60,454 nucleotides of DNA from Thermoplasmata archaeon (GTDB taxonomy: Archaea; Thermoplasmatota; Thermoplasmata; Lutacidiplasmatales; UBA184): assembly GCA_021806135.1 (NCBI GenBank), contig JAJZYB010000009.1, positions 1-60,454 of the forward strand, given 5' to 3'. The number at the start of each line of letters is the position of its first letter. Position 1 is the stretch's first letter. The position numbers and the translations under genes were made by a program. The notes beneath the pieces were generated by a model. That model was given only the letters and a program-made list of their open reading frames with translations. It was not told where the DNA came from and did no database searches. Shown piece by piece: positions 1 to 60,454 of the stretch.

Positions 1-195
1 AAGGTCGCCCTTCTGGTCGTGAGAGGAGACCCGGGCGTAGAGTGCCACTGCGGGGGAAGGAGGCGTTGGCGGAAGGACGAGGATGGTCCCCGTGGGGAGG
101 CGCACGGCGGGGACGGGAAGGATACCGGCCTTGAACCACCTCCATGCGGTCTCATAGCGCACCCCGGCTTGCCGTGCCCACTCTACGAGTTTCAT
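1..195 (-). CDS. tnpA: IS607-type serine recombinase TnpA, N-terminal part, cut by the window edge
   Basis: The minus strand encodes 65 residues from the ATG at 195 to the window edge. They begin MKLVEWARQAGVRYETAWRW, which reads as a MerR-like helix-turn-helix. After a linker comes ALYARVSSHDQKGDL, the start of a serine resolvase domain, with the catalytic Ser inside ARVSS. A MerR-like HTH followed by a serine recombinase is the architecture of IS607-family TnpA, which moves DNA through a circular intermediate and is usually followed by tnpB. That gene would lie outside the window. A TATA-like stretch at 217-225 is 26 nt from the ATG, as for a leaderless archaeal gene. The assignment is confident from the motif alone, but whether the full gene is intact cannot be seen. 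Confidence 0.85.
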   Translation of the reverse strand, partial: MKLVEWARQAGVRYETAWRWFKAGILPVPAVRLPTGTILVLPPTPPSPAVALYARVSSHDQKGDL

Positions 196-203
196 CGGTT
201 GTG

Positions 204-242
204 GCATATACAAGTCGCTATAAGACGCTATGTGCGCCCTGA
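204..242. mobile_element. Putative left end of the IS607-like element
   Basis: Two adjacent near-identical 10-mers, AGTCGCTATA (213-222) and AGACGCTATG (223-232), sit between tnpA and the start of the GNAT remnant. IS607 recombinases are known to bind short repeats at element ends. The outward-reading motif CAAGTCGC followed by CTATGT (211-233) recurs, also reading outward, at 60325-60344 near the other window edge. The boundary is inferred to lie between about 233 and 243, because recognisable GNAT sequence starts immediately after. The TATA box of tnpA (217-225) lies inside the repeats, so the recombinase could repress itself by binding here; that is inference. Confidence 0.6.
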
Positions 243-827
243 CAGTTCAGAACCCCCCGGCTGGTCCTGCGCCTTCCGTCCCGACGGGACGTCCCGGACC
301 TGAAGCGATCGTTCCGGGACCGCCGGACGGCCCGCGCCGTGGGCGCCTCCCTGCACCCGCCGGAAGAACGGAGGGATCCGGCGAGGATGGTGACCCGGAC
401 CCGGGAGGAGTACCGGAAGGCCGCCCACCTCTCCCTCTCCGTCGTGGAACGGACCGGCGACCGGTGCGTGGGCCGGGTGGGGCTCCGGGGCCTGGACTGG
501 CACTGACGGAAGGTGGAGAGCCTCTCGTACTGGATCGACCCGACCCGCTGGAACCGGGGCTACGCCACGGAGGCCTCGTTCTTCCTCTGTGAGACGGCCT
601 TCCGGCGTTCACGCATGCGCCGGGTGAGCTCCCAGGCGCTATCGGAGAATCACGCGTCCCTGGCGGTCTTGAGGAAGCTCGGGTTCGTAGAGGAGGGTCG
701 CGAACGCCGGGCCGTGGTGGTGAAAGGGAAGGCCATGGACATGGTGCTCTTCGGCCTCTTCCCCGAGGAACTGGTCGCACGGCCGACGATCGAGGGACTC
801 TGGGGACGGACCCCGACGGGATCCTGA
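243..827 (+). pseudogene. RimJ/RimL-type GNAT N-acetyltransferase, disrupted
   Basis: One reading frame from 243 to the TGA at 825-827 gives a RimJ/RimL-like acetyltransferase. It opens with TPRLVLRLPSRRDVPDL, the classic N-terminal strand of the family. It ends with SYWIDPTRWNRGYATEA, carrying the acetyl-CoA-loop region, and ALSENHASLAVLRKLGFVEE. Two lesions are visible. The start codon is missing: an in-frame TGA at 240-242 lies just before the first recognisable residues, exactly where the IS607 end is placed. A TGA at 504-506 splits the frame after GLRGLDWH, where relatives carry an aromatic or other sense residue. The ORF restarting at the GTG at 513 lacks the N-terminal half. The simplest reading is a gene decapitated by IS607 insertion that has since picked up a nonsense mutation. 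Confidence 0.75.
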
Positions 828-870
828 GAGGCGCCCTACCCTCGGGGCGTCGCCCGGCGGCGCCCATCCG

Positions 871-880
871 TCCAAATACC
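871..880 (+). promoter_or_regulatory. TATA-like promoter for the Fur-like gene
   Basis: TCCAAATACC is the only AT-rich stretch in this intergenic region and is centred about 24 nt before the GTG at 900. That is the spacing expected for a leaderless archaeal transcript. Confidence 0.4.
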
Positions 881-899
881 CGGGCCTCCATCTCCTCTC

Positions 900-1217
900 G
901 TGGCCCCGCGGCCGAAGCGCCCGCCCCGGCGCAGGAAGGACACCTCCCGCCGGCGTCCGCAGCAGGGGAGGGCGACCGCGCCCGCCGCCGTCAGCCCTCC
1001 CCCAGACCCGGCGGCCCCCGCCCCGTTCACGGGCAGTACCATCTGCCGGTCCTGTGGCCGGCTCGGACGCCAACCCGTCCCCCGCGAGGTCGCCGAGGCG
1101 TTGCGTTCCGTGGCGCACGAGGCGCCCCCAGGGTGGGTCCTGCCGGAGTTCTCCGTGAGTTTCATGGGCTTTTGCCCCACCTGCCTGCGTACGGGTCGGG
1201 CCGTGGCGCACCGCTAA
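900..1217 (+). CDS. Small zinc-binding protein resembling the C-terminal half of Fur
   Basis: The product has 105 residues. The first 45 are basic and Pro/Ala-rich. The rest begins TICRSCGRLGRQPVPREVAE and ends VSFMGFCPTCLRTG. In Fur-family metalloregulators the dimerisation half has the same plan: ICxxCG, then a helix with a VAE-like pattern, then a strand ending in a GxCxxC motif. Those two CxxC pairs form the structural zinc site. The N-terminal winged helix that binds DNA in Fur is absent, replaced by the basic tail. It may be a truncated Fur, a dimerisation partner or an unrelated zinc ribbon. The GTG start is chosen from the TATA spacing. Its stop overlaps the 3' end of the convergent surface-protein gene by 4 nt. 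Confidence 0.55.
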   Translation: MAPRPKRPPRRRKDTSRRRPQQGRATAPAAVSPPPDPAAPAPFTGSTICRSCGRLGRQPVPREVAEALRSVAHEAPPGWVLPEFSVSFMGFCPTCLRTGRAVAHR

Positions 1218-2920
1218 GGGGAAGGGGGGTTCCCGTCGCGCGTCCCGGGGAACGGGACCCCGCAGGCGGGGCAGAACCGGGGAGTCGGTGTCGGCACGGG
1301 CGCCCCGCAGCCCGGACAGGCCGTCAAGGTTCCCGGGGGGGTCGGCGGGTCTCCAGGGTCCCTCGCGGTTCTTCGGCGCCGTAGCACCCACGCCACGGCG
1401 ACCAGGGCCAGGGCGGCCACCACCCCGAGGATCACCATCCCTTCCTCCAACGAGGAGAGACCCGAGGGTGCGCGGGCTGGAGCTGCCGGGGTGACGGTGA
1501 GATTCAGGGTCGTCCTTCCCCGATATCCGGGACTGGTCAGTTGGAAGGTCACTTCCACGGTCCCCGGGGCCGCCGGGAGGAGGAGATGACCCACCGCAAC
1601 GCCCGAAGCGTTGGTCGACCAGGGGCTCTGGGGAGCGATCTCCACCTCGAGGGGCGAGGTCTCCACCGAGATCTCAAGGGGCGCCAGCGGGACGCTTCCT
1701 CCCGGGGCATTTCCCACGGTGGCCCGGAGGGTCACGGTGAGGTTCTCCCCCGGCGGGCCGGAGGAGGGGACGGCCTGGGCGACCAGGGTGACGTTGATCC
1801 CCTGGGAGGAGAGCACGGTGACGTTGGCGCTGCCCGTGCCCACGAAAGCGCTTCCCGTCAGGGTGGCGGTGAGTTCGACGGTCCCTGTGATGCTGAGCAC
1901 CGGCGCCACGAAGCTCGTGTTGCTCCAACCGTCGGCATCGGTGGGAGGGGCCGGCCCGAAACTCCCGCCGGAGGAGCTGCTCCAGACGAGGGCCTGCCCG
2001 GACAGCGGACGGCCGCCATGGGTCGCCCGGGCCGAGACCTCGGCGCTCGCGCCTCCGGAAACCGTGGACGGACTGACCGAGACCGTGACATTGGCCGGCA
2101 CCGGGGGAGGTCTCTGCCAGAGGACGGTGCCGTTCGGGGGGAAGGCCAATGCGCTCCCCACCTGCAAGGTCCCGAGCGGGAGGGAGCCGTTCTGGGAGGT
2201 CCCCGCTTCCCCCCAGCTCGTCCCGGCCCGGCCGGTCCAGAAGGCGGTCACGGGGCTGGGCAGGTAGTACGGGACGCCGGTAAGGACGGTGAGCGCCTGC
2301 GGGAGGTCGACCGCCCCCGGGATCCACGCGGTGCCGTTGTACGCCGCCAGGCTCACCAGCGCGATCCCCCCGGTCCAGGTCGCCTCGGAGGCGTTCAACG
2401 GGATCGAGGCGGACCCGCCGAAGGGGCTCCCGTTCATCGTCACGCTCCAGGTGGTCCCGTTCGTCTCCTCGGCCCGGAAGTCCAGGGGGGTCCCGGGGGT
2501 GGGGGAGTAGCTTCCCACCCCGCAGGTCACCAGGGCACCGGTGGTGTTGTCCAACACCGCCCAGAAGGGCAGAGGATACGGTCCCAAGGTGGAGAGGGCG
2601 ACGAGCCCCATGGCCAAGAGCGTGGTCCCCACCACCTCCTCGGAGAGGACCAGGAAGGTGGCGTTCTTCGGGACCGGACTGGGCATGAGGAACATGGTGA
2701 GGTTGGTGGCGAACCCCCGGTTCGGGACGGCGCGGGGATCCGCGCTTCGGGCGGCGAGGGCCCCACCGCTCCCATTGAGGGATCCCAGGTTGACGCCCGA
2801 GGACGCGCTCACCGGGCAGGAGGAGACCGTCGGGGGCGCAGCGGAGGCCCCGCCCCCCGGGAACGCGAGGCTGAGGAGCAGCAGGAGCGCTAGCCCCGCG
2901 GCCGACCATCGGGGCCGCAT
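1214..2920 (-). CDS. Secreted Ig-like surface protein with one membrane anchor and a cytoplasmic zinc ribbon
   Basis: The product has 568 residues. An N-terminal signal peptide (about residues 5-27, LALLLLLSLAFPGGG core) precedes a long Ser/Thr/Pro/Gly-rich ectodomain with many Asn-X-Thr/Ser sequons. Two stretches look like Ig or bacterial Ig-like folds: VPANVTVSVSPSTVSGGAS onward (about 275-365) and NVTLVAQAVPSSGPPGENLT onward (about 375-480). A transmembrane helix (about 490-512) ends in RRRR. The short cytoplasmic tail carries CPGCGAPVP and FCPACGVPF, a two-knuckle zinc ribbon. This places a metal-binding module inside the cell, attached to an extracellular sensor or adhesin. No catalytic domain is visible. 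It lies 46 nt downstream of the PhoU regulator on the same strand and may be cotranscribed. Confidence 0.75.
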   Translation of the reverse strand: MRPRWSAAGLALLLLLSLAFPGGGASAAPPTVSSCPVSASSGVNLGSLNGSGGALAARSADPRAVPNRGFATNLTMFLMPSPVPKNATFLVLSEEVVGTTLLAMGLVALSTLGPYPLPFWAVLDNTTGALVTCGVGSYSPTPGTPLDFRAEETNGTTWSVTMNGSPFGGSASIPLNASEATWTGGIALVSLAAYNGTAWIPGAVDLPQALTVLTGVPYYLPSPVTAFWTGRAGTSWGEAGTSQNGSLPLGTLQVGSALAFPPNGTVLWQRPPPVPANVTVSVSPSTVSGGASAEVSARATHGGRPLSGQALVWSSSSGGSFGPAPPTDADGWSNTSFVAPVLSITGTVELTATLTGSAFVGTGSANVTVLSSQGINVTLVAQAVPSSGPPGENLTVTLRATVGNAPGGSVPLAPLEISVETSPLEVEIAPQSPWSTNASGVAVGHLLLPAAPGTVEVTFQLTSPGYRGRTTLNLTVTPAAPARAPSGLSSLEEGMVILGVVAALALVAVAWVLRRRRTARDPGDPPTPPGTLTACPGCGAPVPTPTPRFCPACGVPFPGTRDGNPPSP

Positions 2921-2966
2921 GGTGTTCTCCGGCCGTTGGAGGGGGGCAGGGGGATGAGGCTTTCCG

Positions 2967-4115
2967 TCAATCTCCGGGGACGGCGGCCGGAGCGGCCGGA
3001 GGGGTGGGGACGGAGACCTTCGGGAGGGGCTCCAGCGCCCGGGCGAGCGGCTTTCGGGCCGGCGGGGCCCGGGACCGTGCCGGGCCCTTGCTGAGCTCCC
3101 GTTCCACGGCGTAGTTCAGCGCGATCTCGGCCAGGTCGCTGGCGTAGAGCGCCGTCCGCTCCAGGCTCTCCAGGACGTAGGCGAGCGCCACCGCCACCCG
3201 CCCCGGACGGGAGAGGATGTCGTTCAGGAGCTTCCGGCGGTGCGCCACCAGGCGTTGGCCGCCGTCGAGGATGGCGTTCGCCCGTTCGGCATTGCCGTCA
3301 AAGAGGGTCTCGATGGCGTCGGCCAACAGGTCCCCCGCGACCTTGGAGAGCCGGGAAAGCTCCTCCATCTGGGCCCGGGGGAGCGGGCTGCCCTTCAGCA
3401 GCTCGGTGACCCCGGCGATCCGGACCGCATGGTCGGCGATCCGCTCCAGCACCTTGGAGACCTGCAGGAAGGTGGCGCACTCCGGCAGGGAGAGCCCCAG
3501 GGTCGCCAACTGCCGCTGGTCCCGGAGCGCGATGGTGACCTGCTTCTGGACGAACCAGTGCAGGCGGTCCACTTCCCAGTCCCGTTGCTGGACGTCCTGG
3601 GCGATGGCCAGGTCCCGGGCCTCGAAGGCCGCCATGGCGTCCAACTGCATGGCGCGGACCATCTGGTACATCCGGCGGATCACCGAGGGGAGCGGAAGCG
3701 GGTTGGAGCCCACCACGTCCTGGAGCACCACCGCCTCTGCGCTCTCCTCCAGGATCTCCGGTCCGATCATGTGCTGGGCGAAGCCCCGGATGACCTCCCG
3801 GGTCCGGGCGTTCATCCGCTCGGGGGTCCGCACCTCGAGGAGGTCACTGCCGGCGATGTACTCGGAGACCAGCGCCCGGAACAGGTGGTCCCGGTCCATC
3901 TGGTTGTTGATGGGTACGACGCGCCGGACGGCGCCGGCGGGGGCCGCCTCCTGGGGATAGATCGTCAACGATCCGTCCGGCCGCGGCGCGAAGAGGACCA
4001 GGTCACCGGCGTCCAGGCCCCGGTCCCGCACCCACGGCTTGGGGAGCGAGACGATGAACGTGCTCCCGCCGGTCCGCTGGATGCGCCTTCCCTCGAATCC
4101 GCCAGGGGTTCTCAT
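2967..4115 (-). CDS. AbrB/SpoVT-PhoU phosphate-responsive regulator
   Basis: The product has 382 residues. The N-terminal part begins GFEGRRIQRTGGSTFIVSLP and fits a SpoVT/AbrB-like swapped-hairpin DNA-binding domain (residues 5-55). Two PhoU-type helical repeats follow, one around residues 110-210 (MYQMVRAMQLDAMAAFEARD) and one around 215-330 (VSKVLERIADHAVRIAG). They carry the E/D-xx-D pattern that binds metal clusters in PhoU. Archaeal proteins with this architecture are annotated as phosphate-uptake regulators; the DNA target is unknown here. The last 45 residues are Pro/Ala-rich and probably disordered. A clear TATA box lies upstream and no pst transport genes are nearby. Confidence 0.85.
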   Translation of the reverse strand: MRTPGGFEGRRIQRTGGSTFIVSLPKPWVRDRGLDAGDLVLFAPRPDGSLTIYPQEAAPAGAVRRVVPINNQMDRDHLFRALVSEYIAGSDLLEVRTPERMNARTREVIRGFAQHMIGPEILEESAEAVVLQDVVGSNPLPLPSVIRRMYQMVRAMQLDAMAAFEARDLAIAQDVQQRDWEVDRLHWFVQKQVTIALRDQRQLATLGLSLPECATFLQVSKVLERIADHAVRIAGVTELLKGSPLPRAQMEELSRLSKVAGDLLADAIETLFDGNAERANAILDGGQRLVAHRRKLLNDILSRPGRVAVALAYVLESLERTALYASDLAEIALNYAVERELSKGPARSRAPPARKPLARALEPLPKVSVPTPPAAPAAVPGD

Positions 4116-4138
4116 GACGGGACCGGAGGAGCGGGCCT

Positions 4139-4150
4139 ATCTATATAGAG
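4139..4150 (-). promoter_or_regulatory. TATA box of the PhoU-like regulator
   Basis: On the minus strand CTCTATATAGATAG is centred about 30 nt upstream of the ATG at 4115, giving a leaderless or very short leader. It also lies between this gene and the stop of the upstream giant gene, so the regulator has its own promoter. Confidence 0.65.
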
Positions 4151-4165
4151 GTCCGTTCACCGGGG

Positions 4166-7100
4166 TCAAAGGGTGGGCTCCTCGTCGGAGCGGGAGCGCT
4201 CTCGAGGAGGGTGCTTCGGGGGACGGGGGTCGGCCTCCTCCGGGGGCACCGCCTCCTCGGCGGGAGGGGCGGCGGCCGGCGCCGGATGCGCCTCGGGCCG
4301 GCCCCGGGCCCCCTTACGGGGCATCGGGGTACCGTCCTCCTCCGCCGTGGTGGAGACGTCCTCATCCAACCGGTCCATCTCCTCCAACCAGTCCTTCGGG
4401 GCGCGCTCCCGGGCCTTCCGAACGGGGGGAAGTTCCTTCACCCGGCGCTCGTGGGGACGGGCGTGCCGGTGGGGGTGGGAATCCCCATGGACATGGAGCG
4501 GTTTGGAGAGGCGCTCCCGCGCAGGCCGGGGGATCCTCCGCCCGGGCGGGCTCGGTGGAGGGGGCGTCTCGTCTCCCCAGGGCAGGAGGGTGTCCAACAG
4601 GGGCGGCAGTTCGTTCCGCTCCTGGTAGAGGGCCCGGGCCACCAGGGCAAGGGCCACCACGAGCAGGGCCACCACGAGCCACATCCACAGAGGGGCCGTG
4701 AGGATCGAAGTGAGGTACCAGGCCTCCCGGGCTCCCGCCACCTCCGCGTGGTAGGAATGGAGCGTGCTGTTGAACGAGAACCCGTTCCTGGCCGTCACGT
4801 GGAGCCAGACCTGGTAGTCCCCTGCCGCCGGGAGATCCAGGGTCGTTCCGTTCGAGGAGGCCGCGAGAAGGATCCGGGGGCAGCCGGCCTGCCCGTTCCC
4901 CAGGTCCAGGAAGCAGACCTCCACCGAGGCGAGGTCCGGCAGGCCCACCGAAGGGTAGCTCACCGTCACGGCCGTCCCGGTCCCCGTGAGCGCGACCGGA
5001 GGCGGGAGGAACAGGGGCGTGAACGGTACCCCCCCACCCTGAATGCTCAGGTTCGATCCCGCCTCATAGCCCAGCGAGTAGGTGGTGGTGGCCAGGTCCA
5101 CGGCCGGTGGGGCGAGGGCCTGCCGGGCCGAGGCGTTGAGGTCCAGCGGGACCGTAGAGGTCTTGCCGCCCGGGCCGGTGGTGGTCAACGTCCAGGCGGC
5201 GAACCGGTCCACGGGGGGGAGCGTCCAGGAGAGCAACGCCTGCCCGGGCAGGCCCGAGGCCGGGGTGACCCGGAGCAGGGGCGCCACCAGGGGAACGGTG
5301 ACGTTCACGGGCGCGGAGAGGGCGTAGCTCCCGTAGAGGCTCGTGGTGTTCACCACCACGGAGAGCTCGGCGCCGAGGGGCAGCCCGGTCAACTGGAAGG
5401 TGGTGTCGTACCGGGAGATCAGTTGGTCCACCCAGGTCAAGTTCCCCCCGTCGAGGCGGTAGCCCACGCCGTAGGACGAGAACCCCGGTCCGGGGTAGGG
5501 GGACCAGGAGAGGTTCACGATCCCCGGACCGGCCGGGAGGGCCACGGGGACTGCTGCGGTGGGGGCCGGGGCGACCACGGTGAACGTCTCCCCGGGGGAG
5601 AGGGCGACGTCCCCCACGCTGTCCCGGACCCGGGCCCGGACGGTGTAGCTCCCGGCCAGGGTGAGCCGGGCGGTCACCGTCGGCCCGGTGAGGTTGAGGT
5701 CCACCGGCCCGGAAACGAGGAGGTCGACCCCGGGATACGTCCCGCTGCCTCCCGTGGGGGTGGCGTTCAGGGAGAGGAGGACGGGAGCAGCCCCCCGGGT
5801 GGCGTTGAGGGAAAGGCCCACGGAGAGCGGGGGGAAGAGATCGAAGAGGATCCGGCTCGGGGGGCTCACCGAGCCGTTCGCGTCGGTGGCCACGGCTTCG
5901 GCCCAGGCCGGTCCCGGGGCGGGGAAGGCGTGCTGCACCGTGGCCCCGGTCACCGTGGCCCCGTCCGAGAAGGCCCAGGTCACCGTCACCGGGGAGGGGT
6001 CTCCACCGGTCCAGCTGGCCGAGAAGGTGAGGTTCTGCCCCGCCGCCGCCGTGGTCCGGTTCACGCTCGCCGATACGGCGAGCGGCGGGTAGCCGATGGC
6101 CTGGAGCGAGCCATCCAGGGTGTGGAGGTAGAGCAGTCCGTTGGAGACGGCAAGATCCCCCTGGGGGGCGGCCGCCAGCGGCAGGGTCCAGCCGGTCCCT
6201 CCGCCGACCTGTTCGGCGAGAAGGGCGAAGGCCCCGGCGCCACCGAGCCCCGCGTAGACGTAGGGGCCGGACACGCTGGGGGAGGTCAGGAGATCGGTGG
6301 GGCCGTAGAAGGAGACCGCCCCCGTCGTCTGGGAGAGGGCGGTGAGCGGACCCCCGGCCCGGTCCGCGTAGACCCGCCCACCGGCGATCGCGGGGGAGAG
6401 GGTGGGTCCGGTCCCGGAGAGCGGGGCCTTCCAGGCGGTCGGCCCCAACTGCGGAAAGGCGAGCAGCTCACCGGTGGCGTTCCCCTCGAAGAAGACGCCT
6501 CCCTGGAAGGCCAACGTACCGGCAGTCATCCCCGGGGCGTACCGGGAGGTCAGGGCGCCGGTGGCCAGGCCGACGGTGTAGAGCCGTCCGGCCCCGGCCA
6601 GATAGAGCGCTCCCCCGGTGAGGACCGGCTCCCCGGTGGCATTCCCGGTGGGGTTCGGGACCTGCCAGAGGATCGCCCCCGAACTGCCGTTCACGTCGGT
6701 GACGGTGGCGTTCGTCACCACGTAGACCTCCCCCTGGAAGGGCAGCGGGGAGAGGAAGGCCATCCCGGGGGCGCCCACGGAAGCGCTCCAATCCTCGTTC
6801 CCCGTGGTGAGATTGAACGCGAGGAGCTTCCCCCCGGTGGTCGGCAGGAAGACCGAACCGTCGGCCACGGCGGGCCCCCCCACGAAACGCACGCCCTGGG
6901 CGGTCAGGTTCACTTGCCAGCGTACCTCGAGGGTGATGGGGTCGAGCGCCCAGAGCGAACCGGACGGGTAGGCCACGAGCACCGGTCCGTCGGGGGCGGT
7001 CACGAGCCCCAGGATCCCCCCGGGGGCCAGATCGATCTGGGCCTGCACGTGCGGGGCGAGGGGCCCCGGCCCCCGGGCGAGGCCGTCGGCGGAGGGATCC

Positions 7101-9208
7101 GCCCGAAGAACGGGCCACGAATAGGCGGGGGTCCCGCCGGTCACGTTCTCCGAGAGCGGGAAGGTCAAGCGGCTTCCTCCCGTGTCGTTCACGAAGAGCA
7201 CGCCCGGGACCGATCCGGGGAAGGGAAAGAGGTGGGAGAAGACCTGGCCGCTCCCTCGGACGCCGCCGGGGAAGGTCCAGGCCACCGTGACGTTGCTGAG
7301 CGTGCCGGGAAGCCCGGGGGCCGGTGCGGTGGTCCCCCCGGACAGCGATACCTGCCCTTGGAAGAGTTGGGGAGCCGTCCCTTCGGTCCCGGAGAGGGTG
7401 GGGACCGCGGTGAGCGGAGGTTCCACCGTGAGGTTGAACGTCCCGGTCCCCACGTCCCCGTGGGAATCCTCCACGGTCAGGGTGACCGGGTAGGTCCCGG
7501 GGGATGGGTAGGTCTGGCTCACGGTCCGGTTCCCCCAGGCCGCGTTCCCGTCGCCGAGGTTCCAGGTGTAGTTCACGTAGTCATTGGAACCGCCGACGAC
7601 CCGGGGGGTGAAGCTGACGGGGATCCCGGCGTCCACCGGAGAAAGGCTCGCCGTGATCTCCGGGTAGACGCCGGTCACCACTGGGATGGCTCCGGGATAG
7701 GGATCGCAGAAGTGTCCCAGGTCGCACGCCTCCAGCGTGATGGCGTAGCTTCCGGTCGACGAATACACGTGCGTGGCGCTCCCGTTCAGCCCGGGTAGGC
7801 CCACGGCTTCACCCTGGCCACTTCCGTAGGAGACGGTGTACTTCCAGGCATTCCCCCATGGGCCCACCCCTCCTACGAGGGAAACCGTGAGAGGAGCTTT
7901 CCCCGCCGCGGGGGAAGGGTCCGTGTGGAGGTCCCAGGGCGGTGGGGCGGAGACGGTGTAGTTCGCCTCTCCTGGCAGGCCGCTCACCACGGTCTCGTTG
8001 AGCGTGGGGTCCAACGTCCGTACCGCCACCAGGTAGGGAGAGAAGTTCCCGGGCCACTCGTAGGTGAATGAGGCGCTGTCCGCCGAGCTCGTGGAGGGGT
8101 TCCGATAGAGCGTGCTTCCATTCCCGGTAACGAACGAAAGGTTGTAGCTCCCGGGGCCGTTGAGCACCGGAGCACTGGAGAACGTCACGGGCAGCGGGAC
8201 CACGTTCCCCCCGGGGGCCGCGGAGAACGGAGAGGGCACGGCGACGCTGAAGTTCATGGAAGGCCACCCGGCCCCCCCGAGCCGGGCGGTCACCTGGCTG
8301 GCCGTGAGGGGCGTCGTCACCACCGTGACGTTGATCCGGTAGTTCTCCAGCGGATCGAGGGGCGGGCTCACGGTCCAGTTCACGGGGAAGTCCCCCGAGG
8401 AGGCCGCCGGGGGGGCGGAGAGGGTCCGCTCCAGGCTCGCCACCCTCCGATTCGTGCCGTTCTCGGTCACGTTGGCGAACAGGCTGTAGGTCCACCCTCC
8501 CGTCGAGCTGATCTCCAGGGTGGTGCCCACCGAGTCCACCTGCAAGGCCCCGGTCGGGACGGGGTAGCTGAAACGTTCCACCGCCTGGGACAGAGGCTCC
8601 GGGCCGGTGCTGTTGTACGAGTAGATGCCGGACCGGTTGTACGTCAGCTCCAGGGTGGGGAGGCCGGGTCCACCGCCTACGACGCAGTCCCCCTGGGGTC
8701 CCGAGCAGATCGCGTTCAACGTCACCCGGTAGCGGGCCGATGCGTTGAGCGATGTCCCCCCCGACGTCGCGTTATACCACGGTCCGGAGATCGGGGGGGT
8801 GGTGCCGTTGAGATAGCGGAAGCTCGACCCGTTGCTCAGGTCCGTGACCCGGAGCGCCACCCTCACGCTGGCCTCACCCTGCGGGCTCCGGAGGGATACC
8901 TGGGCCCCGCTCAGGCTGGAGACCGCGGGGGGCAGTTCGGCGGTGAGCACCGGCTGCCAGACCGTGCTGGGAAAGGCCGGGGTGCTGTTGACGAGGTAGG
9001 AGTTCCCGGAGAGCGGAGAACCCAGGGGGAGGGGGGAGACGGGAACCGGTGGAAGCCCGGCCCCGGATCGGGCCGGGGCGTGCATGGCCCCCGGGAAACC
9101 TCCCACGGAGGAACCGACCAGGAGCGCCAGGAGGAGGAGCCCGGCAACGCCTCCCTTCCCGGAGGGGGAAAGGACTCGGGCATCCAGGCGGGCCGGGCTC
9201 CGCCGCAT
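4166..9208 (-). CDS. Giant membrane-anchored surface protein with PKD domains, PQQ-like beta-propeller and His-rich cytoplasmic tail
   Basis: Starting at the ATG at 9208 the product has about 1680 residues; the open frame extends to 9340, but the extra 44 residues precede the signal peptide. The signal helix (VAGLLLLALLVGSSVGG) is followed by a huge ectodomain with dozens of NxT/S sequons. A PKD domain is clear at about 540-620 (YTWNLGDGN, then SPGTYPVTLTVEDSHGD). About 735-1040 is a PQQ/quinoprotein-like propeller with repeated DGSVFLPTTGGKLLAFNLTT-type blades. A second PKD-like domain follows (VTWAFSDGATVTGATVQHAF), then Ig-like and fibronectin-III-like segments near 1225-1310. One transmembrane helix (about 1507-1528) precedes a cytoplasmic tail of about 150 residues, rich in charge and with a His cluster (HVHGDSHPHRHARPHERR). 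It probably serves in adhesion, S-layer association or ligand sensing. No enzyme motif is seen. Confidence 0.8.
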   Translation of the reverse strand: MRRSPARLDARVLSPSGKGGVAGLLLLALLVGSSVGGFPGAMHAPARSGAGLPPVPVSPLPLGSPLSGNSYLVNSTPAFPSTVWQPVLTAELPPAVSSLSGAQVSLRSPQGEASVRVALRVTDLSNGSSFRYLNGTTPPISGPWYNATSGGTSLNASARYRVTLNAICSGPQGDCVVGGGPGLPTLELTYNRSGIYSYNSTGPEPLSQAVERFSYPVPTGALQVDSVGTTLEISSTGGWTYSLFANVTENGTNRRVASLERTLSAPPAASSGDFPVNWTVSPPLDPLENYRINVTVVTTPLTASQVTARLGGAGWPSMNFSVAVPSPFSAAPGGNVVPLPVTFSSAPVLNGPGSYNLSFVTGNGSTLYRNPSTSSADSASFTYEWPGNFSPYLVAVRTLDPTLNETVVSGLPGEANYTVSAPPPWDLHTDPSPAAGKAPLTVSLVGGVGPWGNAWKYTVSYGSGQGEAVGLPGLNGSATHVYSSTGSYAITLEACDLGHFCDPYPGAIPVVTGVYPEITASLSPVDAGIPVSFTPRVVGGSNDYVNYTWNLGDGNAAWGNRTVSQTYPSPGTYPVTLTVEDSHGDVGTGTFNLTVEPPLTAVPTLSGTEGTAPQLFQGQVSLSGGTTAPAPGLPGTLSNVTVAWTFPGGVRGSGQVFSHLFPFPGSVPGVLFVNDTGGSRLTFPLSENVTGGTPAYSWPVLRADPSADGLARGPGPLAPHVQAQIDLAPGGILGLVTAPDGPVLVAYPSGSLWALDPITLEVRWQVNLTAQGVRFVGGPAVADGSVFLPTTGGKLLAFNLTTGNEDWSASVGAPGMAFLSPLPFQGEVYVVTNATVTDVNGSSGAILWQVPNPTGNATGEPVLTGGALYLAGAGRLYTVGLATGALTSRYAPGMTAGTLAFQGGVFFEGNATGELLAFPQLGPTAWKAPLSGTGPTLSPAIAGGRVYADRAGGPLTALSQTTGAVSFYGPTDLLTSPSVSGPYVYAGLGGAGAFALLAEQVGGGTGWTLPLAAAPQGDLAVSNGLLYLHTLDGSLQAIGYPPLAVSASVNRTTAAAGQNLTFSASWTGGDPSPVTVTWAFSDGATVTGATVQHAFPAPGPAWAEAVATDANGSVSPPSRILFDLFPPLSVGLSLNATRGAAPVLLSLNATPTGGSGTYPGVDLLVSGPVDLNLTGPTVTARLTLAGSYTVRARVRDSVGDVALSPGETFTVVAPAPTAAVPVALPAGPGIVNLSWSPYPGPGFSSYGVGYRLDGGNLTWVDQLISRYDTTFQLTGLPLGAELSVVVNTTSLYGSYALSAPVNVTVPLVAPLLRVTPASGLPGQALLSWTLPPVDRFAAWTLTTTGPGGKTSTVPLDLNASARQALAPPAVDLATTTYSLGYEAGSNLSIQGGGVPFTPLFLPPPVALTGTGTAVTVSYPSVGLPDLASVEVCFLDLGNGQAGCPRILLAASSNGTTLDLPAAGDYQVWLHVTARNGFSFNSTLHSYHAEVAGAREAWYLTSILTAPLWMWLVVALLVVALALVARALYQERNELPPLLDTLLPWGDETPPPPSPPGRRIPRPARERLSKPLHVHGDSHPHRHARPHERRVKELPPVRKARERAPKDWLEEMDRLDEDVSTTAEEDGTPMPRKGARGRPEAHPAPAAAPPAEEAVPPEEADPRPPKHPPRERSRSDEEPTL

Positions 9209-9338
9209 CCGACTCCCCACGGCAAAAATCACCTCGGGTACCCTTCTTGAGCCTTCACCTTCAGTGGAAAGGGGGGGAGCCTTCGGGAGCCGGGCGAAAC
9301 GGATATCCACCCGGCGGGGCCGTCCCGGGGCCATCTCC

Positions 9339-11063
9339 ATGCGATCGACGAGGGCCCGGGCACCCGTGCGTTTTTCCCTGAACGGGCGCTTTGCCTCCGC
9401 CCTTCCGGGGGAGACCCTGGCCCAGGCGCTCTTGAGGCATGGGCCCCGACCCCTCGCCCGCTCGATCCGCTACCACCGCCCCCGCGGGCCGTTCTGCGGC
9501 ATCGGGCAGTGCACCGGTTGCCTGATGACGGTGAACGGGCTCCCGAACGTCCGGGCCTGCCAGACCGTCCCCCAGGACGGGGATGCCGTCCGGGACCAGA
9601 ACGCCTGGCCGACGGTGGGGCACGACGCCCTCGCGATCCTCGACCGTCTGTTTCCGGGACACGTGGACACCCTGCACGGGTTCCGGAGGCCGGCCTTCCT
9701 CGTGCCGGTCTACCAGCAGGTGGTCCGGCGGCTCGCCGGCTACGGGGAGATCCCCTCCCCCACGGTCCCCCCGCCCCCTTTCCCTCCCCGGCTCCTATGG
9801 AAGACCGATGTGCTCGTGGTCGGCGGGGGCCGGACCGGCAGCGGCATCGCGGACGCCCTCGCGAGGGCTGCGCCTACCGTGTCGGTGCTCTTGGTCGACC
9901 GGCGCCGGGACGGCCCACCGCTCCCCGGTGACCCCCCCCCGAACCTGAGGGTCCATCGGGGCGCGAGCCTGGTCTTCCTTCCTCCCCCCCGGGCGGACGG
10001 TTTCCAGGGGCTCCTTTCCCTGGAGTCTGGAGGGACTGTCGATGTGGTGGCCTCCCGCGTGGTGCTCGCCCCCGGAGCGTACGATGGCTCCCTGCTCTTC
10101 ACGGGGAACGACCGTCCTGGCGTCTTCACCGGAGACGGGGCGCTGGCCCTCTGCCCGCCGGGAGGGACGGTGCCGTTCCGCAAGGTGGCCCTGGTGGGCA
10201 CGGGGCCCCGGGCGCGGGAAGTGGTCGAGCGGTTCGGGTCCCGGGTGGCCTACGTGATCTCCCTCTTTCCCCTCGAACCCGGGGAGCGGCAATCCTGGGA
10301 GGCCCTGGGACCCCGGGTGCTGGATGCCCGCCTCCTCCTCCGGGCTCGGGGCGGGAGGGGGCTCCGGGACCTTCAGGTGAGGGACCGACGGACCGGTGCG
10401 GTGGAGACGCTGGCGGTGGACGCGATGATCCTCACCGTCCGCCGCCTCCCGAACGTGCCGCTCTTCTTCCAGGCCGGGGCGGCGATGCATTGGCGCGAGG
10501 GAGGAGGGGCCTACTATCCCGTGCTCTCCCCCACCGGGGCCACCCGGGTCCCCGGGCTCTATGGCGCTGGCTCGGCGGCCGGCTACGATGCGCCCGTCCC
10601 TTCCCGTGTCCTGGGGGATCGGATCGTGGAGAGCCTCCAGTGCGACCTGGACGGCCGGGAACCTCCCCGCTGGGAGACCCCGGTCCCCGGGCGGGTGTCG
10701 GAGGACGGCAGGAACCCCTTGCTCCCGTACTACCATGAGTATCTGCTGGTGCGCCCCCGCGGGAAGGTCCTCCTCTGCCCGTGCGAGGATGTCGTCGTGG
10801 AGGAGCTCGACGAAGCGGTCCACGAGGGGTTCCGGGGGATGGAAGAGATCAAGCGTGTCACCGGGGCCGGGACCGGCCTCTGCCAGGGCCGGTACTGCCT
10901 GCCCGAGGCGCTGCTCCTCCTCTCCCTGTTCCAGGGGGTTCCCCCTCCAGAGCTGGGGTTCATCACGCAGCGCCCCCCGGCCTGGCCCACCTCAGTGGGC
11001 GGCCTTGCCGCCCCCTCTCCAGGACCGCACACCGAGGGTCTGGAGGCGGGGGGGGGCCCATGA
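9339..11063 (+). CDS. SoxA/HcnB-like dehydrogenase subunit with two Fe-S sites and an NAD(P)/FAD Rossmann domain
   Basis: The product has 574 residues from the ATG at 9339; the open frame extends upstream but overlaps the divergent surface-protein start. Domains in order: a Fer2-type domain (about 1-95) with CGIGQCTGCLMTVNG and RACQTV; a pyridine-nucleotide/FAD fold beginning VLVVGGGRTGSGIADALA (about 150-450); and a BFD-like C-terminal cluster domain with LCPCEDV and GTGLCQGRYC. This is the layout of the alpha subunit of heterotetrameric sarcosine/opine/proline-type dehydrogenases and of HcnA/HcnB fusions. The next gene, overlapping by 4 nt (ATGA), supplies the matching FAD oxidase subunit. 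The amine substrate cannot be read from sequence. Electrons would leave through the Fe-S centres. Confidence 0.75.
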   Translation: MRSTRARAPVRFSLNGRFASALPGETLAQALLRHGPRPLARSIRYHRPRGPFCGIGQCTGCLMTVNGLPNVRACQTVPQDGDAVRDQNAWPTVGHDALAILDRLFPGHVDTLHGFRRPAFLVPVYQQVVRRLAGYGEIPSPTVPPPPFPPRLLWKTDVLVVGGGRTGSGIADALARAAPTVSVLLVDRRRDGPPLPGDPPPNLRVHRGASLVFLPPPRADGFQGLLSLESGGTVDVVASRVVLAPGAYDGSLLFTGNDRPGVFTGDGALALCPPGGTVPFRKVALVGTGPRAREVVERFGSRVAYVISLFPLEPGERQSWEALGPRVLDARLLLRARGGRGLRDLQVRDRRTGAVETLAVDAMILTVRRLPNVPLFFQAGAAMHWREGGGAYYPVLSPTGATRVPGLYGAGSAAGYDAPVPSRVLGDRIVESLQCDLDGREPPRWETPVPGRVSEDGRNPLLPYYHEYLLVRPRGKVLLCPCEDVVVEELDEAVHEGFRGMEEIKRVTGAGTGLCQGRYCLPEALLLLSLFQGVPPPELGFITQRPPAWPTSVGGLAAPSPGPHTEGLEAGGGP

Positions 11064-12232
11064 CCCTGGCGGGAACCCTCCGTCCCCAGTACGACTGTGT
11101 CGTGGTGGGGGCCGGCGTCCTCGGCCTCTTCACGGCCCATCATCTGGCGCAGCGGCTGGACCCCCGGCGGATCCTGGTGCTGGACCGCGGTTATCTTTCC
11201 GCCGGGGCCTCCGGCCGAAATGGGGGTGGGGTGCGGCAGCAGTGGGAGGCCACGGCCACCATCCGGCTCGCCCGGGAAGCGGTGGCGGTCTACCGGCGCT
11301 TCCCCCGCGAGTTCGGCTACAATCCCTGGTTCCGGCAGGGGGGGTACCTCTTCCTCGCGTTCTCGGAAGAGGAGGCCGGGCGCCTGCGGAAGGTCTCGGG
11401 AGTGGTCCGCTCCGAGGGTCTGCCCGTCCGCTGGTTGGAACCGCACGCCATCCAGCGCCGGGTCCCGGCCCTCTCCACGGAGGGCTTGGTGGGCGCCACC
11501 TATCTCTCCTCCGACGGCGTCATCTTCCCGTTCCCCGTGCTCTGGGGGCTCTACCAGGACCTTCGGCGCCGCGGGGTGGAGGTCCGGACCCGTACGGAGG
11601 TGCTGGGCCTTTCCCGGGAGGGACCCCAATGGTCGGTGGGGACCTCCCGGGGTACGGTGCGGACGGCCCGGGTCCTCAATGCCGCGGGAGGTTGGTCCCG
11701 CGACCTGAGCGCCCTTGCCGGGCTCGCCGTCCCCAACACTCCGACCCGCCACGAGATCCTCGCCACGGAGCCGGTGAAACCCTTCCTGGACCCCATGGTG
11801 GTCACCCTCCGGCGGGGGCTCTACCTCTCCCAGTCCATGCGGGGGGAGATCATCGGAGGGTTCTCCTTGGAGCATCCCGGGGAAGGTACCTCGACCATGC
11901 CTTCCTCCTCCTTGTTCCTCCGGGAGATGAGCGCGCAGATGGCCCGGCTCTTCCCTCCGTTGGCGTCGCTCCGGGTGCTCCGGTCGTGGGCGGGTTTCTA
12001 CGATGAGACCCCCGACGGCTTTCCCATCTTGGGGGAGGACCCCCGCGCCCCGGGGTTCTTCCACGGGAACGGGTTCGGCGGGCACGGCTTCATGTTGGCC
12101 CCCGCCGCCGCCCCCCGTTTGGCCTCCCTCCTCCTGGGGGAGAGGACGGACCTGGACGACCGGCTCTTCGGCCCGGGTCGGTTCCTGGGGACGAAGGCGG
12201 CTCGTCCGGTCGAGGGTCTCACGCTAGGGTAG
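11060..12232 (+). CDS. FAD-dependent amine oxidoreductase (DAO/SoxB-like subunit)
   Basis: The product has 390 residues. The N-terminal VVVGAGVLGLFTAHHL dinucleotide-binding motif and a SAGASGRNGGGVRQQW segment are typical of the glycine/sarcosine/D-amino-acid oxidase family. The C-terminal half ends with the family's second FAD contact, YDETPDGFPILG, and GFFHGNGFGGHGFMLAPA. The start at 11060 is fixed by the ATGA overlap with the stop of the preceding Fe-S subunit, so the two are translationally coupled and probably form one alpha-beta enzyme. It likely oxidises a secondary or imino amino acid (proline, sarcosine or an opine); the choice is open. Gamma and delta subunits found in some relatives are not in the neighbourhood. 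Confidence 0.8.
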   Translation: MTLAGTLRPQYDCVVVGAGVLGLFTAHHLAQRLDPRRILVLDRGYLSAGASGRNGGGVRQQWEATATIRLAREAVAVYRRFPREFGYNPWFRQGGYLFLAFSEEEAGRLRKVSGVVRSEGLPVRWLEPHAIQRRVPALSTEGLVGATYLSSDGVIFPFPVLWGLYQDLRRRGVEVRTRTEVLGLSREGPQWSVGTSRGTVRTARVLNAAGGWSRDLSALAGLAVPNTPTRHEILATEPVKPFLDPMVVTLRRGLYLSQSMRGEIIGGFSLEHPGEGTSTMPSSSLFLREMSAQMARLFPPLASLRVLRSWAGFYDETPDGFPILGEDPRAPGFFHGNGFGGHGFMLAPAAAPRLASLLLGERTDLDDRLFGPGRFLGTKAARPVEGLTLG

Positions 12233-12410
12233 CGCCGGTGGGAGGAGGACCGGAGCGGCTCCCGGGACCCGGGTCCCCCGGGGTTGGCCCGCCGCGCTCC
12301 CCCGGACGGTGGCGTTCGTTTTCCCCGTCGCCCCTCCCGCCCGCTTCCGTGCCTTCCTTCCCTGGGGCCAGGTTCCGGAGGAAGAGCTTCCCGGACCCGC
12401 CGGACGCTTC

Positions 12411-12950
12411 CTACCCTGGCGAAGGGCCGAGAGGGAAGGCCGCCATGGGCGTGTGGACCGCTCCCAGCCGGGTCAGTTCGCTCGAGACGAGCTCCACCCG
12501 ACGGGCTGCGGTCATGAGGAAGAGCGTCTCCGGATGCCGCCGGAGGAGGTCGAGCGCCTCCGGCGAGGGCCGGCCCGGAGGGAAACGCTTCACCGTGAGG
12601 TGACCCACCCACGGGCGGGCTTCCCGGGGAAAGCCCAGCCCGGCGAGGGCTCCCTCCACCCGCTCTGCGAGCCCGGCCAGGTCCTTCTGCCCCGCAGCCA
12701 CCCTGGCGTAGAGCACCCGGGGACGTTCCCGGGAGGGAAAGGCGTCCAACCCTTGGAGGGAGATCGGGAAGGACGCCGCGCCCCGCAGGCCCGATTCCAG
12801 CGCCAGCCCGATGGGGCCGACCATCGCCTCCTGAACGTCCCCCAGGAACTTCAACGTCAGGTGGGCACCGGCCGATCCCTCCCCCCCCGTCGTACCCAGG
12901 CCGGGAATGGTGACCGGTGGAAGTGGAACGGACACGAAGAGCCGGAGCAT
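12411..12950 (-). CDS. thpR: RNA 2',3'-cyclic phosphodiesterase (2H family)
   Basis: The product has 179 residues, the normal size. The two HxTx motifs that define the 2H phosphoesterase family are present: HLTLKFLG near residue 35 and HLTVKRF near residue 127. The opening MLRLFVSVPLP matches the usual start of ThpR/LigT. The enzyme hydrolyses 2',3'-cyclic phosphates of RNA to 2'-phosphomonoesters and can ligate tRNA halves in vitro. It follows the HerA/TraD-like ATPase by 24 nt on the same strand and is probably cotranscribed; I see no obvious functional link. Confidence 0.9.
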   Translation of the reverse strand: MLRLFVSVPLPPVTIPGLGTTGGEGSAGAHLTLKFLGDVQEAMVGPIGLALESGLRGAASFPISLQGLDAFPSRERPRVLYARVAAGQKDLAGLAERVEGALAGLGFPREARPWVGHLTVKRFPPGRPSPEALDLLRRHPETLFLMTAARRVELVSSELTRLGAVHTPMAAFPLGPSPG

Positions 12951-12974
12951 CGACCGGGAAAGGCGTCCCCCGGC

Positions 12975-15569
12975 TCATTTGCCTGACGCTGGCCCCGGGT
13001 GGGCCTCCCGCCACCCCCGAAGGGCCTCCTCCGCCAACACCCAGACGGTGGCCTCCTGCCGCCCGGCCTCCTTCCTGCGGAGGAAGGCCCGGAGCCTTTC
13101 TCCCCCACGGTGGGTGCCGGCGACCCAGAGCAGGTGCGCCCCCTGCTGCCGGGCCTTGTCCCAGGATCGGGCCAAGCGCCGGGGGTCCTCCAGGCCTGAG
13201 ACCTCCACCTCCACGTGGAGGTCCCGGGTCCCGCCGAGGGGCCCTTTCTGGACCCGCGTGGCCCCTGACGTAGGCCGTGAGGCCGGGGCGACCGTCATGA
13301 GATAGCGGGCATCGGGCAGGCGTCGCTCGAACCCTCCTTGACGAGGCATCTCCAGCGCGAGCCCCCGGTAGGCGAGCAAGGCGAAGACGTCCCTCAGCAG
13401 CCGCAGGTGTTCGAACGACTCCCGGGGAGCACCCGTGTCCCCCCGCCACCCCAGGCGACCCCATCCCGCCTCCGTGAGGCAGAATCTTCCCGGGGCCAGC
13501 GCGTGGAAGAACCTACGGCGCTCCCCCACGGCCCACCAGGGGGGTTTGGGCTCCGGCGGTACCCGGCCGACGAGCAGCCCGAGGAGCCCGTCCACCTCTT
13601 CCGTCTCGGGCTCCTCCGGCCGGGTCCCTCCCGCTGCCGGGGAACGGCCGGGAGGAGGGCAGGGGAGCCCCGTCCCCTCCAGGGTGCGGGGGCGCTGGAC
13701 CGGGCCCGGCAGCACCACCAACCGGGGGAGGTCCTCCCCCACTCTCCTGAGGTAGGCGGCGTGCCGGGGGAGGCGGGCAAAGGCCCCCGTGAACTCGGCC
13801 GCGGGGCGCGAACCGGGATGGAGGGGAAGCCGGGGGGCGAGCCAGGGCAGGAACTGCCGGGCGGGGCCCGGGGCCATGCGAAGTCCGAAGACGGTCCCCA
13901 CCTCGGACCAGGGTCCCCCCTCTCCCCCGGCAAGCCCCTCTGCGCTCCCCTGGGTGGCCAAGAGCAGTCCGACACCGAACTTCCTGGCCTCACGGACCAT
14001 GGTGCCAAGGAGGCGGGGGGAGAGAAGGTGCGCCTCGTCGAGGACGAAGAGGGTCCGTAGCCGGTCCGGTCCGGGCTGCGCTCCCCGGAGGAGGGCCAGA
14101 TAGCACCGGGCCAGGAGCAGGTGTGCCACGAAGAGTCCCCCGCCCTCCCCCAACTCCCCTTTGGGGAGGTGGAGCAGGACCGAACGGCGTTGACCCAGCA
14201 CTCTTTCGGGGTCCTCGCCACCGGTCCGGGGCGACACCAGGGCACGGATCGTCGGGTCGAAGAGAACCCGGGCGAGCCGGTTCTGTACCGAAGCCAGGAA
14301 GTCCGGCTGCCGACGGTGGACGCCGACGAGCTCGTCCAGGAACTCCCTGAGCGTGGGGTCGGCCAACAGCGGCCGCAGGGAGGCGGCCTGACCGAACGGG
14401 TCGTGGAAGAGACGGGCGAGGTCGTGGAGGTTCCCGCCGGTGCCCAGCACGCACCGGAGCCCGCCTTCCAGTAGCCGCTCCATCCGGGGACCCCAGAACT
14501 CGTCCCGGAGGGAGCCGGCCGGGCGGAGGGCGCCCAAGAGCTCCCCCACCAGCCGGGACCCTGTCCCCCCGTCAGCGCTACCGCCTCCGGAGGGAGGAGA
14601 GGGAGGAGCCAGCACGTCCATCCCGGTCTCCCCCGGGCCGGGCCCGACGAGAACGAACTCTCCCCGGGGGAGGCCCGGCAACCGGTCGAGGATGGCCGGG
14701 GTCAGGTCCCCGTGCATGTCCAGGACCACCAGGGGGATCCCCCTGCGATGGACCTCGGCCGCCCCATGGGCCAAGAGCTGGGTCTTCCCGCTGCCGGTCA
14801 ACCCCAGGACCAGGACATGACGCAGGAGGGTGGCCTCGTCCGGGGACCATCCGTTCCCTTCCCCCCAGTTCATCGCCCAGGGAAGCGGCGGTGCGCTGGA
14901 AGTGGGGGGCGGCAGGGCGCCAATCCTCACGGCACCGGCGGGCGCCCTCCAGGGGAGGGACCACCTTTCCTTGTGCATTCCCGGGGCCGGCCCGCCGTGG
15001 AACCGCTTGAGTTCACGGCGGCGCCACTCTCCTTCGGCGGTGCGGTGTGCGCGGGAGGCCGGGGCCCAGGCTTCCGGCACCCCTCCGAGGGCCGGGCCCC
15101 AGCTCAACAGGACGCGGTGCTGGGCGAGCAGGGCCTCCCGCAACGGTCCGAAGCCGGCGACGCGGACCTGGCCCTCCGGCGGGTCTCCGCCGAGAAGGAT
15201 CCCTTGAACGGCCCAGGAGGCCCCCAGGTGGGCGGGGAGCTCCGGGAGGTCATGCTCCGCTGGCGGGGGTCCGGGCGGGGAAGGGAACCGCAGCACGCTC
15301 ACCGTCGAGGGAGGGAGATCGTTCTCCGGGTCCCAGGTACGGGGGACCAGACGGAGGTCCCCCTGGAGGAGCGCGAGCCGACGCAGTTCCAGATGGATCC
15401 CCACCGGGGCGTAGCTTCTGAGGAAGGGCCTTCCTTCCCATTCCCCCTGCTCGAGGGTCCAGCGGGCACCGGGGAGGCGGGAGAGGAGGTCGTATCCCCA
15501 TCGCACCCACGGGCCGACCGGGGTATCCGGGACCAGACCCCAGACCTCGTAGCAGGAGATCCCGATCAT
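12975..15569 (-). CDS. HerA/TraD-like DNA-pumping ATPase with C-terminal nuclease-like region
   Basis: The product has 864 residues, starting at the ATG at 15569, which overlaps the stop of the small upstream gene (ATGA). Residues 1-230 are a VirB4/TraC-like N-terminal region without clear motifs. A Walker A, GLTGSGKTQLL, is near residue 256, followed by VVLDMHGDLTPAIL, the DxHGDL signature of VirD4/TraD/DUF87 ATPases. Walker B, TLFVLDEAHLLS, is near residue 508. The C-terminal 100 residues include DLHVEVEVSGLEDPRRLARS and resemble a restriction-endonuclease-like fold, but the full D-ExK set is not certain. Such ATPases translocate DNA in conjugation (coupling proteins), end resection (HerA) or plasmid transfer. 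The gene is unlinked to the VirB4 operon 30 kb away but could be its coupling ATPase. Confidence 0.75.
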   Translation of the reverse strand: MIGISCYEVWGLVPDTPVGPWVRWGYDLLSRLPGARWTLEQGEWEGRPFLRSYAPVGIHLELRRLALLQGDLRLVPRTWDPENDLPPSTVSVLRFPSPPGPPPAEHDLPELPAHLGASWAVQGILLGGDPPEGQVRVAGFGPLREALLAQHRVLLSWGPALGGVPEAWAPASRAHRTAEGEWRRRELKRFHGGPAPGMHKERWSLPWRAPAGAVRIGALPPPTSSAPPLPWAMNWGEGNGWSPDEATLLRHVLVLGLTGSGKTQLLAHGAAEVHRRGIPLVVLDMHGDLTPAILDRLPGLPRGEFVLVGPGPGETGMDVLAPPSPPSGGGSADGGTGSRLVGELLGALRPAGSLRDEFWGPRMERLLEGGLRCVLGTGGNLHDLARLFHDPFGQAASLRPLLADPTLREFLDELVGVHRRQPDFLASVQNRLARVLFDPTIRALVSPRTGGEDPERVLGQRRSVLLHLPKGELGEGGGLFVAHLLLARCYLALLRGAQPGPDRLRTLFVLDEAHLLSPRLLGTMVREARKFGVGLLLATQGSAEGLAGGEGGPWSEVGTVFGLRMAPGPARQFLPWLAPRLPLHPGSRPAAEFTGAFARLPRHAAYLRRVGEDLPRLVVLPGPVQRPRTLEGTGLPCPPPGRSPAAGGTRPEEPETEEVDGLLGLLVGRVPPEPKPPWWAVGERRRFFHALAPGRFCLTEAGWGRLGWRGDTGAPRESFEHLRLLRDVFALLAYRGLALEMPRQGGFERRLPDARYLMTVAPASRPTSGATRVQKGPLGGTRDLHVEVEVSGLEDPRRLARSWDKARQQGAHLLWVAGTHRGGERLRAFLRRKEAGRQEATVWVLAEEALRGWREAHPGPASGK

Positions 15570-15982
15570 GCCGACCCTCGCTGCTCCTTCCCATCGTGCT
15601 GGCGGGGGCGGGTGGCAGAGGCCTCCCCCAGGAGCCGCTCGATGGCGAGGGCGAGCGCGGGGAACCCGGAGGCCCAGGCCCAGGCCGCGGGGGCGGGAAG
15701 GGGGAGCGTCTTCCAGAGGAGATCGCCCCGGGCGTCCGGCAGCCGTAGGAACCATCCCAGGGCGCCGGGAGCGAGTTCCACCAGGTGGAGCTGTGGCGTC
15801 TGACGCAGGCTCAAGGGAAGGCGGATGGCCCCTCTCCATCGGGCCCCCGGGGGCAGGCGCTTGAGAAGGTCCCGGGGCGGGTGCGGTCGCCGGTCCGACG
15901 GGGGACGCGGGGCGGTGGGGTGTTCGTCGCAGGGCGGAAGCGGTTCCGTGGTGCAGCCTGGCTGCGGGGTCTCTTCGGACAT
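15566..15982 (-). CDS. Small protein translationally coupled to the HerA/TraD-like ATPase
   Basis: From the ATG at 15982 the product has 138 residues; the open frame extends further upstream but that part looks non-coding (Pro/Arg/Gly-rich). The first 50 residues are Pro-rich and probably disordered. The rest forms a compact alpha/beta pattern (LHLVELAPGALGWFLRLPDA, then a hydrophobic helix ASGFPALALAIERLLGE). I recognise no family. The stop overlaps the ATPase start by 4 nt, arguing for an obligate partner, such as an adaptor or the missing N-terminal domain of the pump. Confidence 0.55.
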   Translation of the reverse strand: MSEETPQPGCTTEPLPPCDEHPTAPRPPSDRRPHPPRDLLKRLPPGARWRGAIRLPLSLRQTPQLHLVELAPGALGWFLRLPDARGDLLWKTLPLPAPAAWAWASGFPALALAIERLLGEASATRPRQHDGKEQRGSA

Positions 15983-16709
15983 GGGTGGTCCTCGTGGACC
16001 CTCCCACCGGTCCCGCACCGGCGGCGGGTCCGTTCCCGACCCCTGGCCCCCCGACGCGAGCCCGCCCCTGATCCCTTCGGACCCGGTGCGGTGGAGCACG
16101 GCCGGAGGCTTCTGCCGGACTCGGGGGGCTCACCGGGGTTCCGGTGCCCCTCCTCGACGGCCAGGCGGGAGCGAGCGTTTCGCGCTCCCGGCCGTCACGC
16201 GGTCCGGTGCGAGGGATCGGGCGGGCGATGGCGTTCTCCCGGACGGGAGGAAGGAGTCACGCCGGTCCTTCCGGAGGGGAGGAAAGCCGATGGGGGCGGG
16301 TTCCGGAGCTCCCCCGGGAGCCTCCGCTCATCGGGCTGTCCCAGTTCCTCCGGGGGAGACCCTGGATCTCGCGCCGGGGGAAAGGACCGGGTGGCGTTGG
16401 CGTCCGGGCCTCGGCGGCGTTCTCGGTGGCCTTGGGAGGGGGACCGGGAAGACGCTGGGGAGACGGGCGCTCGGATGTGGGCCTGGTTCGGGAGGACGCT
16501 CGGAGGGTCGGGGTCCCGGGAGGGAGGGCGACCGTTCCGGGGGCGAGAATCCCGAAGGGCGTGGGGGTTGCGAGCAGGCATGCGCCCACCGCCTATCCTT
16601 CCCTTTCCGTGACCGGTGGGAGGTCCCTCGGGTGCGTGCGTCGTTCCACTGGAGCGGGGCCTTTATCCCCCATTCCCTGCCCCTTCCAGGAAGCGAGCAA
16701 CGTACGCCC
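15983..16709. other. Divergent intergenic region, no gene recognised
   Basis: This 727-bp stretch separates the divergent ATPase operon and dnaJ-like gene. Several frames stay open because of high GC, but their translations are Arg/Gly/Pro-rich with no recognisable motif. A TTTATCC element near 16662 lies about 45 nt before the DnaJ ATG and is the best promoter candidate. No tRNA or repeat array was seen. Confidence 0.5.
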
Positions 16710-17609
16710 ATGGCCGCCTCCGGGACCGACTACTACACTCTCCTCGGCGTGGACCCATCCACCGAGGCCCCGGGGATCCGGGAGGCCTTCCGGCGAGAGG
16801 CGCTCCGGTGGCATCCGGACCACCGACCCGGGGACCCGAGAGCCGCCGAGCACTTCCGGGCCCTGCACCAGGCTTACGAGGTCCTGACGGACCCCGTGCG
16901 CCGCCGCGCCTACGACGCACGGATCTCCGACCGTTCGTCGGAGCATCCCGACGTGGAGGCCCAAGTGACCCTGGGCCTGCGGGAGGTCTTCACCGGCCTC
17001 TTGCTCAAGCTCGAGGTGCCCCACGCACGGCCCTGCGGCGGTTGCGGCGGAACCGGCAGGGAATGGGGTGAGCAACGGATGGGCTGCCCGGGCTGCGGAG
17101 GGAGCGGCTGGGGGGCTCCGGAATCGCTCTACGGCCTCCGCCTCCGCCCGCTCTGCGGGGTGTGCCACGGCCTGGGGAACACCGGGGACCGGTGGGTCCA
17201 GCGCTCGTGCTCGGACTGCCACGGCCTCGGGTCCCTGCTCGCCCACACCCTCCTCGAGGTGCGGGTCCCGGCCGGCATGGACGAGGGGATGAGGTTACGC
17301 GTCCCCGGACAAGGCCACCCGCTGCTCCGGGGGGGAGCGGGCGACCTGGTGCTGGTGATCCACGTACGGCCCGGTCCCTGGACGCGCCGGGGCCCGGACA
17401 TCACGTTCTCCTTGCCCGTATCCACCCGGACCCTGAGCCGGGGAGGGCGCGTGCCCCTGGTCACGCCCCTCGAGCGGCTCACGGTCCGGGTCCCCCGGAA
17501 CTCGGCCCCGGGGACCGTCCTGAAGGTCCCGGGAAAGGGCCTTCCCCTCCCGGAGGGCGGGGGCCGGGGGGACCTGAGCCTGCGGCTGGAGCGGGCGACC
17601 GGGGGCTGA
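16710..17609 (+). CDS. dnaJ: DnaJ-type co-chaperone
   Basis: The product has 299 residues. The J domain (about 8-70) holds the HPD tripeptide in LRWHPDHRPGD. The cysteine-rich domain has four zinc knuckles: CGGCGGTG, CPGCGGSG, CGVCHGLG and CSDCHGLG. Two C-terminal substrate-binding beta-domains follow, with typical VPAGMDEGMRLRVPGQG and VPRNSAPGTVLKVPGKG segments. The Gly/Phe linker between J and zinc domains is almost absent, and the protein is about 75 residues shorter than E. coli DnaJ. DnaK and GrpE are not adjacent. ATG 16710 is the first sensible start before the J domain; the longer open frame upstream has no coding character. Confidence 0.88.
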   Translation: MAASGTDYYTLLGVDPSTEAPGIREAFRREALRWHPDHRPGDPRAAEHFRALHQAYEVLTDPVRRRAYDARISDRSSEHPDVEAQVTLGLREVFTGLLLKLEVPHARPCGGCGGTGREWGEQRMGCPGCGGSGWGAPESLYGLRLRPLCGVCHGLGNTGDRWVQRSCSDCHGLGSLLAHTLLEVRVPAGMDEGMRLRVPGQGHPLLRGGAGDLVLVIHVRPGPWTRRGPDITFSLPVSTRTLSRGGRVPLVTPLERLTVRVPRNSAPGTVLKVPGKGLPLPEGGGRGDLSLRLERATGG

Positions 17610-17624
17610 AGCCGGGCTCCCGGG

Positions 17625-18113
17625 TCACCGCGTGGGCGGGGGGGGAGCCTCCCCGGTCATGAGGTAGTCCTTCAATCGGTGGAGGACCTCGTCCCAGTAG
17701 TGGACGTGCCAGGAGCGGGCCTCCTCCCAGGCCTCGCCGGCCTGCCAGCCCTTGTGCTCCAAGGTCACATCGATCCCTTCTGGGCAAGGAGCCACGCGGA
17801 TCTGCACCTCGGTGAGCCGGGCGCCCCGGTTCATGAGGGCATCGAAGGCCGGGGGGCCTTTCCAGGTGAAGGCGATCTCATCCTGGTCCCGGAAGCGGAG
17901 GAGGGTGCATCCCTGGGTCGAGTTCTGGGAGGGGTCCTCCGGGTCCCAGAAGAGCTCGAAGGGTCCGCCTTCCCTCAGTTCGAGCCGGACCCGGGGGGCC
18001 AGCCAACGCGTCAGCTGCTCGGGCCGGACGATCGCGTCCCAGACCTCCGGCAGCGGAAGCGCGGGCGTGACCTGGAGCAGGATATCGTCGGGGGGGATGG
18101 CACTGGGGGACAC
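17625..18113 (-). CDS. SRPBCC/AHSA1-family protein
   Basis: The product has 162 residues. The helix-grip pattern of the AHSA1 branch of the START/Bet v1-like superfamily is clear: an N-terminal strand (ILLQVTPALPLPEVWDAI), then RPEQLTRWLAP, a central sheet around DEIAFTWKGP, and a long C-terminal helix (EARSWHVHYWDEVLHRLKDY). These domains bind hydrophobic ligands or act in stress response; no specific ligand can be named. It is convergent with the DnaJ gene, with a 15-nt gap, and divergent from HPS-RraA. Confidence 0.75.
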   Translation of the reverse strand: MSPSAIPPDDILLQVTPALPLPEVWDAIVRPEQLTRWLAPRVRLELREGGPFELFWDPEDPSQNSTQGCTLLRFRDQDEIAFTWKGPPAFDALMNRGARLTEVQIRVAPCPEGIDVTLEHKGWQAGEAWEEARSWHVHYWDEVLHRLKDYLMTGEAPPPPTR

Positions 18114-18225
18114 GCCTCCTGGGGGCCCATCCCGCTACATGAACTCTTCGCGGGGGGCCTCGACCGGCGCGGAAGGCTGGGGGAGGCCGCATCCTCCTTT
18201 TGTCCCGGGCGGCCTCCTCCCCCGC

Positions 18226-19530
18226 ATGCCCGCGGAGCGCCCCATCCTCCAGGTTGCCTTGGACTTCGAGAACCTGAACCGGGCCCTGCAGGCGGCCCGG
18301 GAGGCCGTGGCCGGCGGGGCGGACTGGGTGGAGGCCGGCACCCCGCTGATCAAGAGCGAGGGGCTCAACGCGGTCCGGGAGCTGAAGAGGACGTTCCGGG
18401 ACCAGCGGATCGTGGCCGACATGAAGATCATGGACACCGGGGGGTTCGAAGTGGAGATCGCGGCCAAGGCCGGCGCCGATGTGGTCACCGTCCTGGGAGC
18501 CGCCGATGATGACACCATTGCCGAGGCCGTCCGCTCGGGGGAGAAGTACGGCGCCCAGGTCATGGTGGACCTCCTCGGGGTGGCGGACCCAGGCGCTCGC
18601 GCCGCGACCGCGGGGAAGCTCGGGGTGGCCTACGTCTGCCTGCACGTGGGGATCGACCAGCAGATGCGGGGGAACGACCCGTTCGAGGCCCTCCGCTCGC
18701 TGGTGAAGGTCTCCCCGGTCCCGGTGGCCGTGGCCGGGGGGCTCAACTCCGAGACGGCGCCCCGGGCCGTGGAGGCGGGGGCCCGGGTGATCATCGTCGG
18801 CGGGGCCATCACGAAGTCGGAGAAGATCACCGAGGCGACCCGGATCCTCAGGGAGGCGTTGGACAGCGGGAAGGCGGCCCCCTCGGAGCTCTTCCGGCGC
18901 TATTCGTTGGACCAGATCCGGGAGGCCTTCCTCAAGGTCTCGTCCCCGAACGTGACGGATGCCCAGCAACGGAAGGGGGCGATGCACGGGATCCTGCCGC
19001 GGCTGAAGGACCCCCACGTGAAGGTGGCCGGTCCGGCGGTCACGGTCCGGACCCTCGACGGGGATTGGGCGAAGCCCGTGGAGGCCATCGACCGGGCCGA
19101 GCGTGGCGATGTGATCGTGGTGGACGCGGGAGGAGGTGTGACCGGGCTCTGGGGGGAGCTCGCGAGCTGGTCGGCGCACGGAAAGGGGATCGCGGGGGTG
19201 GTCATCGACGGGGCCGCCCGGGACCTGGACGCCATCTTAGACCTGGGGTTCCCGGTCTTCTCCCGCCACGTGGCGCCGGACGCCGGCGATGCGAAGGGGC
19301 ATGGAGAGATCGGCGTGGAGATCCTCTGTGGCGGGCAACGGGTCCGCCCCGGGGACTGGATCGTGGGGGACCTGAGCGGGGTGGTGGTGGTCCCCCGGGA
19401 GCGGGCCCAGGAGATCGCGAACCGGTCCCTGGACGTCCTGGAGCACGAGAACCGGGTGCGCGAGGAGATCCGGCGGGGCTCCACCCTGGGGAAGGTCCAG
19501 AGCCTGGAGCGCTGGGAGAAGGTGGGCTGA
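18226..19530 (+). CDS. 3-hexulose-6-phosphate synthase fused to an RraA-like domain
   Basis: The product has 434 residues. The first 215 form an OMP-decarboxylase-superfamily barrel: ILQVALDFENLNRAL, WVEAGTPLIKSEGL, and VADMKIMDTGGFEVE with the DxKxxD catalytic signature of hexulose-phosphate synthase. Residues about 230-430 match RraA/MenG-like proteins (GPAVTVRTLDGDW, GDVIVVDAGGG, IDGAARDLDAI). HPS condenses formaldehyde with ribulose-5-phosphate; in archaea lacking the oxidative pentose route it works in reverse to supply ribulose-5-phosphate. The RraA half is of unknown role in such fusions; some relatives are aldolases. The partner isomerase (PHI) is not nearby. Confidence 0.88.
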   Translation: MPAERPILQVALDFENLNRALQAAREAVAGGADWVEAGTPLIKSEGLNAVRELKRTFRDQRIVADMKIMDTGGFEVEIAAKAGADVVTVLGAADDDTIAEAVRSGEKYGAQVMVDLLGVADPGARAATAGKLGVAYVCLHVGIDQQMRGNDPFEALRSLVKVSPVPVAVAGGLNSETAPRAVEAGARVIIVGGAITKSEKITEATRILREALDSGKAAPSELFRRYSLDQIREAFLKVSSPNVTDAQQRKGAMHGILPRLKDPHVKVAGPAVTVRTLDGDWAKPVEAIDRAERGDVIVVDAGGGVTGLWGELASWSAHGKGIAGVVIDGAARDLDAILDLGFPVFSRHVAPDAGDAKGHGEIGVEILCGGQRVRPGDWIVGDLSGVVVVPRERAQEIANRSLDVLEHENRVREEIRRGSTLGKVQSLERWEKVG

Positions 19531-19597
19531 GGGGGCCCGCCCCGAAGCGGGCTGGAGGGCCGGAATCGGTATGAACCTCCGGCCGTGGGGGAGTCCC

Positions 19598-19673
19598 GCT
19601 CCCGTGGTCTAGTCCGGTCAAGGATGCGAGGCCTTCGACCTCGAGGTCGCGGGTTCAAATCCCGCCGGGAGCA
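19598..19673 (+). tRNA. tRNA-Glu (anticodon TTC)
   Basis: The 76-nt gene has a perfect 7-bp acceptor stem (GCTCCCG with CGGGAGC) and an anticodon stem CGAGG/CCTCG around the loop CCTTCGA, giving anticodon TTC. The T arm contains GGTTCAAATCC and the discriminator base is A. No intron and no encoded CCA are present. Confidence 0.95.
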
Positions 19674-19878
19674 TCGAGCATCCCGTCGCCCGTCTCGAAC
19701 CCGTACCACGCCGCGGAGAAGGGCATGGTTCTTCCTCTCTTCCCCCGGACGTTGTGGACAGCCTGTAGGACCTCCAGCTCCGGGAGGAAGGGGACCCGCC
19801 GACCGTCCATGGCGCCGCGGCCGGGTGGGGGGCCCTTTGAGCGCCAAATCAAAATAGGTTGGGGACAATGGAATGGCC

Positions 19879-20397
19879 ATGGCACAGTCGGGTCCCGCTC
19901 CGCAAGGGGCACCGGAGTCCCTTCCGCCGTACGCCCCCCCTCCCCCGTACGGGTATCCAGTCCCCCCGTCCCACGGGTGGGTCGCGGCGGCACCTCCCGT
20001 CCCCCGGGACCCGAGGACGGCCGTCCAGTGGATGCGGATCCTGGGCTTCCTCCTCCTTTTCGTGGGGGTGCTGGTCGCCGTCAGTCTCGCCTCCGCCAAC
20101 GGCACCTGCTACGCCGGCTCGACCAGTTGTACCGGGTCCACGCTCACGAACTATCTGAGCGGCGCCGCGAACGGGGTCCTGGTCGGGAAGCTGCTCTTCA
20201 CCGTCGGGCTGTTCTTCCTGGGGGCCAGCTCCGGCCTCATGATCCAATGGCTCTACCAGCGCCCCCACACCTCCCCGGAGACCTCGGACGAGGCCAAGCT
20301 GACCCGACGGACACTCTACGGGAACGGGATCATGGCCTTCCTGGTGATCCTGCTCTTCCTCTACCTTCTCCTCTCGGTCGGAGTCCCGGTTCCCTGA
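19879..20397 (+). CDS. Membrane protein with Pro/Tyr-rich N-terminus and three predicted helices
   Basis: The product has 172 residues from the ATG at 19879; the in-frame ATG at 19873 adds two residues. The AT-rich element near 19845-19857 is about 26 nt from 19879, which favours the shorter form. The N-terminal 55 residues are rich in Pro, Gly and Tyr (PPYAPPPPYGYPVPPSHG). Three hydrophobic segments follow: ILGFLLLFVGVLVAVSL, LLFTVGLFFLGASSGLMI and GIMAFLVILLFLYLLLSV. Two Cys flank a short loop (CYAGSTSC) that would be extracytoplasmic. No family is recognised. Confidence 0.7.
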   Translation: MAQSGPAPQGAPESLPPYAPPPPYGYPVPPSHGWVAAAPPVPRDPRTAVQWMRILGFLLLFVGVLVAVSLASANGTCYAGSTSCTGSTLTNYLSGAANGVLVGKLLFTVGLFFLGASSGLMIQWLYQRPHTSPETSDEAKLTRRTLYGNGIMAFLVILLFLYLLLSVGVPVP

Positions 20398-21016
20398 TCC
20401 CGGGCTTCGACACCCCCCGGCCCTTGGGGTGACGGCCGGGCCGCTCCCTTGGGGCCCGGAACCCAGCCCACTCGACAAGAGTCCCGTCTCTCCCGTCGGG
20501 ATCGCGACAGAATGTCGAAACGACAAAGAGGGACGGTGGCGGGATCCGATCCCGGTGGGGATGTCGGGGGCCGGCGGGGGCCGAACCACCCGCGAATAGC
20601 ACAGGGCAAGAGTCCCGGCCCTGCCTAGACACTGTGCCTTCGGGACGCCAGGGCGAGTCCAGTCGCGGACCTCCCCTCCTCACTTGAGAGGAAGAGCCGT
20701 GCTGGGGTGGCGGCGCCCACGCCACCTGGAGGTTGGGGTCATTCCACCCCCCTTCCAGGAGGTTCGCCGTTCCACCCTGACGGGACCCGTCGACCCGGGG
20801 CTCCGAGGGGGGTTGGGGAGAGCGACGAACGGGTCCGGTCGTAGCGGGGGTAGCCCCGGCACCTCTCCCATGCGACTTACCCGGACAGGGATGGCGGAAC
20901 CAACCATGGTGGGTCTCTCCTCTGCCATGAGCGGAGATCACCGATCCCCGAGCCCCCGGGACGGGGCCCGGGCCATGGGGCCAGCCTGGTCCACCGGTCT
21001 CTGAGAAAGCGTCAAG
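20398..21016. other. 619-bp gene-free region, possibly containing a structured RNA
   Basis: No frame looks coding. The stretch is rich in short inverted repeats and is less uniformly GC-rich than the flanking genes. The 11-mer CAAGAGTCCCG occurs twice, near 20476 and 20609. GTCGAAACGAC near 20514 can form a small hairpin. I looked for the conserved cores of SRP RNA (GGAAGGGAGCA type) and RNase P RNA (GAGGAAAGTCC type) on both strands and did not find them. It remains unexplained. Confidence 0.3.
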
Positions 21017-21190
21017 ATGCCGGGCCGGGTCCTCCGTCCGGTGGGACCCGTGAAGGTGAAGGATCCGGTCTGCGGGATGACGGTGGACAGCGAGAAGGCC
21101 CCGGCAAAGGGAACGTACCAGGGGCAGACGGTCTACTTCTGCAACGAGGGTTGCCGGAAGACCTACGAGGCCCGGCTCAAGAAGCCCTAA
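21017..21190 (+). CDS. YHS-domain mini-protein
   Basis: The product has 57 residues; an internal GTG at 21050 would give 46. It contains KDPVCGMTVD and TVYFCNEGCRKTYEARL, the complete YHS metal-binding core (a Cys in DPVCGM and Cys residues in YFCxxGC). It lies 20 nt before the Cu+ ATPase, whose own N-terminus is a second YHS domain. A free YHS protein beside a heavy-metal ATPase could act as a copper chaperone or buffer. The length and clean family motif make it a real gene despite its size. Confidence 0.8.
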   Translation: MPGRVLRPVGPVKVKDPVCGMTVDSEKAPAKGTYQGQTVYFCNEGCRKTYEARLKKP

Positions 21191-21210
21191 GGTCCCCCCG
21201 AGCTCCCGCG

Positions 21211-23283
21211 ATGCCCACCGACCCCGTCTGCGGCATGGCCGTGGACGAGCGCACCGCCGAACTGACCCTGGTGCGCGAGAACCGGACCTACTACTTCTGC
21301 TCCACCTCCTGCCTGGAGGAGTTCTCGGCCCCAGAACACCAGCTGGGCCGGCTCCGCCGGCGCCTGGCCGTGTCCTGGCCCCTCTCCATCGGCATCGTCC
21401 TGCTCACCTACGTCCTCCCCCTCCCGGACTGGCCGTACCTCGCCTTCGCGCTTGCCACCGTGGTCCAGTTCTACCCCGGTCTCCAGTTCTACCGGGGGAC
21501 CTGGGACGCCTTCCATAGCCGCCTCTGGAACATGGACGTCCTCATCGCCGTGGGGACCACCGTGGCCTACGGCTACAGCACGGTCGTCGTTTGGCTGCCG
21601 GGCCACCTGCCGCCGGAATACTACTTCGACGCCTCCGCGCTCATCGTCACCTTGATCCTCACCGGGAACTATCTCGAACACCTGACCCGGGAACGCTCCC
21701 GGGGAGCTCTGCGGGAACTTCAGGAACTCGTTCCCACCACGGCCCGGGTGCTCCGGGAGGGCAGGGAGGTGGAGGTCCCGGTATCGGAGGTCCAACCCGG
21801 GGATCTCTTCCGGGTCCGCCCCGGGGGCCGGGTCCCGACGGATGGGCAGATCCGGCAGGGGCGGTCCACCCTGATCGAGGCCCTGCTCACCGGCGAAGGC
21901 CTACCGGTGGAACGGGCTCCCGGAGACCGGGTCCTGGCCGGGACGATCAACGGCGATGGCGCCCTCACCGTGGAGGCCACCCGGGTCGGCCAGGACACCC
22001 TCCTCGCCCAGATCGGACAACTCGTGACGGAGGCCGAGGTCAGCCGGGTCCCGCTCCAGCAGCTCGCGGACCGGATCGCGGCCATCTTCGTCCCCGTGGT
22101 CCTGGCCCTGGCCGTCGCCGCCTCCGTCGCCTGGTTCCTCGACGGGGCGGGCCTCACGGTGGCGCTCTTGGTCTTCGTCTCGGTGGCGATCACGGCCTGC
22201 CCCTGCGCCTTCGGCATCGCCACGCCGGCCGCCATCGTCGTGGGCACCGGCCGGGCCGCGGAGGAGGGGATCCTGTTCAAGGGACGGGACTCCCTGGAAC
22301 GGGCGAGCAGGATCGATCTCGTCCTCGCCGACAAGACCGGCACGCTCACCCGGGGGGAGCCCACCCTCACCGATCTCCTCCCGGTCCCCGGCGAGGAGCC
22401 GGGACGACTGCTGGCCCTCGCCGCCGGCCTGGAGGCCGGTTCCAGCCACCCGCTGGCCCGGGCGGTCCTCCAGGCGGCCCGGGAACGGGGGGTCCCCGGT
22501 ATCCCCTTCGACCCGGTGCAGGAAGTGCCGGGCCAGGGGGTCCAAGGGCTCCACGGGGGGGTCCCGTTCCGGATCCTGCGAGGGAAACGCCTCGCCGGGG
22601 ACTCCCTCCCGCTCGGGAGCCTCGCTGCAGAGCCGGCCCGGCTTCAGGGCCAAGGACGGAGCTGGTCCGTGCTCTTCGAAGGGGACCGGCCCCTGGGCCT
22701 CCTGGGCTTCGCCGACGAGATCGCCCCGGGGGTCCCCGAGGCCATCCAGGCGCTCGCCCGGGACGGGATCCGCGTGGTGATGGCCACGGGGGACCACGAG
22801 GCAGCGGCCCTCGCCGTGGCCCGGGCCGCCGGTATCCACGAGGTCCACGCCGGCCTGAGCCCCTCGGACAAGATGACCCTACTCGGTCAGCTCCGTGCCG
22901 CGGGGCATCGGGTCGCCTATGTGGGGGACGGGATCAACGACGCTCCGGCCCTCGCCGCCGCGGATCTGGGCATCGCCATCGGGGCGGGGACCGATGTGGC
23001 CAAGGAGGCCGGGGGGGTGATCCTGGTCCGTTCCGACTTCCGGGGGGTCGCGCTCGCCCTCCGGACCGGCCGCAGGACCGTGGGCAAGGTCCGGGGGAAC
23101 CTCACCTGGGCCCTGGGATACAACGCGGTGCTCCTCCCCATCGCCGCCGGGGCGCTCGTGCCCGTCTTCGGGCTGGCGGTCTACAACGTGCTGCCGATCA
23201 CCGGGGCCCTGGCCATGGGGGTCTCCTCGACCACCGTGGTCCTGAACTCCCTCTCCCTGCGCTTCCTTTCCCTCGCCCGGTGA
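21211..23283 (+). CDS. copA: Cu+/Ag+-exporting P1B-type ATPase with N-terminal YHS domain
   Basis: The product has 690 residues. A YHS domain (about 1-45; TDPVCGMAV, YYFCSTSCLEEF) replaces the usual HMA domain. Transport motifs in order: LLTGEGLPVE (actuator), CPCAFGIATP near residue 330 (the CPC motif of monovalent copper/silver pumps), DKTGTLTRG near 374 (phosphorylated Asp), SSHPLARA (nucleotide-binding HP), and GDGINDAPALA near 572. Eight transmembrane helices are expected. It would export Cu+ from the cytoplasm. The start at ATG 21211 places the YHS domain at the N-terminus and leaves 20 nt after the YHS mini-gene, so the two likely form an operon. No copper-responsive regulator is adjacent. 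Confidence 0.9.
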   Translation: MPTDPVCGMAVDERTAELTLVRENRTYYFCSTSCLEEFSAPEHQLGRLRRRLAVSWPLSIGIVLLTYVLPLPDWPYLAFALATVVQFYPGLQFYRGTWDAFHSRLWNMDVLIAVGTTVAYGYSTVVVWLPGHLPPEYYFDASALIVTLILTGNYLEHLTRERSRGALRELQELVPTTARVLREGREVEVPVSEVQPGDLFRVRPGGRVPTDGQIRQGRSTLIEALLTGEGLPVERAPGDRVLAGTINGDGALTVEATRVGQDTLLAQIGQLVTEAEVSRVPLQQLADRIAAIFVPVVLALAVAASVAWFLDGAGLTVALLVFVSVAITACPCAFGIATPAAIVVGTGRAAEEGILFKGRDSLERASRIDLVLADKTGTLTRGEPTLTDLLPVPGEEPGRLLALAAGLEAGSSHPLARAVLQAARERGVPGIPFDPVQEVPGQGVQGLHGGVPFRILRGKRLAGDSLPLGSLAAEPARLQGQGRSWSVLFEGDRPLGLLGFADEIAPGVPEAIQALARDGIRVVMATGDHEAAALAVARAAGIHEVHAGLSPSDKMTLLGQLRAAGHRVAYVGDGINDAPALAAADLGIAIGAGTDVAKEAGGVILVRSDFRGVALALRTGRRTVGKVRGNLTWALGYNAVLLPIAAGALVPVFGLAVYNVLPITGALAMGVSSTTVVLNSLSLRFLSLAR

Positions 23284-23349
23284 ACCCCGGGGGCCCCGGA
23301 GGAGTTGCCCCGGGGAAGTACCCCCCGGTCTCCCGGTCCCCTCGGGGAT

Positions 23350-25293
23350 ATGAACCCCGGCGGCGTGGCCGCGCGCAACGTGTCGAGCTCCTCCGGCGCT
23401 GCGGGCACTTCCCCGAGGGGGCCAGAGGTCCCCCTCCCCGGAGGGTACCACGACCTCGAGGACTACGGGGTCATCGGGAACAATCGTACCGCGGCCCTGG
23501 TCAGCCGGGAGGGCTCGGTGGATTTCGTGGGCTTCCCCCGCTTCGACTCCCCCCCCACCTTCCTCTCCCTGCTGGACCGGGAGAAAGGGGGGTGTTTCCT
23601 GCTGGGGGCGGCCGGATCCGGGATCAAGACCCGCCTCTCCTACGAGCCGGGGACCAACGTCCTCGAGCACACCTTCCAGGCGCCGGACGGCTCGGAGGCC
23701 GTCCTGCTGGACTTCTGTCCCGAGGTGGGCTCCGGCCACATCCTCATGTCGGAGATCCACCGGCGGCTCTCGGTGCTGAGAGGGACGCTCTCCTTCCGGC
23801 TCTCCTTCCAACCCCGGTTCGGCTATGCCCGGGAGGTTCCCACCTTCGAGGTGAACCGCTACGGCGCGCTCGCCCAGGCCCCGGCCGGGTCCGCCTCCCT
23901 CTCCACCTACCGTCCCCTTCGGATCGAGGGGGCGGGCGTCGAGGGTTCCTTCTCCCTCTCCGCCGGGCAGGAGGAGTGGTTCGTCTTCGCCCACGGCTCG
24001 GAAGTGGTCACGCCCTTGGAGGCCTTCCAGCCCGCCCAGCGGCTGGAGAGCACCCTCCAGTATTGGCGGGCCTGGTCCAGCCGGTCCACCTACCACGGCC
24101 GGTGGCGCAACGCCGTGGAGCGGTCGGCCCTGCTCCTGAAGCTCTTGTTCTACCGGCCGACCGGCGCCATGGTGGCCGCGCCCACCACCTCCCTACCGGA
24201 GGACCCCGGGGGGGTCCGGAACTGGGACTACCGCTTCACCTGGATCCGGGACACGGCCCTGGCCGTCCGGTCCCTCTTCCGGCTGGGGTTCGAGGAGGAG
24301 GCCGTGAATTTCATCTACTGGCTGCTCACGCTGATCGTCCGGGACCGGGACCGACTGAGGGTCCTCTACGACGTGGAGGGCCGATCCCCCCCTCCCGAGA
24401 TCGAGCTGACCCACCTGGAGGGCTACCGGGGCAGCCGACCCATCCGGGTCGGCAACGCCGCCCACGAGCAGGTCCAGCACGACATGTTCGGGAACGTCCT
24501 CGACGTGGCCAACCTCCTGGAGATCCACGGGGGGGTGGTCTCCGTGGACCTCTGGCGCGAGCTCCGGCACCTGGTGAACCGGGTGGTGGAGATCTGGGAC
24601 CGGCCGGACCGGGGGATCTGGGAGGTGAGGGGCCCTCCCCGGCATTTCGTCTACTCCAAGGCCATGTGCTGGGTGGCCCTGGACCGGGCCATCAGCCTGG
24701 GCGGACGCCTCGGCATGGTGGCCGACTACGAGACCTGGGAGGGGACGCGGGAGGCGGTCCGGGAGTCGGTGCTCTCCCGCGGGCTCACCCGCGACGGAAA
24801 GGCGTTCGCCTGGTACTACGGGGCGGATGGGGTCGACGCCTCGCTCCTCCGGCTTCCCGTGGTGGGGTTCATCCCCGCCCAGGACCCCCGGATGCAGGAG
24901 ACCGCACGACGGGTGGAGTCCGAACTGGTCTCCGGCCCCTTTGTCTATCGTTACAAGCTCGACGACGGGCTCCCCGGCACCGAGGGGACCTTCCTCCCCT
25001 GCGCCTTCTGGCTGGTGGAGTACTACACGCTCCGGGGGGAGCTCGAACGCGCGCGGAGGCTCCTGGAGGAGCTCCTCAGCCGCTCGGGGCCGCTGGGTCT
25101 CCTTCCCGAGGAGATGACGCCCGACGGGAAGTTCCTGGGGAACTTCCCCCAGGCCTTCAGCCACCTGGCCTTCCTCCTGGCCTCCACGAGGCTGAACGAC
25201 GCCCTGGAACGGCGCCGGAGCGTCTCGCCGGTCTCCTCCCCGCCGGACGAACCCTCCCGGCACGGGGTGAGCGGCGCCTCCATCAACGGCTGA
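23350..25293 (+). CDS. GH15-family glycosidase (glucoamylase or trehalase)
   Basis: The product has 647 residues from ATG 23350. The N-terminal beta-sandwich begins YHDLEDYGVIGNNRTAALVS and carries GSVDFVGFPRFDSPPTF, typical of archaeal/bacterial GH15 enzymes. The (alpha/alpha)6 barrel includes RNWDYRFTWIRDTALAVRSL, the substrate-binding motif, and EGTFLPCAFWLVEYYTL, which holds the catalytic-acid region. No signal peptide is seen, so the enzyme is probably cytoplasmic and acts on maltooligosaccharides, glycogen or trehalose. Thermoplasma GH15 proteins include trehalases, so that activity should be considered. It stands alone downstream of the copper genes. Confidence 0.88.
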   Translation: MNPGGVAARNVSSSSGAAGTSPRGPEVPLPGGYHDLEDYGVIGNNRTAALVSREGSVDFVGFPRFDSPPTFLSLLDREKGGCFLLGAAGSGIKTRLSYEPGTNVLEHTFQAPDGSEAVLLDFCPEVGSGHILMSEIHRRLSVLRGTLSFRLSFQPRFGYAREVPTFEVNRYGALAQAPAGSASLSTYRPLRIEGAGVEGSFSLSAGQEEWFVFAHGSEVVTPLEAFQPAQRLESTLQYWRAWSSRSTYHGRWRNAVERSALLLKLLFYRPTGAMVAAPTTSLPEDPGGVRNWDYRFTWIRDTALAVRSLFRLGFEEEAVNFIYWLLTLIVRDRDRLRVLYDVEGRSPPPEIELTHLEGYRGSRPIRVGNAAHEQVQHDMFGNVLDVANLLEIHGGVVSVDLWRELRHLVNRVVEIWDRPDRGIWEVRGPPRHFVYSKAMCWVALDRAISLGGRLGMVADYETWEGTREAVRESVLSRGLTRDGKAFAWYYGADGVDASLLRLPVVGFIPAQDPRMQETARRVESELVSGPFVYRYKLDDGLPGTEGTFLPCAFWLVEYYTLRGELERARRLLEELLSRSGPLGLLPEEMTPDGKFLGNFPQAFSHLAFLLASTRLNDALERRRSVSPVSSPPDEPSRHGVSGASING

Positions 25294-25417
25294 TCCCGGG
25301 GAGCCCCGAGGGGGACCGGCGGCCGTGCCGGCGCTCGCGGGAGCCTCCAGTCCACCGAGGGTTTCAAGAACCCTCGCTCCGGGTCCTTCCTCTGTGACCG
25401 CAACCGCTCCGGACCTG

Positions 25418-26260
25418 ATGCCCCTGGTTCCGCCCAAGGCCGAACCTTTCCCCGTCGTTCCCGGGAACGCCCCTGTCCTGGAGCATCTCTCCCCTCACGA
25501 CCTCGTCACCTACTTCCGCTGCCCTCACGAGATGGAACTGCACCGGAGCCAACACCTCTCCTGGCGGACCGGTGCTTCGCTCAGCCCCCGCACCCCGCCG
25601 GGAACGGCCCCTCTGCCCCATTCCCCCCTCTTCCCGCCGCCGGTGGGGGATCCCCGGCCCGTGCACGGCCGGCTGGACGTGGGCCTCCAGGACACGCTCC
25701 TCTACCAGGACCCGGACGAACCCGGCCTCCCCTTCCTCTTCCCGCCCGAGCGGAGCCATGCCCATGCGTTCCTGCACGAGCGCTCCCCCACCCTGGAGGA
25801 CCGCGCCTGGGGCCTCAGCGGGCGGCCGGACTATGTGATCCGCCGGCCGGACGGGCACTGTTTCCCGGTGGAGTACAAGGACACCCATCTCTTCGAGGAC
25901 TACCCCCGGCACCACGGCCGCCTCTTCGACTTCCTCCAGGTGCTCGCGGAGTGCCGCCTGGTGGAGGCCACCTGGGGGGTGGTTCCCGTAAGCGGCATGG
26001 TCTACTACGGGGACACCGCCGGGGGCGGAGAGCGTGAGGGATGGGTCGAGATCCCCTACGGCGGAGCCCCCCGGGCCTGGCTGCAGGCCGCCCTGAAGGT
26101 TATCCGGGCCGACCTGGTCCGCGCCCCGGTACCGCAGGAGGGCAATTGCACCCACTGCGAGCCTAACCGGGACGGGCTCTGCGGGTATGCCAGGGCCCGG
26201 TTCGAGGACGTGCATCCGAGCCACCGGGGAGAGGCCCCCCGGGCCCGCCGGTTCTATTGA
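25418..26260 (+). CDS. Cas4-like PD-(D/E)XK nuclease, not associated with CRISPR
   Basis: From ATG 25418 the product has 280 residues; GTG starts at 25394 or 25325 are possible. The N-terminal SPHDLVTYFRCPHEMELHRS contains the single Cys that in Cas4/AddB-like nucleases ligates a 4Fe-4S cluster. The nuclease core is GRPDYVIRRPDG, then FPVEYKDT, giving D and ExK. The C-terminal EGNCTHCEPNRDGLCGY supplies three more Cys. This four-Cys plus D/ExK set is the Cas4/RecB-like exonuclease signature. No CRISPR array or cas gene is in the window, so it is a solo Cas4-like enzyme, plausibly in repair or mobile-DNA biology. A loop of about 100 residues between the first Cys and the core is longer than usual. 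Confidence 0.75.
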   Translation: MPLVPPKAEPFPVVPGNAPVLEHLSPHDLVTYFRCPHEMELHRSQHLSWRTGASLSPRTPPGTAPLPHSPLFPPPVGDPRPVHGRLDVGLQDTLLYQDPDEPGLPFLFPPERSHAHAFLHERSPTLEDRAWGLSGRPDYVIRRPDGHCFPVEYKDTHLFEDYPRHHGRLFDFLQVLAECRLVEATWGVVPVSGMVYYGDTAGGGEREGWVEIPYGGAPRAWLQAALKVIRADLVRAPVPQEGNCTHCEPNRDGLCGYARARFEDVHPSHRGEAPRARRFY

Positions 26261-26306
26261 GGCGCCTCTAGGCGCGGGGAGCGTCCTTGCTGGACCACGA
26301 CAGGCC

Positions 26307-26735
26307 ATGAACCGTCCGGGAACCCCGACGCGGGGAGCTCGGTCGGCGGCGGTCCGGTTCGAAGCGGCCTGTTCCACGGTCCTGCGGGACCCCGCCTTCG
26401 CGGGCGTCTACGTGAGCCCCCTGTGGGACCTGCCCGCCCCGGAAGGGATCCTCGCCTGGAAGCGCTCCGTCCTTTGCCGACAGCCGGGGGGCGGAGCAGA
26501 GCCCTGGGGCCATCTCTTCCTCGTCGAGGAGTCCCACCCGGGGGCTTTCGCCCTGAAAGAGCTTCGCGACGCCCCGGAGCTCTCCCACCTGCGGTCCCTC
26601 CCACTGGAGGGCCCCTGGGATCTGGAGGACGGACCGCCGGCCGTCTCGCTCTTCCTCCGGGCCCGGGACGATCGCACCCGGGCGAGGTTGGGGCGCTTCG
26701 CCGAAGCCCTCCGGGCGATCTGGTCCGGGCCCTGA
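26307..26735 (+). CDS. Hypothetical protein
   Basis: The product has 142 residues from ATG 26307. I do not recognise a family. It is a mixed alpha/beta, soluble-looking protein (VLRDPAFAGVYVSPLWDLPA, LFLVEESHPGAFALKELRDA) ending in a positively charged helix (RARLGRFAEALRAIWSG). It begins 46 nt after the Cas4-like gene on the same strand and may be cotranscribed. An overlapping minus-strand frame is longer but has no coding character. Confidence 0.5.
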   Translation: MNRPGTPTRGARSAAVRFEAACSTVLRDPAFAGVYVSPLWDLPAPEGILAWKRSVLCRQPGGGAEPWGHLFLVEESHPGAFALKELRDAPELSHLRSLPLEGPWDLEDGPPAVSLFLRARDDRTRARLGRFAEALRAIWSGP

Positions 26736-26776
26736 GGCCCCCTTCGCATCAGCGAGCCCCCTCGATCTCGAGGGAC

Positions 26777-27700
26777 TCAGCCCGCGGGGGTGAGCCAGGC
26801 ACGGTATCGGGGGTCCCGACCATGGATCGCGTCGTCGTAGACCTTCTGGAGGCGGTGGGTCACCGGGTAGTTCCCGGAGCCGATGGGCCGCCCGTCCACC
26901 TCCCGGATCGGGGTGAGCCCCACCGCCGTTCCGCTGAAGAAGACCTCGTCCGCCGTGAAGAGCTCTTCCCGGGTGAAGTCCGTCCGCTGGAAGGGGATGC
27001 CCTCGTCCCGGGCGAAGCGGATGACCGAGTCCCGGGTGATCCCCCGCAGGATCCCGGAGCTCGCCGGGGGGGTGGAGAGCACCCCGTCCTTCACCCGGAA
27101 GACGTTCTCTCCCGGTCCTTCGGCCACCATGCCGGAGGCGTTCAACAGGATCGCCTCGTCGTAGCCTGCGGCGCTCGCCTGCATCTTGGCGAGCGCGCTG
27201 TTCGCATAGTTCGCCGCGCACTTGGCCTGCGGGGGGAGCGCCCGGCTGTCGATGCGCGTCCAGTTGGAGACCGTGACCCGGACCCCCTGCTGGGCGCTCT
27301 GCTCCCCCAGGTAGGCCCCCCACTCCCAGAGGGCCATGGCCACTGAGATGGGGCTCCGGGTGGGATCCAGCCCCATCTCCCCATACCCGGAGAAGGCCAA
27401 AGGACGCAGATAGCTGTCCGTGACCCCGTTGACCCGGACAAGCTCTTTCGCCACCTCGGTGAGCTGGGCATGGGAGTACGGGAGGGCCATCCGGTAGATC
27501 TTGGCACTGTTCTCGAATCGGGTCAGGTGCTCCTTCAGCCGGAAGATCGCGGGTCCCTGGGCGGTCCCGTGGGAGCGGATCCCCTCGAAGATGGCGTATC
27601 CGTAATGGAGCCCGTGGGTGAGGATGTGGATCTGGGCCTTCTCCCAGTCCAGGAACCTCCCGTCCAGCCAGATCTTCGACAGCGGCTTGATCCCGACCAT
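26777..27700 (-). CDS. ilvE: Branched-chain amino acid aminotransferase
   Basis: The product has 307 residues, the family norm. Class IV aminotransferase features are clear: IWLDGRFLDWEKAQIHILTH at the start, HGLHYGYAIFEGIRSH, the PLP lysine region PPQAKCAANYANSALAK (Lys near residue 160), EGPGENVFRV and EVFFSGTAVGLTPI. It transfers the amino group between glutamate and branched-chain 2-oxoacids. A TATA element (CCTTAATCC, minus strand, 27722-27731) is about 26 nt before the ATG. It is divergent from the 2-oxoacid:ferredoxin oxidoreductase operon. Confidence 0.93.
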   Translation of the reverse strand: MVGIKPLSKIWLDGRFLDWEKAQIHILTHGLHYGYAIFEGIRSHGTAQGPAIFRLKEHLTRFENSAKIYRMALPYSHAQLTEVAKELVRVNGVTDSYLRPLAFSGYGEMGLDPTRSPISVAMALWEWGAYLGEQSAQQGVRVTVSNWTRIDSRALPPQAKCAANYANSALAKMQASAAGYDEAILLNASGMVAEGPGENVFRVKDGVLSTPPASSGILRGITRDSVIRFARDEGIPFQRTDFTREELFTADEVFFSGTAVGLTPIREVDGRPIGSGNYPVTHRLQKVYDDAIHGRDPRYRAWLTPAG

Positions 27701-27721
27701 GCCCGGGCAGGTCCGGGGTCG

Positions 27722-27766
27722 GGATTAAGGGCATCGGTCAAGCCCCGTTTACGGGCGGTATAAGCC
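27722..27766. promoter_or_regulatory. Divergent TATA boxes for ilvE (minus) and the por operon (plus)
   Basis: Minus-strand CCTTAATCC (27722-27731) lies about 26 nt from the ilvE ATG. Plus-strand GGTATAAGCC (27756-27765) lies about 37 nt from the por ATG, which leaves a leader of roughly 10 nt. The two TATA elements are about 34 bp apart. Confidence 0.6.
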
Positions 27767-27797
27767 ACCCACCGAGGCTCCTCTCGCTCGAGGGACC

Positions 27798-28652
27798 ATG
27801 CTGGAGATCCGTTTCCATGGTCGGGGAGGTCAGGGGGCCGTGGTGGCGTCCGAGCTCCTGGCCCAGGCCGTCTTCTTCGATGGCAAGGTGGCCCAGAGCT
27901 TCCCTTTCTTCGGAGTGGAGCGCCGGGGAGCTCCGGTCACGGCGTTCACCCGGATCGACGACCAGCCCATCCGGCTCCGCAGCTTCATCGAGAACCCGGA
28001 CGTGGTGGTGGTGCTGGACCCCGGTCTCCTCAGGGACACCCCGGTCACCGAGGGGCTGAAGCCGGGAGGACTCCTGCTGGTGAACTCTCCCAGACCTCCG
28101 GAGGCGTTCTCCCTTCCCCTGGGGGGACGGATCGCCACCTTGGATGCCACTGGGATCGCGCTGGGACGCAAGGTGGGGACCGCCACCATGCCGGTGGTCA
28201 ACACCGCCGTGCTCGGGGCCCTTGCGCGGGCCACCGGGGCCTTTACCGAAACCTCCCTGGAACGGGCGATCATCTCCTTCGTCCCGTCGCATCCGGAGGA
28301 GAACCGCGCCGCGGCCCGGGACGGGGCGGAGGCCGTCCGGACCGAGCCGGTGGCCCCGTCCACGGTGGCCCCCGCTCCGGCACCACCGGCAGCGCCCCTT
28401 CCCTTTCCGGAAGGGCCGATGGCGAGCCGGCCCAGCCACGTCCTCCACACGTCCTCCTGGCGCACGCTCCGACCCGTCATCGACCGGGACCGCTGCACCC
28501 GGTGCAACTTCTGCTGGGAGTTCTGCCCGGACGACGCCTTCGATCTCGATGCGGAGGGTTACCCGCTGGTGAGGCTGTCCTATTGCAAGGGGTGCGGGAT
28601 CTGCGCCACGGAATGTCCTCCCGATGCCATCCAGATGGTCACGGAGGCGTGA
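27798..28652 (+). CDS. porCD: 2-oxoacid (pyruvate):ferredoxin oxidoreductase, fused gamma-delta subunit
   Basis: The product has 284 residues. Residues 1-180 are the gamma domain (EIRFHGRGGQGAVVASELLA, then PFFGVERRGAPVTAF). A Pro/Ala linker (about 185-205) leads to the delta ferredoxin domain with two 4Fe-4S motifs, CTRCNFCWEFCPDD and CKGCGICATECPPDA. In most archaea gamma and delta are separate genes; here one chain carries both. The delta clusters pass electrons from the TPP site to ferredoxin. It is first in an operon with alpha and beta. Confidence 0.9.
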   Translation: MLEIRFHGRGGQGAVVASELLAQAVFFDGKVAQSFPFFGVERRGAPVTAFTRIDDQPIRLRSFIENPDVVVVLDPGLLRDTPVTEGLKPGGLLLVNSPRPPEAFSLPLGGRIATLDATGIALGRKVGTATMPVVNTAVLGALARATGAFTETSLERAIISFVPSHPEENRAAARDGAEAVRTEPVAPSTVAPAPAPPAAPLPFPEGPMASRPSHVLHTSSWRTLRPVIDRDRCTRCNFCWEFCPDDAFDLDAEGYPLVRLSYCKGCGICATECPPDAIQMVTEA

Positions 28653-28661
28653 GGTCCGCCC

Positions 28662-29846
28662 ATGGTGTTCAAGGTGCTCTCCGGCAACGGTGCCCAGGCG
28701 GAGGCGGCCCGCCTCGCCCGGGTCCAGGTCATCGCTGCCTACCCCATCACTCCACAGACCACCATCGTGGAGGCCCTCGCGGAGATGGTCGCCTCCGGCG
28801 AGCTCAAGGCCCAGTACGTGAAGGTGGAGTCGGAGCACTCGGCCCTCCAGGTCTGCCTGAGCGCCTCCGCCCTCGGGGCGCGGACCTACTCCGCCACCTC
28901 CAGCCAGGGGCTCCTGCTCATGCACGAGCTCTTGCACTGGGCCTCCGGACAGCGGACCCCCATGGTCCTCGGAGTGGTGAACCGCGCGGTCGCCCCTCCG
29001 TGGAACATCGGTGCGGACCACGCGGACACCATGTCCCAACGGGACACCGGCTGGATCCAGTTCTACCCGGAGAGCAACCAGGAGGTCCTGGACACCGTGC
29101 TCACCGCCTACCGTCTGGTGGAGGACCCGGAGATCCGGCTCCCCGCCATGGTGACCGAGGATGCCTTCTACCTCTCCCATACCTTCGAGCCGGTGGACGT
29201 CCCGGACCCTGAGACGGTGGACCGGTTCCTTCCCCCGAAGGACGCCCGGGCCATCCTCCGCCCAGGGGTCGTCTCTCGTCTGGGGAGCTTCACCGGGCCG
29301 GACCACTACGTGGGCTTCCGCCACCAGGTGGCGGAGGCTATGGACCGGGTCCTGCCGAAGTTGCAGGAGGTGGAGTCCGAGTACGCCCGGCGGATCGGCC
29401 GGGTCCTCGGTGGACCGCTGGTGGGCTACCGGACCGAGGACGCCGACGCCGTGCTCCTCACCCTGGGGACCACGAGCACGACGGCGCGGGGGGTGGTCGA
29501 CGACCTTCGGTCCTCGGGGCGCAAGGTGGGGATGGCGAAGCTGCGGGTCTTCCGGCCCTTCCCGGTGGAGGCGGTCCGCCAACTCGCCAGGACCGTCGGC
29601 CGCATCGGCGTGCTGGACCGGTCCTTCACCTTCGGGGCCTTGGGCCCGGCGGCCTCCGAGGTCCGTTCCGCCCTCTACGGGATCCCTTCCCCTCCCTCTG
29701 TCACGAGCTTCCTGTCCGGCATCGGGGGGCGGGACGTGGGTCCCCAGGACCTGCGGCGGGTCTTCGAGGCTTTGCTCGTGTCGGAGGCGCCCGGACCCCG
29801 GTGGATGGACCTGGAGACCAGCGGGGAGGTGGCGGCCCATGGCTAA
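28662..29846 (+). CDS. porA: 2-oxoacid (pyruvate):ferredoxin oxidoreductase alpha subunit
   Basis: The product has 394 residues. VIAAYPITPQTTIVEALAEM is the TPP-binding pyrimidine domain signature. KVESEHSALQVCLSASALGA, TSSQGLLLMHELLHWASGQR and NRAVAPPWNIGADHADTM follow as in PorA. The C-terminal domain II contains AKLRVFRPFPVEAVRQLAR. It starts 9 nt after the gamma-delta gene. Substrate preference (pyruvate against branched or aromatic 2-oxoacids) cannot be fixed by eye, but the PorA-type alpha and its length favour pyruvate. A branched-chain role is possible given the adjacent ilvE. Confidence 0.9.
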   Translation: MVFKVLSGNGAQAEAARLARVQVIAAYPITPQTTIVEALAEMVASGELKAQYVKVESEHSALQVCLSASALGARTYSATSSQGLLLMHELLHWASGQRTPMVLGVVNRAVAPPWNIGADHADTMSQRDTGWIQFYPESNQEVLDTVLTAYRLVEDPEIRLPAMVTEDAFYLSHTFEPVDVPDPETVDRFLPPKDARAILRPGVVSRLGSFTGPDHYVGFRHQVAEAMDRVLPKLQEVESEYARRIGRVLGGPLVGYRTEDADAVLLTLGTTSTTARGVVDDLRSSGRKVGMAKLRVFRPFPVEAVRQLARTVGRIGVLDRSFTFGALGPAASEVRSALYGIPSPPSVTSFLSGIGGRDVGPQDLRRVFEALLVSEAPGPRWMDLETSGEVAAHG

Positions 29847-30816
29847 GCTCACCATCCCCCGGCAGGAGCTCATGTACTCCGGCCACGCGGCCTGCCCCGG
29901 GTGCGGACCGGCACTCGCCATGCGGCTCCTGCTGAAAGGCCTCGGCCCCCGGACGGTGGTCTCGGTGCCGGCCAGTTGCTGGACCGTGATCGCGACGCCG
30001 TACCCCACCACGGCCTTGGGGGTGGGGATGCTCGACAACGCCATCGAGGCGACGGGGGCCTCGATCTCCGGTCTTCGGGCGGCCGCGGATGCGCTGGGCC
30101 TGGGGGACCTCAACGTGGTCGGGTTCGCCGGCGATGGAGGCACCGCGGACATCGGCCTGCAGTCCTTGAGCGGGATGCTGGAGCGGGGGACCGACGCCCT
30201 CTACGTGATGTACGACAACGAGGCGTACATGAACACCGGCGTCCAGCGGAGCAGTGCCACCCCCCAGGGGGCCTGGACCACCACCACGCCGGTGGCCGGG
30301 GAGGCCCGGGGGAAGCTGGAGCCGAAGAAGGACATCATGGCCATCGTCCTGGCCCACCACCCGGTCTATGCGGCCACCTTGAACCCCAGCTTCCCGGAGG
30401 ACTTCGTCCGGAAGGTGGAGAAGGCACGGGAGAGAAAGGGGCCCCGGTTCTTCCACGTGTATGCGGCGTGCCCCCCCGGGTGGCGCTACGACTCGGACCA
30501 GACCATCGAACTGGGGAGGCTCGCCACGTACGCGGGGATCTTCCCGCTGTACGAGGTGGAGATGGGCCGGCTCCGGATCACCCGGAGGATGGGCCAGCTC
30601 AAGCCGGTGGAGGAGTACCTGAAGGCCCAGGGCCGGTTCCGGCACTTCTCGCCGGAGGAGGTGCAGCAGGTGCAGGAACAGGCCCGGGCGCGATGGGACG
30701 ATCTCCTCGCCCGGGAACGGGCCGCGAACCCTCCGGAGAGGGCAGCCGTTCCCGGGGAACCCGCCTCCCCCGCCCTGCCTCCTCCCGTGGCTGGGGAGGC
30801 CCTGGGGAGAACATGA
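29839..30816 (+). CDS. porB: 2-oxoacid (pyruvate):ferredoxin oxidoreductase beta subunit
   Basis: The product has 325 residues from ATG 29839, overlapping the end of porA by 8 nt. The TPP/Mg site is GDGGTADIGLQSLSGMLERG with YDNEAYMNTGVQRSS. The Cys set of the proximal 4Fe-4S cluster is present (ACPGCGPALAM, then a Cys in VPASCWTVIA and one in YAACPPGW). The C-terminal 40 residues are a Pro/Ala/Glu-rich tail not needed for catalysis. It forms the catalytic heterotrimer with PorA and PorCD. Confidence 0.92.
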   Translation: MAKLTIPRQELMYSGHAACPGCGPALAMRLLLKGLGPRTVVSVPASCWTVIATPYPTTALGVGMLDNAIEATGASISGLRAAADALGLGDLNVVGFAGDGGTADIGLQSLSGMLERGTDALYVMYDNEAYMNTGVQRSSATPQGAWTTTTPVAGEARGKLEPKKDIMAIVLAHHPVYAATLNPSFPEDFVRKVEKARERKGPRFFHVYAACPPGWRYDSDQTIELGRLATYAGIFPLYEVEMGRLRITRRMGQLKPVEEYLKAQGRFRHFSPEEVQQVQEQARARWDDLLARERAANPPERAAVPGEPASPALPPPVAGEALGRT

Positions 30817-31718
30817 CGCTGGAGCGCCTGGTGGTGGCCATCGACGGCTCGACCGCCGATGAGCGGGTCCTCAGGGTCGCCGAACAGTTGGCCCGGGCCA
30901 CGGGCGCCTCGCTGAGGATCCTCTCTGTGGCGGCGTCCCCCCCCTCGTACATGAGCACGCGAAAGGAGGTCAACATCCCCCCGGAGGAGACCGCCCGGTT
31001 CCACCGGGAGATGCTCCTGCGCTCGGAGGAGGAGGCCCGGGCCGCCGGGGTTGGTTCCGTGGATCATCTCCTGTTGGAAGGGCCCCCCGCCCAGGCGATC
31101 CTGGACTCCCTGGGAGCCAAGCCCCCGGATCTGCTCGTGGTGGGTAGCCGGGGGGCCTCGGCCACCCGGCGTCTCTTCCTGGGTAGCGTGTCCAACGCCG
31201 TGGTCCAAGCCGCTCCATGCCCCGTTCTCGTGGTCCGCTCCCTCCTACGGCGTCCTCCCGGGGCCCCGCGGATCCGGGACCTTGCGGTGGCCGTGGATGG
31301 TTCCCCGGCGTCGACGGTCGCCTTTGCCCTCGCCCGGGACCTTGCCGGCGCCTTGAGGAGGGCCGAGACTCCCGGTATCCGGCTGAGCATCCTGACCGTC
31401 CTTCCCTCCCATCCCCACCCGACGGGGAAGAACCCCACCGCCGGGGGCCCTCCCGCCGAAGGGACGGAACTGGTCCGTCAGTTGTCCGAGGAAGCCAAGG
31501 CCACCGTCCCAGAGGTGCGGTCCGAGGTCTATGAAGGGCCCCCGATGGACCGCATCCTTGCCCATCTCGAGACCCACCCCACGGACATCCTCGTGGTGGG
31601 GTCGCGTGGGCTCTCCCCTACCCGGAGGGTGCTCCTGGGAAGCGTCTCCACGGCCCTCATCAACCATGCCCCCTGCATGGTCCTGGTGGCGAGGGCCCCT
31701 CCCTCCAAGGACGATTGA
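30813..31718 (+). CDS. Tandem universal stress protein (two UspA domains)
   Basis: The product has 301 residues. Two UspA folds repeat: residues 1-145 (LERLVVAIDGSTADERVLRV, VVGSRGASATRRLFLGSVSN) and 150-297 (IRDLAVAVDGSPASTVAFAL, VVGSRGLSPTRRVLLGSVST). Both keep the GxxG-x9-GS/T ATP-binding motif, so both are probably nucleotide binding. The start ATG overlaps the porB stop by 4 nt (ATGA), so it is translationally coupled to the oxidoreductase, which suggests a role in the same redox or oxygen stress physiology. That link is inference. Confidence 0.9.
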   Translation: MTLERLVVAIDGSTADERVLRVAEQLARATGASLRILSVAASPPSYMSTRKEVNIPPEETARFHREMLLRSEEEARAAGVGSVDHLLLEGPPAQAILDSLGAKPPDLLVVGSRGASATRRLFLGSVSNAVVQAAPCPVLVVRSLLRRPPGAPRIRDLAVAVDGSPASTVAFALARDLAGALRRAETPGIRLSILTVLPSHPHPTGKNPTAGGPPAEGTELVRQLSEEAKATVPEVRSEVYEGPPMDRILAHLETHPTDILVVGSRGLSPTRRVLLGSVSTALINHAPCMVLVARAPPSKDD

Positions 31719-31853
31719 TCCCGGGCAGGGCCGGGGCATGACGGGTCCCCTCCGGCGTCCCTCTTGGTGGCGCTCTGACCGCGGAGCGGCGTGGGCCATC
31801 GGTTGGGGGGTCAGGGTCATCTACCCCATGGGGTCCTCCCGCCAGGAACCCCC

Positions 31854-32639
31854 ATGGACCGAGAACCGGCGGCCCCGGAGACGTTCTTCGCGAAGTATGC
31901 TGCGGCGTACACCACGAGCGAGCGCCACGCCCGCGGCGCGGACCTGGCCATCCTGGTCGAGGCGTTGGCCCCCCGGCCGGAGGACCGCGCCCTGGATGTG
32001 GCAACCGGCCCCGGCCACACGGCCCTCGCCCTGGCCCCGCGGGTCCGGGAGGTGGTCGGGCTGGACGCCACCGAGGCCATGTTGGCGGAGGCCCGGAAGC
32101 AAGCGGAGAGCCGGAACGTCACGAATGTCCGCTTCCAGCGGGGAGACGCCGGCAGCCTGCCGTTCCCGGCCGGGAGCTTCGATATCGTGACCTCCCGTCG
32201 GGCCCCCCACCACTTTCCCCGGATCGACGCTTTCCTGTCCGAAGCGGCCCGGGTCCTGGCCCCCGGGGGAAGGCTGGGGATCTCCGACATGTGCCCCGAC
32301 CCGGCTTCGGCGGAGCTGCTGAACCACTTGGAGCGGCTCCGGGACCCCACCCACGCGTCAGCGCTTTCGGACCCGGAGTGGACCGCGGGGGTGGCCCGCG
32401 CCGGGCTGGGCTTGACCTTCCTTCAGATCACCACCGACCACCTGTCGTTGGAGGAGTGGCTGGCCCCGGTCCCTCTGGGGGGTACCGAAGAGGATCAGGT
32501 GCGGTCAGCCTTGGCGCAGGCCTCACCGACCGAGCTCAACGCGCTGGGGGTCCGTTCCGAGGATGGCCGGGTCCTCGGGTGGGAGAAGCGACGGATCCTG
32601 CTGGTGGCCACTCGGTCCCGCGAAGCCTCGTCGTCCTGA
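31854..32639 (+). CDS. SAM-dependent methyltransferase (UbiE/Methyltransf_11 type)
   Basis: The product has 261 residues from ATG 31854. Class I motifs are clear: ALDVATGPGHTALALAPRV (motif I), EVVGLDATEAMLAEARKQAE, FQRGDAGSLPFPAGSFDIV, then RAPHHFPRIDAFLSEAARVL and GGRLGISDM. The acceptor is unknown; UbiE-like enzymes methylate quinones or small molecules. It stands alone and is convergent with an SDR gene, with a strong hairpin between them. Confidence 0.85.
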   Translation: MDREPAAPETFFAKYAAAYTTSERHARGADLAILVEALAPRPEDRALDVATGPGHTALALAPRVREVVGLDATEAMLAEARKQAESRNVTNVRFQRGDAGSLPFPAGSFDIVTSRRAPHHFPRIDAFLSEAARVLAPGGRLGISDMCPDPASAELLNHLERLRDPTHASALSDPEWTAGVARAGLGLTFLQITTDHLSLEEWLAPVPLGGTEEDQVRSALAQASPTELNALGVRSEDGRVLGWEKRRILLVATRSREASSS

Positions 32640-32674
32640 GGGGGACGGCATCCGCCTGAGGGGCCCCGGAGGGA

Positions 32675-32700
32675 GACGGCACCCGGGTGCCGTCCCTCTT
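32675..32700. terminator. Hairpin between convergent genes, possible terminator
   Basis: GACGGCACCC is directly followed by its exact reverse complement GGGTGCCGTC (32675-32694), a 10-bp perfect stem, then CCTCTT. It lies between the converging methyltransferase and SDR stops. The T-tract is weak on both sides, so this is a candidate only. Confidence 0.4.
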
Positions 32701-32767
32701 GCGTCCCGGGGCGATCCAGATCCCCTGGGGCTCGGGGGGGTCCATCCGTCCCTTCCTTCGGGGAGCG

Positions 32768-33706
32768 TCAGTCCCCCGGAACGGTCCCGAGGCCGGTCGC
32801 CCGCCGGTCCCATCCCTCCGTGGCCGGCGCATCCCCCTTCCCGCGGAGGAACTCCTCCAGGCGAAGGAACGGGCGGGGAAGGCCGGTCGGGGCCGGGAAG
32901 CCCAGCGTGTCCGAGAGGAGCCAGTCGTATTCGTAGGTGTAGAGCACGTGCCAGCCCAGGGCGTTGAACCCGCGGACGGCCCAGCGCCCCGCCCGGGGGG
33001 AGACGCGGACGAGCCGGAGGTCCCGCCCCACGGCGCGGGCGAGCAGTCCCAGCAATTCCCGGTAGGTCATCCGCTCCGGCCCACCGGCCAAGGTGACCGG
33101 CGGCAGCCGCCCGGAGAGCGCCTCCACCACCAGGAGGCCCAGGTCACGGTGCCAGATCGGGGAGAGGTGGTATTCTCCGTTTCCGAAGAGCGGGAAGTAC
33201 CGGTGCCGCCGGAGGAGTCCGAGCATGACCTGGATGAGGCGGTCCTGGGGTGCGAAGACGGCGGACGGCTGGAGGAGGTTCACCTTGAGTCCGCTCGCCA
33301 GGAGCGCGGCCTCGAAGGGCCTCCGGCGCGTGAAGTAGGGCAACCTCGCCTCCAGCGCCGGCGGGCCGGGAGGGAGGGAGATCTGGACGAACCGCTCCAC
33401 CCCTTCCTCCACGCAACGTTGAAGGACCCGGTGCAGCGCCTCGGCCGCGGGAGCGAAGCGACGGTCCGGGCCGGGCTCGCGATACCAGACCACGTTCACC
33501 ACGGCGTGGAGCTGCCGGAAGAGCTCCGGGCGCTCGGGCAGCTCCCGGAGGTCTCCCGACACGAAGGTCACCCGTCCATTCTCCCTGGCCAGCGGGGTAC
33601 GGTGGTAGGAGACCACGCTGTACTCCCGGAGCAGTTCCTCCAAGACCCCGGAGCCTACGACCCCGCCGCCTCCCCCGAGGAGGAGCACCCGCTTCGGCCC
33701 GGCCAT
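32768..33706 (-). CDS. Atypical SDR NAD(P)-binding protein (NDUFA9/YbjT-like)
   Basis: The product has 312 residues. It opens RVLLLGGGGGVVGSGVLEEL, a glycine-rich dinucleotide-binding loop, with VSGDLRE for the adenine contact. The pattern RFVQISLPPG, RRPFEAALLASGLKVNLLQPS and IWHRDLGLLVVEAL resembles atypical SDRs that bind NADPH without a Tyr-Lys active site. Such proteins act as quinone-related or regulatory oxidoreductases; no substrate can be given. It is divergent from a tiny membrane-protein gene. Confidence 0.75.
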   Translation of the reverse strand: MAGPKRVLLLGGGGGVVGSGVLEELLREYSVVSYHRTPLARENGRVTFVSGDLRELPERPELFRQLHAVVNVVWYREPGPDRRFAPAAEALHRVLQRCVEEGVERFVQISLPPGPPALEARLPYFTRRRPFEAALLASGLKVNLLQPSAVFAPQDRLIQVMLGLLRRHRYFPLFGNGEYHLSPIWHRDLGLLVVEALSGRLPPVTLAGGPERMTYRELLGLLARAVGRDLRLVRVSPRAGRWAVRGFNALGWHVLYTYEYDWLLSDTLGFPAPTGLPRPFLRLEEFLRGKGDAPATEGWDRRATGLGTVPGD

Positions 33707-33730
33707 GCCGGAGGACGGGGGGAGAGGGGC

Positions 33731-33737
33731 TTTATCC
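33731..33737 (+). promoter_or_regulatory. TATA box for the 38-residue membrane peptide
   Basis: TTTATCC at 33731-33737 is centred about 28 nt before the ATG at 33763, matching the leaderless spacing seen elsewhere in this window. Confidence 0.5.
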
Positions 33738-33762
33738 CTGCCCAGGCTGCGGGGACCCGCAC

Positions 33763-33879
33763 ATGCCCGGTTCTTCGCTCTTCCGGTGGGTCCGGGTGGC
33801 CTGGGCCGTGGTGGGGGTCGCCTTGGTCCTCCTAGTCATCCTCTGGGTGGCCATCCTCTGGGCCCAAACGGGCGCCTAA
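33763..33879 (+). CDS. Single-helix membrane mini-protein
   Basis: The product has 38 residues: a short basic N-terminus (LFRWVRVA), one hydrophobic helix of about 24 residues (AVVGVALVLLVILWVAILWA) and a four-residue tail. The correctly placed TATA box and the uninterrupted helix are the evidence that it is real. Tiny single-pass proteins often stabilise membrane complexes; its partner is unknown. It is tail-to-tail with the surface protein gene that follows. Confidence 0.5.
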   Translation: MPGSSLFRWVRVAWAVVGVALVLLVILWVAILWAQTGA

Positions 33880-33912
33880 GAGACCCTTCCCGGCGGGAGG
33901 GAGAGCCCCTGC

Positions 33913-35325
33913 TCACCAGAGCCGTCCCAGGGGGTCCTCTTCCCCCGGGGGCACCGGCGGGGGGGGAGGAAGCGTCTCACCGGCCCCGGTCGGGGGAAGG
34001 GAGGCACGGTGGCGCGGGCGGAAGGCCATCACCACGGCGAGGAGGATGGTGGCCACGACCACGCCACCGAGCGCCACCTTGAGCAGCAGCCCGCTTCCGG
34101 ACGAGCCGGGTCCGCTCCCTCCTCCCGGCCCACCGCCTCCCGGAATGCCGTTGCATCCGGAGATCTCCTGGCAGGACTGGTTGTGCGCCTCGGTGGGGGA
34201 GACGGGAGCCCCGTAGACCGTGTAAGTGCCCAGCGGGGACTGCGCCGGCTGGGCCGCGGACGACAGAGCGGGCGCTCCGGCAACGTTCTTGGAAGTCCCC
34301 GGCAGGTGCGGGGCGAAGAGGGTGGTGGAGGCCACGACGCCGAGGTGCCCGGCCTGGCCGAGCCAGTTGAGCTCCGCCGTGCTCACCTGTTGGAACGGGG
34401 CAGGGTTGGGCGAGGTCTCGGAGGAGCCGAAGAGGTCCGCCACCGCGGGGACGAGCAGGACCCCGTCCTCCAGGGCGAACGTGCCGGGGGAGATGAGCGA
34501 GAGGGTCATCCCCTGAGTGGGGGTCCCATTGTCGTACTGGTGGACGTTCCCGCTATCGATCCCGGAGACCGCGAAGAGGTCCGTCCCGGACAGGGGGCCG
34601 AACCCGGGTCCGCACGGGCTGGACCCGTTCACCGCGATCACCGTGCAGCCCACCTGGTAATTCCCGGAAACGGCGCCGATAGCAGAGGAGTTCCAGGAGG
34701 TGTTGGTCGGAGGCGACACCGGGAAGAGCCCGAGCCCGCCGGGGCCCAGGTCCACGGAGACGTTGAGCCGGGACTCCGCGCTCCGGGTCACCGACCCCTT
34801 GCCAGAGGCCATGTCCCAGGACAACCGTTCGGTCAGGTTCTGGAGGATCAGGCTCTCACTGGAGAGCAGGGCGTAGGCCGGAAGGCCGACCCCGTTCCCG
34901 AGGTAGACGGTCCCGTCCCGGGTGAGGTTAGCCGTCAGTTCATCCACCTCCGAGGCGCTGATGGTGAGGTTGACGAACGGGCCATCGGGGGCACAGGGAT
35001 TGGAGCAGAGATCGGCGAAGAGGACGAAGCTCATCGTGCGGTTCAGCCTCACGCTGAAGCCGCTGGAACTGGTGTTCTGTTGGGTGAAGATGGCGGTGGT
35101 GGCGAAGGAGGCATGCACGGCGTAGCTCCCTCCCAAGACTCCGGAAACGGTGACCACGCGGCTCACGGAGGCTTGTCCCGCGTAGGCCCATTGGACCGGG
35201 CTGGAGGCGGAGGGACCGGGGGAGGCGGCCAGTGCCGACCCCGGGACGAGCAGCAGGGCCGCCAACAGGACGGAGATGGGAACGAGTTCCCACCGGAGGC
35301 GGAAGGCCCTGCGGGTCATGGGCAT
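33913..35325 (-). CDS. Secreted protein with one C-terminal membrane anchor
   Basis: The product has 470 residues. The signal peptide (VPISVLLAALLLVPGSALAA) is followed by an ectodomain of about 375 residues with many NxT/S sequons and two disulfide-like Cys pairs (CSNPC, CQEISGC). A Gly/Ser/Pro linker leads to a transmembrane helix (LLLKVALGGVVVATILLAVV) and a short cytoplasmic tail rich in Pro and charge. I recognise no domain; the ectodomain reads as beta-rich. It is divergent from a winged-helix regulator gene 106 bp away, which may control it. Confidence 0.75.
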   Translation of the reverse strand: MPMTRRAFRLRWELVPISVLLAALLLVPGSALAASPGPSASSPVQWAYAGQASVSRVVTVSGVLGGSYAVHASFATTAIFTQQNTSSSGFSVRLNRTMSFVLFADLCSNPCAPDGPFVNLTISASEVDELTANLTRDGTVYLGNGVGLPAYALLSSESLILQNLTERLSWDMASGKGSVTRSAESRLNVSVDLGPGGLGLFPVSPPTNTSWNSSAIGAVSGNYQVGCTVIAVNGSSPCGPGFGPLSGTDLFAVSGIDSGNVHQYDNGTPTQGMTLSLISPGTFALEDGVLLVPAVADLFGSSETSPNPAPFQQVSTAELNWLGQAGHLGVVASTTLFAPHLPGTSKNVAGAPALSSAAQPAQSPLGTYTVYGAPVSPTEAHNQSCQEISGCNGIPGGGGPGGGSGPGSSGSGLLLKVALGGVVVATILLAVVMAFRPRHRASLPPTGAGETLPPPPPVPPGEEDPLGRLW

Positions 35326-35431
35326 CCTCTGGAAGCCAGTAGTCCGATACGCTTACATGAACCTCCGTCCAGTAGGCTTGGGGTCGGTCTGGACGGCGTG
35401 CTAAACCATCTCCAGCCACCGCGGGGCAGAT

Positions 35432-36496
35432 TTGCGCGAACTGACGGAGACCGAGGTCAAGGTGCTCATCGCCCTCCTCGCCGCGGAGGACGAGAGCGAG
35501 CGCTCCCGTCTGCAGCGGACCGGCCTCCCGCGTTCCACCTACCATGCGGCCCGGCGCCGGGCCTACGAGGAGGGTTGGGTTCACGACCGCTACCTGCCCA
35601 ACCCCGGGGTCTTCGGGTTACGGACGGCCCGGATCTGGCTCTTGAGACCCTACGCGGACCGGCAGGACGAGCTTCTCCGTCGGCTGGAGTCCCGTCCGGG
35701 CACCGTGGTGCTCTGGCAAACCCCGCAATCGGTCTTCGCCGTCGAGGTGGACCTGGACCCGGGTGCCAGGGAAGGAACGGCCCCGGAAGAGGTCAGCGAG
35801 GAGCTGACCCAGGAGAGGATGGTCCTTTCGGTCCCCCTGGGGAGCCGGGGCCTTCCCGTCTACTTCGACTACGAGGGTCTGGTGGCCCACCTGGCCTCCC
35901 AACCCGGGGCGACGTCGTACCCCCGGGGTCTGGACCGACCCTCCGGCGGAGGCGCCCTGAAGGGTCCCGTCCGTTCTCCCGGCACCTGGCAGACGGCCCA
36001 TCGGCTGGTGCTCCTGCCGTTCAGCGCACCGATGGAGGGTCGGCCCGGGCATCGGATGGGGCCGCAGGCCCTCCCCCGTTCGCAGCGGCGTCTGCTCGAA
36101 CTGGGCTGGGTGCACCGTCGGGTCCTTCCGGACCCCTCCCGGATCCCGCCTTTCCGTGGTCGCCAGGCGGACGAGATGGTCTTCGTCCACGGTCGGTGGA
36201 GGGAGGGGGAGAAGGCCGACCCGTTGCTGAGGACCCTCACCGGCGAGTGCCGGGTCTTTCCTTTCCTCTTCGCCTTCAACGAGGAGGTCCTCCTCCTCGC
36301 GGCCCTCGGGCAGAGTGCTCCCGGCGACGGGGGAGTCCCCGGATCCTCCTCCCGCCGTCCTGTCCTGCCAACGCTCCGCCAATGCCTGGAGAACATCGTG
36401 GTCACCCGGGAGCGGGTGGGATCCGTGATCCCCCGGATCGACCACCGCTACGACCGACTGCTGGCGAGGGACGGTGTCCCGCCGGAGAGCGGCTGA
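35432..36496 (+). CDS. Winged-helix transcriptional regulator (MarR/Lrp-like N-terminus)
   Basis: The product has 354 residues from a TTG start; no ATG or GTG lies closer to the domain. Residues 1-60 form a winged helix: LTETEVKVLIALLAAED, then RLQRTGLPRSTYHAARRRAY with EEGWVHDRY as the wing. The rest appears to be two related alpha/beta halves (RIWLLRPYADRQDELLRRLE and MVFVHGRWREGEKADPLLRT), perhaps ligand-sensing. TTG starts are uncommon; GCTAAACC near 35400 is the likely TATA and fits the TTG as start. The 3' end overlaps the convergent RmlD-like gene by 49 bp. Confidence 0.65.
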   Translation: MRELTETEVKVLIALLAAEDESERSRLQRTGLPRSTYHAARRRAYEEGWVHDRYLPNPGVFGLRTARIWLLRPYADRQDELLRRLESRPGTVVLWQTPQSVFAVEVDLDPGAREGTAPEEVSEELTQERMVLSVPLGSRGLPVYFDYEGLVAHLASQPGATSYPRGLDRPSGGGALKGPVRSPGTWQTAHRLVLLPFSAPMEGRPGHRMGPQALPRSQRRLLELGWVHRRVLPDPSRIPPFRGRQADEMVFVHGRWREGEKADPLLRTLTGECRVFPFLFAFNEEVLLLAALGQSAPGDGGVPGSSSRRPVLPTLRQCLENIVVTRERVGSVIPRIDHRYDRLLARDGVPPESG

Positions 36497-37407
36497 GGGC
36501 CCCGGTCCCCGACGAACCTCCGGAGCCCCTCCCGGAATCCGATGGGACGCACGTCGAGCTTGTGGATCTCCCGCACCTTGAGGCCGCCCCGGCGCCCTCG
36601 TCCAAGGTCCGCTACGCCCTCCCGCCGCCAGACGATCCCGGCCTCCCGGCAGAGCTGGCCAAGGAAGCCCTCCAGGGAGACCACCTCCGGCGAGGCCACG
36701 TGGTAGATCCGGCGGGCCTGGCGCTCCAGGATCGCACCGAGGGAACGGGTCAGGTCCGGCACCCAGGTGGGGGTGATCTGCTCTGGGGGAGGGATGGCCA
36801 GGGGGGCGCCGTGTCCGAGGGCCTCGGACCACGCCGAGACCCAATCGGGTCGCGAGGGGTGGCGAGCTCCGTACGGTCGGCAGACCCGGACGATGGCCCG
36901 TCGTCCTCGGGAAGCGTAGACCCGGGCCTCCCCGATCCCGAGGGCCTCCCCTCCCGCTGAGAGCCTCTCGGAGGGCGGGCTGGGGCGATCCTCCTCGCCG
37001 TACGGACCCGCCTCTCCGTCGAAGACCTCGTCCGTGGAGAGTTGGATGAGGTAGCGGTCCTGCCGTTCGGCCTCTTCCGCGAGCCAGCCGGGGAGCTCGG
37101 CGCGCAACACCCGGGCCGGTCCCTCCTCCGGCAGGGGGACGGGTGGGGTCTTCCGGGGCCCCGGCCCGGTCGGGGCCAGGCAGGGGACGGCCAAGTTGAT
37201 CCAGGCCTCGGCCGATGTCCGGGAGAGGAACCCTCGCACCGCCGGTTCGTCGGTGAGGTCCAAGGGATGGAACCGACGCAGCGGCAGTCCCCAGGTACGG
37301 GGGTCCGTCCGGCCGGCGGCCTCCAGGACCCAGCCCGGGGGAGGTTCCCTAAGAAGATGGGTGCCGGCGGCGGAAGAAGCGCCGAGGACCATGGCCAGTG
37401 GCGGCAT
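36448..37407 (-). CDS. RmlD-like extended SDR lacking the Tyr-Lys active site
   Basis: The product has 319 residues. AMVLGASSAAGTHLL is a degenerate GxxGxxG loop. LIQLSTDEVFDGEAGPYGEE is the RmlD signature (STDYVFDG in the enzyme), and ARVYASRGRRAIVRVCRPYG follows. Where dTDP-4-dehydrorhamnose reductase has YGxSKxxGE, this protein has SAGGEALGIGE, so both the catalytic Tyr and Lys are missing. It may therefore be a regulatory or scaffold homologue, like the MAT2B protein of methionine adenosyltransferase, rather than a reductase. Confidence 0.7.
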   Translation of the reverse strand: MPPLAMVLGASSAAGTHLLREPPPGWVLEAAGRTDPRTWGLPLRRFHPLDLTDEPAVRGFLSRTSAEAWINLAVPCLAPTGPGPRKTPPVPLPEEGPARVLRAELPGWLAEEAERQDRYLIQLSTDEVFDGEAGPYGEEDRPSPPSERLSAGGEALGIGEARVYASRGRRAIVRVCRPYGARHPSRPDWVSAWSEALGHGAPLAIPPPEQITPTWVPDLTRSLGAILERQARRIYHVASPEVVSLEGFLGQLCREAGIVWRREGVADLGRGRRGGLKVREIHKLDVRPIGFREGLRRFVGDRGPQPLSGGTPSLASSRS

Positions 37408-37476
37408 CCCGGGGCCTACCGCTGGACGGGTTAAGGGTCTTCTCCCCGGGATGGGCGCGCCCGGACCCGGGGGTGG

Positions 37477-37800
37477 TCACCCGTAGCGCGGAACGGCGGG
37501 ATCGACGAGGGTGGCCCAGCCATCGATCCCCCCTTGGAGGCTCCGGACCCGGGGGAACCCCCGCTGCTCGAGGTAGTCCGCGACCACGTAGGAGCGCATT
37601 CCGTGATGGCAGTACACCACCACCATCCCCTCCTGGGGGATCTCATCCAGGCGGTCCGGGACTTCCTCCATGGGGATGAACAGCGACGGGTCGATGAGGG
37701 CCTGGTCCCGTTCCCAGGGTTCGCGGATGTCCAGGAGGAGGACCTGCTCCTTCCTCTCGAGGAGCTCCCGGAGCTCCCGGGGATCGAGTTCCGTGACCAT
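37477..37800 (-). CDS. Rhodanese-like sulfurtransferase
   Basis: The product has 107 residues. DPRELRELLERKEQVLLLDI and REPWERDQ open the fold. The active-site loop is VVYCHHGMRS with the catalytic Cys, and LQGGIDGWATLVD closes it. Single-domain rhodaneses carry persulfide sulfur for thiolation or detoxification. ATG 37800 is preferred over the TTG at 37812 because a CCTTTGAA element lies about 27 nt upstream. It is next to, but not obviously linked to, the flippase gene. Confidence 0.88.
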   Translation of the reverse strand: MVTELDPRELRELLERKEQVLLLDIREPWERDQALIDPSLFIPMEEVPDRLDEIPQEGMVVVYCHHGMRSYVVADYLEQRGFPRVRSLQGGIDGWATLVDPAVPRYG

Positions 37801-37842
37801 GGGGGTACGCAAGCCTGCCCCTTCAAAGGGCTTGCCCGGGGT

Positions 37843-39516
37843 TCACGGGCTGCGGCCGACGAAGTAACGGCCCAGTCGCCGTAGGAACGGCAAGGGCCGG
37901 CCGAGGTAGGATTCCACCACCGAGAGCAGGTGGCCATCCTCCATCTCCACGCTCCGGGTCGCGGGGATCGCCAGGAAGTAGCCCACGAAGAGGAGGGCGA
38001 AGAGCGCGGGCAGCCACCACCCGGTCGGGTCCCATCCCCGGCTGGAGGCCACCAGGAAGAGGGCCGCCACCGGGAGGCTCAGGGCGAGGAGGGGTCTTGC
38101 GAGCACCCCATGGAAGGGGTGGATCCCTTCCAGGAAGTGGGTCTGGACGACGCAGAGGATGGGAAGGAGCGCGGTGGCCGACGCAAAGGCGATGGCCGCC
38201 CCTTCCGACCCGAGGAAGGGCACCAGGGCCACCGAGAGGAGCACGTCGGTGAGGGCGCTGGCCACCGTGTCGTAGAGCAAGAGCCGCAGCTTCCCCAGAC
38301 CGATGAGCACCGCGGAGGACGGGCCCATGAGGGTGGCGAGGAAGGTCCCCAGGACCGTGATCTGCAGGAGGACGGTGGCGTTTCCGTAGCCCGGGGCGTT
38401 CAGGGCGGACCCGTAGACGAAGCCCAAGGACGGCCCCGGCAGGAGGAGGAAGAGCAGGAAGAAGGGGAGCGTGATCAACAGGATCCATTTGGTGATGGTG
38501 GTGTAGCTCCTGCGGAGCTCCCCCATGTCCCCCACCCGATGGAGGTGCGAGGCCACGGGGAGCATGATGTAGCCGAGGGAGGCGCCGCCGAGCGCCACCA
38601 GTCGCGCCATGGGGAGGACCGCGTTGTAGGGTCCCACGACCTGGGTGTGGGTGGGGGAGAGGACCCCGAGCACGATGGTGTCGGCCGTTCCCACCGTGGC
38701 CGCGGCCACCGCCACGAGCCCGAGGGGGAGCGCAAAGACGAGCAGGGAGGCCGCGGTCCTGGTCTCGTAGTCCACCGAGAGCACCCGCTGGGGGTCCAGG
38801 GGACGATCCCAGGGCCGGCCCCGCCGGGAGAGCGTGTAGGCGGTGAGGCCCATCAGGGTCGCCAGCGCGCTGAGGAGGTAGGCCAGGAGGGCCCCGGTGA
38901 GGCCGAGCCCCTCCTCAAGGAAGCTGAAGAGGAAGACCAAGGCGAGCCCGGGGCTCAGCACCTGGTTGAACAGGGTGTTCGGCAGGACGTCCTCGTTGCC
39001 CTGGAAGAACGAGGCGATGAGCCCGGAGACGGTGGTCAGGGCGAGGTAGCCGGCGAAGAACTCCAGCACCGGCGTGAGGGAGGGATCGGAGAGGAGGGAG
39101 GCCAGAGGGGCGGCAAGGAGGAAGAGCGCCCCCCCGGCCACGGCGGCGGCCGGCAGGGTGAGGAGGATGGCGTTGACCACCAGCTTCTTCCGGTCCCCGG
39201 TCGCCACGGTGTGGGCGAGTTGGCGCGCCACGGCCTGCGGGAGCCCGAGCGTTCCCACGGCGCCGATGAACCCGACCAGGGCGAGGGTCAAGGCCACCGA
39301 GTTCCAGTCGTTGGGGGACAGACGCGTGACCAAGAGGATACGGACCCCGAAGAGCGCCGCCACCATGAAGACCTGGCCGGCCAGAGCGAGAAGGGACCCG
39401 TGGCCGAGGCTCTGGAGGGAATGCACGGAGGAGGGAGGGGCCCTGATAGGAGCGCCTCCCGGTCCGGCCGGACGGTCCGAAGACGCCGGTAGGGGTTCGG
39501 ACCTTTCCATGGCCAT
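37843..39516 (-). CDS. Lipid-linked oligosaccharide flippase-like membrane protein (MOP superfamily)
   Basis: From ATG 39516 the product has 557 residues with about 14 hydrophobic helices. The opening GSLLALAGQVFMVAALFGVR and LSPNDWNSVALTLALVGFIG match Wzx/MVF-type polysaccharide flippases, and a long charged C-terminal tail follows the last helix. It probably moves lipid-linked glycans across the membrane for cell-surface glycosylation. The start is placed by GGATAAACC (39537-39545), whose minus-strand TATA is 25 nt upstream. It is divergent from the epimerase gene; epimerase and glycosyltransferase lie next to it. Confidence 0.82.
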   Translation of the reverse strand: MAMERSEPLPASSDRPAGPGGAPIRAPPSSVHSLQSLGHGSLLALAGQVFMVAALFGVRILLVTRLSPNDWNSVALTLALVGFIGAVGTLGLPQAVARQLAHTVATGDRKKLVVNAILLTLPAAAVAGGALFLLAAPLASLLSDPSLTPVLEFFAGYLALTTVSGLIASFFQGNEDVLPNTLFNQVLSPGLALVFLFSFLEEGLGLTGALLAYLLSALATLMGLTAYTLSRRGRPWDRPLDPQRVLSVDYETRTAASLLVFALPLGLVAVAAATVGTADTIVLGVLSPTHTQVVGPYNAVLPMARLVALGGASLGYIMLPVASHLHRVGDMGELRRSYTTITKWILLITLPFFLLFLLLPGPSLGFVYGSALNAPGYGNATVLLQITVLGTFLATLMGPSSAVLIGLGKLRLLLYDTVASALTDVLLSVALVPFLGSEGAAIAFASATALLPILCVVQTHFLEGIHPFHGVLARPLLALSLPVAALFLVASSRGWDPTGWWLPALFALLFVGYFLAIPATRSVEMEDGHLLSVVESYLGRPLPFLRRLGRYFVGRSP

Positions 39517-39536
39517 CCCGGGGAGGGGAGGGGCTG

Positions 39537-39575
39537 GATAAACCTCCCGCCGGGCGATGGAGGGGCCTATGTAGG
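39537..39575. promoter_or_regulatory. Divergent TATA boxes for flippase (minus) and epimerase (plus)
   Basis: Minus-strand GGTTTATCC (39537-39545) is 25 nt from the flippase ATG at 39516. Plus-strand CCTATGTAGG (39566-39575) is 24 nt from the GTG at 39595. Both fit leaderless transcription, and both starts were chosen on this basis. Confidence 0.55.
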
Positions 39576-39594
39576 GGCCGCCCTTCCATCGACC

Positions 39595-40512
39595 GTGTCC
39601 CCTCCCTCCCAGGTCCTCATCACCGGTGGAGAGGGGTTCCTGGGCCGCCATCTGGCCGATGCCCTGGAGGCCCAGGGGGTGACCGTCCGGACCTTCGACG
39701 ACGGCTCGGCCGAGGGAACGCGAGACCGACCCCGACGGGAGCGGTGGAGGGTCGGTGACGTCCGGGACCTCCCCCGGTTGGAGGAGGCCGCCGAGGGAAT
39801 GGATGCGGTGGTTCACCTGGCGGCCCGGGCCGTGCCTCAGGAGGACCCCGCGGAAGGGTACAGCGTGAACGTCCTCGGGACGCTCAACGTCCTGCGGGCG
39901 GCGCGGTCCCGGCAGGTCCCCCGGGTGGTGCTGGCCTCTTCCTCCTCGGTCTACGGGAACGCCGGGGCCCCCCCGTTCTCGGAAGGGAAGTCCCCAGGGC
40001 CGGTCGGCCTGCGGGGGGCCAGCTACGGGGCAAGGGAACTGCTGGGGCGGGCCTTCGCGGAGCGCGACGGTCTGACCGTGGTCGCGCTACGGTTCTTTCA
40101 TGTCTACGGACGCGGGAGGGCGCGTTCCCATCATCCGGGCATCCTCACTGCCTTTGGGGAGGCGCTGGCCCGGGGGAAGCCTCCCGGGGTCCCCGGGACC
40201 GGGGAGCTGACCCGCGACTTCCTGAACGTTCAGGACGCCGTGCTCGCGTTCACCCGGGCCCTGGAGCGCCGACTCGGCCACTGGACCGTGGTGAACGTGG
40301 GGACGGGAGTGCCCATCTCACTGCGCGAGGCCGCCGAGATGGCCTGCGAGGCGATGGGTCGGCTGGACCTGGAACCGATCTCCATCGCTCCCGGCATGGA
40401 ACCGGCCCCGTCCAGCTTCGCGGACCTGCGCACGGCCCGAAGCGTGCTCGGGTTCGAACCCAGGGTGGGGCTGGGCGAAGGGCTTGCCGGAAAGGACTGG
40501 TTCCTGCCCTGA
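39595..40512 (+). CDS. NAD-dependent epimerase/dehydratase (GalE-like SDR)
   Basis: The product has 305 residues from a GTG start. VLITGGEGFLGRHLADALEA is the NAD-binding loop, VVHLAARAVPQEDP and LASSSSVYGNAG follow, and a C-terminal VNVGTGVPISLREAAEMA is typical of UDP-sugar epimerases. The active-site segment reads SYGARELLGRAF: Tyr is kept, but Glu stands where YxxxK has Lys. Either the enzyme uses another residue or it is impaired. It begins a plus-strand surface-glycan run with the Dpm1-like transferase. Confidence 0.82.
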   Translation: MSPPSQVLITGGEGFLGRHLADALEAQGVTVRTFDDGSAEGTRDRPRRERWRVGDVRDLPRLEEAAEGMDAVVHLAARAVPQEDPAEGYSVNVLGTLNVLRAARSRQVPRVVLASSSSVYGNAGAPPFSEGKSPGPVGLRGASYGARELLGRAFAERDGLTVVALRFFHVYGRGRARSHHPGILTAFGEALARGKPPGVPGTGELTRDFLNVQDAVLAFTRALERRLGHWTVVNVGTGVPISLREAAEMACEAMGRLDLEPISIAPGMEPAPSSFADLRTARSVLGFEPRVGLGEGLAGKDWFLP

Positions 40513-40539
40513 AGCGCGCGGACGGGACCCGGTCGAAAG

Positions 40540-40547
40540 CGTATATG
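40540..40547 (+). promoter_or_regulatory. TATA box for the Dpm1-like glycosyltransferase
   Basis: CGTATATG overlaps the upstream in-frame ATG at 40545, which is therefore unlikely to be the start. The ATG at 40578 is about 34 nt downstream and is preferred. Confidence 0.55.
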
Positions 40548-40577
40548 CCGGTAGCGGGCTCCGTCCCGGCAGGACCC

Positions 40578-41408
40578 ATGCCGAGCCAGGGGGAAGCGGG
40601 CCGTCCCTTTCCCCGTTCGTCGGATCCCGGTCCCCCTTCCCTGGTCACCGTGATCCTCCCGACGTACAACGAACGGGAGGCGCTCCCGCCCCTGCTACGG
40701 GCCCTCGGGGAGATCCTCTCCCGCCAGGGGTTCCGCTCGGAGATCCTGGTGGTGGACGACGACTCTCCCGACGGGACCGCCGAGGTGGCCCGCTCGACCG
40801 CGCTCCCCGTGCCGTTGACCGTCCGGGTGCGTCGGGGGGAGCGCGGCCTGGCCTCGGCGATCCTCTTCGGGCTCCGGGAAGCCGGGGGGAGGGTGGCCGT
40901 GGTGATGGACGCGGACGGAAGCCACCCGGCGGTCACGGTGCTCCCGCTGGTGAAGGCGGTGGTGGAAGGAGGGGCGGAGATGGCCCTGGCCAGCCGGTAC
41001 ACGTCCGGCGGGGAGACCCGGGACTGGCCCCTGGGCCGGCGGTTGATCAGCCATGGTGCCACCTTCCTGGCGCGTCCGCTGACCTCCGCCCGTGACCCCA
41101 TGACCGGCTTCTTCGCCTTGGACCGGGCCATCCTGTCGCGGTCTCCTCTGGACCCGGTGGGATACAAGATCGCCCTCGAGATCCTCGTGCGCTCCCGGCC
41201 GGCCCCGATCCGGGAGGTCCCCTTCGTCTTCACGGAACGCAGCGTGGGTCGGAGCAAGATGGGGGCGCGGGAGATGGCGCGCTACCTGAGACACCTCGGT
41301 CGGCTCTACCGCTTCCGGATCCTCAACCGGCGGCCCCGGGGATCCGGCCGGGGGGGCCCTGGAGGCACGTCCCCCCGCCCGGTAGAGCGCCTGGACCCTC
41401 AGAGTTAA
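40578..41408 (+). CDS. GT2-family glycosyltransferase, dolichol-phosphate mannosyltransferase-like
   Basis: The product has 276 residues from ATG 40578. SLVTVILPTYNEREALPPLL begins the GT-A fold. VVDDDSPDGTAEVA and VVMDADGSHP carry the nucleotide- and metal-binding Asp residues, and LASRYTSGGETRDWPLGRR is the polyprenyl-phosphate-linked acceptor region of Dpm1-type enzymes. No C-terminal transmembrane domain is present, so it resembles the soluble Dpm1 class. It probably transfers a hexose from a sugar nucleotide to dolichyl phosphate for protein glycosylation, in keeping with the many sequon-rich surface proteins here. Confidence 0.88.
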   Translation: MPSQGEAGRPFPRSSDPGPPSLVTVILPTYNEREALPPLLRALGEILSRQGFRSEILVVDDDSPDGTAEVARSTALPVPLTVRVRRGERGLASAILFGLREAGGRVAVVMDADGSHPAVTVLPLVKAVVEGGAEMALASRYTSGGETRDWPLGRRLISHGATFLARPLTSARDPMTGFFALDRAILSRSPLDPVGYKIALEILVRSRPAPIREVPFVFTERSVGRSKMGAREMARYLRHLGRLYRFRILNRRPRGSGRGGPGGTSPRPVERLDPQS

Positions 41409-41434
41409 GACCCGGCAGCGGTCCAGGGGGATCG

Positions 41435-41671
41435 ATGGCCTCGCAGACCCGGCGCCGTTCCTCGTGGCTGCCTTGGTGGCTGGACCCGTACTCGGACAAC
41501 TTCGTGGCCTTCGGCGTCCTCTTCACCCTGCTCATGGTCCTCATCCTCGGCGGGCTCTGGCTCCTCCGGGTCCTTATCGTGGGACCGAACGCCGGAGCGC
41601 ATCCGGTCACCCCTCCCTCGTCCCCGAGCTTCCCCCAGGTGCTCCTCTCGCTCGCCACCTCGCTGCTCTGA
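41435..41671 (+). CDS. Small single-pass membrane protein
   Basis: The product has 78 residues: a basic Trp-rich start (RRRSSWLPWWLDPYSDN), one helix (FGVLFTLLMVLILGGLWLLRVLIV) and a short Pro/Ser-rich tail. AGTTAAGA at 41403-41410 is about 28 nt before the ATG, as expected for a leaderless promoter. It follows the glycosyltransferase by 26 nt and may be linked to it. Unknown family. Confidence 0.6.
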   Translation: MASQTRRRSSWLPWWLDPYSDNFVAFGVLFTLLMVLILGGLWLLRVLIVGPNAGAHPVTPPSSPSFPQVLLSLATSLL

Positions 41672-41740
41672 GGCTGGGGAGAGGGACCCGTCTCCGTTCG
41701 TTGGGGAGGGGCCAGTCCGGGCCCTCCCCCGAGGGTCCTG

Positions 41741-41750
41741 GTTTAGGTAG
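41741..41750 (+). promoter_or_regulatory. TATA box for the LURP-one/scramblase-like gene
   Basis: GTTTAGGTAG at 41741-41750 is about 26 nt before the ATG at 41771. This makes 41771 the probable start rather than the in-frame start codon at 41750, which lies at the edge of the TATA element. Confidence 0.55.
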
Positions 41751-41770
41751 TGGCCCGTCCTGGGGTCAAC

Positions 41771-42391
41771 ATGGTCCAGGGCCCATCTTCACTGAGTCCG
41801 ATCGTCCAGGCGCTCTCCGGGCAACAGACCCTTCTGATGAAGATGCGTATCCTTTCCTTCGGGAAGTATTACGACGTGATGGACCTGAACCAGACGGTCC
41901 TGATGACCATCGGGCTGGATGCCGGCCAGAACGTGAAGGGGCAGTTGTTGGGAGCTGCGGTCGGCAGCTTCGCAGGGGGATATGTTGGACGCTGGATGAC
42001 CCGACGGCAGGAATACGTCTACGAAGTGAAGGACCCCCAGGGGAATCTCTTCCTCGAGATCCGTAAAGGGCTCGGGGGGAACACGGCCACTTTCGAGGTG
42101 GTGGAGATGGTCACCCAGGCCCCCGTCGGGCGGATCGACATGCGGCGGAGCCTGATCGGAGGTCTCCAGGCCACCTGGGTGGCCCCGACCGGACAGGCCT
42201 ATCTGAACACCCGCGGGAACATCCTCCGCCGTCAGTACGAGATCCTGGGCCCACAGGGGGAGAGCTTCGGCCGGGTCCGCCACAACGTCCTGGCCATCCG
42301 GGACGTCTGGCAGCTCGAACTCGACCCTCGGGTGAACCATCTGTATTCCGCCCTTTTCGCCACGATCCTCGATTTCGAAAAGAAGATGTAA
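41771..42391 (+). CDS. LURP-one-related/scramblase-fold protein
   Basis: The product has 206 residues. The order of strands (LLMKMRILSFGKYYDVMDLN, YVYEVKDPQGNLFLEIRKGL, RRQYEILGPQGESFGRVRHN and a terminal helix LYSALFATILDFEKKM) is that of the Tubby-C-terminal-like beta barrel with a buried hydrophobic helix shared by LURP-one and phospholipid scramblases. A glycine-rich GAAVGSFAGGYVGRWMTRR segment could touch the membrane. The archaeal function is unknown. Confidence is moderate in the fold, low in a role. Confidence 0.65.
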   Translation: MVQGPSSLSPIVQALSGQQTLLMKMRILSFGKYYDVMDLNQTVLMTIGLDAGQNVKGQLLGAAVGSFAGGYVGRWMTRRQEYVYEVKDPQGNLFLEIRKGLGGNTATFEVVEMVTQAPVGRIDMRRSLIGGLQATWVAPTGQAYLNTRGNILRRQYEILGPQGESFGRVRHNVLAIRDVWQLELDPRVNHLYSALFATILDFEKKM

Positions 42392-42643
42392 CGCGGTGGG
42401 CTCGCCCGTTCCCCGGCCGAGGGAAGACCCTCCCCCGGGGCGATCCGCTCCCGGGCCGGTGGCGAAGCGGCGAGTGGAGCGGCAACTCGGAGCGAAGGCC
42501 GGGGGGTTGGACCCGTGCGTAACCGGGACGGGTCCCGGTCCTTCCGGGGTGGGCCGGTCCCGGTCCTCGCGTTGCCAGGGTGCGCGTGGGTGCCGGTATA
42601 ACGCTAGATGCGCGGGACCCACCCCGTGAAGCGGGTGGAAATC
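42392..42643. other. Intergenic region with a 6-bp hairpin near the LysE stop
   Basis: This 252-bp stretch contains no convincing gene. CCACCC (42619-42624) pairs with GGGTGG (42633-42638) across an 8-nt loop, 5 nt downstream of the LysE stop, so it may terminate that minus-strand transcript. Such a hairpin could also be a relic IS200/IS605 end, since a tnpA fragment lies 650 bp away. A GTATAAC element near 42597 has no obvious gene to serve on the plus strand. Confidence 0.35.
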
Positions 42644-43228
42644 CTAGGCAAAGGCCAGATAGAGGAGAAAGAGGGCGAAGGCCGCCAGGAGCAACATCGA
42701 AGCCATGGCGAGACCCTCGGAGGCCCGCGGGTGCCGCTTAAGGACCCGGTGCAAGCCCAGGGGGAACGTGAGGATCCAGAGCGCGATGGCGGCGAAGAGT
42801 CCGCCGAGCAGGAGGGCTCCCCCGGAACCGACCAGCGCCAGGCCGGCGGTGAGCCACCACAGGATCTGGAAGGGATTGCCGATCCCGAGCACGAGGCCGG
42901 CGAGGTAGGCTCTGCCCCTTCCCGACGGACCGGCGGCGGTCTGGTGCCGCTGCCGGAAGAGACGGTAGGCGAAGAGGAAGAGGACCCCCGCCCCGATGAG
43001 ATCGATCTCTCGGGAGTAGGGGCCGAGAAGCGCGGAGGCTCCCAGGCCCAGGACCACGGAAGCGAGGATGAGGTCCGCCGTCATGGCCCCCGCTCCCGTG
43101 AGGATCCCGGCACGGAGGCCCCGCCGGGCGGTCTGGGCGGCGATGAGACCGTTCATCGGCCCCGGGGGGATCACCAGGGTGAGACCGAGGGCGATGCCGG
43201 CCAGGAGGACCTCCGGTCCTCCCGTCAC
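42644..43228 (-). CDS. LysE-family amino acid/metabolite exporter
   Basis: From the GTG at 43228 the product has 194 residues, the usual LysE/RhtB length. Helix 1 reads EVLLAGIALGLTLVIPPGPM, ending in the conserved PPGPMN motif. AARRGLRAG-like TARRGLRAGILTGAGAMTAD and LAGLVLGIGNPFQILWW, with a conserved NP, follow. Six helices are predicted. The frame is open to 43348, and an ATG at 43294 is possible but would overlap the tnpA fragment and add a charged non-membrane extension. Exported compound unknown. Confidence 0.82.
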   Translation of the reverse strand: MTGGPEVLLAGIALGLTLVIPPGPMNGLIAAQTARRGLRAGILTGAGAMTADLILASVVLGLGASALLGPYSREIDLIGAGVLFLFAYRLFRQRHQTAAGPSGRGRAYLAGLVLGIGNPFQILWWLTAGLALVGSGGALLLGGLFAAIALWILTFPLGLHRVLKRHPRASEGLAMASMLLLAAFALFLLYLAFA

Positions 43229-43290
43229 GGAGGGAACCCTCGCCGAGGAACGGTCCCGGTCATGACTTTTTCCGGAACGCAGTCCGTCAT

Positions 43291-43671
43291 TCATAATTCC
43301 TCGGCGGGCGGAGGCCCCCGAACTTGTTGGGGGGAGGAAGCCCGCCACCCCTTAGGCCTCCCCACGGCGCGGGCTTTCTGGTCCCGTACATACTTCGCGA
43401 CGGTCTCCTCGGAAACCTGGCCTACCGATCCCACGTAGTAGCTCGGACTCCAGAGGTGTCCATGACGGAGAGTCGCCCTCAACCCCGGATGCTGTGGGAA
43501 CATGACCTGCCCGGTCGTACCCTTCAGCACTTTCACGATGCCGGTGGGCGACTCCGTCGGTGGTACACCGATGAAAGGATGGGTGTGATCAGGCATCACC
43601 TCCAACTCCTTGACCTCCCGGCCCCGAGCTTGGGCGATCGATCGAATGGCCACCCTGAGGCTACTCCGCAC
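43291..43671 (-). pseudogene. tnpA: IS200/IS605 TnpA (Y1 HUH transposase), N-terminally truncated
   Basis: The product has 126 residues. KELEVMPDHTHPFIG contains the HUH pair (His-Thr-His), GHLWSPSYYVGSVGQVSEET is the family signature, and KYVRDQKAR holds the nucleophilic Tyr region. Family members have about 45 more residues at the N-terminus (the KYRR-containing strand). In this frame a stop codon lies about 40 codons upstream and no start is found before GTG 43671. The C-terminal tail is unlike known TnpA. No tnpB or intact ends are seen, so this is a relic. Confidence 0.75.
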
Positions 43672-43734
43672 TTCCTCTGGTACTCGCGGGGTTCGGGGCC
43701 ATGGGAGTTGGCCTTTCCCCGGAGTACGTGAACC

Positions 43735-44046
43735 TCACCGTCCACTGCCTCGGCGGGAGTGGCCCTCCGCTTTGCGAACCTGGGGGTCCTGGCGGTCGGG
43801 ACCGCCTGGCTGCGCCTTCCCCGGGGTCTGGCGTGGGGAACATACTCGATCGCCTCGGGGCTTGTGGGTCTCCTCGCGCTGGTGCTCTTCGAACGGAAGG
43901 CCCACGGTCCGCTCTACGGGGGAGGGATGGAGCGGTTGGTGGTCGCCCCCGTGCACCTCTGGGCGGTCCTGCTCGGAGCGGCGGTCCTATGGAAGGATGG
44001 CTTTCTCTCCCCCGAAGCGGTCCCGAAGGACCCGGCTCTCGGGTAG
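43735..44046 (+). pseudogene. C-terminal fragment of a DUF998-like membrane protein
   Basis: The frame gives ASAGVALRFANLGVLAVGTA, WGTYSIASGLVGLLALVLFE and GGGMERLVVAPVHLWAVLLG, the pattern of the last helices in DUF998-type proteins. The N-terminal helices are absent, and an in-frame TGA lies just upstream at about 43729. It lies next to the IS200 fragment, whose arrival may have cut the gene. A short new gene starting at GTG 43759 cannot be ruled out. Confidence 0.4.
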
Positions 44047-44158
44047 GCGGTGGGGAACGACGCCAGGAAGCTCGGCGTCACCGATCGCTGGCGTCCCGCG
44101 GGACACGCCGGTCCTTCCCACCCCCATCGCCCGTGGGTGCCTGGCGTTCCTCGGTCCG

Positions 44159-44623
44159 TCAGGGTTCCCAGCCACGCTCGGAGCACTCCTGCTCCACGGC
44201 GTGGCGGAGGTACTTCAGGGCGGGCTCGGCGAGCCGGTCGAGATGGAGGAGGAGGTAGGAGAGGTAGACCCTCTCGAGCTCCAAGGCCTGGGAAGCTCCC
44301 TGCCGGTCTTGTGGCGCGGAGGTGGGGTGATGCTTGGCGCTGGTAGGCCCCGGACCCCCTCGTCGTCCAGACCTCGTTTCGTCTCCCTCGGGGTGTAGCG
44401 GTCGCGGAAGGGGGAGGGTCGGGGGTGTGTCGTTCCCGAGACCTCCCGGGAGGAAGGCTGGGAGCCCGAGACGGGCTGAAGAGGTGGAGCGAGGAACGAT
44501 GCCCACCGGGTCCTGCACGTTCGAGATGGGTTGCCCCGTCACCTGCTCGACGATCTTGCGGACGGACCATGGGGTGGCCCTCCGGGGGGGCGTGGGGTGG
44601 AGGCCGGGGGAAGTGTCGGACAT
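44159..44623 (-). CDS. Hypothetical protein behind a palindromic operator
   Basis: The product has 154 residues. The N-terminal part (SVRKIVEQVTGQPISNVQDP) and the C-terminal helix (LERVYLSYLLLHLDRLAEPA) look like real folded protein, joined by a Pro/Gly-rich middle. No family is recognised. The main evidence for a gene is the promoter: TTTATG (44651-44656, minus strand) about 31 nt before the ATG, and an 18-bp palindrome over the start codon. A self-regulating DNA-binding protein is one possibility. Confidence 0.5.
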   Translation of the reverse strand: MSDTSPGLHPTPPRRATPWSVRKIVEQVTGQPISNVQDPVGIVPRSTSSARLGLPAFLPGGLGNDTPPTLPLPRPLHPEGDETRSGRRGGPGPTSAKHHPTSAPQDRQGASQALELERVYLSYLLLHLDRLAEPALKYLRHAVEQECSERGWEP

Positions 44624-44632
44624 GTGTCCGAC
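44615..44632. promoter_or_regulatory. Palindromic operator over the start codon
   Basis: GTCGGACA and TGTCCGAC are exact inverted 8-mers separated by 2 bp. The palindrome contains the ATG of the minus-strand gene and covers its likely transcription start, so a bound protein would block initiation. The TATA element (44651-44656) is 20-30 bp upstream. Confidence 0.55.
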
Positions 44633-44706
44633 GTTCTCTCCGAGGCCCTACATAAACCCCGGCGGTCCAGCGGAATCCTCCGGCCAGACGGACTTCCGCC
44701 GAGGGT

Positions 44707-46365
44707 CTATCCCGCCCCGGAAGTCCGCTCCCCTGCGAAGGCGCTCCCGAGGAACCGGTCCTCCTCCGCCGAGGCGATCACCCGGACCGGGAGCGCGGTC
44801 TCCCCGGTCAGCAAGAGCCCACCGGACCAGCCCTGCTCCCGAGGCAGCGGAGCCCCCTTGATCAGCGTGATCTCCTCCTCCCGGAGCGGAAAGAGCGCCT
44901 TCAGCCCCCGGCCCCCGTCCTTCAACCGGAGCAGGAGGAGGAAGTCCACGTTCATCAGGATGGAACGTCCCGCGGGAGAGCCAAGGAAGTCGGCCGGGTT
45001 CTGGCTGAGAAGTTCCAGGCCCGCCCGGTAGTGCCGGACATGACGGACCAGGTGATCGAGGAACCCCGCCGTACTGCCGGAAGCCATCAGGTAGTGCGCC
45101 TCGTCCACCACCACGAGCTTCTCTCCCGGGCGGCGACGGAGCTCCCCCTCCACGAAGTCCAGCGTCAGGGTGAGGAAGAAGGGGAGCTCTCCCGGGGAGA
45201 CCGCGGAAAGGTCGAACGCGCAGAGCTTGGCGGAGAGGTCCAGGGAGGTGGGCCGGTCGAGCTCTGAGAGCGATCCCCCCACGGCCCGGGAGAGCAGGCG
45301 CAGGAGCCGGTGGCCGGCCGTCAGCTCCGCTTCGAGGGCGGCGAGGAGATCGCTGAGGCAGGGGACCTTCCCCTGCCCCCTCTCGTAGAGCCGTCCCAGC
45401 GCCACGTCGAGACACGCGACCTCTTCGTCCCGGAGCGATGGGAAGAGGCTCCGCCAGAGCACCCCGACCGTGGCCATCTTTCTGCGTCGATCCCCCCCGG
45501 TCGTGGCCGGGTCCAAGGGGTTCATGGAGGAACCGGAGCTTCCAGGGGCGAGCACGACCCCTCCCAGCGTCTCCAGGACGCGGGCCAGCCCGCCGAGCGG
45601 GTCCAGGACGAAGACCGAGAGCCCGGGGTGGGCCCAGCGGCTTCGCAGGATCCCGAGGGCGGAGGCGTAGCTCTTCCCGCTGCCGGTTTCCCCGAACAGC
45701 GCCGAAGAGTGGTGGGGATGCCGGAAGCGGTCATGGTAGATGGGCGTGCCGTGGAAGGCGTGGGCCCCGAGGAGCGGGCCTCCCGGGTCGGGGCTGGGAT
45801 CCTCCCAGAGGGGAAGGAGCGCGGCCAGGCCCTCCTCCTCCAGACGGTGGAACCACTCCGACGGGGCCGGGGCCCCGGGACAGAGGCTCCAGAAGGTCGG
45901 AAGGGCCCTCCACCGGGACCGCCAGGTCCGGACCCCGATCCCCTCCAGTTCGCGGACGGTGTCCTGAAGTGTCGGTCCGCCTAAGCGCAGCCCTTCCCAC
46001 TGACGCATGCCCACGAGGACGTCCCAGAGCCGGGTGGACCGGCGCAGCAGCTCCTCCTCGAGCCGTCGGCACCCTTCCGCGGCCTGGAGGAGAGGAGGGG
46101 CCCGGGGGTCCCTTTCCCCGCGCAGGCTCTCCAGGTCGGACTCCAGATGGGTCCGATCCTCCCGCAGGTCCCGTAGGCCCTCCTCCAGCGCGACCGGCCG
46201 GAGCCTGAGGAGGGTGTCGAGCGGCGCATCCGTCCGGCCCAGGGGGGGCAAGCCGGGGACCCCCACCACCGTGGGGAACCGCCGGAGGAGCCGGACCTTC
46301 CACGAGCCGTGGGGGCCCTCGATCCCCTCAGTCCCCTCGTGCCAGCGCCGCATCCGCCCGGTCAC
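44707..46365 (-). CDS. VirB4-like type IV secretion ATPase (CedB/TraC type)
   Basis: The product has 552 residues, starting at a GTG whose GTGA overlaps the stop of the previous gene. Residues 1-200 are a charged, partly coiled region (ALEEGLRDLREDRTHLESDL) that resembles the second half of VirB4 N-terminal domains. The ATPase core has Walker A FGETGSGKSYAS near residue 220, SVFVLDPLGGLA, Walker B KLVVVDEAHYLM near residue 417, and LLSQNPADFLGS, the sensor region of VirB4/HerA proteins. VirB4 ATPases power assembly and substrate transfer in conjugation. It is the last gene of the six-gene unit and is shorter than a full VirB4 (about 800), because the first part seems to be on another gene. 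Confidence 0.8.
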   Translation of the reverse strand: MTGRMRRWHEGTEGIEGPHGSWKVRLLRRFPTVVGVPGLPPLGRTDAPLDTLLRLRPVALEEGLRDLREDRTHLESDLESLRGERDPRAPPLLQAAEGCRRLEEELLRRSTRLWDVLVGMRQWEGLRLGGPTLQDTVRELEGIGVRTWRSRWRALPTFWSLCPGAPAPSEWFHRLEEEGLAALLPLWEDPSPDPGGPLLGAHAFHGTPIYHDRFRHPHHSSALFGETGSGKSYASALGILRSRWAHPGLSVFVLDPLGGLARVLETLGGVVLAPGSSGSSMNPLDPATTGGDRRRKMATVGVLWRSLFPSLRDEEVACLDVALGRLYERGQGKVPCLSDLLAALEAELTAGHRLLRLLSRAVGGSLSELDRPTSLDLSAKLCAFDLSAVSPGELPFFLTLTLDFVEGELRRRPGEKLVVVDEAHYLMASGSTAGFLDHLVRHVRHYRAGLELLSQNPADFLGSPAGRSILMNVDFLLLLRLKDGGRGLKALFPLREEEITLIKGAPLPREQGWSGGLLLTGETALPVRVIASAEEDRFLGSAFAGERTSGAG

Positions 46366-46778
46366 GCTCCCGCTCCACCCCCGCTCCGGAAGGGCGACCC
46401 GGGGGCAAGGGCCCAGGCGACGGCCGCGGAGAGGAGGGCCAAGAGCAGGTCCCGGAGGGAGAACGGCAACGGTTGGAGGGTCTCCAGGAAGATCCCGAAA
46501 CCGGCGACCCCTGCGACCAGGGAGGGGGCCCAGGAGACCAAGGCCGAACCTTCGGCCCTGGGGGCCCTCGGGACCCCCGCGGAAGTTTCCACCGAACCCG
46601 CAAGCAGAAGGAACCAGACCACCAGCACCAGGGACGGGGTGGATCCCGGATCGACTCCATAAGCTCCCAGGGCGGCCGAGAGGAGCGTCACCGCCACGGC
46701 ATAGGGGGCCCATCCTGCGAGGCCCGGGCTGCGGCGGAGACGGGGGAGGAACCGCCGGTGCCCTCCGCCCGCCGTCAC
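46362..46778 (-). CDS. Small multi-pass membrane protein of the secretion operon
   Basis: The product has 138 residues from a GTG at 46778. Four hydrophobic segments are visible: YAVAVTLLSAALGAYG, SLVLVVWFLLLAGSV, LVSWAPSLVAGVAGFGIFLE and LRDLLLALLSAAVAWAL. A basic N-terminus (RRFLPRLRRS) precedes them. No family is recognised. The start overlaps the upstream stop (GTGA) and the stop overlaps the VirB4 start (GTGA), so it is locked between the PrgI-like protein and the ATPase and probably belongs to the inner-membrane platform. Confidence 0.7.
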   Translation of the reverse strand: MTAGGGHRRFLPRLRRSPGLAGWAPYAVAVTLLSAALGAYGVDPGSTPSLVLVVWFLLLAGSVETSAGVPRAPRAEGSALVSWAPSLVAGVAGFGIFLETLQPLPFSLRDLLLALLSAAVAWALAPGSPFRSGGGAGA

Positions 46779-47494
46779 CCGGGGCCGGTGATGGCCCGGG
46801 CCACCCGTTGGAGCTCCCTCCCCCGGACCCGGTTCCAGGACGGGGGTGGGCGGACCGGCCCGGCCCCCTCCCCCGGGGCCGCCTCCACCAGCACCCGGGC
46901 GGGAAGGAGGAGGAAGAGACGGGTCCGGTACCGGCCCCGGCGGAGTTCCTCCTGGAGCCTTCGGTAGGCGAGGTAGGGGGCCTGTTCCTTCGGCGCTGGG
47001 GAGGGTTCGACGGGGGGTTGTGGCCACGGGAACGCCAGCCTCACGAGGAAGACCTCCCCGGCCGTGCCGGGCAGGAGGCGGAGGAGAGCACGGGACTCCT
47101 GCAGGAGCACCTCGGGATCCCTCCCGAAGACCGGTCTCGGGGAGAGCTCCCATGCGGCCCAGAGCCCGCCTCCGGCATCGCGGATCAGGTCCCCCCGAGC
47201 ATGAAGCGGGAGGCTCCCGTCGTCCCCCTCCCGCGCGAGGAGCGCCCGACGAAGGTGGAAGCGGAGGGCATCGACCGCCAGGTCCCAGAGGCTCTCGCCG
47301 TCGACCTGAAGCAAGCTCAGGGCAGTGGCGACGCCCGCGAGGAGAAGGCCGGCGAGAGGGCTGACCGCCACCGCGACGAGCAGCCCCACGGTCCCGGCGA
47401 GGAGGGTCCGGAGCATCTGTCGGTTCCCGGAAAACGGCCCCAGGGCCATCCGATGTCCCTGGCGTTCGGGGAGCGGGATCGCGAGATCGCCCAT
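46775..47494 (-). CDS. PrgI/VirB3-like membrane protein fused to a VirB4 N-terminal-like domain
   Basis: The product has 239 residues from ATG 47494. Residues 1-95 fit the PrgI/VirB3 plan: a short amphipathic start (GDLAIPLPERQGHRMALGPF), a helical hairpin (LLAGTVGLLVAVAVSPLAGL, LLAGVATALSLLQ) and the closing DLAVDALRFHLRR. In PrgI this precedes VirB4. Here residues 100-239 contain a strand-helix series (LWAAWELSPRPVFGRDPEVL, LAYRRLQEELRRGRYRTRLF) like the first domain of VirB4. The first part of VirB4 therefore seems to be attached to PrgI rather than to the ATPase. A start further upstream is open but not coding in character. Confidence 0.65.
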   Translation of the reverse strand: MGDLAIPLPERQGHRMALGPFSGNRQMLRTLLAGTVGLLVAVAVSPLAGLLLAGVATALSLLQVDGESLWDLAVDALRFHLRRALLAREGDDGSLPLHARGDLIRDAGGGLWAAWELSPRPVFGRDPEVLLQESRALLRLLPGTAGEVFLVRLAFPWPQPPVEPSPAPKEQAPYLAYRRLQEELRRGRYRTRLFLLLPARVLVEAAPGEGAGPVRPPPSWNRVRGRELQRVARAITGPG

Positions 47495-47522
47495 GGTCCA
47501 TGGTCCTTCCCCCGCGGGAGCC

Positions 47523-48698
47523 TCAGCCCGAGGCCGGGCCGCGGGGGACGGATGGTGTCCAGCGGGCCGGTGGCCGGCTCCTTGGGGCGGCTCCTCCCCC
47601 TCCCGTCCCCCCACCGGTGAACTGGTGCGAGGAGCTCGCGGCTCCCCCCAGGTGCCGGGCAAGCGCGCCGATCCCCTCGCCCACCCCCCAGACCACGGCG
47701 CTCGCGGGACCCAGGGTGGCCGAGGGCCACGGGGCGGTGAGCCGGGCGGCGGTCGCCGCCCCCTTTCCGGCACCGGCCGAACGGGAGGCCCGGAAGCTCC
47801 GGGCCCCGTGTTGCAGCCACCCTCCCCCGGCCTCGGTGGGGGCCCGGGGCGCCTGGGAGAGGCCGCCGGCGATGAAACCGGACGGGGCGGGCGCGCCGAG
47901 AGCCCCCGTGAGGCCGGCTCCGGCAGAGGCGAGCAGGGCCGGCATCCCCAGGGCGACGCCGAAGAGGGCCAGGACCAGCACGACGCTCTGGGAGCCCACC
48001 GCCAAGGCCAGGGGGACGATGAGGAAGCAAGGCAGGAAGACCATCTCCACGAAGAGCCTCCACGCCCGGCGGGCGAGGGAAGCGGCGAAGGGCCAGGGCC
48101 AGAGCAACGTGAAGAGGGGCAGGAGCACGAGAAGCACGCCGATCAAGGCGTCCCTCAGGGCCACCAGGTAGGCCAACAGGAGGGTGAGGAGGAGCAGGGC
48201 GATCTCTCCAATGAGGGCCAGGAGGCCGTTGCCCCAGGCGATGTTGAGCCCGGCCGGGCCGACCAGGTTGTAGTAGTTCTGCCAGGCCCCTCCCCCGTAG
48301 GTGTAGAAGATCGGGTAGACGGCCGAGCCGAAGGTGAAGACCAGTTCGGCGAGCGGTACGGCGAGGTTGGCGAGGAGCACGCCGAGCACCAGCCGGGGGG
48401 CCAGGTCCGGAGAGCGTCGCGCGAGGGAGGGCAGGACCGCGCGCAGCAGGTAGAGGAGCCCCACGCCCACGATGACGAGGACGGCGAGGGGGTCCACCAG
48501 GTTCACCAGGAGGTAGCCGCTGAACGCCTGGGCCTGGGCAAAGAGCCCCGGAGAGGACCAGGAGGCGAAGACCGCCTGGGGGGCCATCTCCGGGACGAAG
48601 ATCCCACCATAGGTGGGCTCCACCACCAGGCTCACCGCTGCCGACAGGGTCCCGAAGAGGGCGAAGAGCAACGCCTTGATGATCACCCCGAGGCCCAT
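47523..48698 (-). CDS. VirB6/TrbL-like polytopic membrane protein (CedA-like)
   Basis: The product has 391 residues. Seven or eight hydrophobic helices occupy residues 1-270 (VIIKALLFALFGTLSAAVSL, LAVLVIVGVGLLYLLRAVLP, ALIGEIALLLLTLLLAYLVA, MVFLPCFLIVPLALAVGSQ). The rest is a soluble tail rich in Gly, Ala, Ser and Arg. This matches VirB6/TrbL-type channel proteins and archaeal CedA in layout. It starts 12 nt after the VirB2-like gene stop, behind a good Shine-Dalgarno (ACAGGAGGAACCC before ATG). It would form the inner-membrane channel with VirB4. Confidence 0.7.
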   Translation of the reverse strand: MGLGVIIKALLFALFGTLSAAVSLVVEPTYGGIFVPEMAPQAVFASWSSPGLFAQAQAFSGYLLVNLVDPLAVLVIVGVGLLYLLRAVLPSLARRSPDLAPRLVLGVLLANLAVPLAELVFTFGSAVYPIFYTYGGGAWQNYYNLVGPAGLNIAWGNGLLALIGEIALLLLTLLLAYLVALRDALIGVLLVLLPLFTLLWPWPFAASLARRAWRLFVEMVFLPCFLIVPLALAVGSQSVVLVLALFGVALGMPALLASAGAGLTGALGAPAPSGFIAGGLSQAPRAPTEAGGGWLQHGARSFRASRSAGAGKGAATAARLTAPWPSATLGPASAVVWGVGEGIGALARHLGGAASSSHQFTGGGTGGGGAAPRSRPPARWTPSVPRGPASG

Positions 48699-48710
48699 GG
48701 GTTCCTCCTG

Positions 48711-49121
48711 TCAGACCCCGGTGAGGACCCAGCGGGCCAGCGCCCAGGCGAGACCGCTGACGGCGGCGACCAGGATGAGGCTCCCGATGAGCGCGTCCCG
48801 GGCCCGCTCCTTGGCCTGTACCTTCCGGGTGGGGTCGTGGGAGAACCAGCTCAGCGCGACCCGGGCCCAGACCAGGGTGACCACGGCCCCGGCGGCCAGT
48901 CCCACGATGAAGAGGAGCCGGCTCAACGCGGCAGTGAGGTTGTCGGTGGCGTTGGCCCCCACGGGATGGAGGTGCCCTGCCGGAAGCGGGCCGGGCACCG
49001 GGGCCGGGTAGGCCCCGGCCGTGCTTCCCCCGGTCAACCCGGCGCTCACGGAGAGGACCAGCCCGAGGAACGCGAAGAGCATCGGGATCGGGGATGGGCG
49101 TCCCCTCGCCGGCGCGCTCAT
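48711..49121 (-). CDS. VirB2/CedA1-like pilin candidate
   Basis: The product has 136 residues from ATG 49121, which overlaps the stop of the giant gene (ATGA). A signal-like helix (PMLFAFLGLVLSVSAGLTGG, residues 12-32) is followed by a Pro/Gly spacer. Two transmembrane helices follow, about 69-90 (LLFIVGLAAGAVVTLVWARV) and 111-133 (IGSLILVAAVSGLAWALARW). They are joined by a short basic loop, TRKVQAKERARDA. A cleaved signal, two helices and a basic cytoplasmic loop with an AKxRA-type pattern are the hallmarks of VirB2/TrbC conjugative pilins and archaeal CedA1/TedC. Its position next to VirB6, VirB3 and VirB4 homologues strengthens the call. Confidence 0.72.
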   Translation of the reverse strand: MSAPARGRPSPIPMLFAFLGLVLSVSAGLTGGSTAGAYPAPVPGPLPAGHLHPVGANATDNLTAALSRLLFIVGLAAGAVVTLVWARVALSWFSHDPTRKVQAKERARDALIGSLILVAAVSGLAWALARWVLTGV

Positions 49122-52100
49122 GGGGATCCCTCCGGTGGCGGGTCCTCGGACGGAGCGGTCGGACCGGGGTAGTAGCGGGCCTTTCCCTCCGGATCCTGCT
49201 CCCGGTGGATCTTCCCCGAGGATTCCAGATCCTCGAGGTCCTTCTCCGCGTCGTCCCCGGGCCATCCCTTCATCCGGGCCATGGCCCCCAACGCCTCCGC
49301 CTCCTCGCCCGGGGTGGCCTCCACCTGGTTCAGCAGTTCCTCGCGGCCGCCCACCGTCCGCGGGTTGCGCTTCCGGCGCCGGACCCTGAAGCGGAAGAAG
49401 AGGGCCGAGCCCAGCACCCCGCCGAGGAAGAGGGCGAGGAGGACCAGGCCCAGGGGATCCGGGGAAGCCCCCCCGGGGCCAGGGAGCAGGACCGTGGTGC
49501 TCGCCCCGTAGGGCCCGGTCACGGTCACCTGGAGCGCCGAGCCCGCCCCCGGGAGGATCAGGGTGACCCGGCCCCCTTCGGTCACGCCCGAGACCGGGGA
49601 GAACCCGGGGGCCTCAGCGCTCACCGGGTAGCCGGTCAAGGGGTTCCCGAAGACATCCGCGGCGCTCACGTCGAGGAGGAGGTCCGAGTTGTGGACGCTC
49701 CAGGAGACGACCCGGAGAACCCCCTCTTCGGGGTCGGCCAGCCAGGAGTACGGGAACGAGAGGTTCTGAACCCCGGGAGCGCGGACGACGTAGGTGACGT
49801 TCCCGGCCCGTCGGTCGGAGAGGAGGAAACGCGCCCATCCCCCTTCGAGCGCCGAGACCTGCGGGCTGCCCACCGGCACGCCTCCCTGCCAGGCCTGGAG
49901 GGTGGTGTTGCCCGAGCCGGTGGTGTTCACGTTCCCGAACGCATCCACCTCCGCGATGGCCAGGGAGACGTTCTGCCCGGCGAACCCTTCGGGGGTGAGG
50001 TCCGGAAGGCTCCACCCCACGGCGGGACCCGGTCGCACCACCACCCGGGCGTAGACGGTCAGATTGGTGAGGAGCGTTCGGTCCGGCGCGAGGACCGTCA
50101 GGGAGAAGGCGACCGGGTAGGTCCCGCTCCGGTTCTTGAGGAAGGTGGCCGCGTCGCCCCGGGTCCCGCCCACCCCGGGGCCCCACCAGGTCCCGAGGAC
50201 GAGCTCCCCCGGCGAGGGCCCGCCTCCCGGCCAGGTGGCGACGAGGGTCTCCGGTACGCCGGCCTGGGCGGCCGGTACGGTGAGCTCAGGGGCCGGGGGA
50301 GGGGCGAGCCCCTCGAAGGAGATCGTCCGTTCCACCTCCTTCCCCAGGGCATCCCGGACCGAGAGCACCACGGGGAGATCCCCGGGCGCGTCGATGGGCA
50401 CGGAGAGGTTCCAGACCCCGTCGGAGGGGATGGGGACCCACCCCGCGGACAGGTTCCCGTTCCCCTGGACCCTTCCCTCCAGCGCCCCCACCCCTCCCTG
50501 GACGATCCCGGTAAGGGCGGGGAGGAAGGGGACAAGGCCGACCGTTTCCTGTACGCTCACCCCCAGGTCGAGAGGGTCCGTCACGGCGGTGACGTTCTCC
50601 TCCGCGGTCAGGACGGCGCCGGAGGCGTCCTCGGCCCGGGCCACCAAGGTGTAGTTCCCGGGCCGGGCGAAGGTGACGTTGGCGCTCAGATCCGGATAGG
50701 TCGCCCCACCCAGGACCTGGAGGCTCCCGGTCCACGGCGCGGTACCGCCCCCCGGCGTCCAGGCGTAGGACTCCGGCACCCCTGTGGCCACCTCGGCAGG
50801 CCCGGTCCAGGGGCCCGGGACCGGGGCCGGCAGGACCGAGAGGTTGAGGGAGATCTCCACGAGAGCACCGGCCTGGTCCCGGGCCCAGGCTTGGATGGTG
50901 AAGGCTCCGGACCGGGAGAAGAGGATCGCACCCGAGGGGAGGACCGAGGCCCCGGAGGGGAGGTCCCATCCGGTGGAGTACGGTGCCGCGCCTCCTTGGA
51001 TGGACGCTTCCACGGAAGTGGGCAATCCCACGTCCGTGGTGGGGGGCGTCAGCGAGACCGCCAGGGAGAGCGGCGGGTCCACCGTGAGGACCAGAGCGCT
51101 CTGGGCGATGGCCCCGAGCCCGTCCTGGACCGTGAGCCCGATGACGTAGCGTCCGGGGGTGGCGGGGGAGGCCGTGGCGAAAGGCCCCTGGGCCGAGGAC
51201 GAGAGCCCCGCCGGGATCGCCCAACGGTAGCTGAGGTTCCCATACCCGCCGGAGGCGGTCGCCTCGAAGGAGACCGGGAACCCCTCGTCCACCGCCGTGG
51301 CGGAGGCTCCGAGGCTCAGGGAAAGGTGCGGCACCACCGGCAGTCTCAGCGGCTGGAATTCCCGGGCTCCGGCCGCGTCGGAGACCTCGAGCGTCCCATT
51401 GACGGAGCCCGCCATCGCCGGGGTATAGGTCAGCTCCGCGAGGCCGACGCCCACCTCCACGAGGGTCCCGAGCTGCCAGCGGTAGGTGAGGGGCGCGACC
51501 CCGCCGAGCGCCTGGGCGGTGAGGGGGAACGGCACTCCCGCCTCCGCGGCCGGGGAGGGAGCGAGCACTGGACCTAAGGTCAGGGACGGGGCGACGTCGA
51601 GAGTGATGGAGCTCGCCACCTGGGCGCCCGCCCCGTCGGTGAGCACCACCCGGACGGTCTGGGTGCCGGCCTGGGGGAAGAGGCAGGAGACCGAGCTGCC
51701 CCCGGAGCCGTTGAGATCCGGAAAGTTCCAGACCAGGTTCTCCGGCGAGGACCCTCCCAGGACCATGGCGCTGAGGAGCACGGGTTCCCCCACCTCCGGG
51801 GTGCTCTGGTTGCTCTGGAGCAGGAGCGTGGGAGCCGCCGCCACGGTGACGTTCAGCGGGGGAGCGGAAGCACTGGTCCCCTGGGAATCGGTGATGGTGA
51901 GGGCCACCTGATAGAACCCCGGGACGGTGAAGACGTGCGTGGGATCGGCAGCCGAACTCCCCGATCCGTCCCCGAAGTCCCAGGCGTACGTGTACGGTGG
52001 AACCCCGAAGGAGACCTGGCTCTCGAAGGAGGCGGCAAGGTTCGCATCGACCCCGGCCTCACGGAGGGAGGAAGCGGCCGAGGGATCCGGGACCACCGAC

Positions 52101-54451
52101 ACGCTCACGGGGGTGGCGTTCGCCCACCCTCCCGCGGCATCGATGAGCTGGGCGGTCACGGAGTAGGTGCCGGTCGTCGCGTAGACATGGCTAGCCGGGG
52201 CCGGTAGCGGCCCGCTCCCATCCCCGAAGTCGATGCCGGCCTCTTGCCAGGGACTGGTGCCTCCCCGGACCACGAGGGACGCCTGCAGGGCCTCTCCCAC
52301 GTCGACCTTCAGCGAGCTCAGGTCCAATGCCACTTGGGGGAGGGGGTGGACGGTCAAGGAGGACGAGGAGAAGGCTCGGGCACCCAGGGCGTCGGTGACC
52401 CGGAGCGAGAGGGTGAGCGATCCCGGGGCGGGAAGGTCCAGCGTCTCCGGAAAGGTCCCCCCGGGGCCTGAGAAGTCCACCGTGGGTCCCCCGGAGACGT
52501 TGAGGGTGCCGGCGTACGGAGGGATCCCGCCCTCCACGTCCAGGGAGAGGGCAACCGGTCCCACATCCGTGGCCGCCGTGGGTAGCTCGATGATCCCGTT
52601 GACGGCGGGGGCGACGGGCACGGTGGCATTGGTTTGGGCCTGGAACCCAAGGGCATCCTCCACCGAGACGAAGAGGGCGAGGGGTCCCGCCGCCCGGGGG
52701 ACCCACGGGACCTCCAGGAGGCCGCCCGGGGCCGGCCCGAGGGGAACGGAGACCCCATCGGAGCCCTGCACCTCCACCCGGTACGGTGGGGTCCCACCGG
52801 CGAGGAGGAGCGGGAAGGAGACGGGAAGGCCCACCTCGGCCGTGGGGAGGGGACGGAGGAACGTCGCCGTGAGCGGCTCCACCCCGGTGATGCTGAACGA
52901 GGAGGAGGCGTTCGCCCCCAGCGCGTCCTGGACGCCCAGGGTGGCGAGCACGGTGCCCGCCGAGTCCAACGTCCCCCGGAAGGAGAGCGTCCCGGCACCG
53001 GAGAGGGACCCCCGCTCCGGGGACAATGCCGTCACGGGAGAGGAGAAGGAGAGCCACCACTGGTAGGGCGCCTGACCTCCGTAGACCGTCCCCGACAGGG
53101 TGAAGGGGCTTCCGGTGGCGAGCGGGGCGGTGGAGCCCGCCAGGGAGGCCTGGGGGTCGGGCAGGACGCGACCGACCTCGGTGGAGGCGGAGAACGCCCA
53201 TCCGGACGCATCCTGACCGCTCCCCGTCACCACGACCGGTCCCGGGACCGGGACCGTGAACGGCTCGGAGTAGGTCCCCGCCGCCGGGAAGGAGCTCTGG
53301 AGGGTCGGGCCTCCCAGGTACGGCACCCACTCCACGGTGTAGGGAGGGGTCCCCCCTTGGACGGTCAGCGTCTCCGGAAGAGGGAACCCGACGTCGGCTT
53401 CCACCGGATCGGAGGCCAGCGTGAGGGTTGGCAGGGGGGCCACGGAATCGATGGCCTCGGGAGCCTGGGTGCTCCTCCCGCCCGAATCGTGGACGACGAG
53501 GCGGATGCCCAGGGGACCGGGGGTGCTGGGGTCCACGGTGAAGTTCGCCCCCTTTACGGACCCCGTCCCTTGAGAGCCCTGCCAGGAGTACTCGTAAGGG
53601 GGCGTTCCCCCGGTCACCGAGGCGGTGAAGGTCACGGGAACCCCCACGTCGGAGAGGGTCGGGCCCTCCACGGCGGCGAGCAGGGCGGTCCCCACGAGGA
53701 GGGGGGTCACGGCGGTCACGGAGATGACCTCCCCGAGGGCATCGGTGACGTTGGCCCGGGGAAGGTAGCTTCCGAGGGCATAGGTGTGGGAGACCAGCGC
53801 GGTGCCGGGCGCCGGGAGGAAGGTGATCTCCTGGGTGCCGTCCCCGAAGCGATAATGGACCTGGTAGGGGCCCTCCCCCCCGGAGACGGGGAGGCTCAGG
53901 AGCACGGGGGTGCCCGAGGTGGCTGGATCCGGGGAGGCCGACAGGGGCCCGGCTTCGAGCGCCGGCTCGAGCTCAACGGGGGCGTCCGCCGTGAGGGTGA
54001 AGGAGCCGGTGAACCCAAGGACCGCGTAGCCGGTAACGGTGACCTGGGCGGTGGCGTTCACCGGGGCGAGGAGGGACTGGGCGTAGAGGGTGGTGGAGAG
54101 CGTGTCCGCCGGGGCGAGAGACCCCACGCCGGTCGCGTTCAGGAGGACCCAGAGGACGTTCTGGACCACCACCGGGTCGATCATGGAGACGGGGACCACC
54201 CGGGCGGCGAGGACCTGGGACCCGCCCGCGAGGAGGGTCGCGGACGGTGGGTCGATGGAGAGGGTGGCGAAGTCGTTCCCGCTCTCGGGGGAGGCGGCCC
54301 CGGGGTGGGGGACCTGGAGAGGGTCTGTCCCCGAAGCGGGGGAGCCCGCCCCGGTGGCCTGGTTCGCCAGGGTGCCCAGGGGGACGAGGGTGGTCAGCAC
54401 GAGGACGACGATCACGGCGAGGACGAGGGCGCGGGTCCACGGGGCGCTCAT
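49118..54451 (-). CDS. Giant PKD-domain surface protein heading the secretion operon, with cytoplasmic winged-helix tail
   Basis: The product has 1777 residues. A signal peptide (VLAVIVVLVLTTLVPLGTLA) is followed by about 15 PKD/Ig-like repeats of 85-95 residues. Clear PKD motifs include VHYRFGDGTQEITF, GIDFGDGSGPLPAPASHVYA and YAWDFGDGSGSSAADPTHVF, each followed by GxYxVxLxVxD. Sequons are frequent. A transmembrane helix (LGLVLLALFLGGVLGSALFF, about residue 1670) leads to RVRRRKRNPR and a cytoplasmic domain of about 75 residues (EELLNQVEATPGEEAEALGA, DAEKDLEDLESSGKIHREQD, ARYYPGP) that reads as a winged helix. It could serve as adhesin and mating-pair stabiliser, and the tail may report contact to the cell. 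It carries the operon's only visible promoter. Confidence 0.82.
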   Translation of the reverse strand: MSAPWTRALVLAVIVVLVLTTLVPLGTLANQATGAGSPASGTDPLQVPHPGAASPESGNDFATLSIDPPSATLLAGGSQVLAARVVPVSMIDPVVVQNVLWVLLNATGVGSLAPADTLSTTLYAQSLLAPVNATAQVTVTGYAVLGFTGSFTLTADAPVELEPALEAGPLSASPDPATSGTPVLLSLPVSGGEGPYQVHYRFGDGTQEITFLPAPGTALVSHTYALGSYLPRANVTDALGEVISVTAVTPLLVGTALLAAVEGPTLSDVGVPVTFTASVTGGTPPYEYSWQGSQGTGSVKGANFTVDPSTPGPLGIRLVVHDSGGRSTQAPEAIDSVAPLPTLTLASDPVEADVGFPLPETLTVQGGTPPYTVEWVPYLGGPTLQSSFPAAGTYSEPFTVPVPGPVVVTGSGQDASGWAFSASTEVGRVLPDPQASLAGSTAPLATGSPFTLSGTVYGGQAPYQWWLSFSSPVTALSPERGSLSGAGTLSFRGTLDSAGTVLATLGVQDALGANASSSFSITGVEPLTATFLRPLPTAEVGLPVSFPLLLAGGTPPYRVEVQGSDGVSVPLGPAPGGLLEVPWVPRAAGPLALFVSVEDALGFQAQTNATVPVAPAVNGIIELPTAATDVGPVALSLDVEGGIPPYAGTLNVSGGPTVDFSGPGGTFPETLDLPAPGSLTLSLRVTDALGARAFSSSSLTVHPLPQVALDLSSLKVDVGEALQASLVVRGGTSPWQEAGIDFGDGSGPLPAPASHVYATTGTYSVTAQLIDAAGGWANATPVSVSVVPDPSAASSLREAGVDANLAASFESQVSFGVPPYTYAWDFGDGSGSSAADPTHVFTVPGFYQVALTITDSQGTSASAPPLNVTVAAAPTLLLQSNQSTPEVGEPVLLSAMVLGGSSPENLVWNFPDLNGSGGSSVSCLFPQAGTQTVRVVLTDGAGAQVASSITLDVAPSLTLGPVLAPSPAAEAGVPFPLTAQALGGVAPLTYRWQLGTLVEVGVGLAELTYTPAMAGSVNGTLEVSDAAGAREFQPLRLPVVPHLSLSLGASATAVDEGFPVSFEATASGGYGNLSYRWAIPAGLSSSAQGPFATASPATPGRYVIGLTVQDGLGAIAQSALVLTVDPPLSLAVSLTPPTTDVGLPTSVEASIQGGAAPYSTGWDLPSGASVLPSGAILFSRSGAFTIQAWARDQAGALVEISLNLSVLPAPVPGPWTGPAEVATGVPESYAWTPGGGTAPWTGSLQVLGGATYPDLSANVTFARPGNYTLVARAEDASGAVLTAEENVTAVTDPLDLGVSVQETVGLVPFLPALTGIVQGGVGALEGRVQGNGNLSAGWVPIPSDGVWNLSVPIDAPGDLPVVLSVRDALGKEVERTISFEGLAPPPAPELTVPAAQAGVPETLVATWPGGGPSPGELVLGTWWGPGVGGTRGDAATFLKNRSGTYPVAFSLTVLAPDRTLLTNLTVYARVVVRPGPAVGWSLPDLTPEGFAGQNVSLAIAEVDAFGNVNTTGSGNTTLQAWQGGVPVGSPQVSALEGGWARFLLSDRRAGNVTYVVRAPGVQNLSFPYSWLADPEEGVLRVVSWSVHNSDLLLDVSAADVFGNPLTGYPVSAEAPGFSPVSGVTEGGRVTLILPGAGSALQVTVTGPYGASTTVLLPGPGGASPDPLGLVLLALFLGGVLGSALFFRFRVRRRKRNPRTVGGREELLNQVEATPGEEAEALGAMARMKGWPGDDAEKDLEDLESSGKIHREQDPEGKARYYPGPTAPSEDPPPEGSP

Positions 54452-54481
54452 GGGTTTCCTCGGGGATGCCGGGGGAGCTCC

Positions 54482-54502
54482 CTGGTAATAAGTTTTCTTA
54501 TT
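54482..54502 (-). promoter_or_regulatory. Promoter of the type IV secretion-like operon
   Basis: On the minus strand TTAATAAGAAAACTTATTAC is the most AT-rich stretch in this part of the window. TATA-like AACTTATTA is centred near 54490 and would place the transcript start near 54463, leaving a leader of about 12 nt with GAGGAA before the ATG at 54451. The element is also an imperfect inverted repeat (TAATAAG, CTTATTA), so a repressor could bind here. Confidence 0.6.
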
Positions 54503-54631
54503 AAATGAGGGTGCTTCCGAGGGTGCCCCCCGATGGGGGGCCTCCGCCGGCCGTCCACAACGCTTTTCCCCGCCTCAGTTTCGCTCCCCCGTCCCGAGGG
54601 CCCCTACCGGCCCCGGGAAGTCGGTCGATCC

Positions 54632-55801
54632 ATGGACGATGGAGCTCCACCCCCCGGGAAGGAGGCCTTCAAGGTCACCCCCTGGGAGGTCCGGGGGAAG
54701 ATCGACTACGAGCGGCTCCAGGAACTCTTCGGGACGAGCCCCCTCGACGAGCCGGTGAAGGCCCGGCTCCGCCGGCTCCTCGGAACCCCCCTCCACCCCC
54801 TGCTGGAGCGGGACATCTACCTCTCGCACCGGGACCTCCCCGAGGTGCTCGACCGCTACGAGCGGGGGGACCCGTTCTTCCTCTACACCGGCCGGGGGCC
54901 CTCGGGGGAGGTGCATCTCGCCCACCTGCTGCCGTTCGAGCTCTCGCGCTACCTCCAGCAGAAGCTGGGCGTGGAGTTCTGGGTCCAGGTCACCGACGAC
55001 GAGAAGTTCCTCTTCCAGGGGTCGCTCTCGCTGGAGGAGACCCGGCGCCTGGGCCGGGAGAACCTGCTGGACCTTCTGGCCCTGGGCTTCGACCCGAAGA
55101 AGACGCACATCCTGTTCGACACGGCCTCCATCCGCTCGCTGTATCCCCTCGCCCTCAAGGTGGCGAAGCGGGTGACCTACTCCACCGCGAAGGCGGTCTT
55201 CGGCTTCACCCCCCAGAACAACATCGGATCCATCTTCTTCACCGCGATCCAGTCGGTGCCCGCCTTCCTGCCCTCGGCCAGGGCCGGGCGGCCGGTGCCC
55301 TGCCTGATCCCCTGCGGAATCGACCAGGACCCGCACTTCCGGATCACCCGGGACGTGGCCGAGCCTTTGGGCTACCCGAAGCCGGCCCTCATCCACAACC
55401 GTCTGCTCCCCGGGCTCTCGGGGGAGGAGAAGATGAGCTCCTCGGCGGAGCGCAAGGACGGGGTGATCTTCCTGAACGATCCCCCCGAGGAGGTGGACCG
55501 GAAGCTCTCCCGGGCGTTCACCGGTGGTCGGGCGTCGGTGGAGGAGCAGCGCCGGCTGGGGGCGAACCCCGAGGTCTGTTCGGTCTGGGCGCTCTGGCGT
55601 AGCCGCTTCGCCCCGGACCCGAAGGAGTTCGCCGAGATCACCCGGACCTGCCGGAGCGGGGAACTGCTCTGCGGGGAGTGCAAGAGGCGGCTGATCCCCC
55701 GGGTCCAGCAGTTCCTGGGGGAGCACGCCCGGCGCCGGGCGGACGTGGAGCGTTGGGTGGATTCGGCCATCGTCGACGGCCCCCCGGGCGGAACCGCGTA
55801 G
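54632..55801 (+). CDS. trpS: Tryptophanyl-tRNA synthetase
   Basis: The product has 389 residues from ATG 54632. The class I HIGH-type motif is GRGPSGEVHLAHLLPFEL (near residue 87) and the KMSKS-type motif is GEEKMSSSAE (near 268). PCGIDQDPHFRITRDVAEPL and FFTAIQSVPAF are typical of archaeal/eukaryotic-type TrpRS, which has a longer N-terminal extension than the bacterial enzyme. It charges tRNA-Trp in the cytoplasm. It is divergent from the secretion operon, 180 bp away. Confidence 0.95.
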   Translation: MDDGAPPPGKEAFKVTPWEVRGKIDYERLQELFGTSPLDEPVKARLRRLLGTPLHPLLERDIYLSHRDLPEVLDRYERGDPFFLYTGRGPSGEVHLAHLLPFELSRYLQQKLGVEFWVQVTDDEKFLFQGSLSLEETRRLGRENLLDLLALGFDPKKTHILFDTASIRSLYPLALKVAKRVTYSTAKAVFGFTPQNNIGSIFFTAIQSVPAFLPSARAGRPVPCLIPCGIDQDPHFRITRDVAEPLGYPKPALIHNRLLPGLSGEEKMSSSAERKDGVIFLNDPPEEVDRKLSRAFTGGRASVEEQRRLGANPEVCSVWALWRSRFAPDPKEFAEITRTCRSGELLCGECKRRLIPRVQQFLGEHARRRADVERWVDSAIVDGPPGGTA

Positions 55802-55865
55802 GTCCCGGCCCGCCGCCCTCCATGCCTCCCCGAGGAGGCGGGCCCTTCCCACGTGCGCCGGGTGG

Positions 55866-56330
55866 TCAGGGCCCGGAGGGGGGAAGGGGTACCCGGAGAT
55901 CCTCCTTGACCCGGTTGAGGACCACCTGGGTGTTCGTACGCTCCACCCAGGGGTCCTGGAGGAGGTGCTTGACGAAACGGTCGAGGTCCCGGCGGTCGCG
56001 GAACCGGGCGATGAGCAGCGCGTCATACTCTCCCGTGAGGTCGTAGAGCCCGTAGGCATGCGGGTCCCGGGCCAGTCGGTCCTCCAGCTCCCGGAGCTTT
56101 CCTTTGGCGATCCGTATGCCCAGGACGGCGTGGAGCCCCCAGCCCAGGAGCTCGTCATCGAGCAGCGGGGCGTACCCCCGGATGATCCCGTCCTCCTCCA
56201 GGCGCGCGATCCGATGGGCCACGGTGGTGGGGGAGAGCCCGCGTCGCCGGGCGATCTCCCGGTGGCTTTGACGGGCATCCACCGACAGCTCCTCGAGAAG
56301 GGCCCGGTCCGTCGGATCGATGTTGGACAT
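55866..56330 (-). CDS. AsnC/Lrp-family transcriptional regulator
   Basis: The product has 154 residues. A winged helix at the N-terminus (DPTDRALLEELSVDARQSHR, IARRRGLSPTTVAHRIARLE, EEDGIIRGYAP) and a RAM ligand domain (LHAVLGIRIAKGKLRELEDR, YDLTGEYDALLIARFRDRRD) are both complete. It is divergent from glutamine synthetase, a common Lrp target, and probably senses an amino acid. The start codon lies inside a palindrome, so it probably represses itself and perhaps glnA. Confidence 0.92.
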   Translation of the reverse strand: MSNIDPTDRALLEELSVDARQSHREIARRRGLSPTTVAHRIARLEEDGIIRGYAPLLDDELLGWGLHAVLGIRIAKGKLRELEDRLARDPHAYGLYDLTGEYDALLIARFRDRRDLDRFVKHLLQDPWVERTNTQVVLNRVKEDLRVPLPPSGP

Positions 56331-56336
56331 ATGTCC
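56325..56336. promoter_or_regulatory. Palindrome at the lrp start codon
   Basis: GGACATATGTCC is a perfect 12-bp palindrome over the ATG of the Lrp gene. The minus-strand TATA (GATATAGAG, 56358-56366) is about 30 bp upstream. An Lrp dimer bound here would block its own transcription; it may also reach glnA in the other direction. The core shares GGACA/TGTCC with the operator at 44615-44632. Confidence 0.55.
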
Positions 56337-56454
56337 TCATTCACCTGATGATCTAGCTCTATATCTCACTATCCTGGCAATGCGGTGGACAGAAGTCCAA
56401 TCCTGGCGGGGAAGGGTTCTTCCGCAGGACCCCCTGGGGGTCTCTGAGGCGGAC

Positions 56455-57942
56455 ATGGCGGGAGCGATGGCGGGGGAACCGGGGGCGGCCCAACCGGAGG
56501 AACGGACGGACCCGGTGGCCGCGGCGTTGTCGGCGATCCGGGAGCAGGACCTGCGGTGGGTGGAGCTGTTCTACACCGATCTCATCGGCGGGCTCAACCA
56601 CGTGCACGTACCGGCAGGGACCGTGGGCCCGGAGAGCTTCGAAGAGGGGATCCCGAAGCTGGACGGCTCCTCCGTCCCGGGGTTCCGGCGCATCTACGAG
56701 TCCGACATGATCCTCAAACCGGATCCCCGGACCCTGGCCACCATCCCCTGGGCCGCCGCCCAGGGCGGGACCGCCCGGTTCCTCTGCGACATCCTCGAGG
56801 GCGGTAGCCGTCTTCCCTACCCCCACGACCCCCGGGGGGTGGCCCGACGCACCGAGGAGGTCCTGCGGGACTCCGGCTTCGATCGGTCCTTCTGGGGACC
56901 GGAGATCGAGTTCTTCGTCTTCGACCGGGTCCGCCTGCTCCCCTCCGCGGACGCGGTGCGGGATGCCTGGGGGGGCGCCGGCTACGCCCTGGAGAGCGCG
57001 GAGGCCCCGTGGCAGGAGAACGATGGCCACGGGAGCATTCGCTTCAAGGAAGGTTACCAGCGCGCCAGCCCTGCCGACGCCCTGGAAGGGCTGCGCTCGG
57101 AGATCTGCAATGTGCTCTCGGATGCGTTCCACCTCCGGCTCGATGCCCATCACCATGAGGTGGCCACCGCCGGGCAGTGCGAGATCAACATCCGGTTTGA
57201 CGAGCTGGTTCCGGCGGCCGATCATGTCCAAGACGTCCGGCACGTGATCCGCAACGTGGCCCGGCAGCACGGGAAGGTGGCCACGTTCATGCCGAAGCCC
57301 CTCTACGGGGACAACGGGCTGGGCATGCACATGAACCAGTCCCTCTGGCGGGGGCCGGAGAACGCGTTCTTCGACCCGGACGACGCCTACGCCGAGATCT
57401 CCCAGCTCTGCCGGTACTACGTGGGCGGACTGCTCGCCCACGCCCGGGCCCTCTGCGCCATCACGAACCCGACCACGAACTCCTACCGTCGGCTCGTCCC
57501 CGGGTATGAAGCGCCGGTCTTCATCGCCTGGAGCCGGGCGAACCGCTCCGCCAACGTCCGTATACCGGTCTACCACCGGGGCCATCCGGAGACGAAACGG
57601 CTGGAGTACCGCACCCCGGACTCCGCCGCGAACATCTACCTCACCGAGTCCGCCCTCGCGATGGCGGGCCTCGATGGCATCCGCCGCAAGCTCGATCCGG
57701 GGGACCCCGTGGACGAGGACATCTTCAAGCTCCCCGGCCGGCGCCGCCGGGAACTGGGAATCGGCGAACTGCCCGGCTCCCTGGGGGAGGCGCTGGAGGA
57801 GCTCACCTCGGACCCGGGGTTCCTCTCCCCGGTCTTCCCGTCCTCGCTGCTCGAGACCTACGTGGAGATGAAGCGGGAAGAGCAGCTCCAGTTGAACCTC
57901 CGTCCCCATCCGTACGAGTTCTACCGTTACCTCGACGTCTGA
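56455..57942 (+). CDS. glnA: Glutamine synthetase, type I
   Basis: The product has 495 residues from ATG 56455; an in-frame ATG at 56380 is too close to the TATA element (CTATATC, 56359-56365) to be likely. Family signatures: WVELFYTDLIGGLNHVHV, FWGPEIEFFVFD (metal Glu), HHHEVATAGQCEINIRFDEL, GDNGLGMHMNQSLW, NSYRRLVPGYEAPVFIAWSR and RLEYRTPDSAANIYL. It makes glutamine from glutamate, ammonia and ATP. The region around the usual adenylylation Tyr is not conserved, as expected for archaea. It is divergent from lrp, which may regulate it. Confidence 0.95.
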   Translation: MAGAMAGEPGAAQPEERTDPVAAALSAIREQDLRWVELFYTDLIGGLNHVHVPAGTVGPESFEEGIPKLDGSSVPGFRRIYESDMILKPDPRTLATIPWAAAQGGTARFLCDILEGGSRLPYPHDPRGVARRTEEVLRDSGFDRSFWGPEIEFFVFDRVRLLPSADAVRDAWGGAGYALESAEAPWQENDGHGSIRFKEGYQRASPADALEGLRSEICNVLSDAFHLRLDAHHHEVATAGQCEINIRFDELVPAADHVQDVRHVIRNVARQHGKVATFMPKPLYGDNGLGMHMNQSLWRGPENAFFDPDDAYAEISQLCRYYVGGLLAHARALCAITNPTTNSYRRLVPGYEAPVFIAWSRANRSANVRIPVYHRGHPETKRLEYRTPDSAANIYLTESALAMAGLDGIRRKLDPGDPVDEDIFKLPGRRRRELGIGELPGSLGEALEELTSDPGFLSPVFPSSLLETYVEMKREEQLQLNLRPHPYEFYRYLDV

Positions 57943-58141
57943 CCGCGCAGGCGAACCCTCGGACGGAGCGGACCGGAATCGTAGGCTTCCCTAGGCCCAG
58001 GGGATCCAACCGGGGCGCTTGCGCACCAGAGGAGGCCGCGCTGGAGGCCCGGGGGGTCCTGCCGTCGCCGAACCGCTCCTCCCGCCGGGGTCACTCCGCC
58101 ATCCGACAGGCCCTGCCCGCCGGGTGGAAATCGAGGATGTC

Positions 58142-58915
58142 TCAGTGCGGAGGGCCGGACCGCCGGGCCTTGACGGAGAGGAGCAGATGCCGCAGCTCTC
58201 TCGCGGCCCGGGGGGTGAGCCCCCGGATAAAGTCGTCTTCGGGGGAGGAGAGGATCCTCTCCCGAAGGGTGGGCCGGCGGGCCGGCCGCCGGAGGCTCTT
58301 GAGGGACAGACGGGCAAGGGCGAAGAGCCGGTCCATCGGCCTCCGTTCCACTTCTCCCGGTACCATCTCCCCTAGACCGAGGGACCGGAACCGTGGGCGG
58401 AAAACCCCGTAACCGTGGACCACCCGCTCGTCGGTGACCCAAACGGCCTGGTGAAGGCAGGTCGACCTGGCCTCCAACGCAAAGTACACTCCTGCGGCCA
58501 GGGTGATGGCCAGCATGGACCCGGGCACGAGACCCGGGAGCACTTGGAACAGGAAGAGCTCGAAGGTGTTGAACGTCCCCAGGGCGAGCACGCCGAGCAG
58601 GACGATCCCATCCCCCCCCAGGAACTCTCGGAAGACGAACCGGGGTTCCGGCCGGAAGGTGCGGAGCAGCACCTCTCCCGGCCCGAGGGCGAACGGCGGG
58701 CTCTCCGCGACGGCGTGGGACTTGGCCGGGGGCCTTGCCCTCGGGATCCGCACGGCCACGGGAGTCTGCACGGCCCCCTGAACGGAGGACAAGTCTCCCG
58801 TATCCGTTCCTAAAGGGCGGGCCATCCCCAGGGGGAGCGAGGGGAGACCGCTGGGGGGGAACGGAGGTCGAACAGGCCTAGGACCCAAGCCTTCCCCCTG
58901 GAGTGCTGCTCCCAT
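58142..58915 (-). CDS. PH-domain (bPH-like) membrane protein
   Basis: The product has 257 residues. ALGPGEVLLRTFRPEPRFVF begins a bacterial-PH-type domain. Two transmembrane helices follow, LGGDGIVLLGVLALGTFNTF and LPGLVPGSMLAITLAAGVYF. After them come AVWVTDERVVHGYGVFRPRF and a basic C-terminal helix. This is the YdbS/bPH_2 plan (helix hairpin followed by a PH-like strand set). The N-terminal 70 residues are Pro-rich. ATG 58915 is 28 nt from the shared TATA element; an ATG at 58825 is the alternative. Function in the family is unknown, perhaps membrane stress. Confidence 0.65.
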   Translation of the reverse strand: MGAALQGEGLGPRPVRPPFPPSGLPSLPLGMARPLGTDTGDLSSVQGAVQTPVAVRIPRARPPAKSHAVAESPPFALGPGEVLLRTFRPEPRFVFREFLGGDGIVLLGVLALGTFNTFELFLFQVLPGLVPGSMLAITLAAGVYFALEARSTCLHQAVWVTDERVVHGYGVFRPRFRSLGLGEMVPGEVERRPMDRLFALARLSLKSLRRPARRPTLRERILSSPEDDFIRGLTPRAARELRHLLLSVKARRSGPPH

Positions 58916-58937
58916 GTAGGTGAGTTAACTACGCCGC

Positions 58938-58948
58938 CCATTTATTCC
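58938..58948. promoter_or_regulatory. Single TATA element shared by two divergent leaderless genes
   Basis: CCATTTATTCC (plus) or GGAATAAATGG (minus), centred at about 58943, is 28 nt from the minus-strand start at 58915 and 26 nt from the plus-strand ATG at 58969. Both distances are right for a leaderless promoter, and no other AT-rich element lies between the genes. Confidence 0.55.
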
Positions 58949-58968
58949 TATCTTGGCAGATGACATAC

Positions 58969-59361
58969 ATGGAAGACGAGAGACTTCGAAAACTCGCGGA
59001 GATCACCATCCTGGAGTCCAAACGGGTGGAGCTGTTGAGAGCTGCGCGTAAGCTTCCGATCAAGCTTCGCCCAATCCCCTCCCCGGACCACCCGGGGGAA
59101 AGGCACTACGCCACGACGGAGGTGTCCAACTCCGGTGGATTCGTCTGCGAACGCGAGTACGATCCCGAGACCCAGGTGGAAACCATCACCTGCCGGCCAC
59201 ATATCCATCCCGTCGTCCCCACGGAAGACACCACGTGCGAGTTCTGCGGCCACGTGACCCGGGCCGTACGGCCTGAGGACCGGGAGGCGGTCTTGGCCAG
59301 GATCAAGGTCTTCGGCCCCTTCTGTTTCATCCCCAACGACGATCCCAGCGACGGACGCTAG
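58969..59361 (+). CDS. Small Cys/His-rich protein
   Basis: The product has 130 residues from ATG 58969; 58960 is in frame, but only 17 nt from the TATA centre. An N-terminal helix (LRKLAEITILESKRVELLRA) precedes a Cys/His cluster: FVCEREYD, TCRPHIHP and CEFCGHVTR. The spacing suggests a zinc or other metal site of C-C-H-C-C type. The C-terminal VFGPFCFIPNDDPSDGR is acidic. No family is recognised. It shares a promoter element with the PH-domain protein. Confidence 0.6.
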   Translation: MEDERLRKLAEITILESKRVELLRAARKLPIKLRPIPSPDHPGERHYATTEVSNSGGFVCEREYDPETQVETITCRPHIHPVVPTEDTTCEFCGHVTRAVRPEDREAVLARIKVFGPFCFIPNDDPSDGR

Positions 59362-59730
59362 CCAGGGACCGGACGGATAGACGCGGACCACGACCGTACC
59401 CTTCCCCAGGGACGCTCGACGGAGGTTTGTGGAGGAGAGGGCCCCGGTGTCCGAGGGTGGCCCCTGCCTGCGGGCCTTCGTCCTGGGCACCCCTCAAAGA
59501 GCCAACTTTTCCCCCTTCCGCGGGTTGCCACGACACGTCAGGGGAGGGTTTTATACCTCGAGTGTCGTGCAACCCTCGGTCTGAAAGATTCGGAAATCCC
59601 CTTCGTTTGATGCCTCGGCCCGTTCGCGGTGCGGTTGTTTTGTTCTAACCCCCCTCGTAGGTTGGGAAGTTGAGCCTTGGGTGTTTTCGGGCCTCCAGGC
59701 CAGACAAACCCAAGGAAGGAACCAACGCCC
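59362..59730 (+). promoter_or_regulatory. SSB upstream region: TATA box and long structured 5' leader
   Basis: TTTTATACC at 59549-59557 is the only strong TATA here and would place the transcript start near 59581, giving a leader of about 150 nt, unusual in a window of leaderless genes. In the leader CTTGGGT (59676-59682) pairs with ACCCAAG (59708-59714), and inside it GGCCT (59690-59694) pairs with AGGCC (59697-59701). The outer arm abuts the Shine-Dalgarno GAAGGA (59715-59720). From 59362 to 59548 I see no gene. Confidence 0.5.
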
Positions 59731-60243
59731 ATGACCGACAAGCCCCTGACCAAAGTGAAGGACCTGACGCCGAGCTCGAAGCAAGTGAACGTGCACGCCA
59801 AGGTGGTGAACGTTGGCGAAGCGAAGGAAGTGATGGGAAAGTACGGGGACCCCCGTAAGGTGGCCGAGGCGGTCGTCGGGGACGACACCGCCGTGGTGAC
59901 CCTCTCCCTCTGGAACGAACAGATCGGCAGCATCGCCAAGGACGACGTGGTGCTGATCGACAACGGCTACGTCTCCCTGGTGCGCGGCCACATCCGGCTG
60001 AACGTGGGCCGCTACGGCAGCATGACCAAGAGCCCTGACCCCATCGACCAGGTGAACACCTCGCTCGACATGAGCAGCCAGGAGTTCCAATCCGAGCGGC
60101 GCTACTTCGGTGGCGGCGGCGGTGGTGGCGGTGGCGGCGGCTTCGGACGCGGCGGCGGTGGTGGCGGTGGCGGCGGCTATGGCCGTGGCGACCGCGGCGG
60201 GGACCGCGGGGAAGGCGGGCGCGACGCCCCCCGGCGCTTCTGA
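59731..60243 (+). CDS. ssb: Single-stranded DNA-binding protein, OB fold with Gly-rich tail
   Basis: The product has 170 residues from ATG 59731, behind the Shine-Dalgarno AAGGAAGGA. Residues 1-110 are an OB fold of the archaeal SSB/RPA type: KVKDLTPSSKQVNVHAKVVN, VTLSLWNEQIGSIAKDDVVL and IDNGYVSLVRGHIRLNVGRY. The tail has two Gly9-11 runs separated by FGRG and YGRG, then RGDRGGDRGEGGRDAPRRF. The tail is basic rather than ending in the acidic tip of bacterial SSB. It binds single-stranded DNA in replication and repair; Gly/Arg tails often bind nucleic acid or drive condensates. The first 18 codons of the longer open frame were rejected. Confidence 0.88.
   Translation: MTDKPLTKVKDLTPSSKQVNVHAKVVNVGEAKEVMGKYGDPRKVAEAVVGDDTAVVTLSLWNEQIGSIAKDDVVLIDNGYVSLVRGHIRLNVGRYGSMTKSPDPIDQVNTSLDMSSQEFQSERRYFGGGGGGGGGGGFGRGGGGGGGGGYGRGDRGGDRGEGGRDAPRRF
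60115..60178 (+). repeat. Direct repeat encoding the Gly-rich SSB tail
   Basis: A 28-nt sequence of GGC/GGT codons at 60115-60142 is repeated exactly at 60151-60178, with TCGGACGC between. The repeat probably expands and contracts by slippage, changing tail length. Confidence 0.75.
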
Positions 60244-60249
60244 GCGATC

Positions 60250-60454
60250 CCCGGGGACCCCGTCCCAACCTTTTCCCTCCCCCCGGGGCGATCCCCCGGG
60301 GGGTTCCATGGTCCGTTCTCCGAAACATAGACATTGGCGACTTGCGCCAACGGGCTTGGATTCCCTGCGTCTGGACTCAGCACGGGAGGGGTGAGGCCGT
60401 GAGGCGTCACTCTCGCTCGCTCCGCCAGAGAGGCTCGGGCTGTCGCGTCCAACG
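60250..60454 (-). mobile_element. Probable distal end of an IS607-like element, cut by the window edge
   Basis: The motif CAAGTCGC followed by CTATGT, reading toward the window interior on the minus strand (60344-60325), matches the motif at 211-233. The spacer is 6 nt here and 9 nt there. Beyond it toward the edge a minus-strand frame (TARASLAERARVTPHGLTPP, then VLSPDAGNPSPLAQVANVYV) is open to the edge. It could be the C-terminal tail of TnpB, but the resemblance is weak. TTGGCG (60351-60346) pairs with CGCCAA (60340-60335), giving a hairpin at this end. No other gene is seen between SSB and the edge. Confidence 0.4.

What the first reader, a model, noticed from the sequence alone, without database searches (positions are those of the whole stretch)
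44707..54502. A six-gene archaeal type IV secretion/DNA-transfer operon in a Thermoplasmata-like genome
The sequence shows one promoter and six minus-strand genes in the order PKD adhesin, two-helix pilin-like protein, VirB6-like channel, PrgI/VirB3-like protein, four-helix protein, VirB4 ATPase. Junctions are ATGA, 12 nt, 28 nt, GTGA and GTGA, so the products are probably made together. The pilin candidate has signal, two helices and a basic loop, as in VirB2/TrbC and CedA1. Ced and Ted systems (CedA, CedA1, CedB) are known in Crenarchaeota for DNA import and conjugation. I know of no such system with a giant PKD protein in Thermoplasmatota. DNA import is inference; a pilus or protein export role is also possible.
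Basis: partly seen in the sequence, partly recalled or inferred. Interest (0 to 1): 0.9.

Follow-up and report, generated by a model that had tools for sequence, protein, structure and literature searches.

The report
Chromosomal mini type-IV-secretion pilus operon
A group of acid-soil archaea carries, fixed in the chromosome, a stripped-down relative of the machine bacteria use for conjugation; it is probably a contact-controlled pilus for moving DNA between cells (DNA is the inferred step), and relatives of it turn up across the phylum, including cultivated species in which it could be tested.

Summary
The operon is real and exactly as described. Six minus-strand genes encode a 1777-aa PKD surface protein, a T4SS-type pilin, VirB6, a PrgI/VirB3 protein, a small membrane protein and VirB4. 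A seventh conserved gene (154 aa) follows. The T4SS assignment holds by three routes: Pfam matches in relatives, blind fold searches (VirB6 model to R388 VirB6; PrgI model to the R388 VirB4 N-terminal domain), and order and strand kept in 31 of 31 loci. It is not mobile: present in 81 of 95 sampled genomes of one Lutacidiplasmatales family, under purifying selection, VirB4 tree monophyletic and following genera, no relaxase found, no coupling protein in the operon.

New details: PrgI and VirB4 are the two halves of one protein that is fused in a second T4SS of the same family; the surface protein ends in a membrane anchor plus a cytosolic winged-helix-like domain; a palindrome present once in the 1.85-Mb genome sits at the operon promoter and is kept in g1-g4 genomes. 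Relatives occur in several other Thermoplasmatota families, including two complete genomes whose lengths match Aciduliprofundum boonei and Thermoplasma acidophilum (from memory).

DNA transfer remains inference. Verdict: new variant of a known kind.

The parts
54488..54501 (.). Palindrome ATAAG-N4-CTTAT next to a TATA-like stretch, 36 nt upstream of the first start codon; candidate operator
   Evidence: the only ATRAGNNNNCTYAT in the 1.85-Mb genome. A similar palindrome lies in the same place in L032, L033, L035, L040, L041 and L044.
49118..54451 (-). Surface protein, 1777 aa: signal, many PKD/Ig-like repeats, C-terminal TM anchor
   Evidence: PKD 1.8e-45, PKD_4 1.5e-47; orthologue in every g1-g4 genome with the region assembled.
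49121..49351 (-). Cytosolic winged-helix-like C-terminal domain of the surface protein (residues about 1701-1777)
   Evidence: Homologous to the C-terminus of the smaller surface proteins of g5-g7 (hhalign prob 98.5, E 2e-15) and to stand-alone 98/86-aa ORFs in L042/L046 (2.6e-26, 9e-25). The stand-alone ORFs hit wHTH families weakly, below cut-off.
48711..49121 (-). T4SS-type (VirB2-like) pilin, 136 aa: signal, helix, basic loop, helix
   Evidence: PF18895 T4SS_pilin 1e-4 for this protein (below cut-off); 10 of 25 orthologues match, best 1.7e-8.
47523..48698 (-). VirB6-like membrane channel, 391 aa, 6-7 TM
   Evidence: Model pLDDT 80; top five PDB fold matches all R388 VirB6 (stalk) chains, best prob 1.00, E 0.03; TrbL/VirB6 Pfam in 2 of 33 homologues, best 6.6e-4.
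46775..47494 (-). PrgI/VirB3 hairpin plus a VirB4 N-terminal-type domain, 239 aa
   Evidence: PrgI PF12666 in 6 of 28 orthologues, best 0.01; model pLDDT 84, top ten PDB matches all from the R388 T4SS inner-membrane complex (VirB4 chains), prob 0.69-0.91, E 0.07-0.2; covers residues 7-289 of the fused PrgI-VirB4 of L062.
46362..46778 (-). Small membrane protein, 138 aa, 3-4 TM, function unknown
   Evidence: A 100-150-aa TM protein sits between PrgI and VirB4 in most f1 loci; sequence homology between g1-g4 and g5-g7 versions not demonstrable.
44707..46365 (-). VirB4 ATPase, 552 aa, intact Walker A and B
   Evidence: NCBIfam CD1110 VirB4 1.8e-27, below its cut-off; profile vs PDB 4ag5 VirB4 2e-43; G225, G228, G230, K231, D421, E422 invariant.
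44159..44623 (-). Conserved 154-aa soluble protein, probable seventh operon gene
   Evidence: Homologues directly after VirB4 in g1 and g5-g7 genomes (e.g. L053 3.7e-18); dN/dS 0.26; no Pfam match.

Best explanation
A chromosomally fixed, minimal type IV secretion system of the PrgI/VirB4 (monoderm, FATA-like) kind. The pilin (VirB2-like) is assembled on the VirB6 platform by a VirB4 motor that is split in two: a membrane-anchored PrgI/VirB3 subunit carrying part of the VirB4 N-domain, and the ATPase. The surface protein reaches out through PKD repeats, is anchored in the membrane and carries a winged-helix-like domain inside, so it most likely couples cell contact to the machine or to expression of its own operon through the palindrome at the promoter. 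The transported cargo is most likely DNA exchanged between related cells, as in Ced/Ted. Shown: parts, order, conservation, intact ATPase motifs, split/fusion relation, non-mobile inheritance in the family. Inferred: pilus formation, regulation by the winged-helix domain, DNA as cargo and direction of transfer.
For: Pfam/NCBIfam matches for VirB4, pilin, PrgI and VirB6 across orthologues. Blind PDB fold search: VirB6 and VirB4 of one and the same solved T4SS are the top hits out of 350,542 chains. Gene order kept in 31 of 31 loci and, with a surface protein in first place, in a different family (L059). Split halves fused in the second system: PrgI part residues 7-289, VirB4 part 319-857 of L062. 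Vertical inheritance: 81 of 95 family genomes, VirB4 monophyletic 100/100 with genera recovered, purifying selection. No relaxase in 41 genomes and no coupling protein in the operon, as in Ced/Ted (PMC9905601). Palindrome once in this genome, at this promoter. Winged-helix-like domain conserved and retained alone when the ectodomain is missing.
Against: No direct evidence for DNA: no DNA-repair genes alongside (unlike Ted loci, PMC9905601), no DNA-damage link, no sequence match to CedA1/TedC in PDB. Fold-search E-values are weak on their own (0.03-0.1). Type IV pilus-type ATPases occur in 41 of 41 genomes searched, so adhesion does not need this system. Fourteen of 95 family genomes lack VirB4, so it is dispensable. 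The palindrome pattern was drawn up after seeing the sites, and the g5-g7 genomes lack it in that place.
Confidence: 0.5

Rival explanations
1. An attachment or contact pilus without DNA cargo: the same parts build a conjugative-type filament used to hold other cells or surfaces, with the PKD protein as adhesin, as proposed for relaxase-less T4SSs of Patescibacteria.
For: Large repeat surface protein first in the operon. VirB2-B3-B4-B6 is the pilus-building core by established knowledge. No relaxase and no coupling protein in the operon. The Patescibacteria T4SS shares the T4SS_pilin, PrgI and FATA-type VirB4 features, mostly lacks relaxase, and is held to have a function other than conjugation (PMC12102498). 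A bacterial locus (L123) has the same order: surface protein, pilin, VirB6, PrgI-like, VirB4.
Against: L042, L046 and L053 keep pilin-VirB6-PrgI-VirB4 without a surface ectodomain, so the adhesin is not essential to it. Type IV pilus-type ATPases already exist in all genomes searched.
Confidence: 0.3
2. A protein-export system: VirB4 drives secretion of effector or surface proteins through VirB6, as in T4SSs that lack a coupling protein (Ptl, Brucella VirB).
For: Coupling-protein-free T4SSs that export proteins exist (PMC12857230). The conserved soluble 154-aa gene downstream could be a substrate or chaperone.
Against: No recognisable effector or toxin gene in or beside the operon. The pilin is highly conserved, which fits a filament.
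Confidence: 0.12
3. The transfer module of an integrated mobile element (ICE or plasmid).
For: Thaumarchaeal ICEs carry VirB4, VirB6, VirB3 and pilins (PMC6563490). An IS200-type transposase lies about 0.5 kb beyond the seventh gene. The second, fused T4SS in g3/g4 carries a TraG-like ATPase and may be such a module.
Against: No relaxase. Operon flanked by housekeeping genes: tryptophan/tyrosine-type tRNA synthetase divergent upstream in g1-g4 and a fibrillarin-like gene upstream in g5-g7 (by sequence). VirB4 tree follows genera. No close relative among 72,556 plasmids, best 34% over 48%.
Confidence: 0.04

Closest known systems
Ced (Sulfolobales) and Ted (Thermoproteales) DNA-import systems
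   Same: Chromosomal, relaxase-free, two-helix VirB2-type pilin, VirB6-type channel, VirB4-type ATPase. VirB4 function is divided between two proteins in Ced too (CedB/CedD cover different parts of the VirB4 N-domain, PMC11868833).
   Different: Has a PrgI/VirB3 protein, which PMC11868833 states is absent in archaea (PMC6563490 reports VirB3 in thaumarchaeal ICEs). The split point differs: PrgI plus N-domain versus ATPase. Has a PKD surface protein with an inner winged-helix-like domain. No detectable sequence match to CedA1/TedC; CedD model matched far below cut-off (27 bits against 600).
Patescibacteria T4SS (FATA-like)
   Same: PrgI/VirB3, VirB4, VirB6, T4SS_pilin (PF18895), mostly relaxase-free, chromosomal (PMC12102498).
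   Different: Patescibacteria often add a T4CP homologue (TrsD) and other parts, no adhesin was detected there, and no VirB3-VirB4 fusions were seen; here a fused version exists in the second system of the same family.
R388/pKM101 conjugative T4SS inner-membrane complex
   Same: Predicted folds of the VirB6 and PrgI/VirB4-N proteins match best to the R388 complex.
   Different: No outer-membrane core, VirB11 or VirD4 recognised in the operon; VirB3 and VirB4-N are one chain, separate from the ATPase.
Thaumarchaeal ICE conjugation modules
   Same: VirB4, VirB6, VirB3 and pilins in archaea (PMC6563490).
   Different: Those mostly carry VirD4, lie on mobile elements and are not syntenic; this operon is fixed and strictly syntenic.

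Membership tests
Type IV secretion system (core) | VirB4 ATPase with intact Walker A/B | tested here: met
Type IV secretion system (core) | VirB6 polytopic channel | tested here: met
   Fold search top hits VirB6; TrbL/VirB6 Pfam in 2 of 33 homologues
Type IV secretion system (core) | VirB3/PrgI subunit next to VirB4 | tested here: met
   PrgI Pfam in 6 of 28, weak; fold match to VirB4 N-domain; fused to VirB4 in the second system
Type IV secretion system (core) | VirB2-type pilin | tested here: met
   PF18895 in 10 of 25 orthologues, best 1.7e-8; helix-basic loop-helix
Type IV secretion system (core) | VirB8-type subunit | not tested
   No candidate in the operon; the small TM protein 46362-46778 was not modelled
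Conjugative T4SS | VirD4/TraG coupling protein with the system | tested here: inconclusive
   None in the operon; PF02534 absent in this genome. Two HerA/TrwB-like ATPases in trans (window 12975-15569 and G000:C36) are family-wide but also occur in VirB4-less genomes
Conjugative T4SS | Relaxase | tested here: not met
   PF03432 in 0 of 41 genomes; other relaxase families not searched
Ced/Ted | Sequence relation of pilin to CedA1/TedC | tested here: not met
   Profile of 25 pilins against PDB sequences: no match; Ced and Ted components also lack recognisable mutual similarity (PMC9905601)
Ced/Ted | DNA-damage induction and DNA import | not testable with these tools
   Needs cultures and transcripts
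Patescibacteria/FATA T4SS | PrgI plus FATA-type VirB4 plus T4SS_pilin | tested here: met
   CD1110-family VirB4 best NCBIfam hit, below cut-off; PrgI, weak; T4SS_pilin
Integrative conjugative element | Relaxase or integrase and patchy distribution | tested here: not met
   no dedicated integrase search was run

The most novel reading that the evidence does not exclude
A DNA-exchange pilus widespread in Thermoplasmatota, descended from one chromosomal T4SS, with a VirB4 motor split at the PrgI/N-domain boundary and, in the Lutacidiplasmatales family, a giant membrane-anchored surface protein whose inner winged-helix domain reads contact and switches its own operon through a palindrome found nowhere else in the genome.
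Probability: 0.3. Interest if true: 0.85.

Novelty: new variant of a known kind. Interest (0 to 1): 0.68.

Why it matters
Archaeal T4SS-derived machines are described for Sulfolobales/Thermoproteales (Ced/Ted) and for mobile elements. The December 2025 T4SS review names only Sulfolobus and Thermococcus plasmids in its archaeal section (PMC12857230), and for Thermoplasmatota I found only an isolated VirB4 annotation (E-plasma, PMC10354927). A conserved pilin-VirB6-VirB3-VirB4 locus in Thermoplasmatota, in one family with a membrane-anchored winged-helix-like surface protein, makes the question of how these archaea exchange DNA or build contact pili testable in cultivated species. The literature search covered only openly licensed full texts.

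Tried and rejected
Second pilin upstream of the surface gene in g5-g7: an artefact of stop-to-stop ORFs in the first profile; that gene is fibrillarin-like by its sequence. Coupling protein in trans: two HerA/TrwB-like ATPases are family-wide but persist in genomes without VirB4, so no link is claimed. PamR (CPR pilus) match of the PKD protein: far below that model's cut-off, PKD-repeat similarity only. Direct sequence match of pilin, VirB6 and PrgI profiles to PDB chains: none. Regulon of the palindrome: no second site in this genome; other genomes show background-level sites. Mobile-element origin: see rivals. Search with PF05857 was a poor choice of family and says nothing. Absence of VirB6 in VirB4-less genomes had no positive control in that run.
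Full report
Observation. A seventh gene of 154 aa (44159-44623) follows VirB4 and has homologues in the same position in the genus and in g5-g7 relatives. All seven are under purifying selection against the same-genus locus L031: dN/dS PKD 0.32, pilin 0.31, VirB6 0.14, PrgI 0.26, small TM 0.25, VirB4 0.19, 154-aa 0.26.

Where it comes from. The genome is G000, 1.85 Mb in 65 contigs. The best named relatives of its VirB4 include MAGs AcS5-116 and SubAcS15-67. AcS5-116 is listed among Candidatus Lutacidiplasmatales, soil archaea with GC mostly 67-71% (PMC9287336), and the window is about 71% GC.

What the parts are. VirB4: NCBIfam CD1110-family VirB4 1.8e-27 though below that model's cut-off; family profile to the solved VirB4 4ag5 at 2e-43; Walker A and B residues invariant in 23 sequences down to 21% identity. 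Pilin: PF18895 T4SS_pilin at 1e-4 for this protein and in 10 of 25 orthologues, best 1.7e-8; a signal, then two helices around a conserved basic loop. VirB6: sequence evidence is thin (TrbL in 2 of 33), but the AlphaFold model (pLDDT 80) has R388 VirB6 as its top five PDB fold matches, best probability 1.00, E 0.03. PrgI-like: PF12666 in 6 of 28 orthologues, best 0.01; the model (pLDDT 84) finds only R388 T4SS complex chains in its top ten, matching VirB4 outside its ATPase domain by size of the aligned stretch. None of these fold E-values is significant alone; their agreement on one complex out of 350,542 chains, together with gene order, is what counts.

Split motor. In a second T4SS of the same family (L060-L066, L070) one 860-950-aa protein contains the PrgI-like family in its N-terminal part and the VirB4 family after it, e.g. 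residues 7-289 and 319-857 of L062. The PrgI and VirB4 genes of the window therefore correspond to the two halves of one PrgI-VirB4 protein. The complete genome behind L150 also has a VirB4 with an N-terminal TM region in one 628-aa chain, though the PrgI profile does not match it. Ced shows another way of dividing VirB4 (CedB/CedD; PMC11868833).

Synteny and inheritance. In 31 of 31 loci where all four core genes are present the order and strand are pilin-VirB6-PrgI-VirB4, and in the family loci a 100-150-aa membrane protein usually lies between PrgI and VirB4. VirB4 is present in 81 of 95 sampled genomes of the family and absent from the three sampled genomes of the other two families of the order (tallied by hand from its rows). 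The VirB4 tree puts 22 family sequences in one clade (100/100) with genera recovered, and the second system in a separate clade (100/100). Operon flanks are housekeeping genes, with a class-I W/Y-type tRNA synthetase divergent upstream in g1-g4. No relaxase (PF03432) was found in 41 genomes, and plasmid matches are remote. This is a resident system, not cargo of a mobile element.

Wider distribution. With the VirB4 profile, 170 of 400 genomes of the class match at E <= 1e-10. Loci with pilin-VirB6-PrgI-VirB4 were read in f11 (L067, L068, L152), f27 (L151), f19 Thermoplasmatales (L115, L127 = E-plasma, L144) and, with a third gene not matched by the PrgI profile, f31 (L146); L115, L127, L144 and L145 share the same flanking genes. 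L059 comes from a complete genome of 1,486,778 bp and L150 from one of 1,564,906 bp (contig length of G112 printed); from memory these are the lengths of A. boonei and T. acidophilum, an identification not confirmed by name here, although L059 groups with named DHVE2 sequences (100/100). L059 has the same order with a 744-aa Ig-repeat surface protein first and an array of six pilin-type genes, several fused to ectodomains. Deep branches between families are weakly supported, so one origin is possible but not proven.

Surface protein and control. The C-terminus of the surface protein is a TM helix followed by about 70 residues that are homologous between giant (g1-g4) and small (g5-g7) versions (hhalign prob 98.5, E 2e-15). 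In L042 and L046 the ectodomain is missing and this domain stands alone as a 98- or 86-aa gene before the pilin (2.6e-26 and 9e-25); in L053 both are missing. Its Pfam neighbours are winged-helix families, all below cut-off. In g1-g4 a palindrome ATRAG-N4-CTYAT, perfect or nearly so, lies about 33-37 nt before the surface-gene start beside a TATA-like stretch. An exact search finds it once in the whole window genome, at 54488-54501, and two or three times in G002-G005, one of them at this promoter each time. The pattern was derived from these sites, so the counts are not an independent test; the shared position is the evidence. My inference is that the inner domain regulates its own operon.

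Function. The set VirB2-B3-B4-B6 is what builds a conjugative-type pilus (established knowledge). Lack of relaxase and of an operon-encoded coupling protein is shared with Ced/Ted (PMC9905601, PMC11868833) and lack of relaxase with Patescibacteria T4SSs (PMC12102498). Two HerA/TrwB-like ATPases, one in this window at 12975-15569 (over Pfam cut-off) and one at G000:C36, are family-wide but also occur in VirB4-less genomes, so they are not evidence of coupling. I put DNA exchange at about one half, contact pilus without DNA at 0.3, protein export at 0.12, mobile element at 0.04.

Comparison. It is a T4SS by its core parts. It is not filed as Ced/Ted: the pilin has no sequence match there and the CedD model is far below cut-off. 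It is nearest to the FATA/Patescibacteria type by VirB4, PrgI and pilin families. PMC11868833 states that VirB3 is absent in archaea; this operon is a counter-example on a chromosome, and PMC6563490 had reported VirB3 in thaumarchaeal ICEs.

Noticed in passing
L060-L066, L070 (genera g3/g4 of the same family): A second T4SS with a fused PrgI-VirB4 protein, a 173-181-aa protein and a 1100-aa TraG/TraD-like ATPase; separate VirB4 clade; possibly a true conjugation module.
   Followed up: partly
window 12975-15569 (-): 864-aa HerA/TrwB-like ATPase with one predicted TM, conserved across the family; TrwB_AAD_bind and DUF87 over Pfam cut-off. A related 828-aa ATPase lies at G000:C36:130124-132607.
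   Followed up: partly
L059:8826-13685 (-): Array of six pilin-type genes, four of them with large N-terminal ectodomains, in a locus whose genome length matches A. boonei: decorated pilins.
   Followed up: no
L134, L135 (Micrarchaeota): Six consecutive 360-510-aa proteins with 5-7 TM (VirB6-like by size and topology only) before two 2-TM proteins and VirB4.
   Followed up: no
L123 (unclassified bacterium): Same order, 1134-aa DUF11-repeat surface protein, pilin, VirB6, PrgI-like, VirB4, with the PrgI-like protein matching the N-terminus of VirB4 models and a TraD-like ATPase further on.
   Followed up: partly
L111-L138 haloarchaeal loci: Recurrent haloarchaeal locus: 139-aa pilin-like, about 565 aa, 280 aa, 370 aa, 2-TM 370 aa, VirB4 735 aa, in several followed by about 1270 aa, 294 aa and 503 aa; also on plasmids as 'transfer complex protein'.
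   Followed up: no
window 43291-43671 (-): IS200-type transposase (Y1_Tnp 3.6e-23) matching from profile position 25 onward, so the N-terminus looks cut; a few hundred bases past the seventh operon gene.
   Followed up: no
window 4166-9208 (-): Second giant PKD protein (1680 aa) with PQQ/beta-propeller and fn3-like parts.
   Followed up: no
g5-g7 loci (e.g. L045, L053, L058, L100): Conserved element CCGTTCA-N-CGTTCGCC (with variants) just after the fibrillarin-like gene and before the operon.
   Followed up: no
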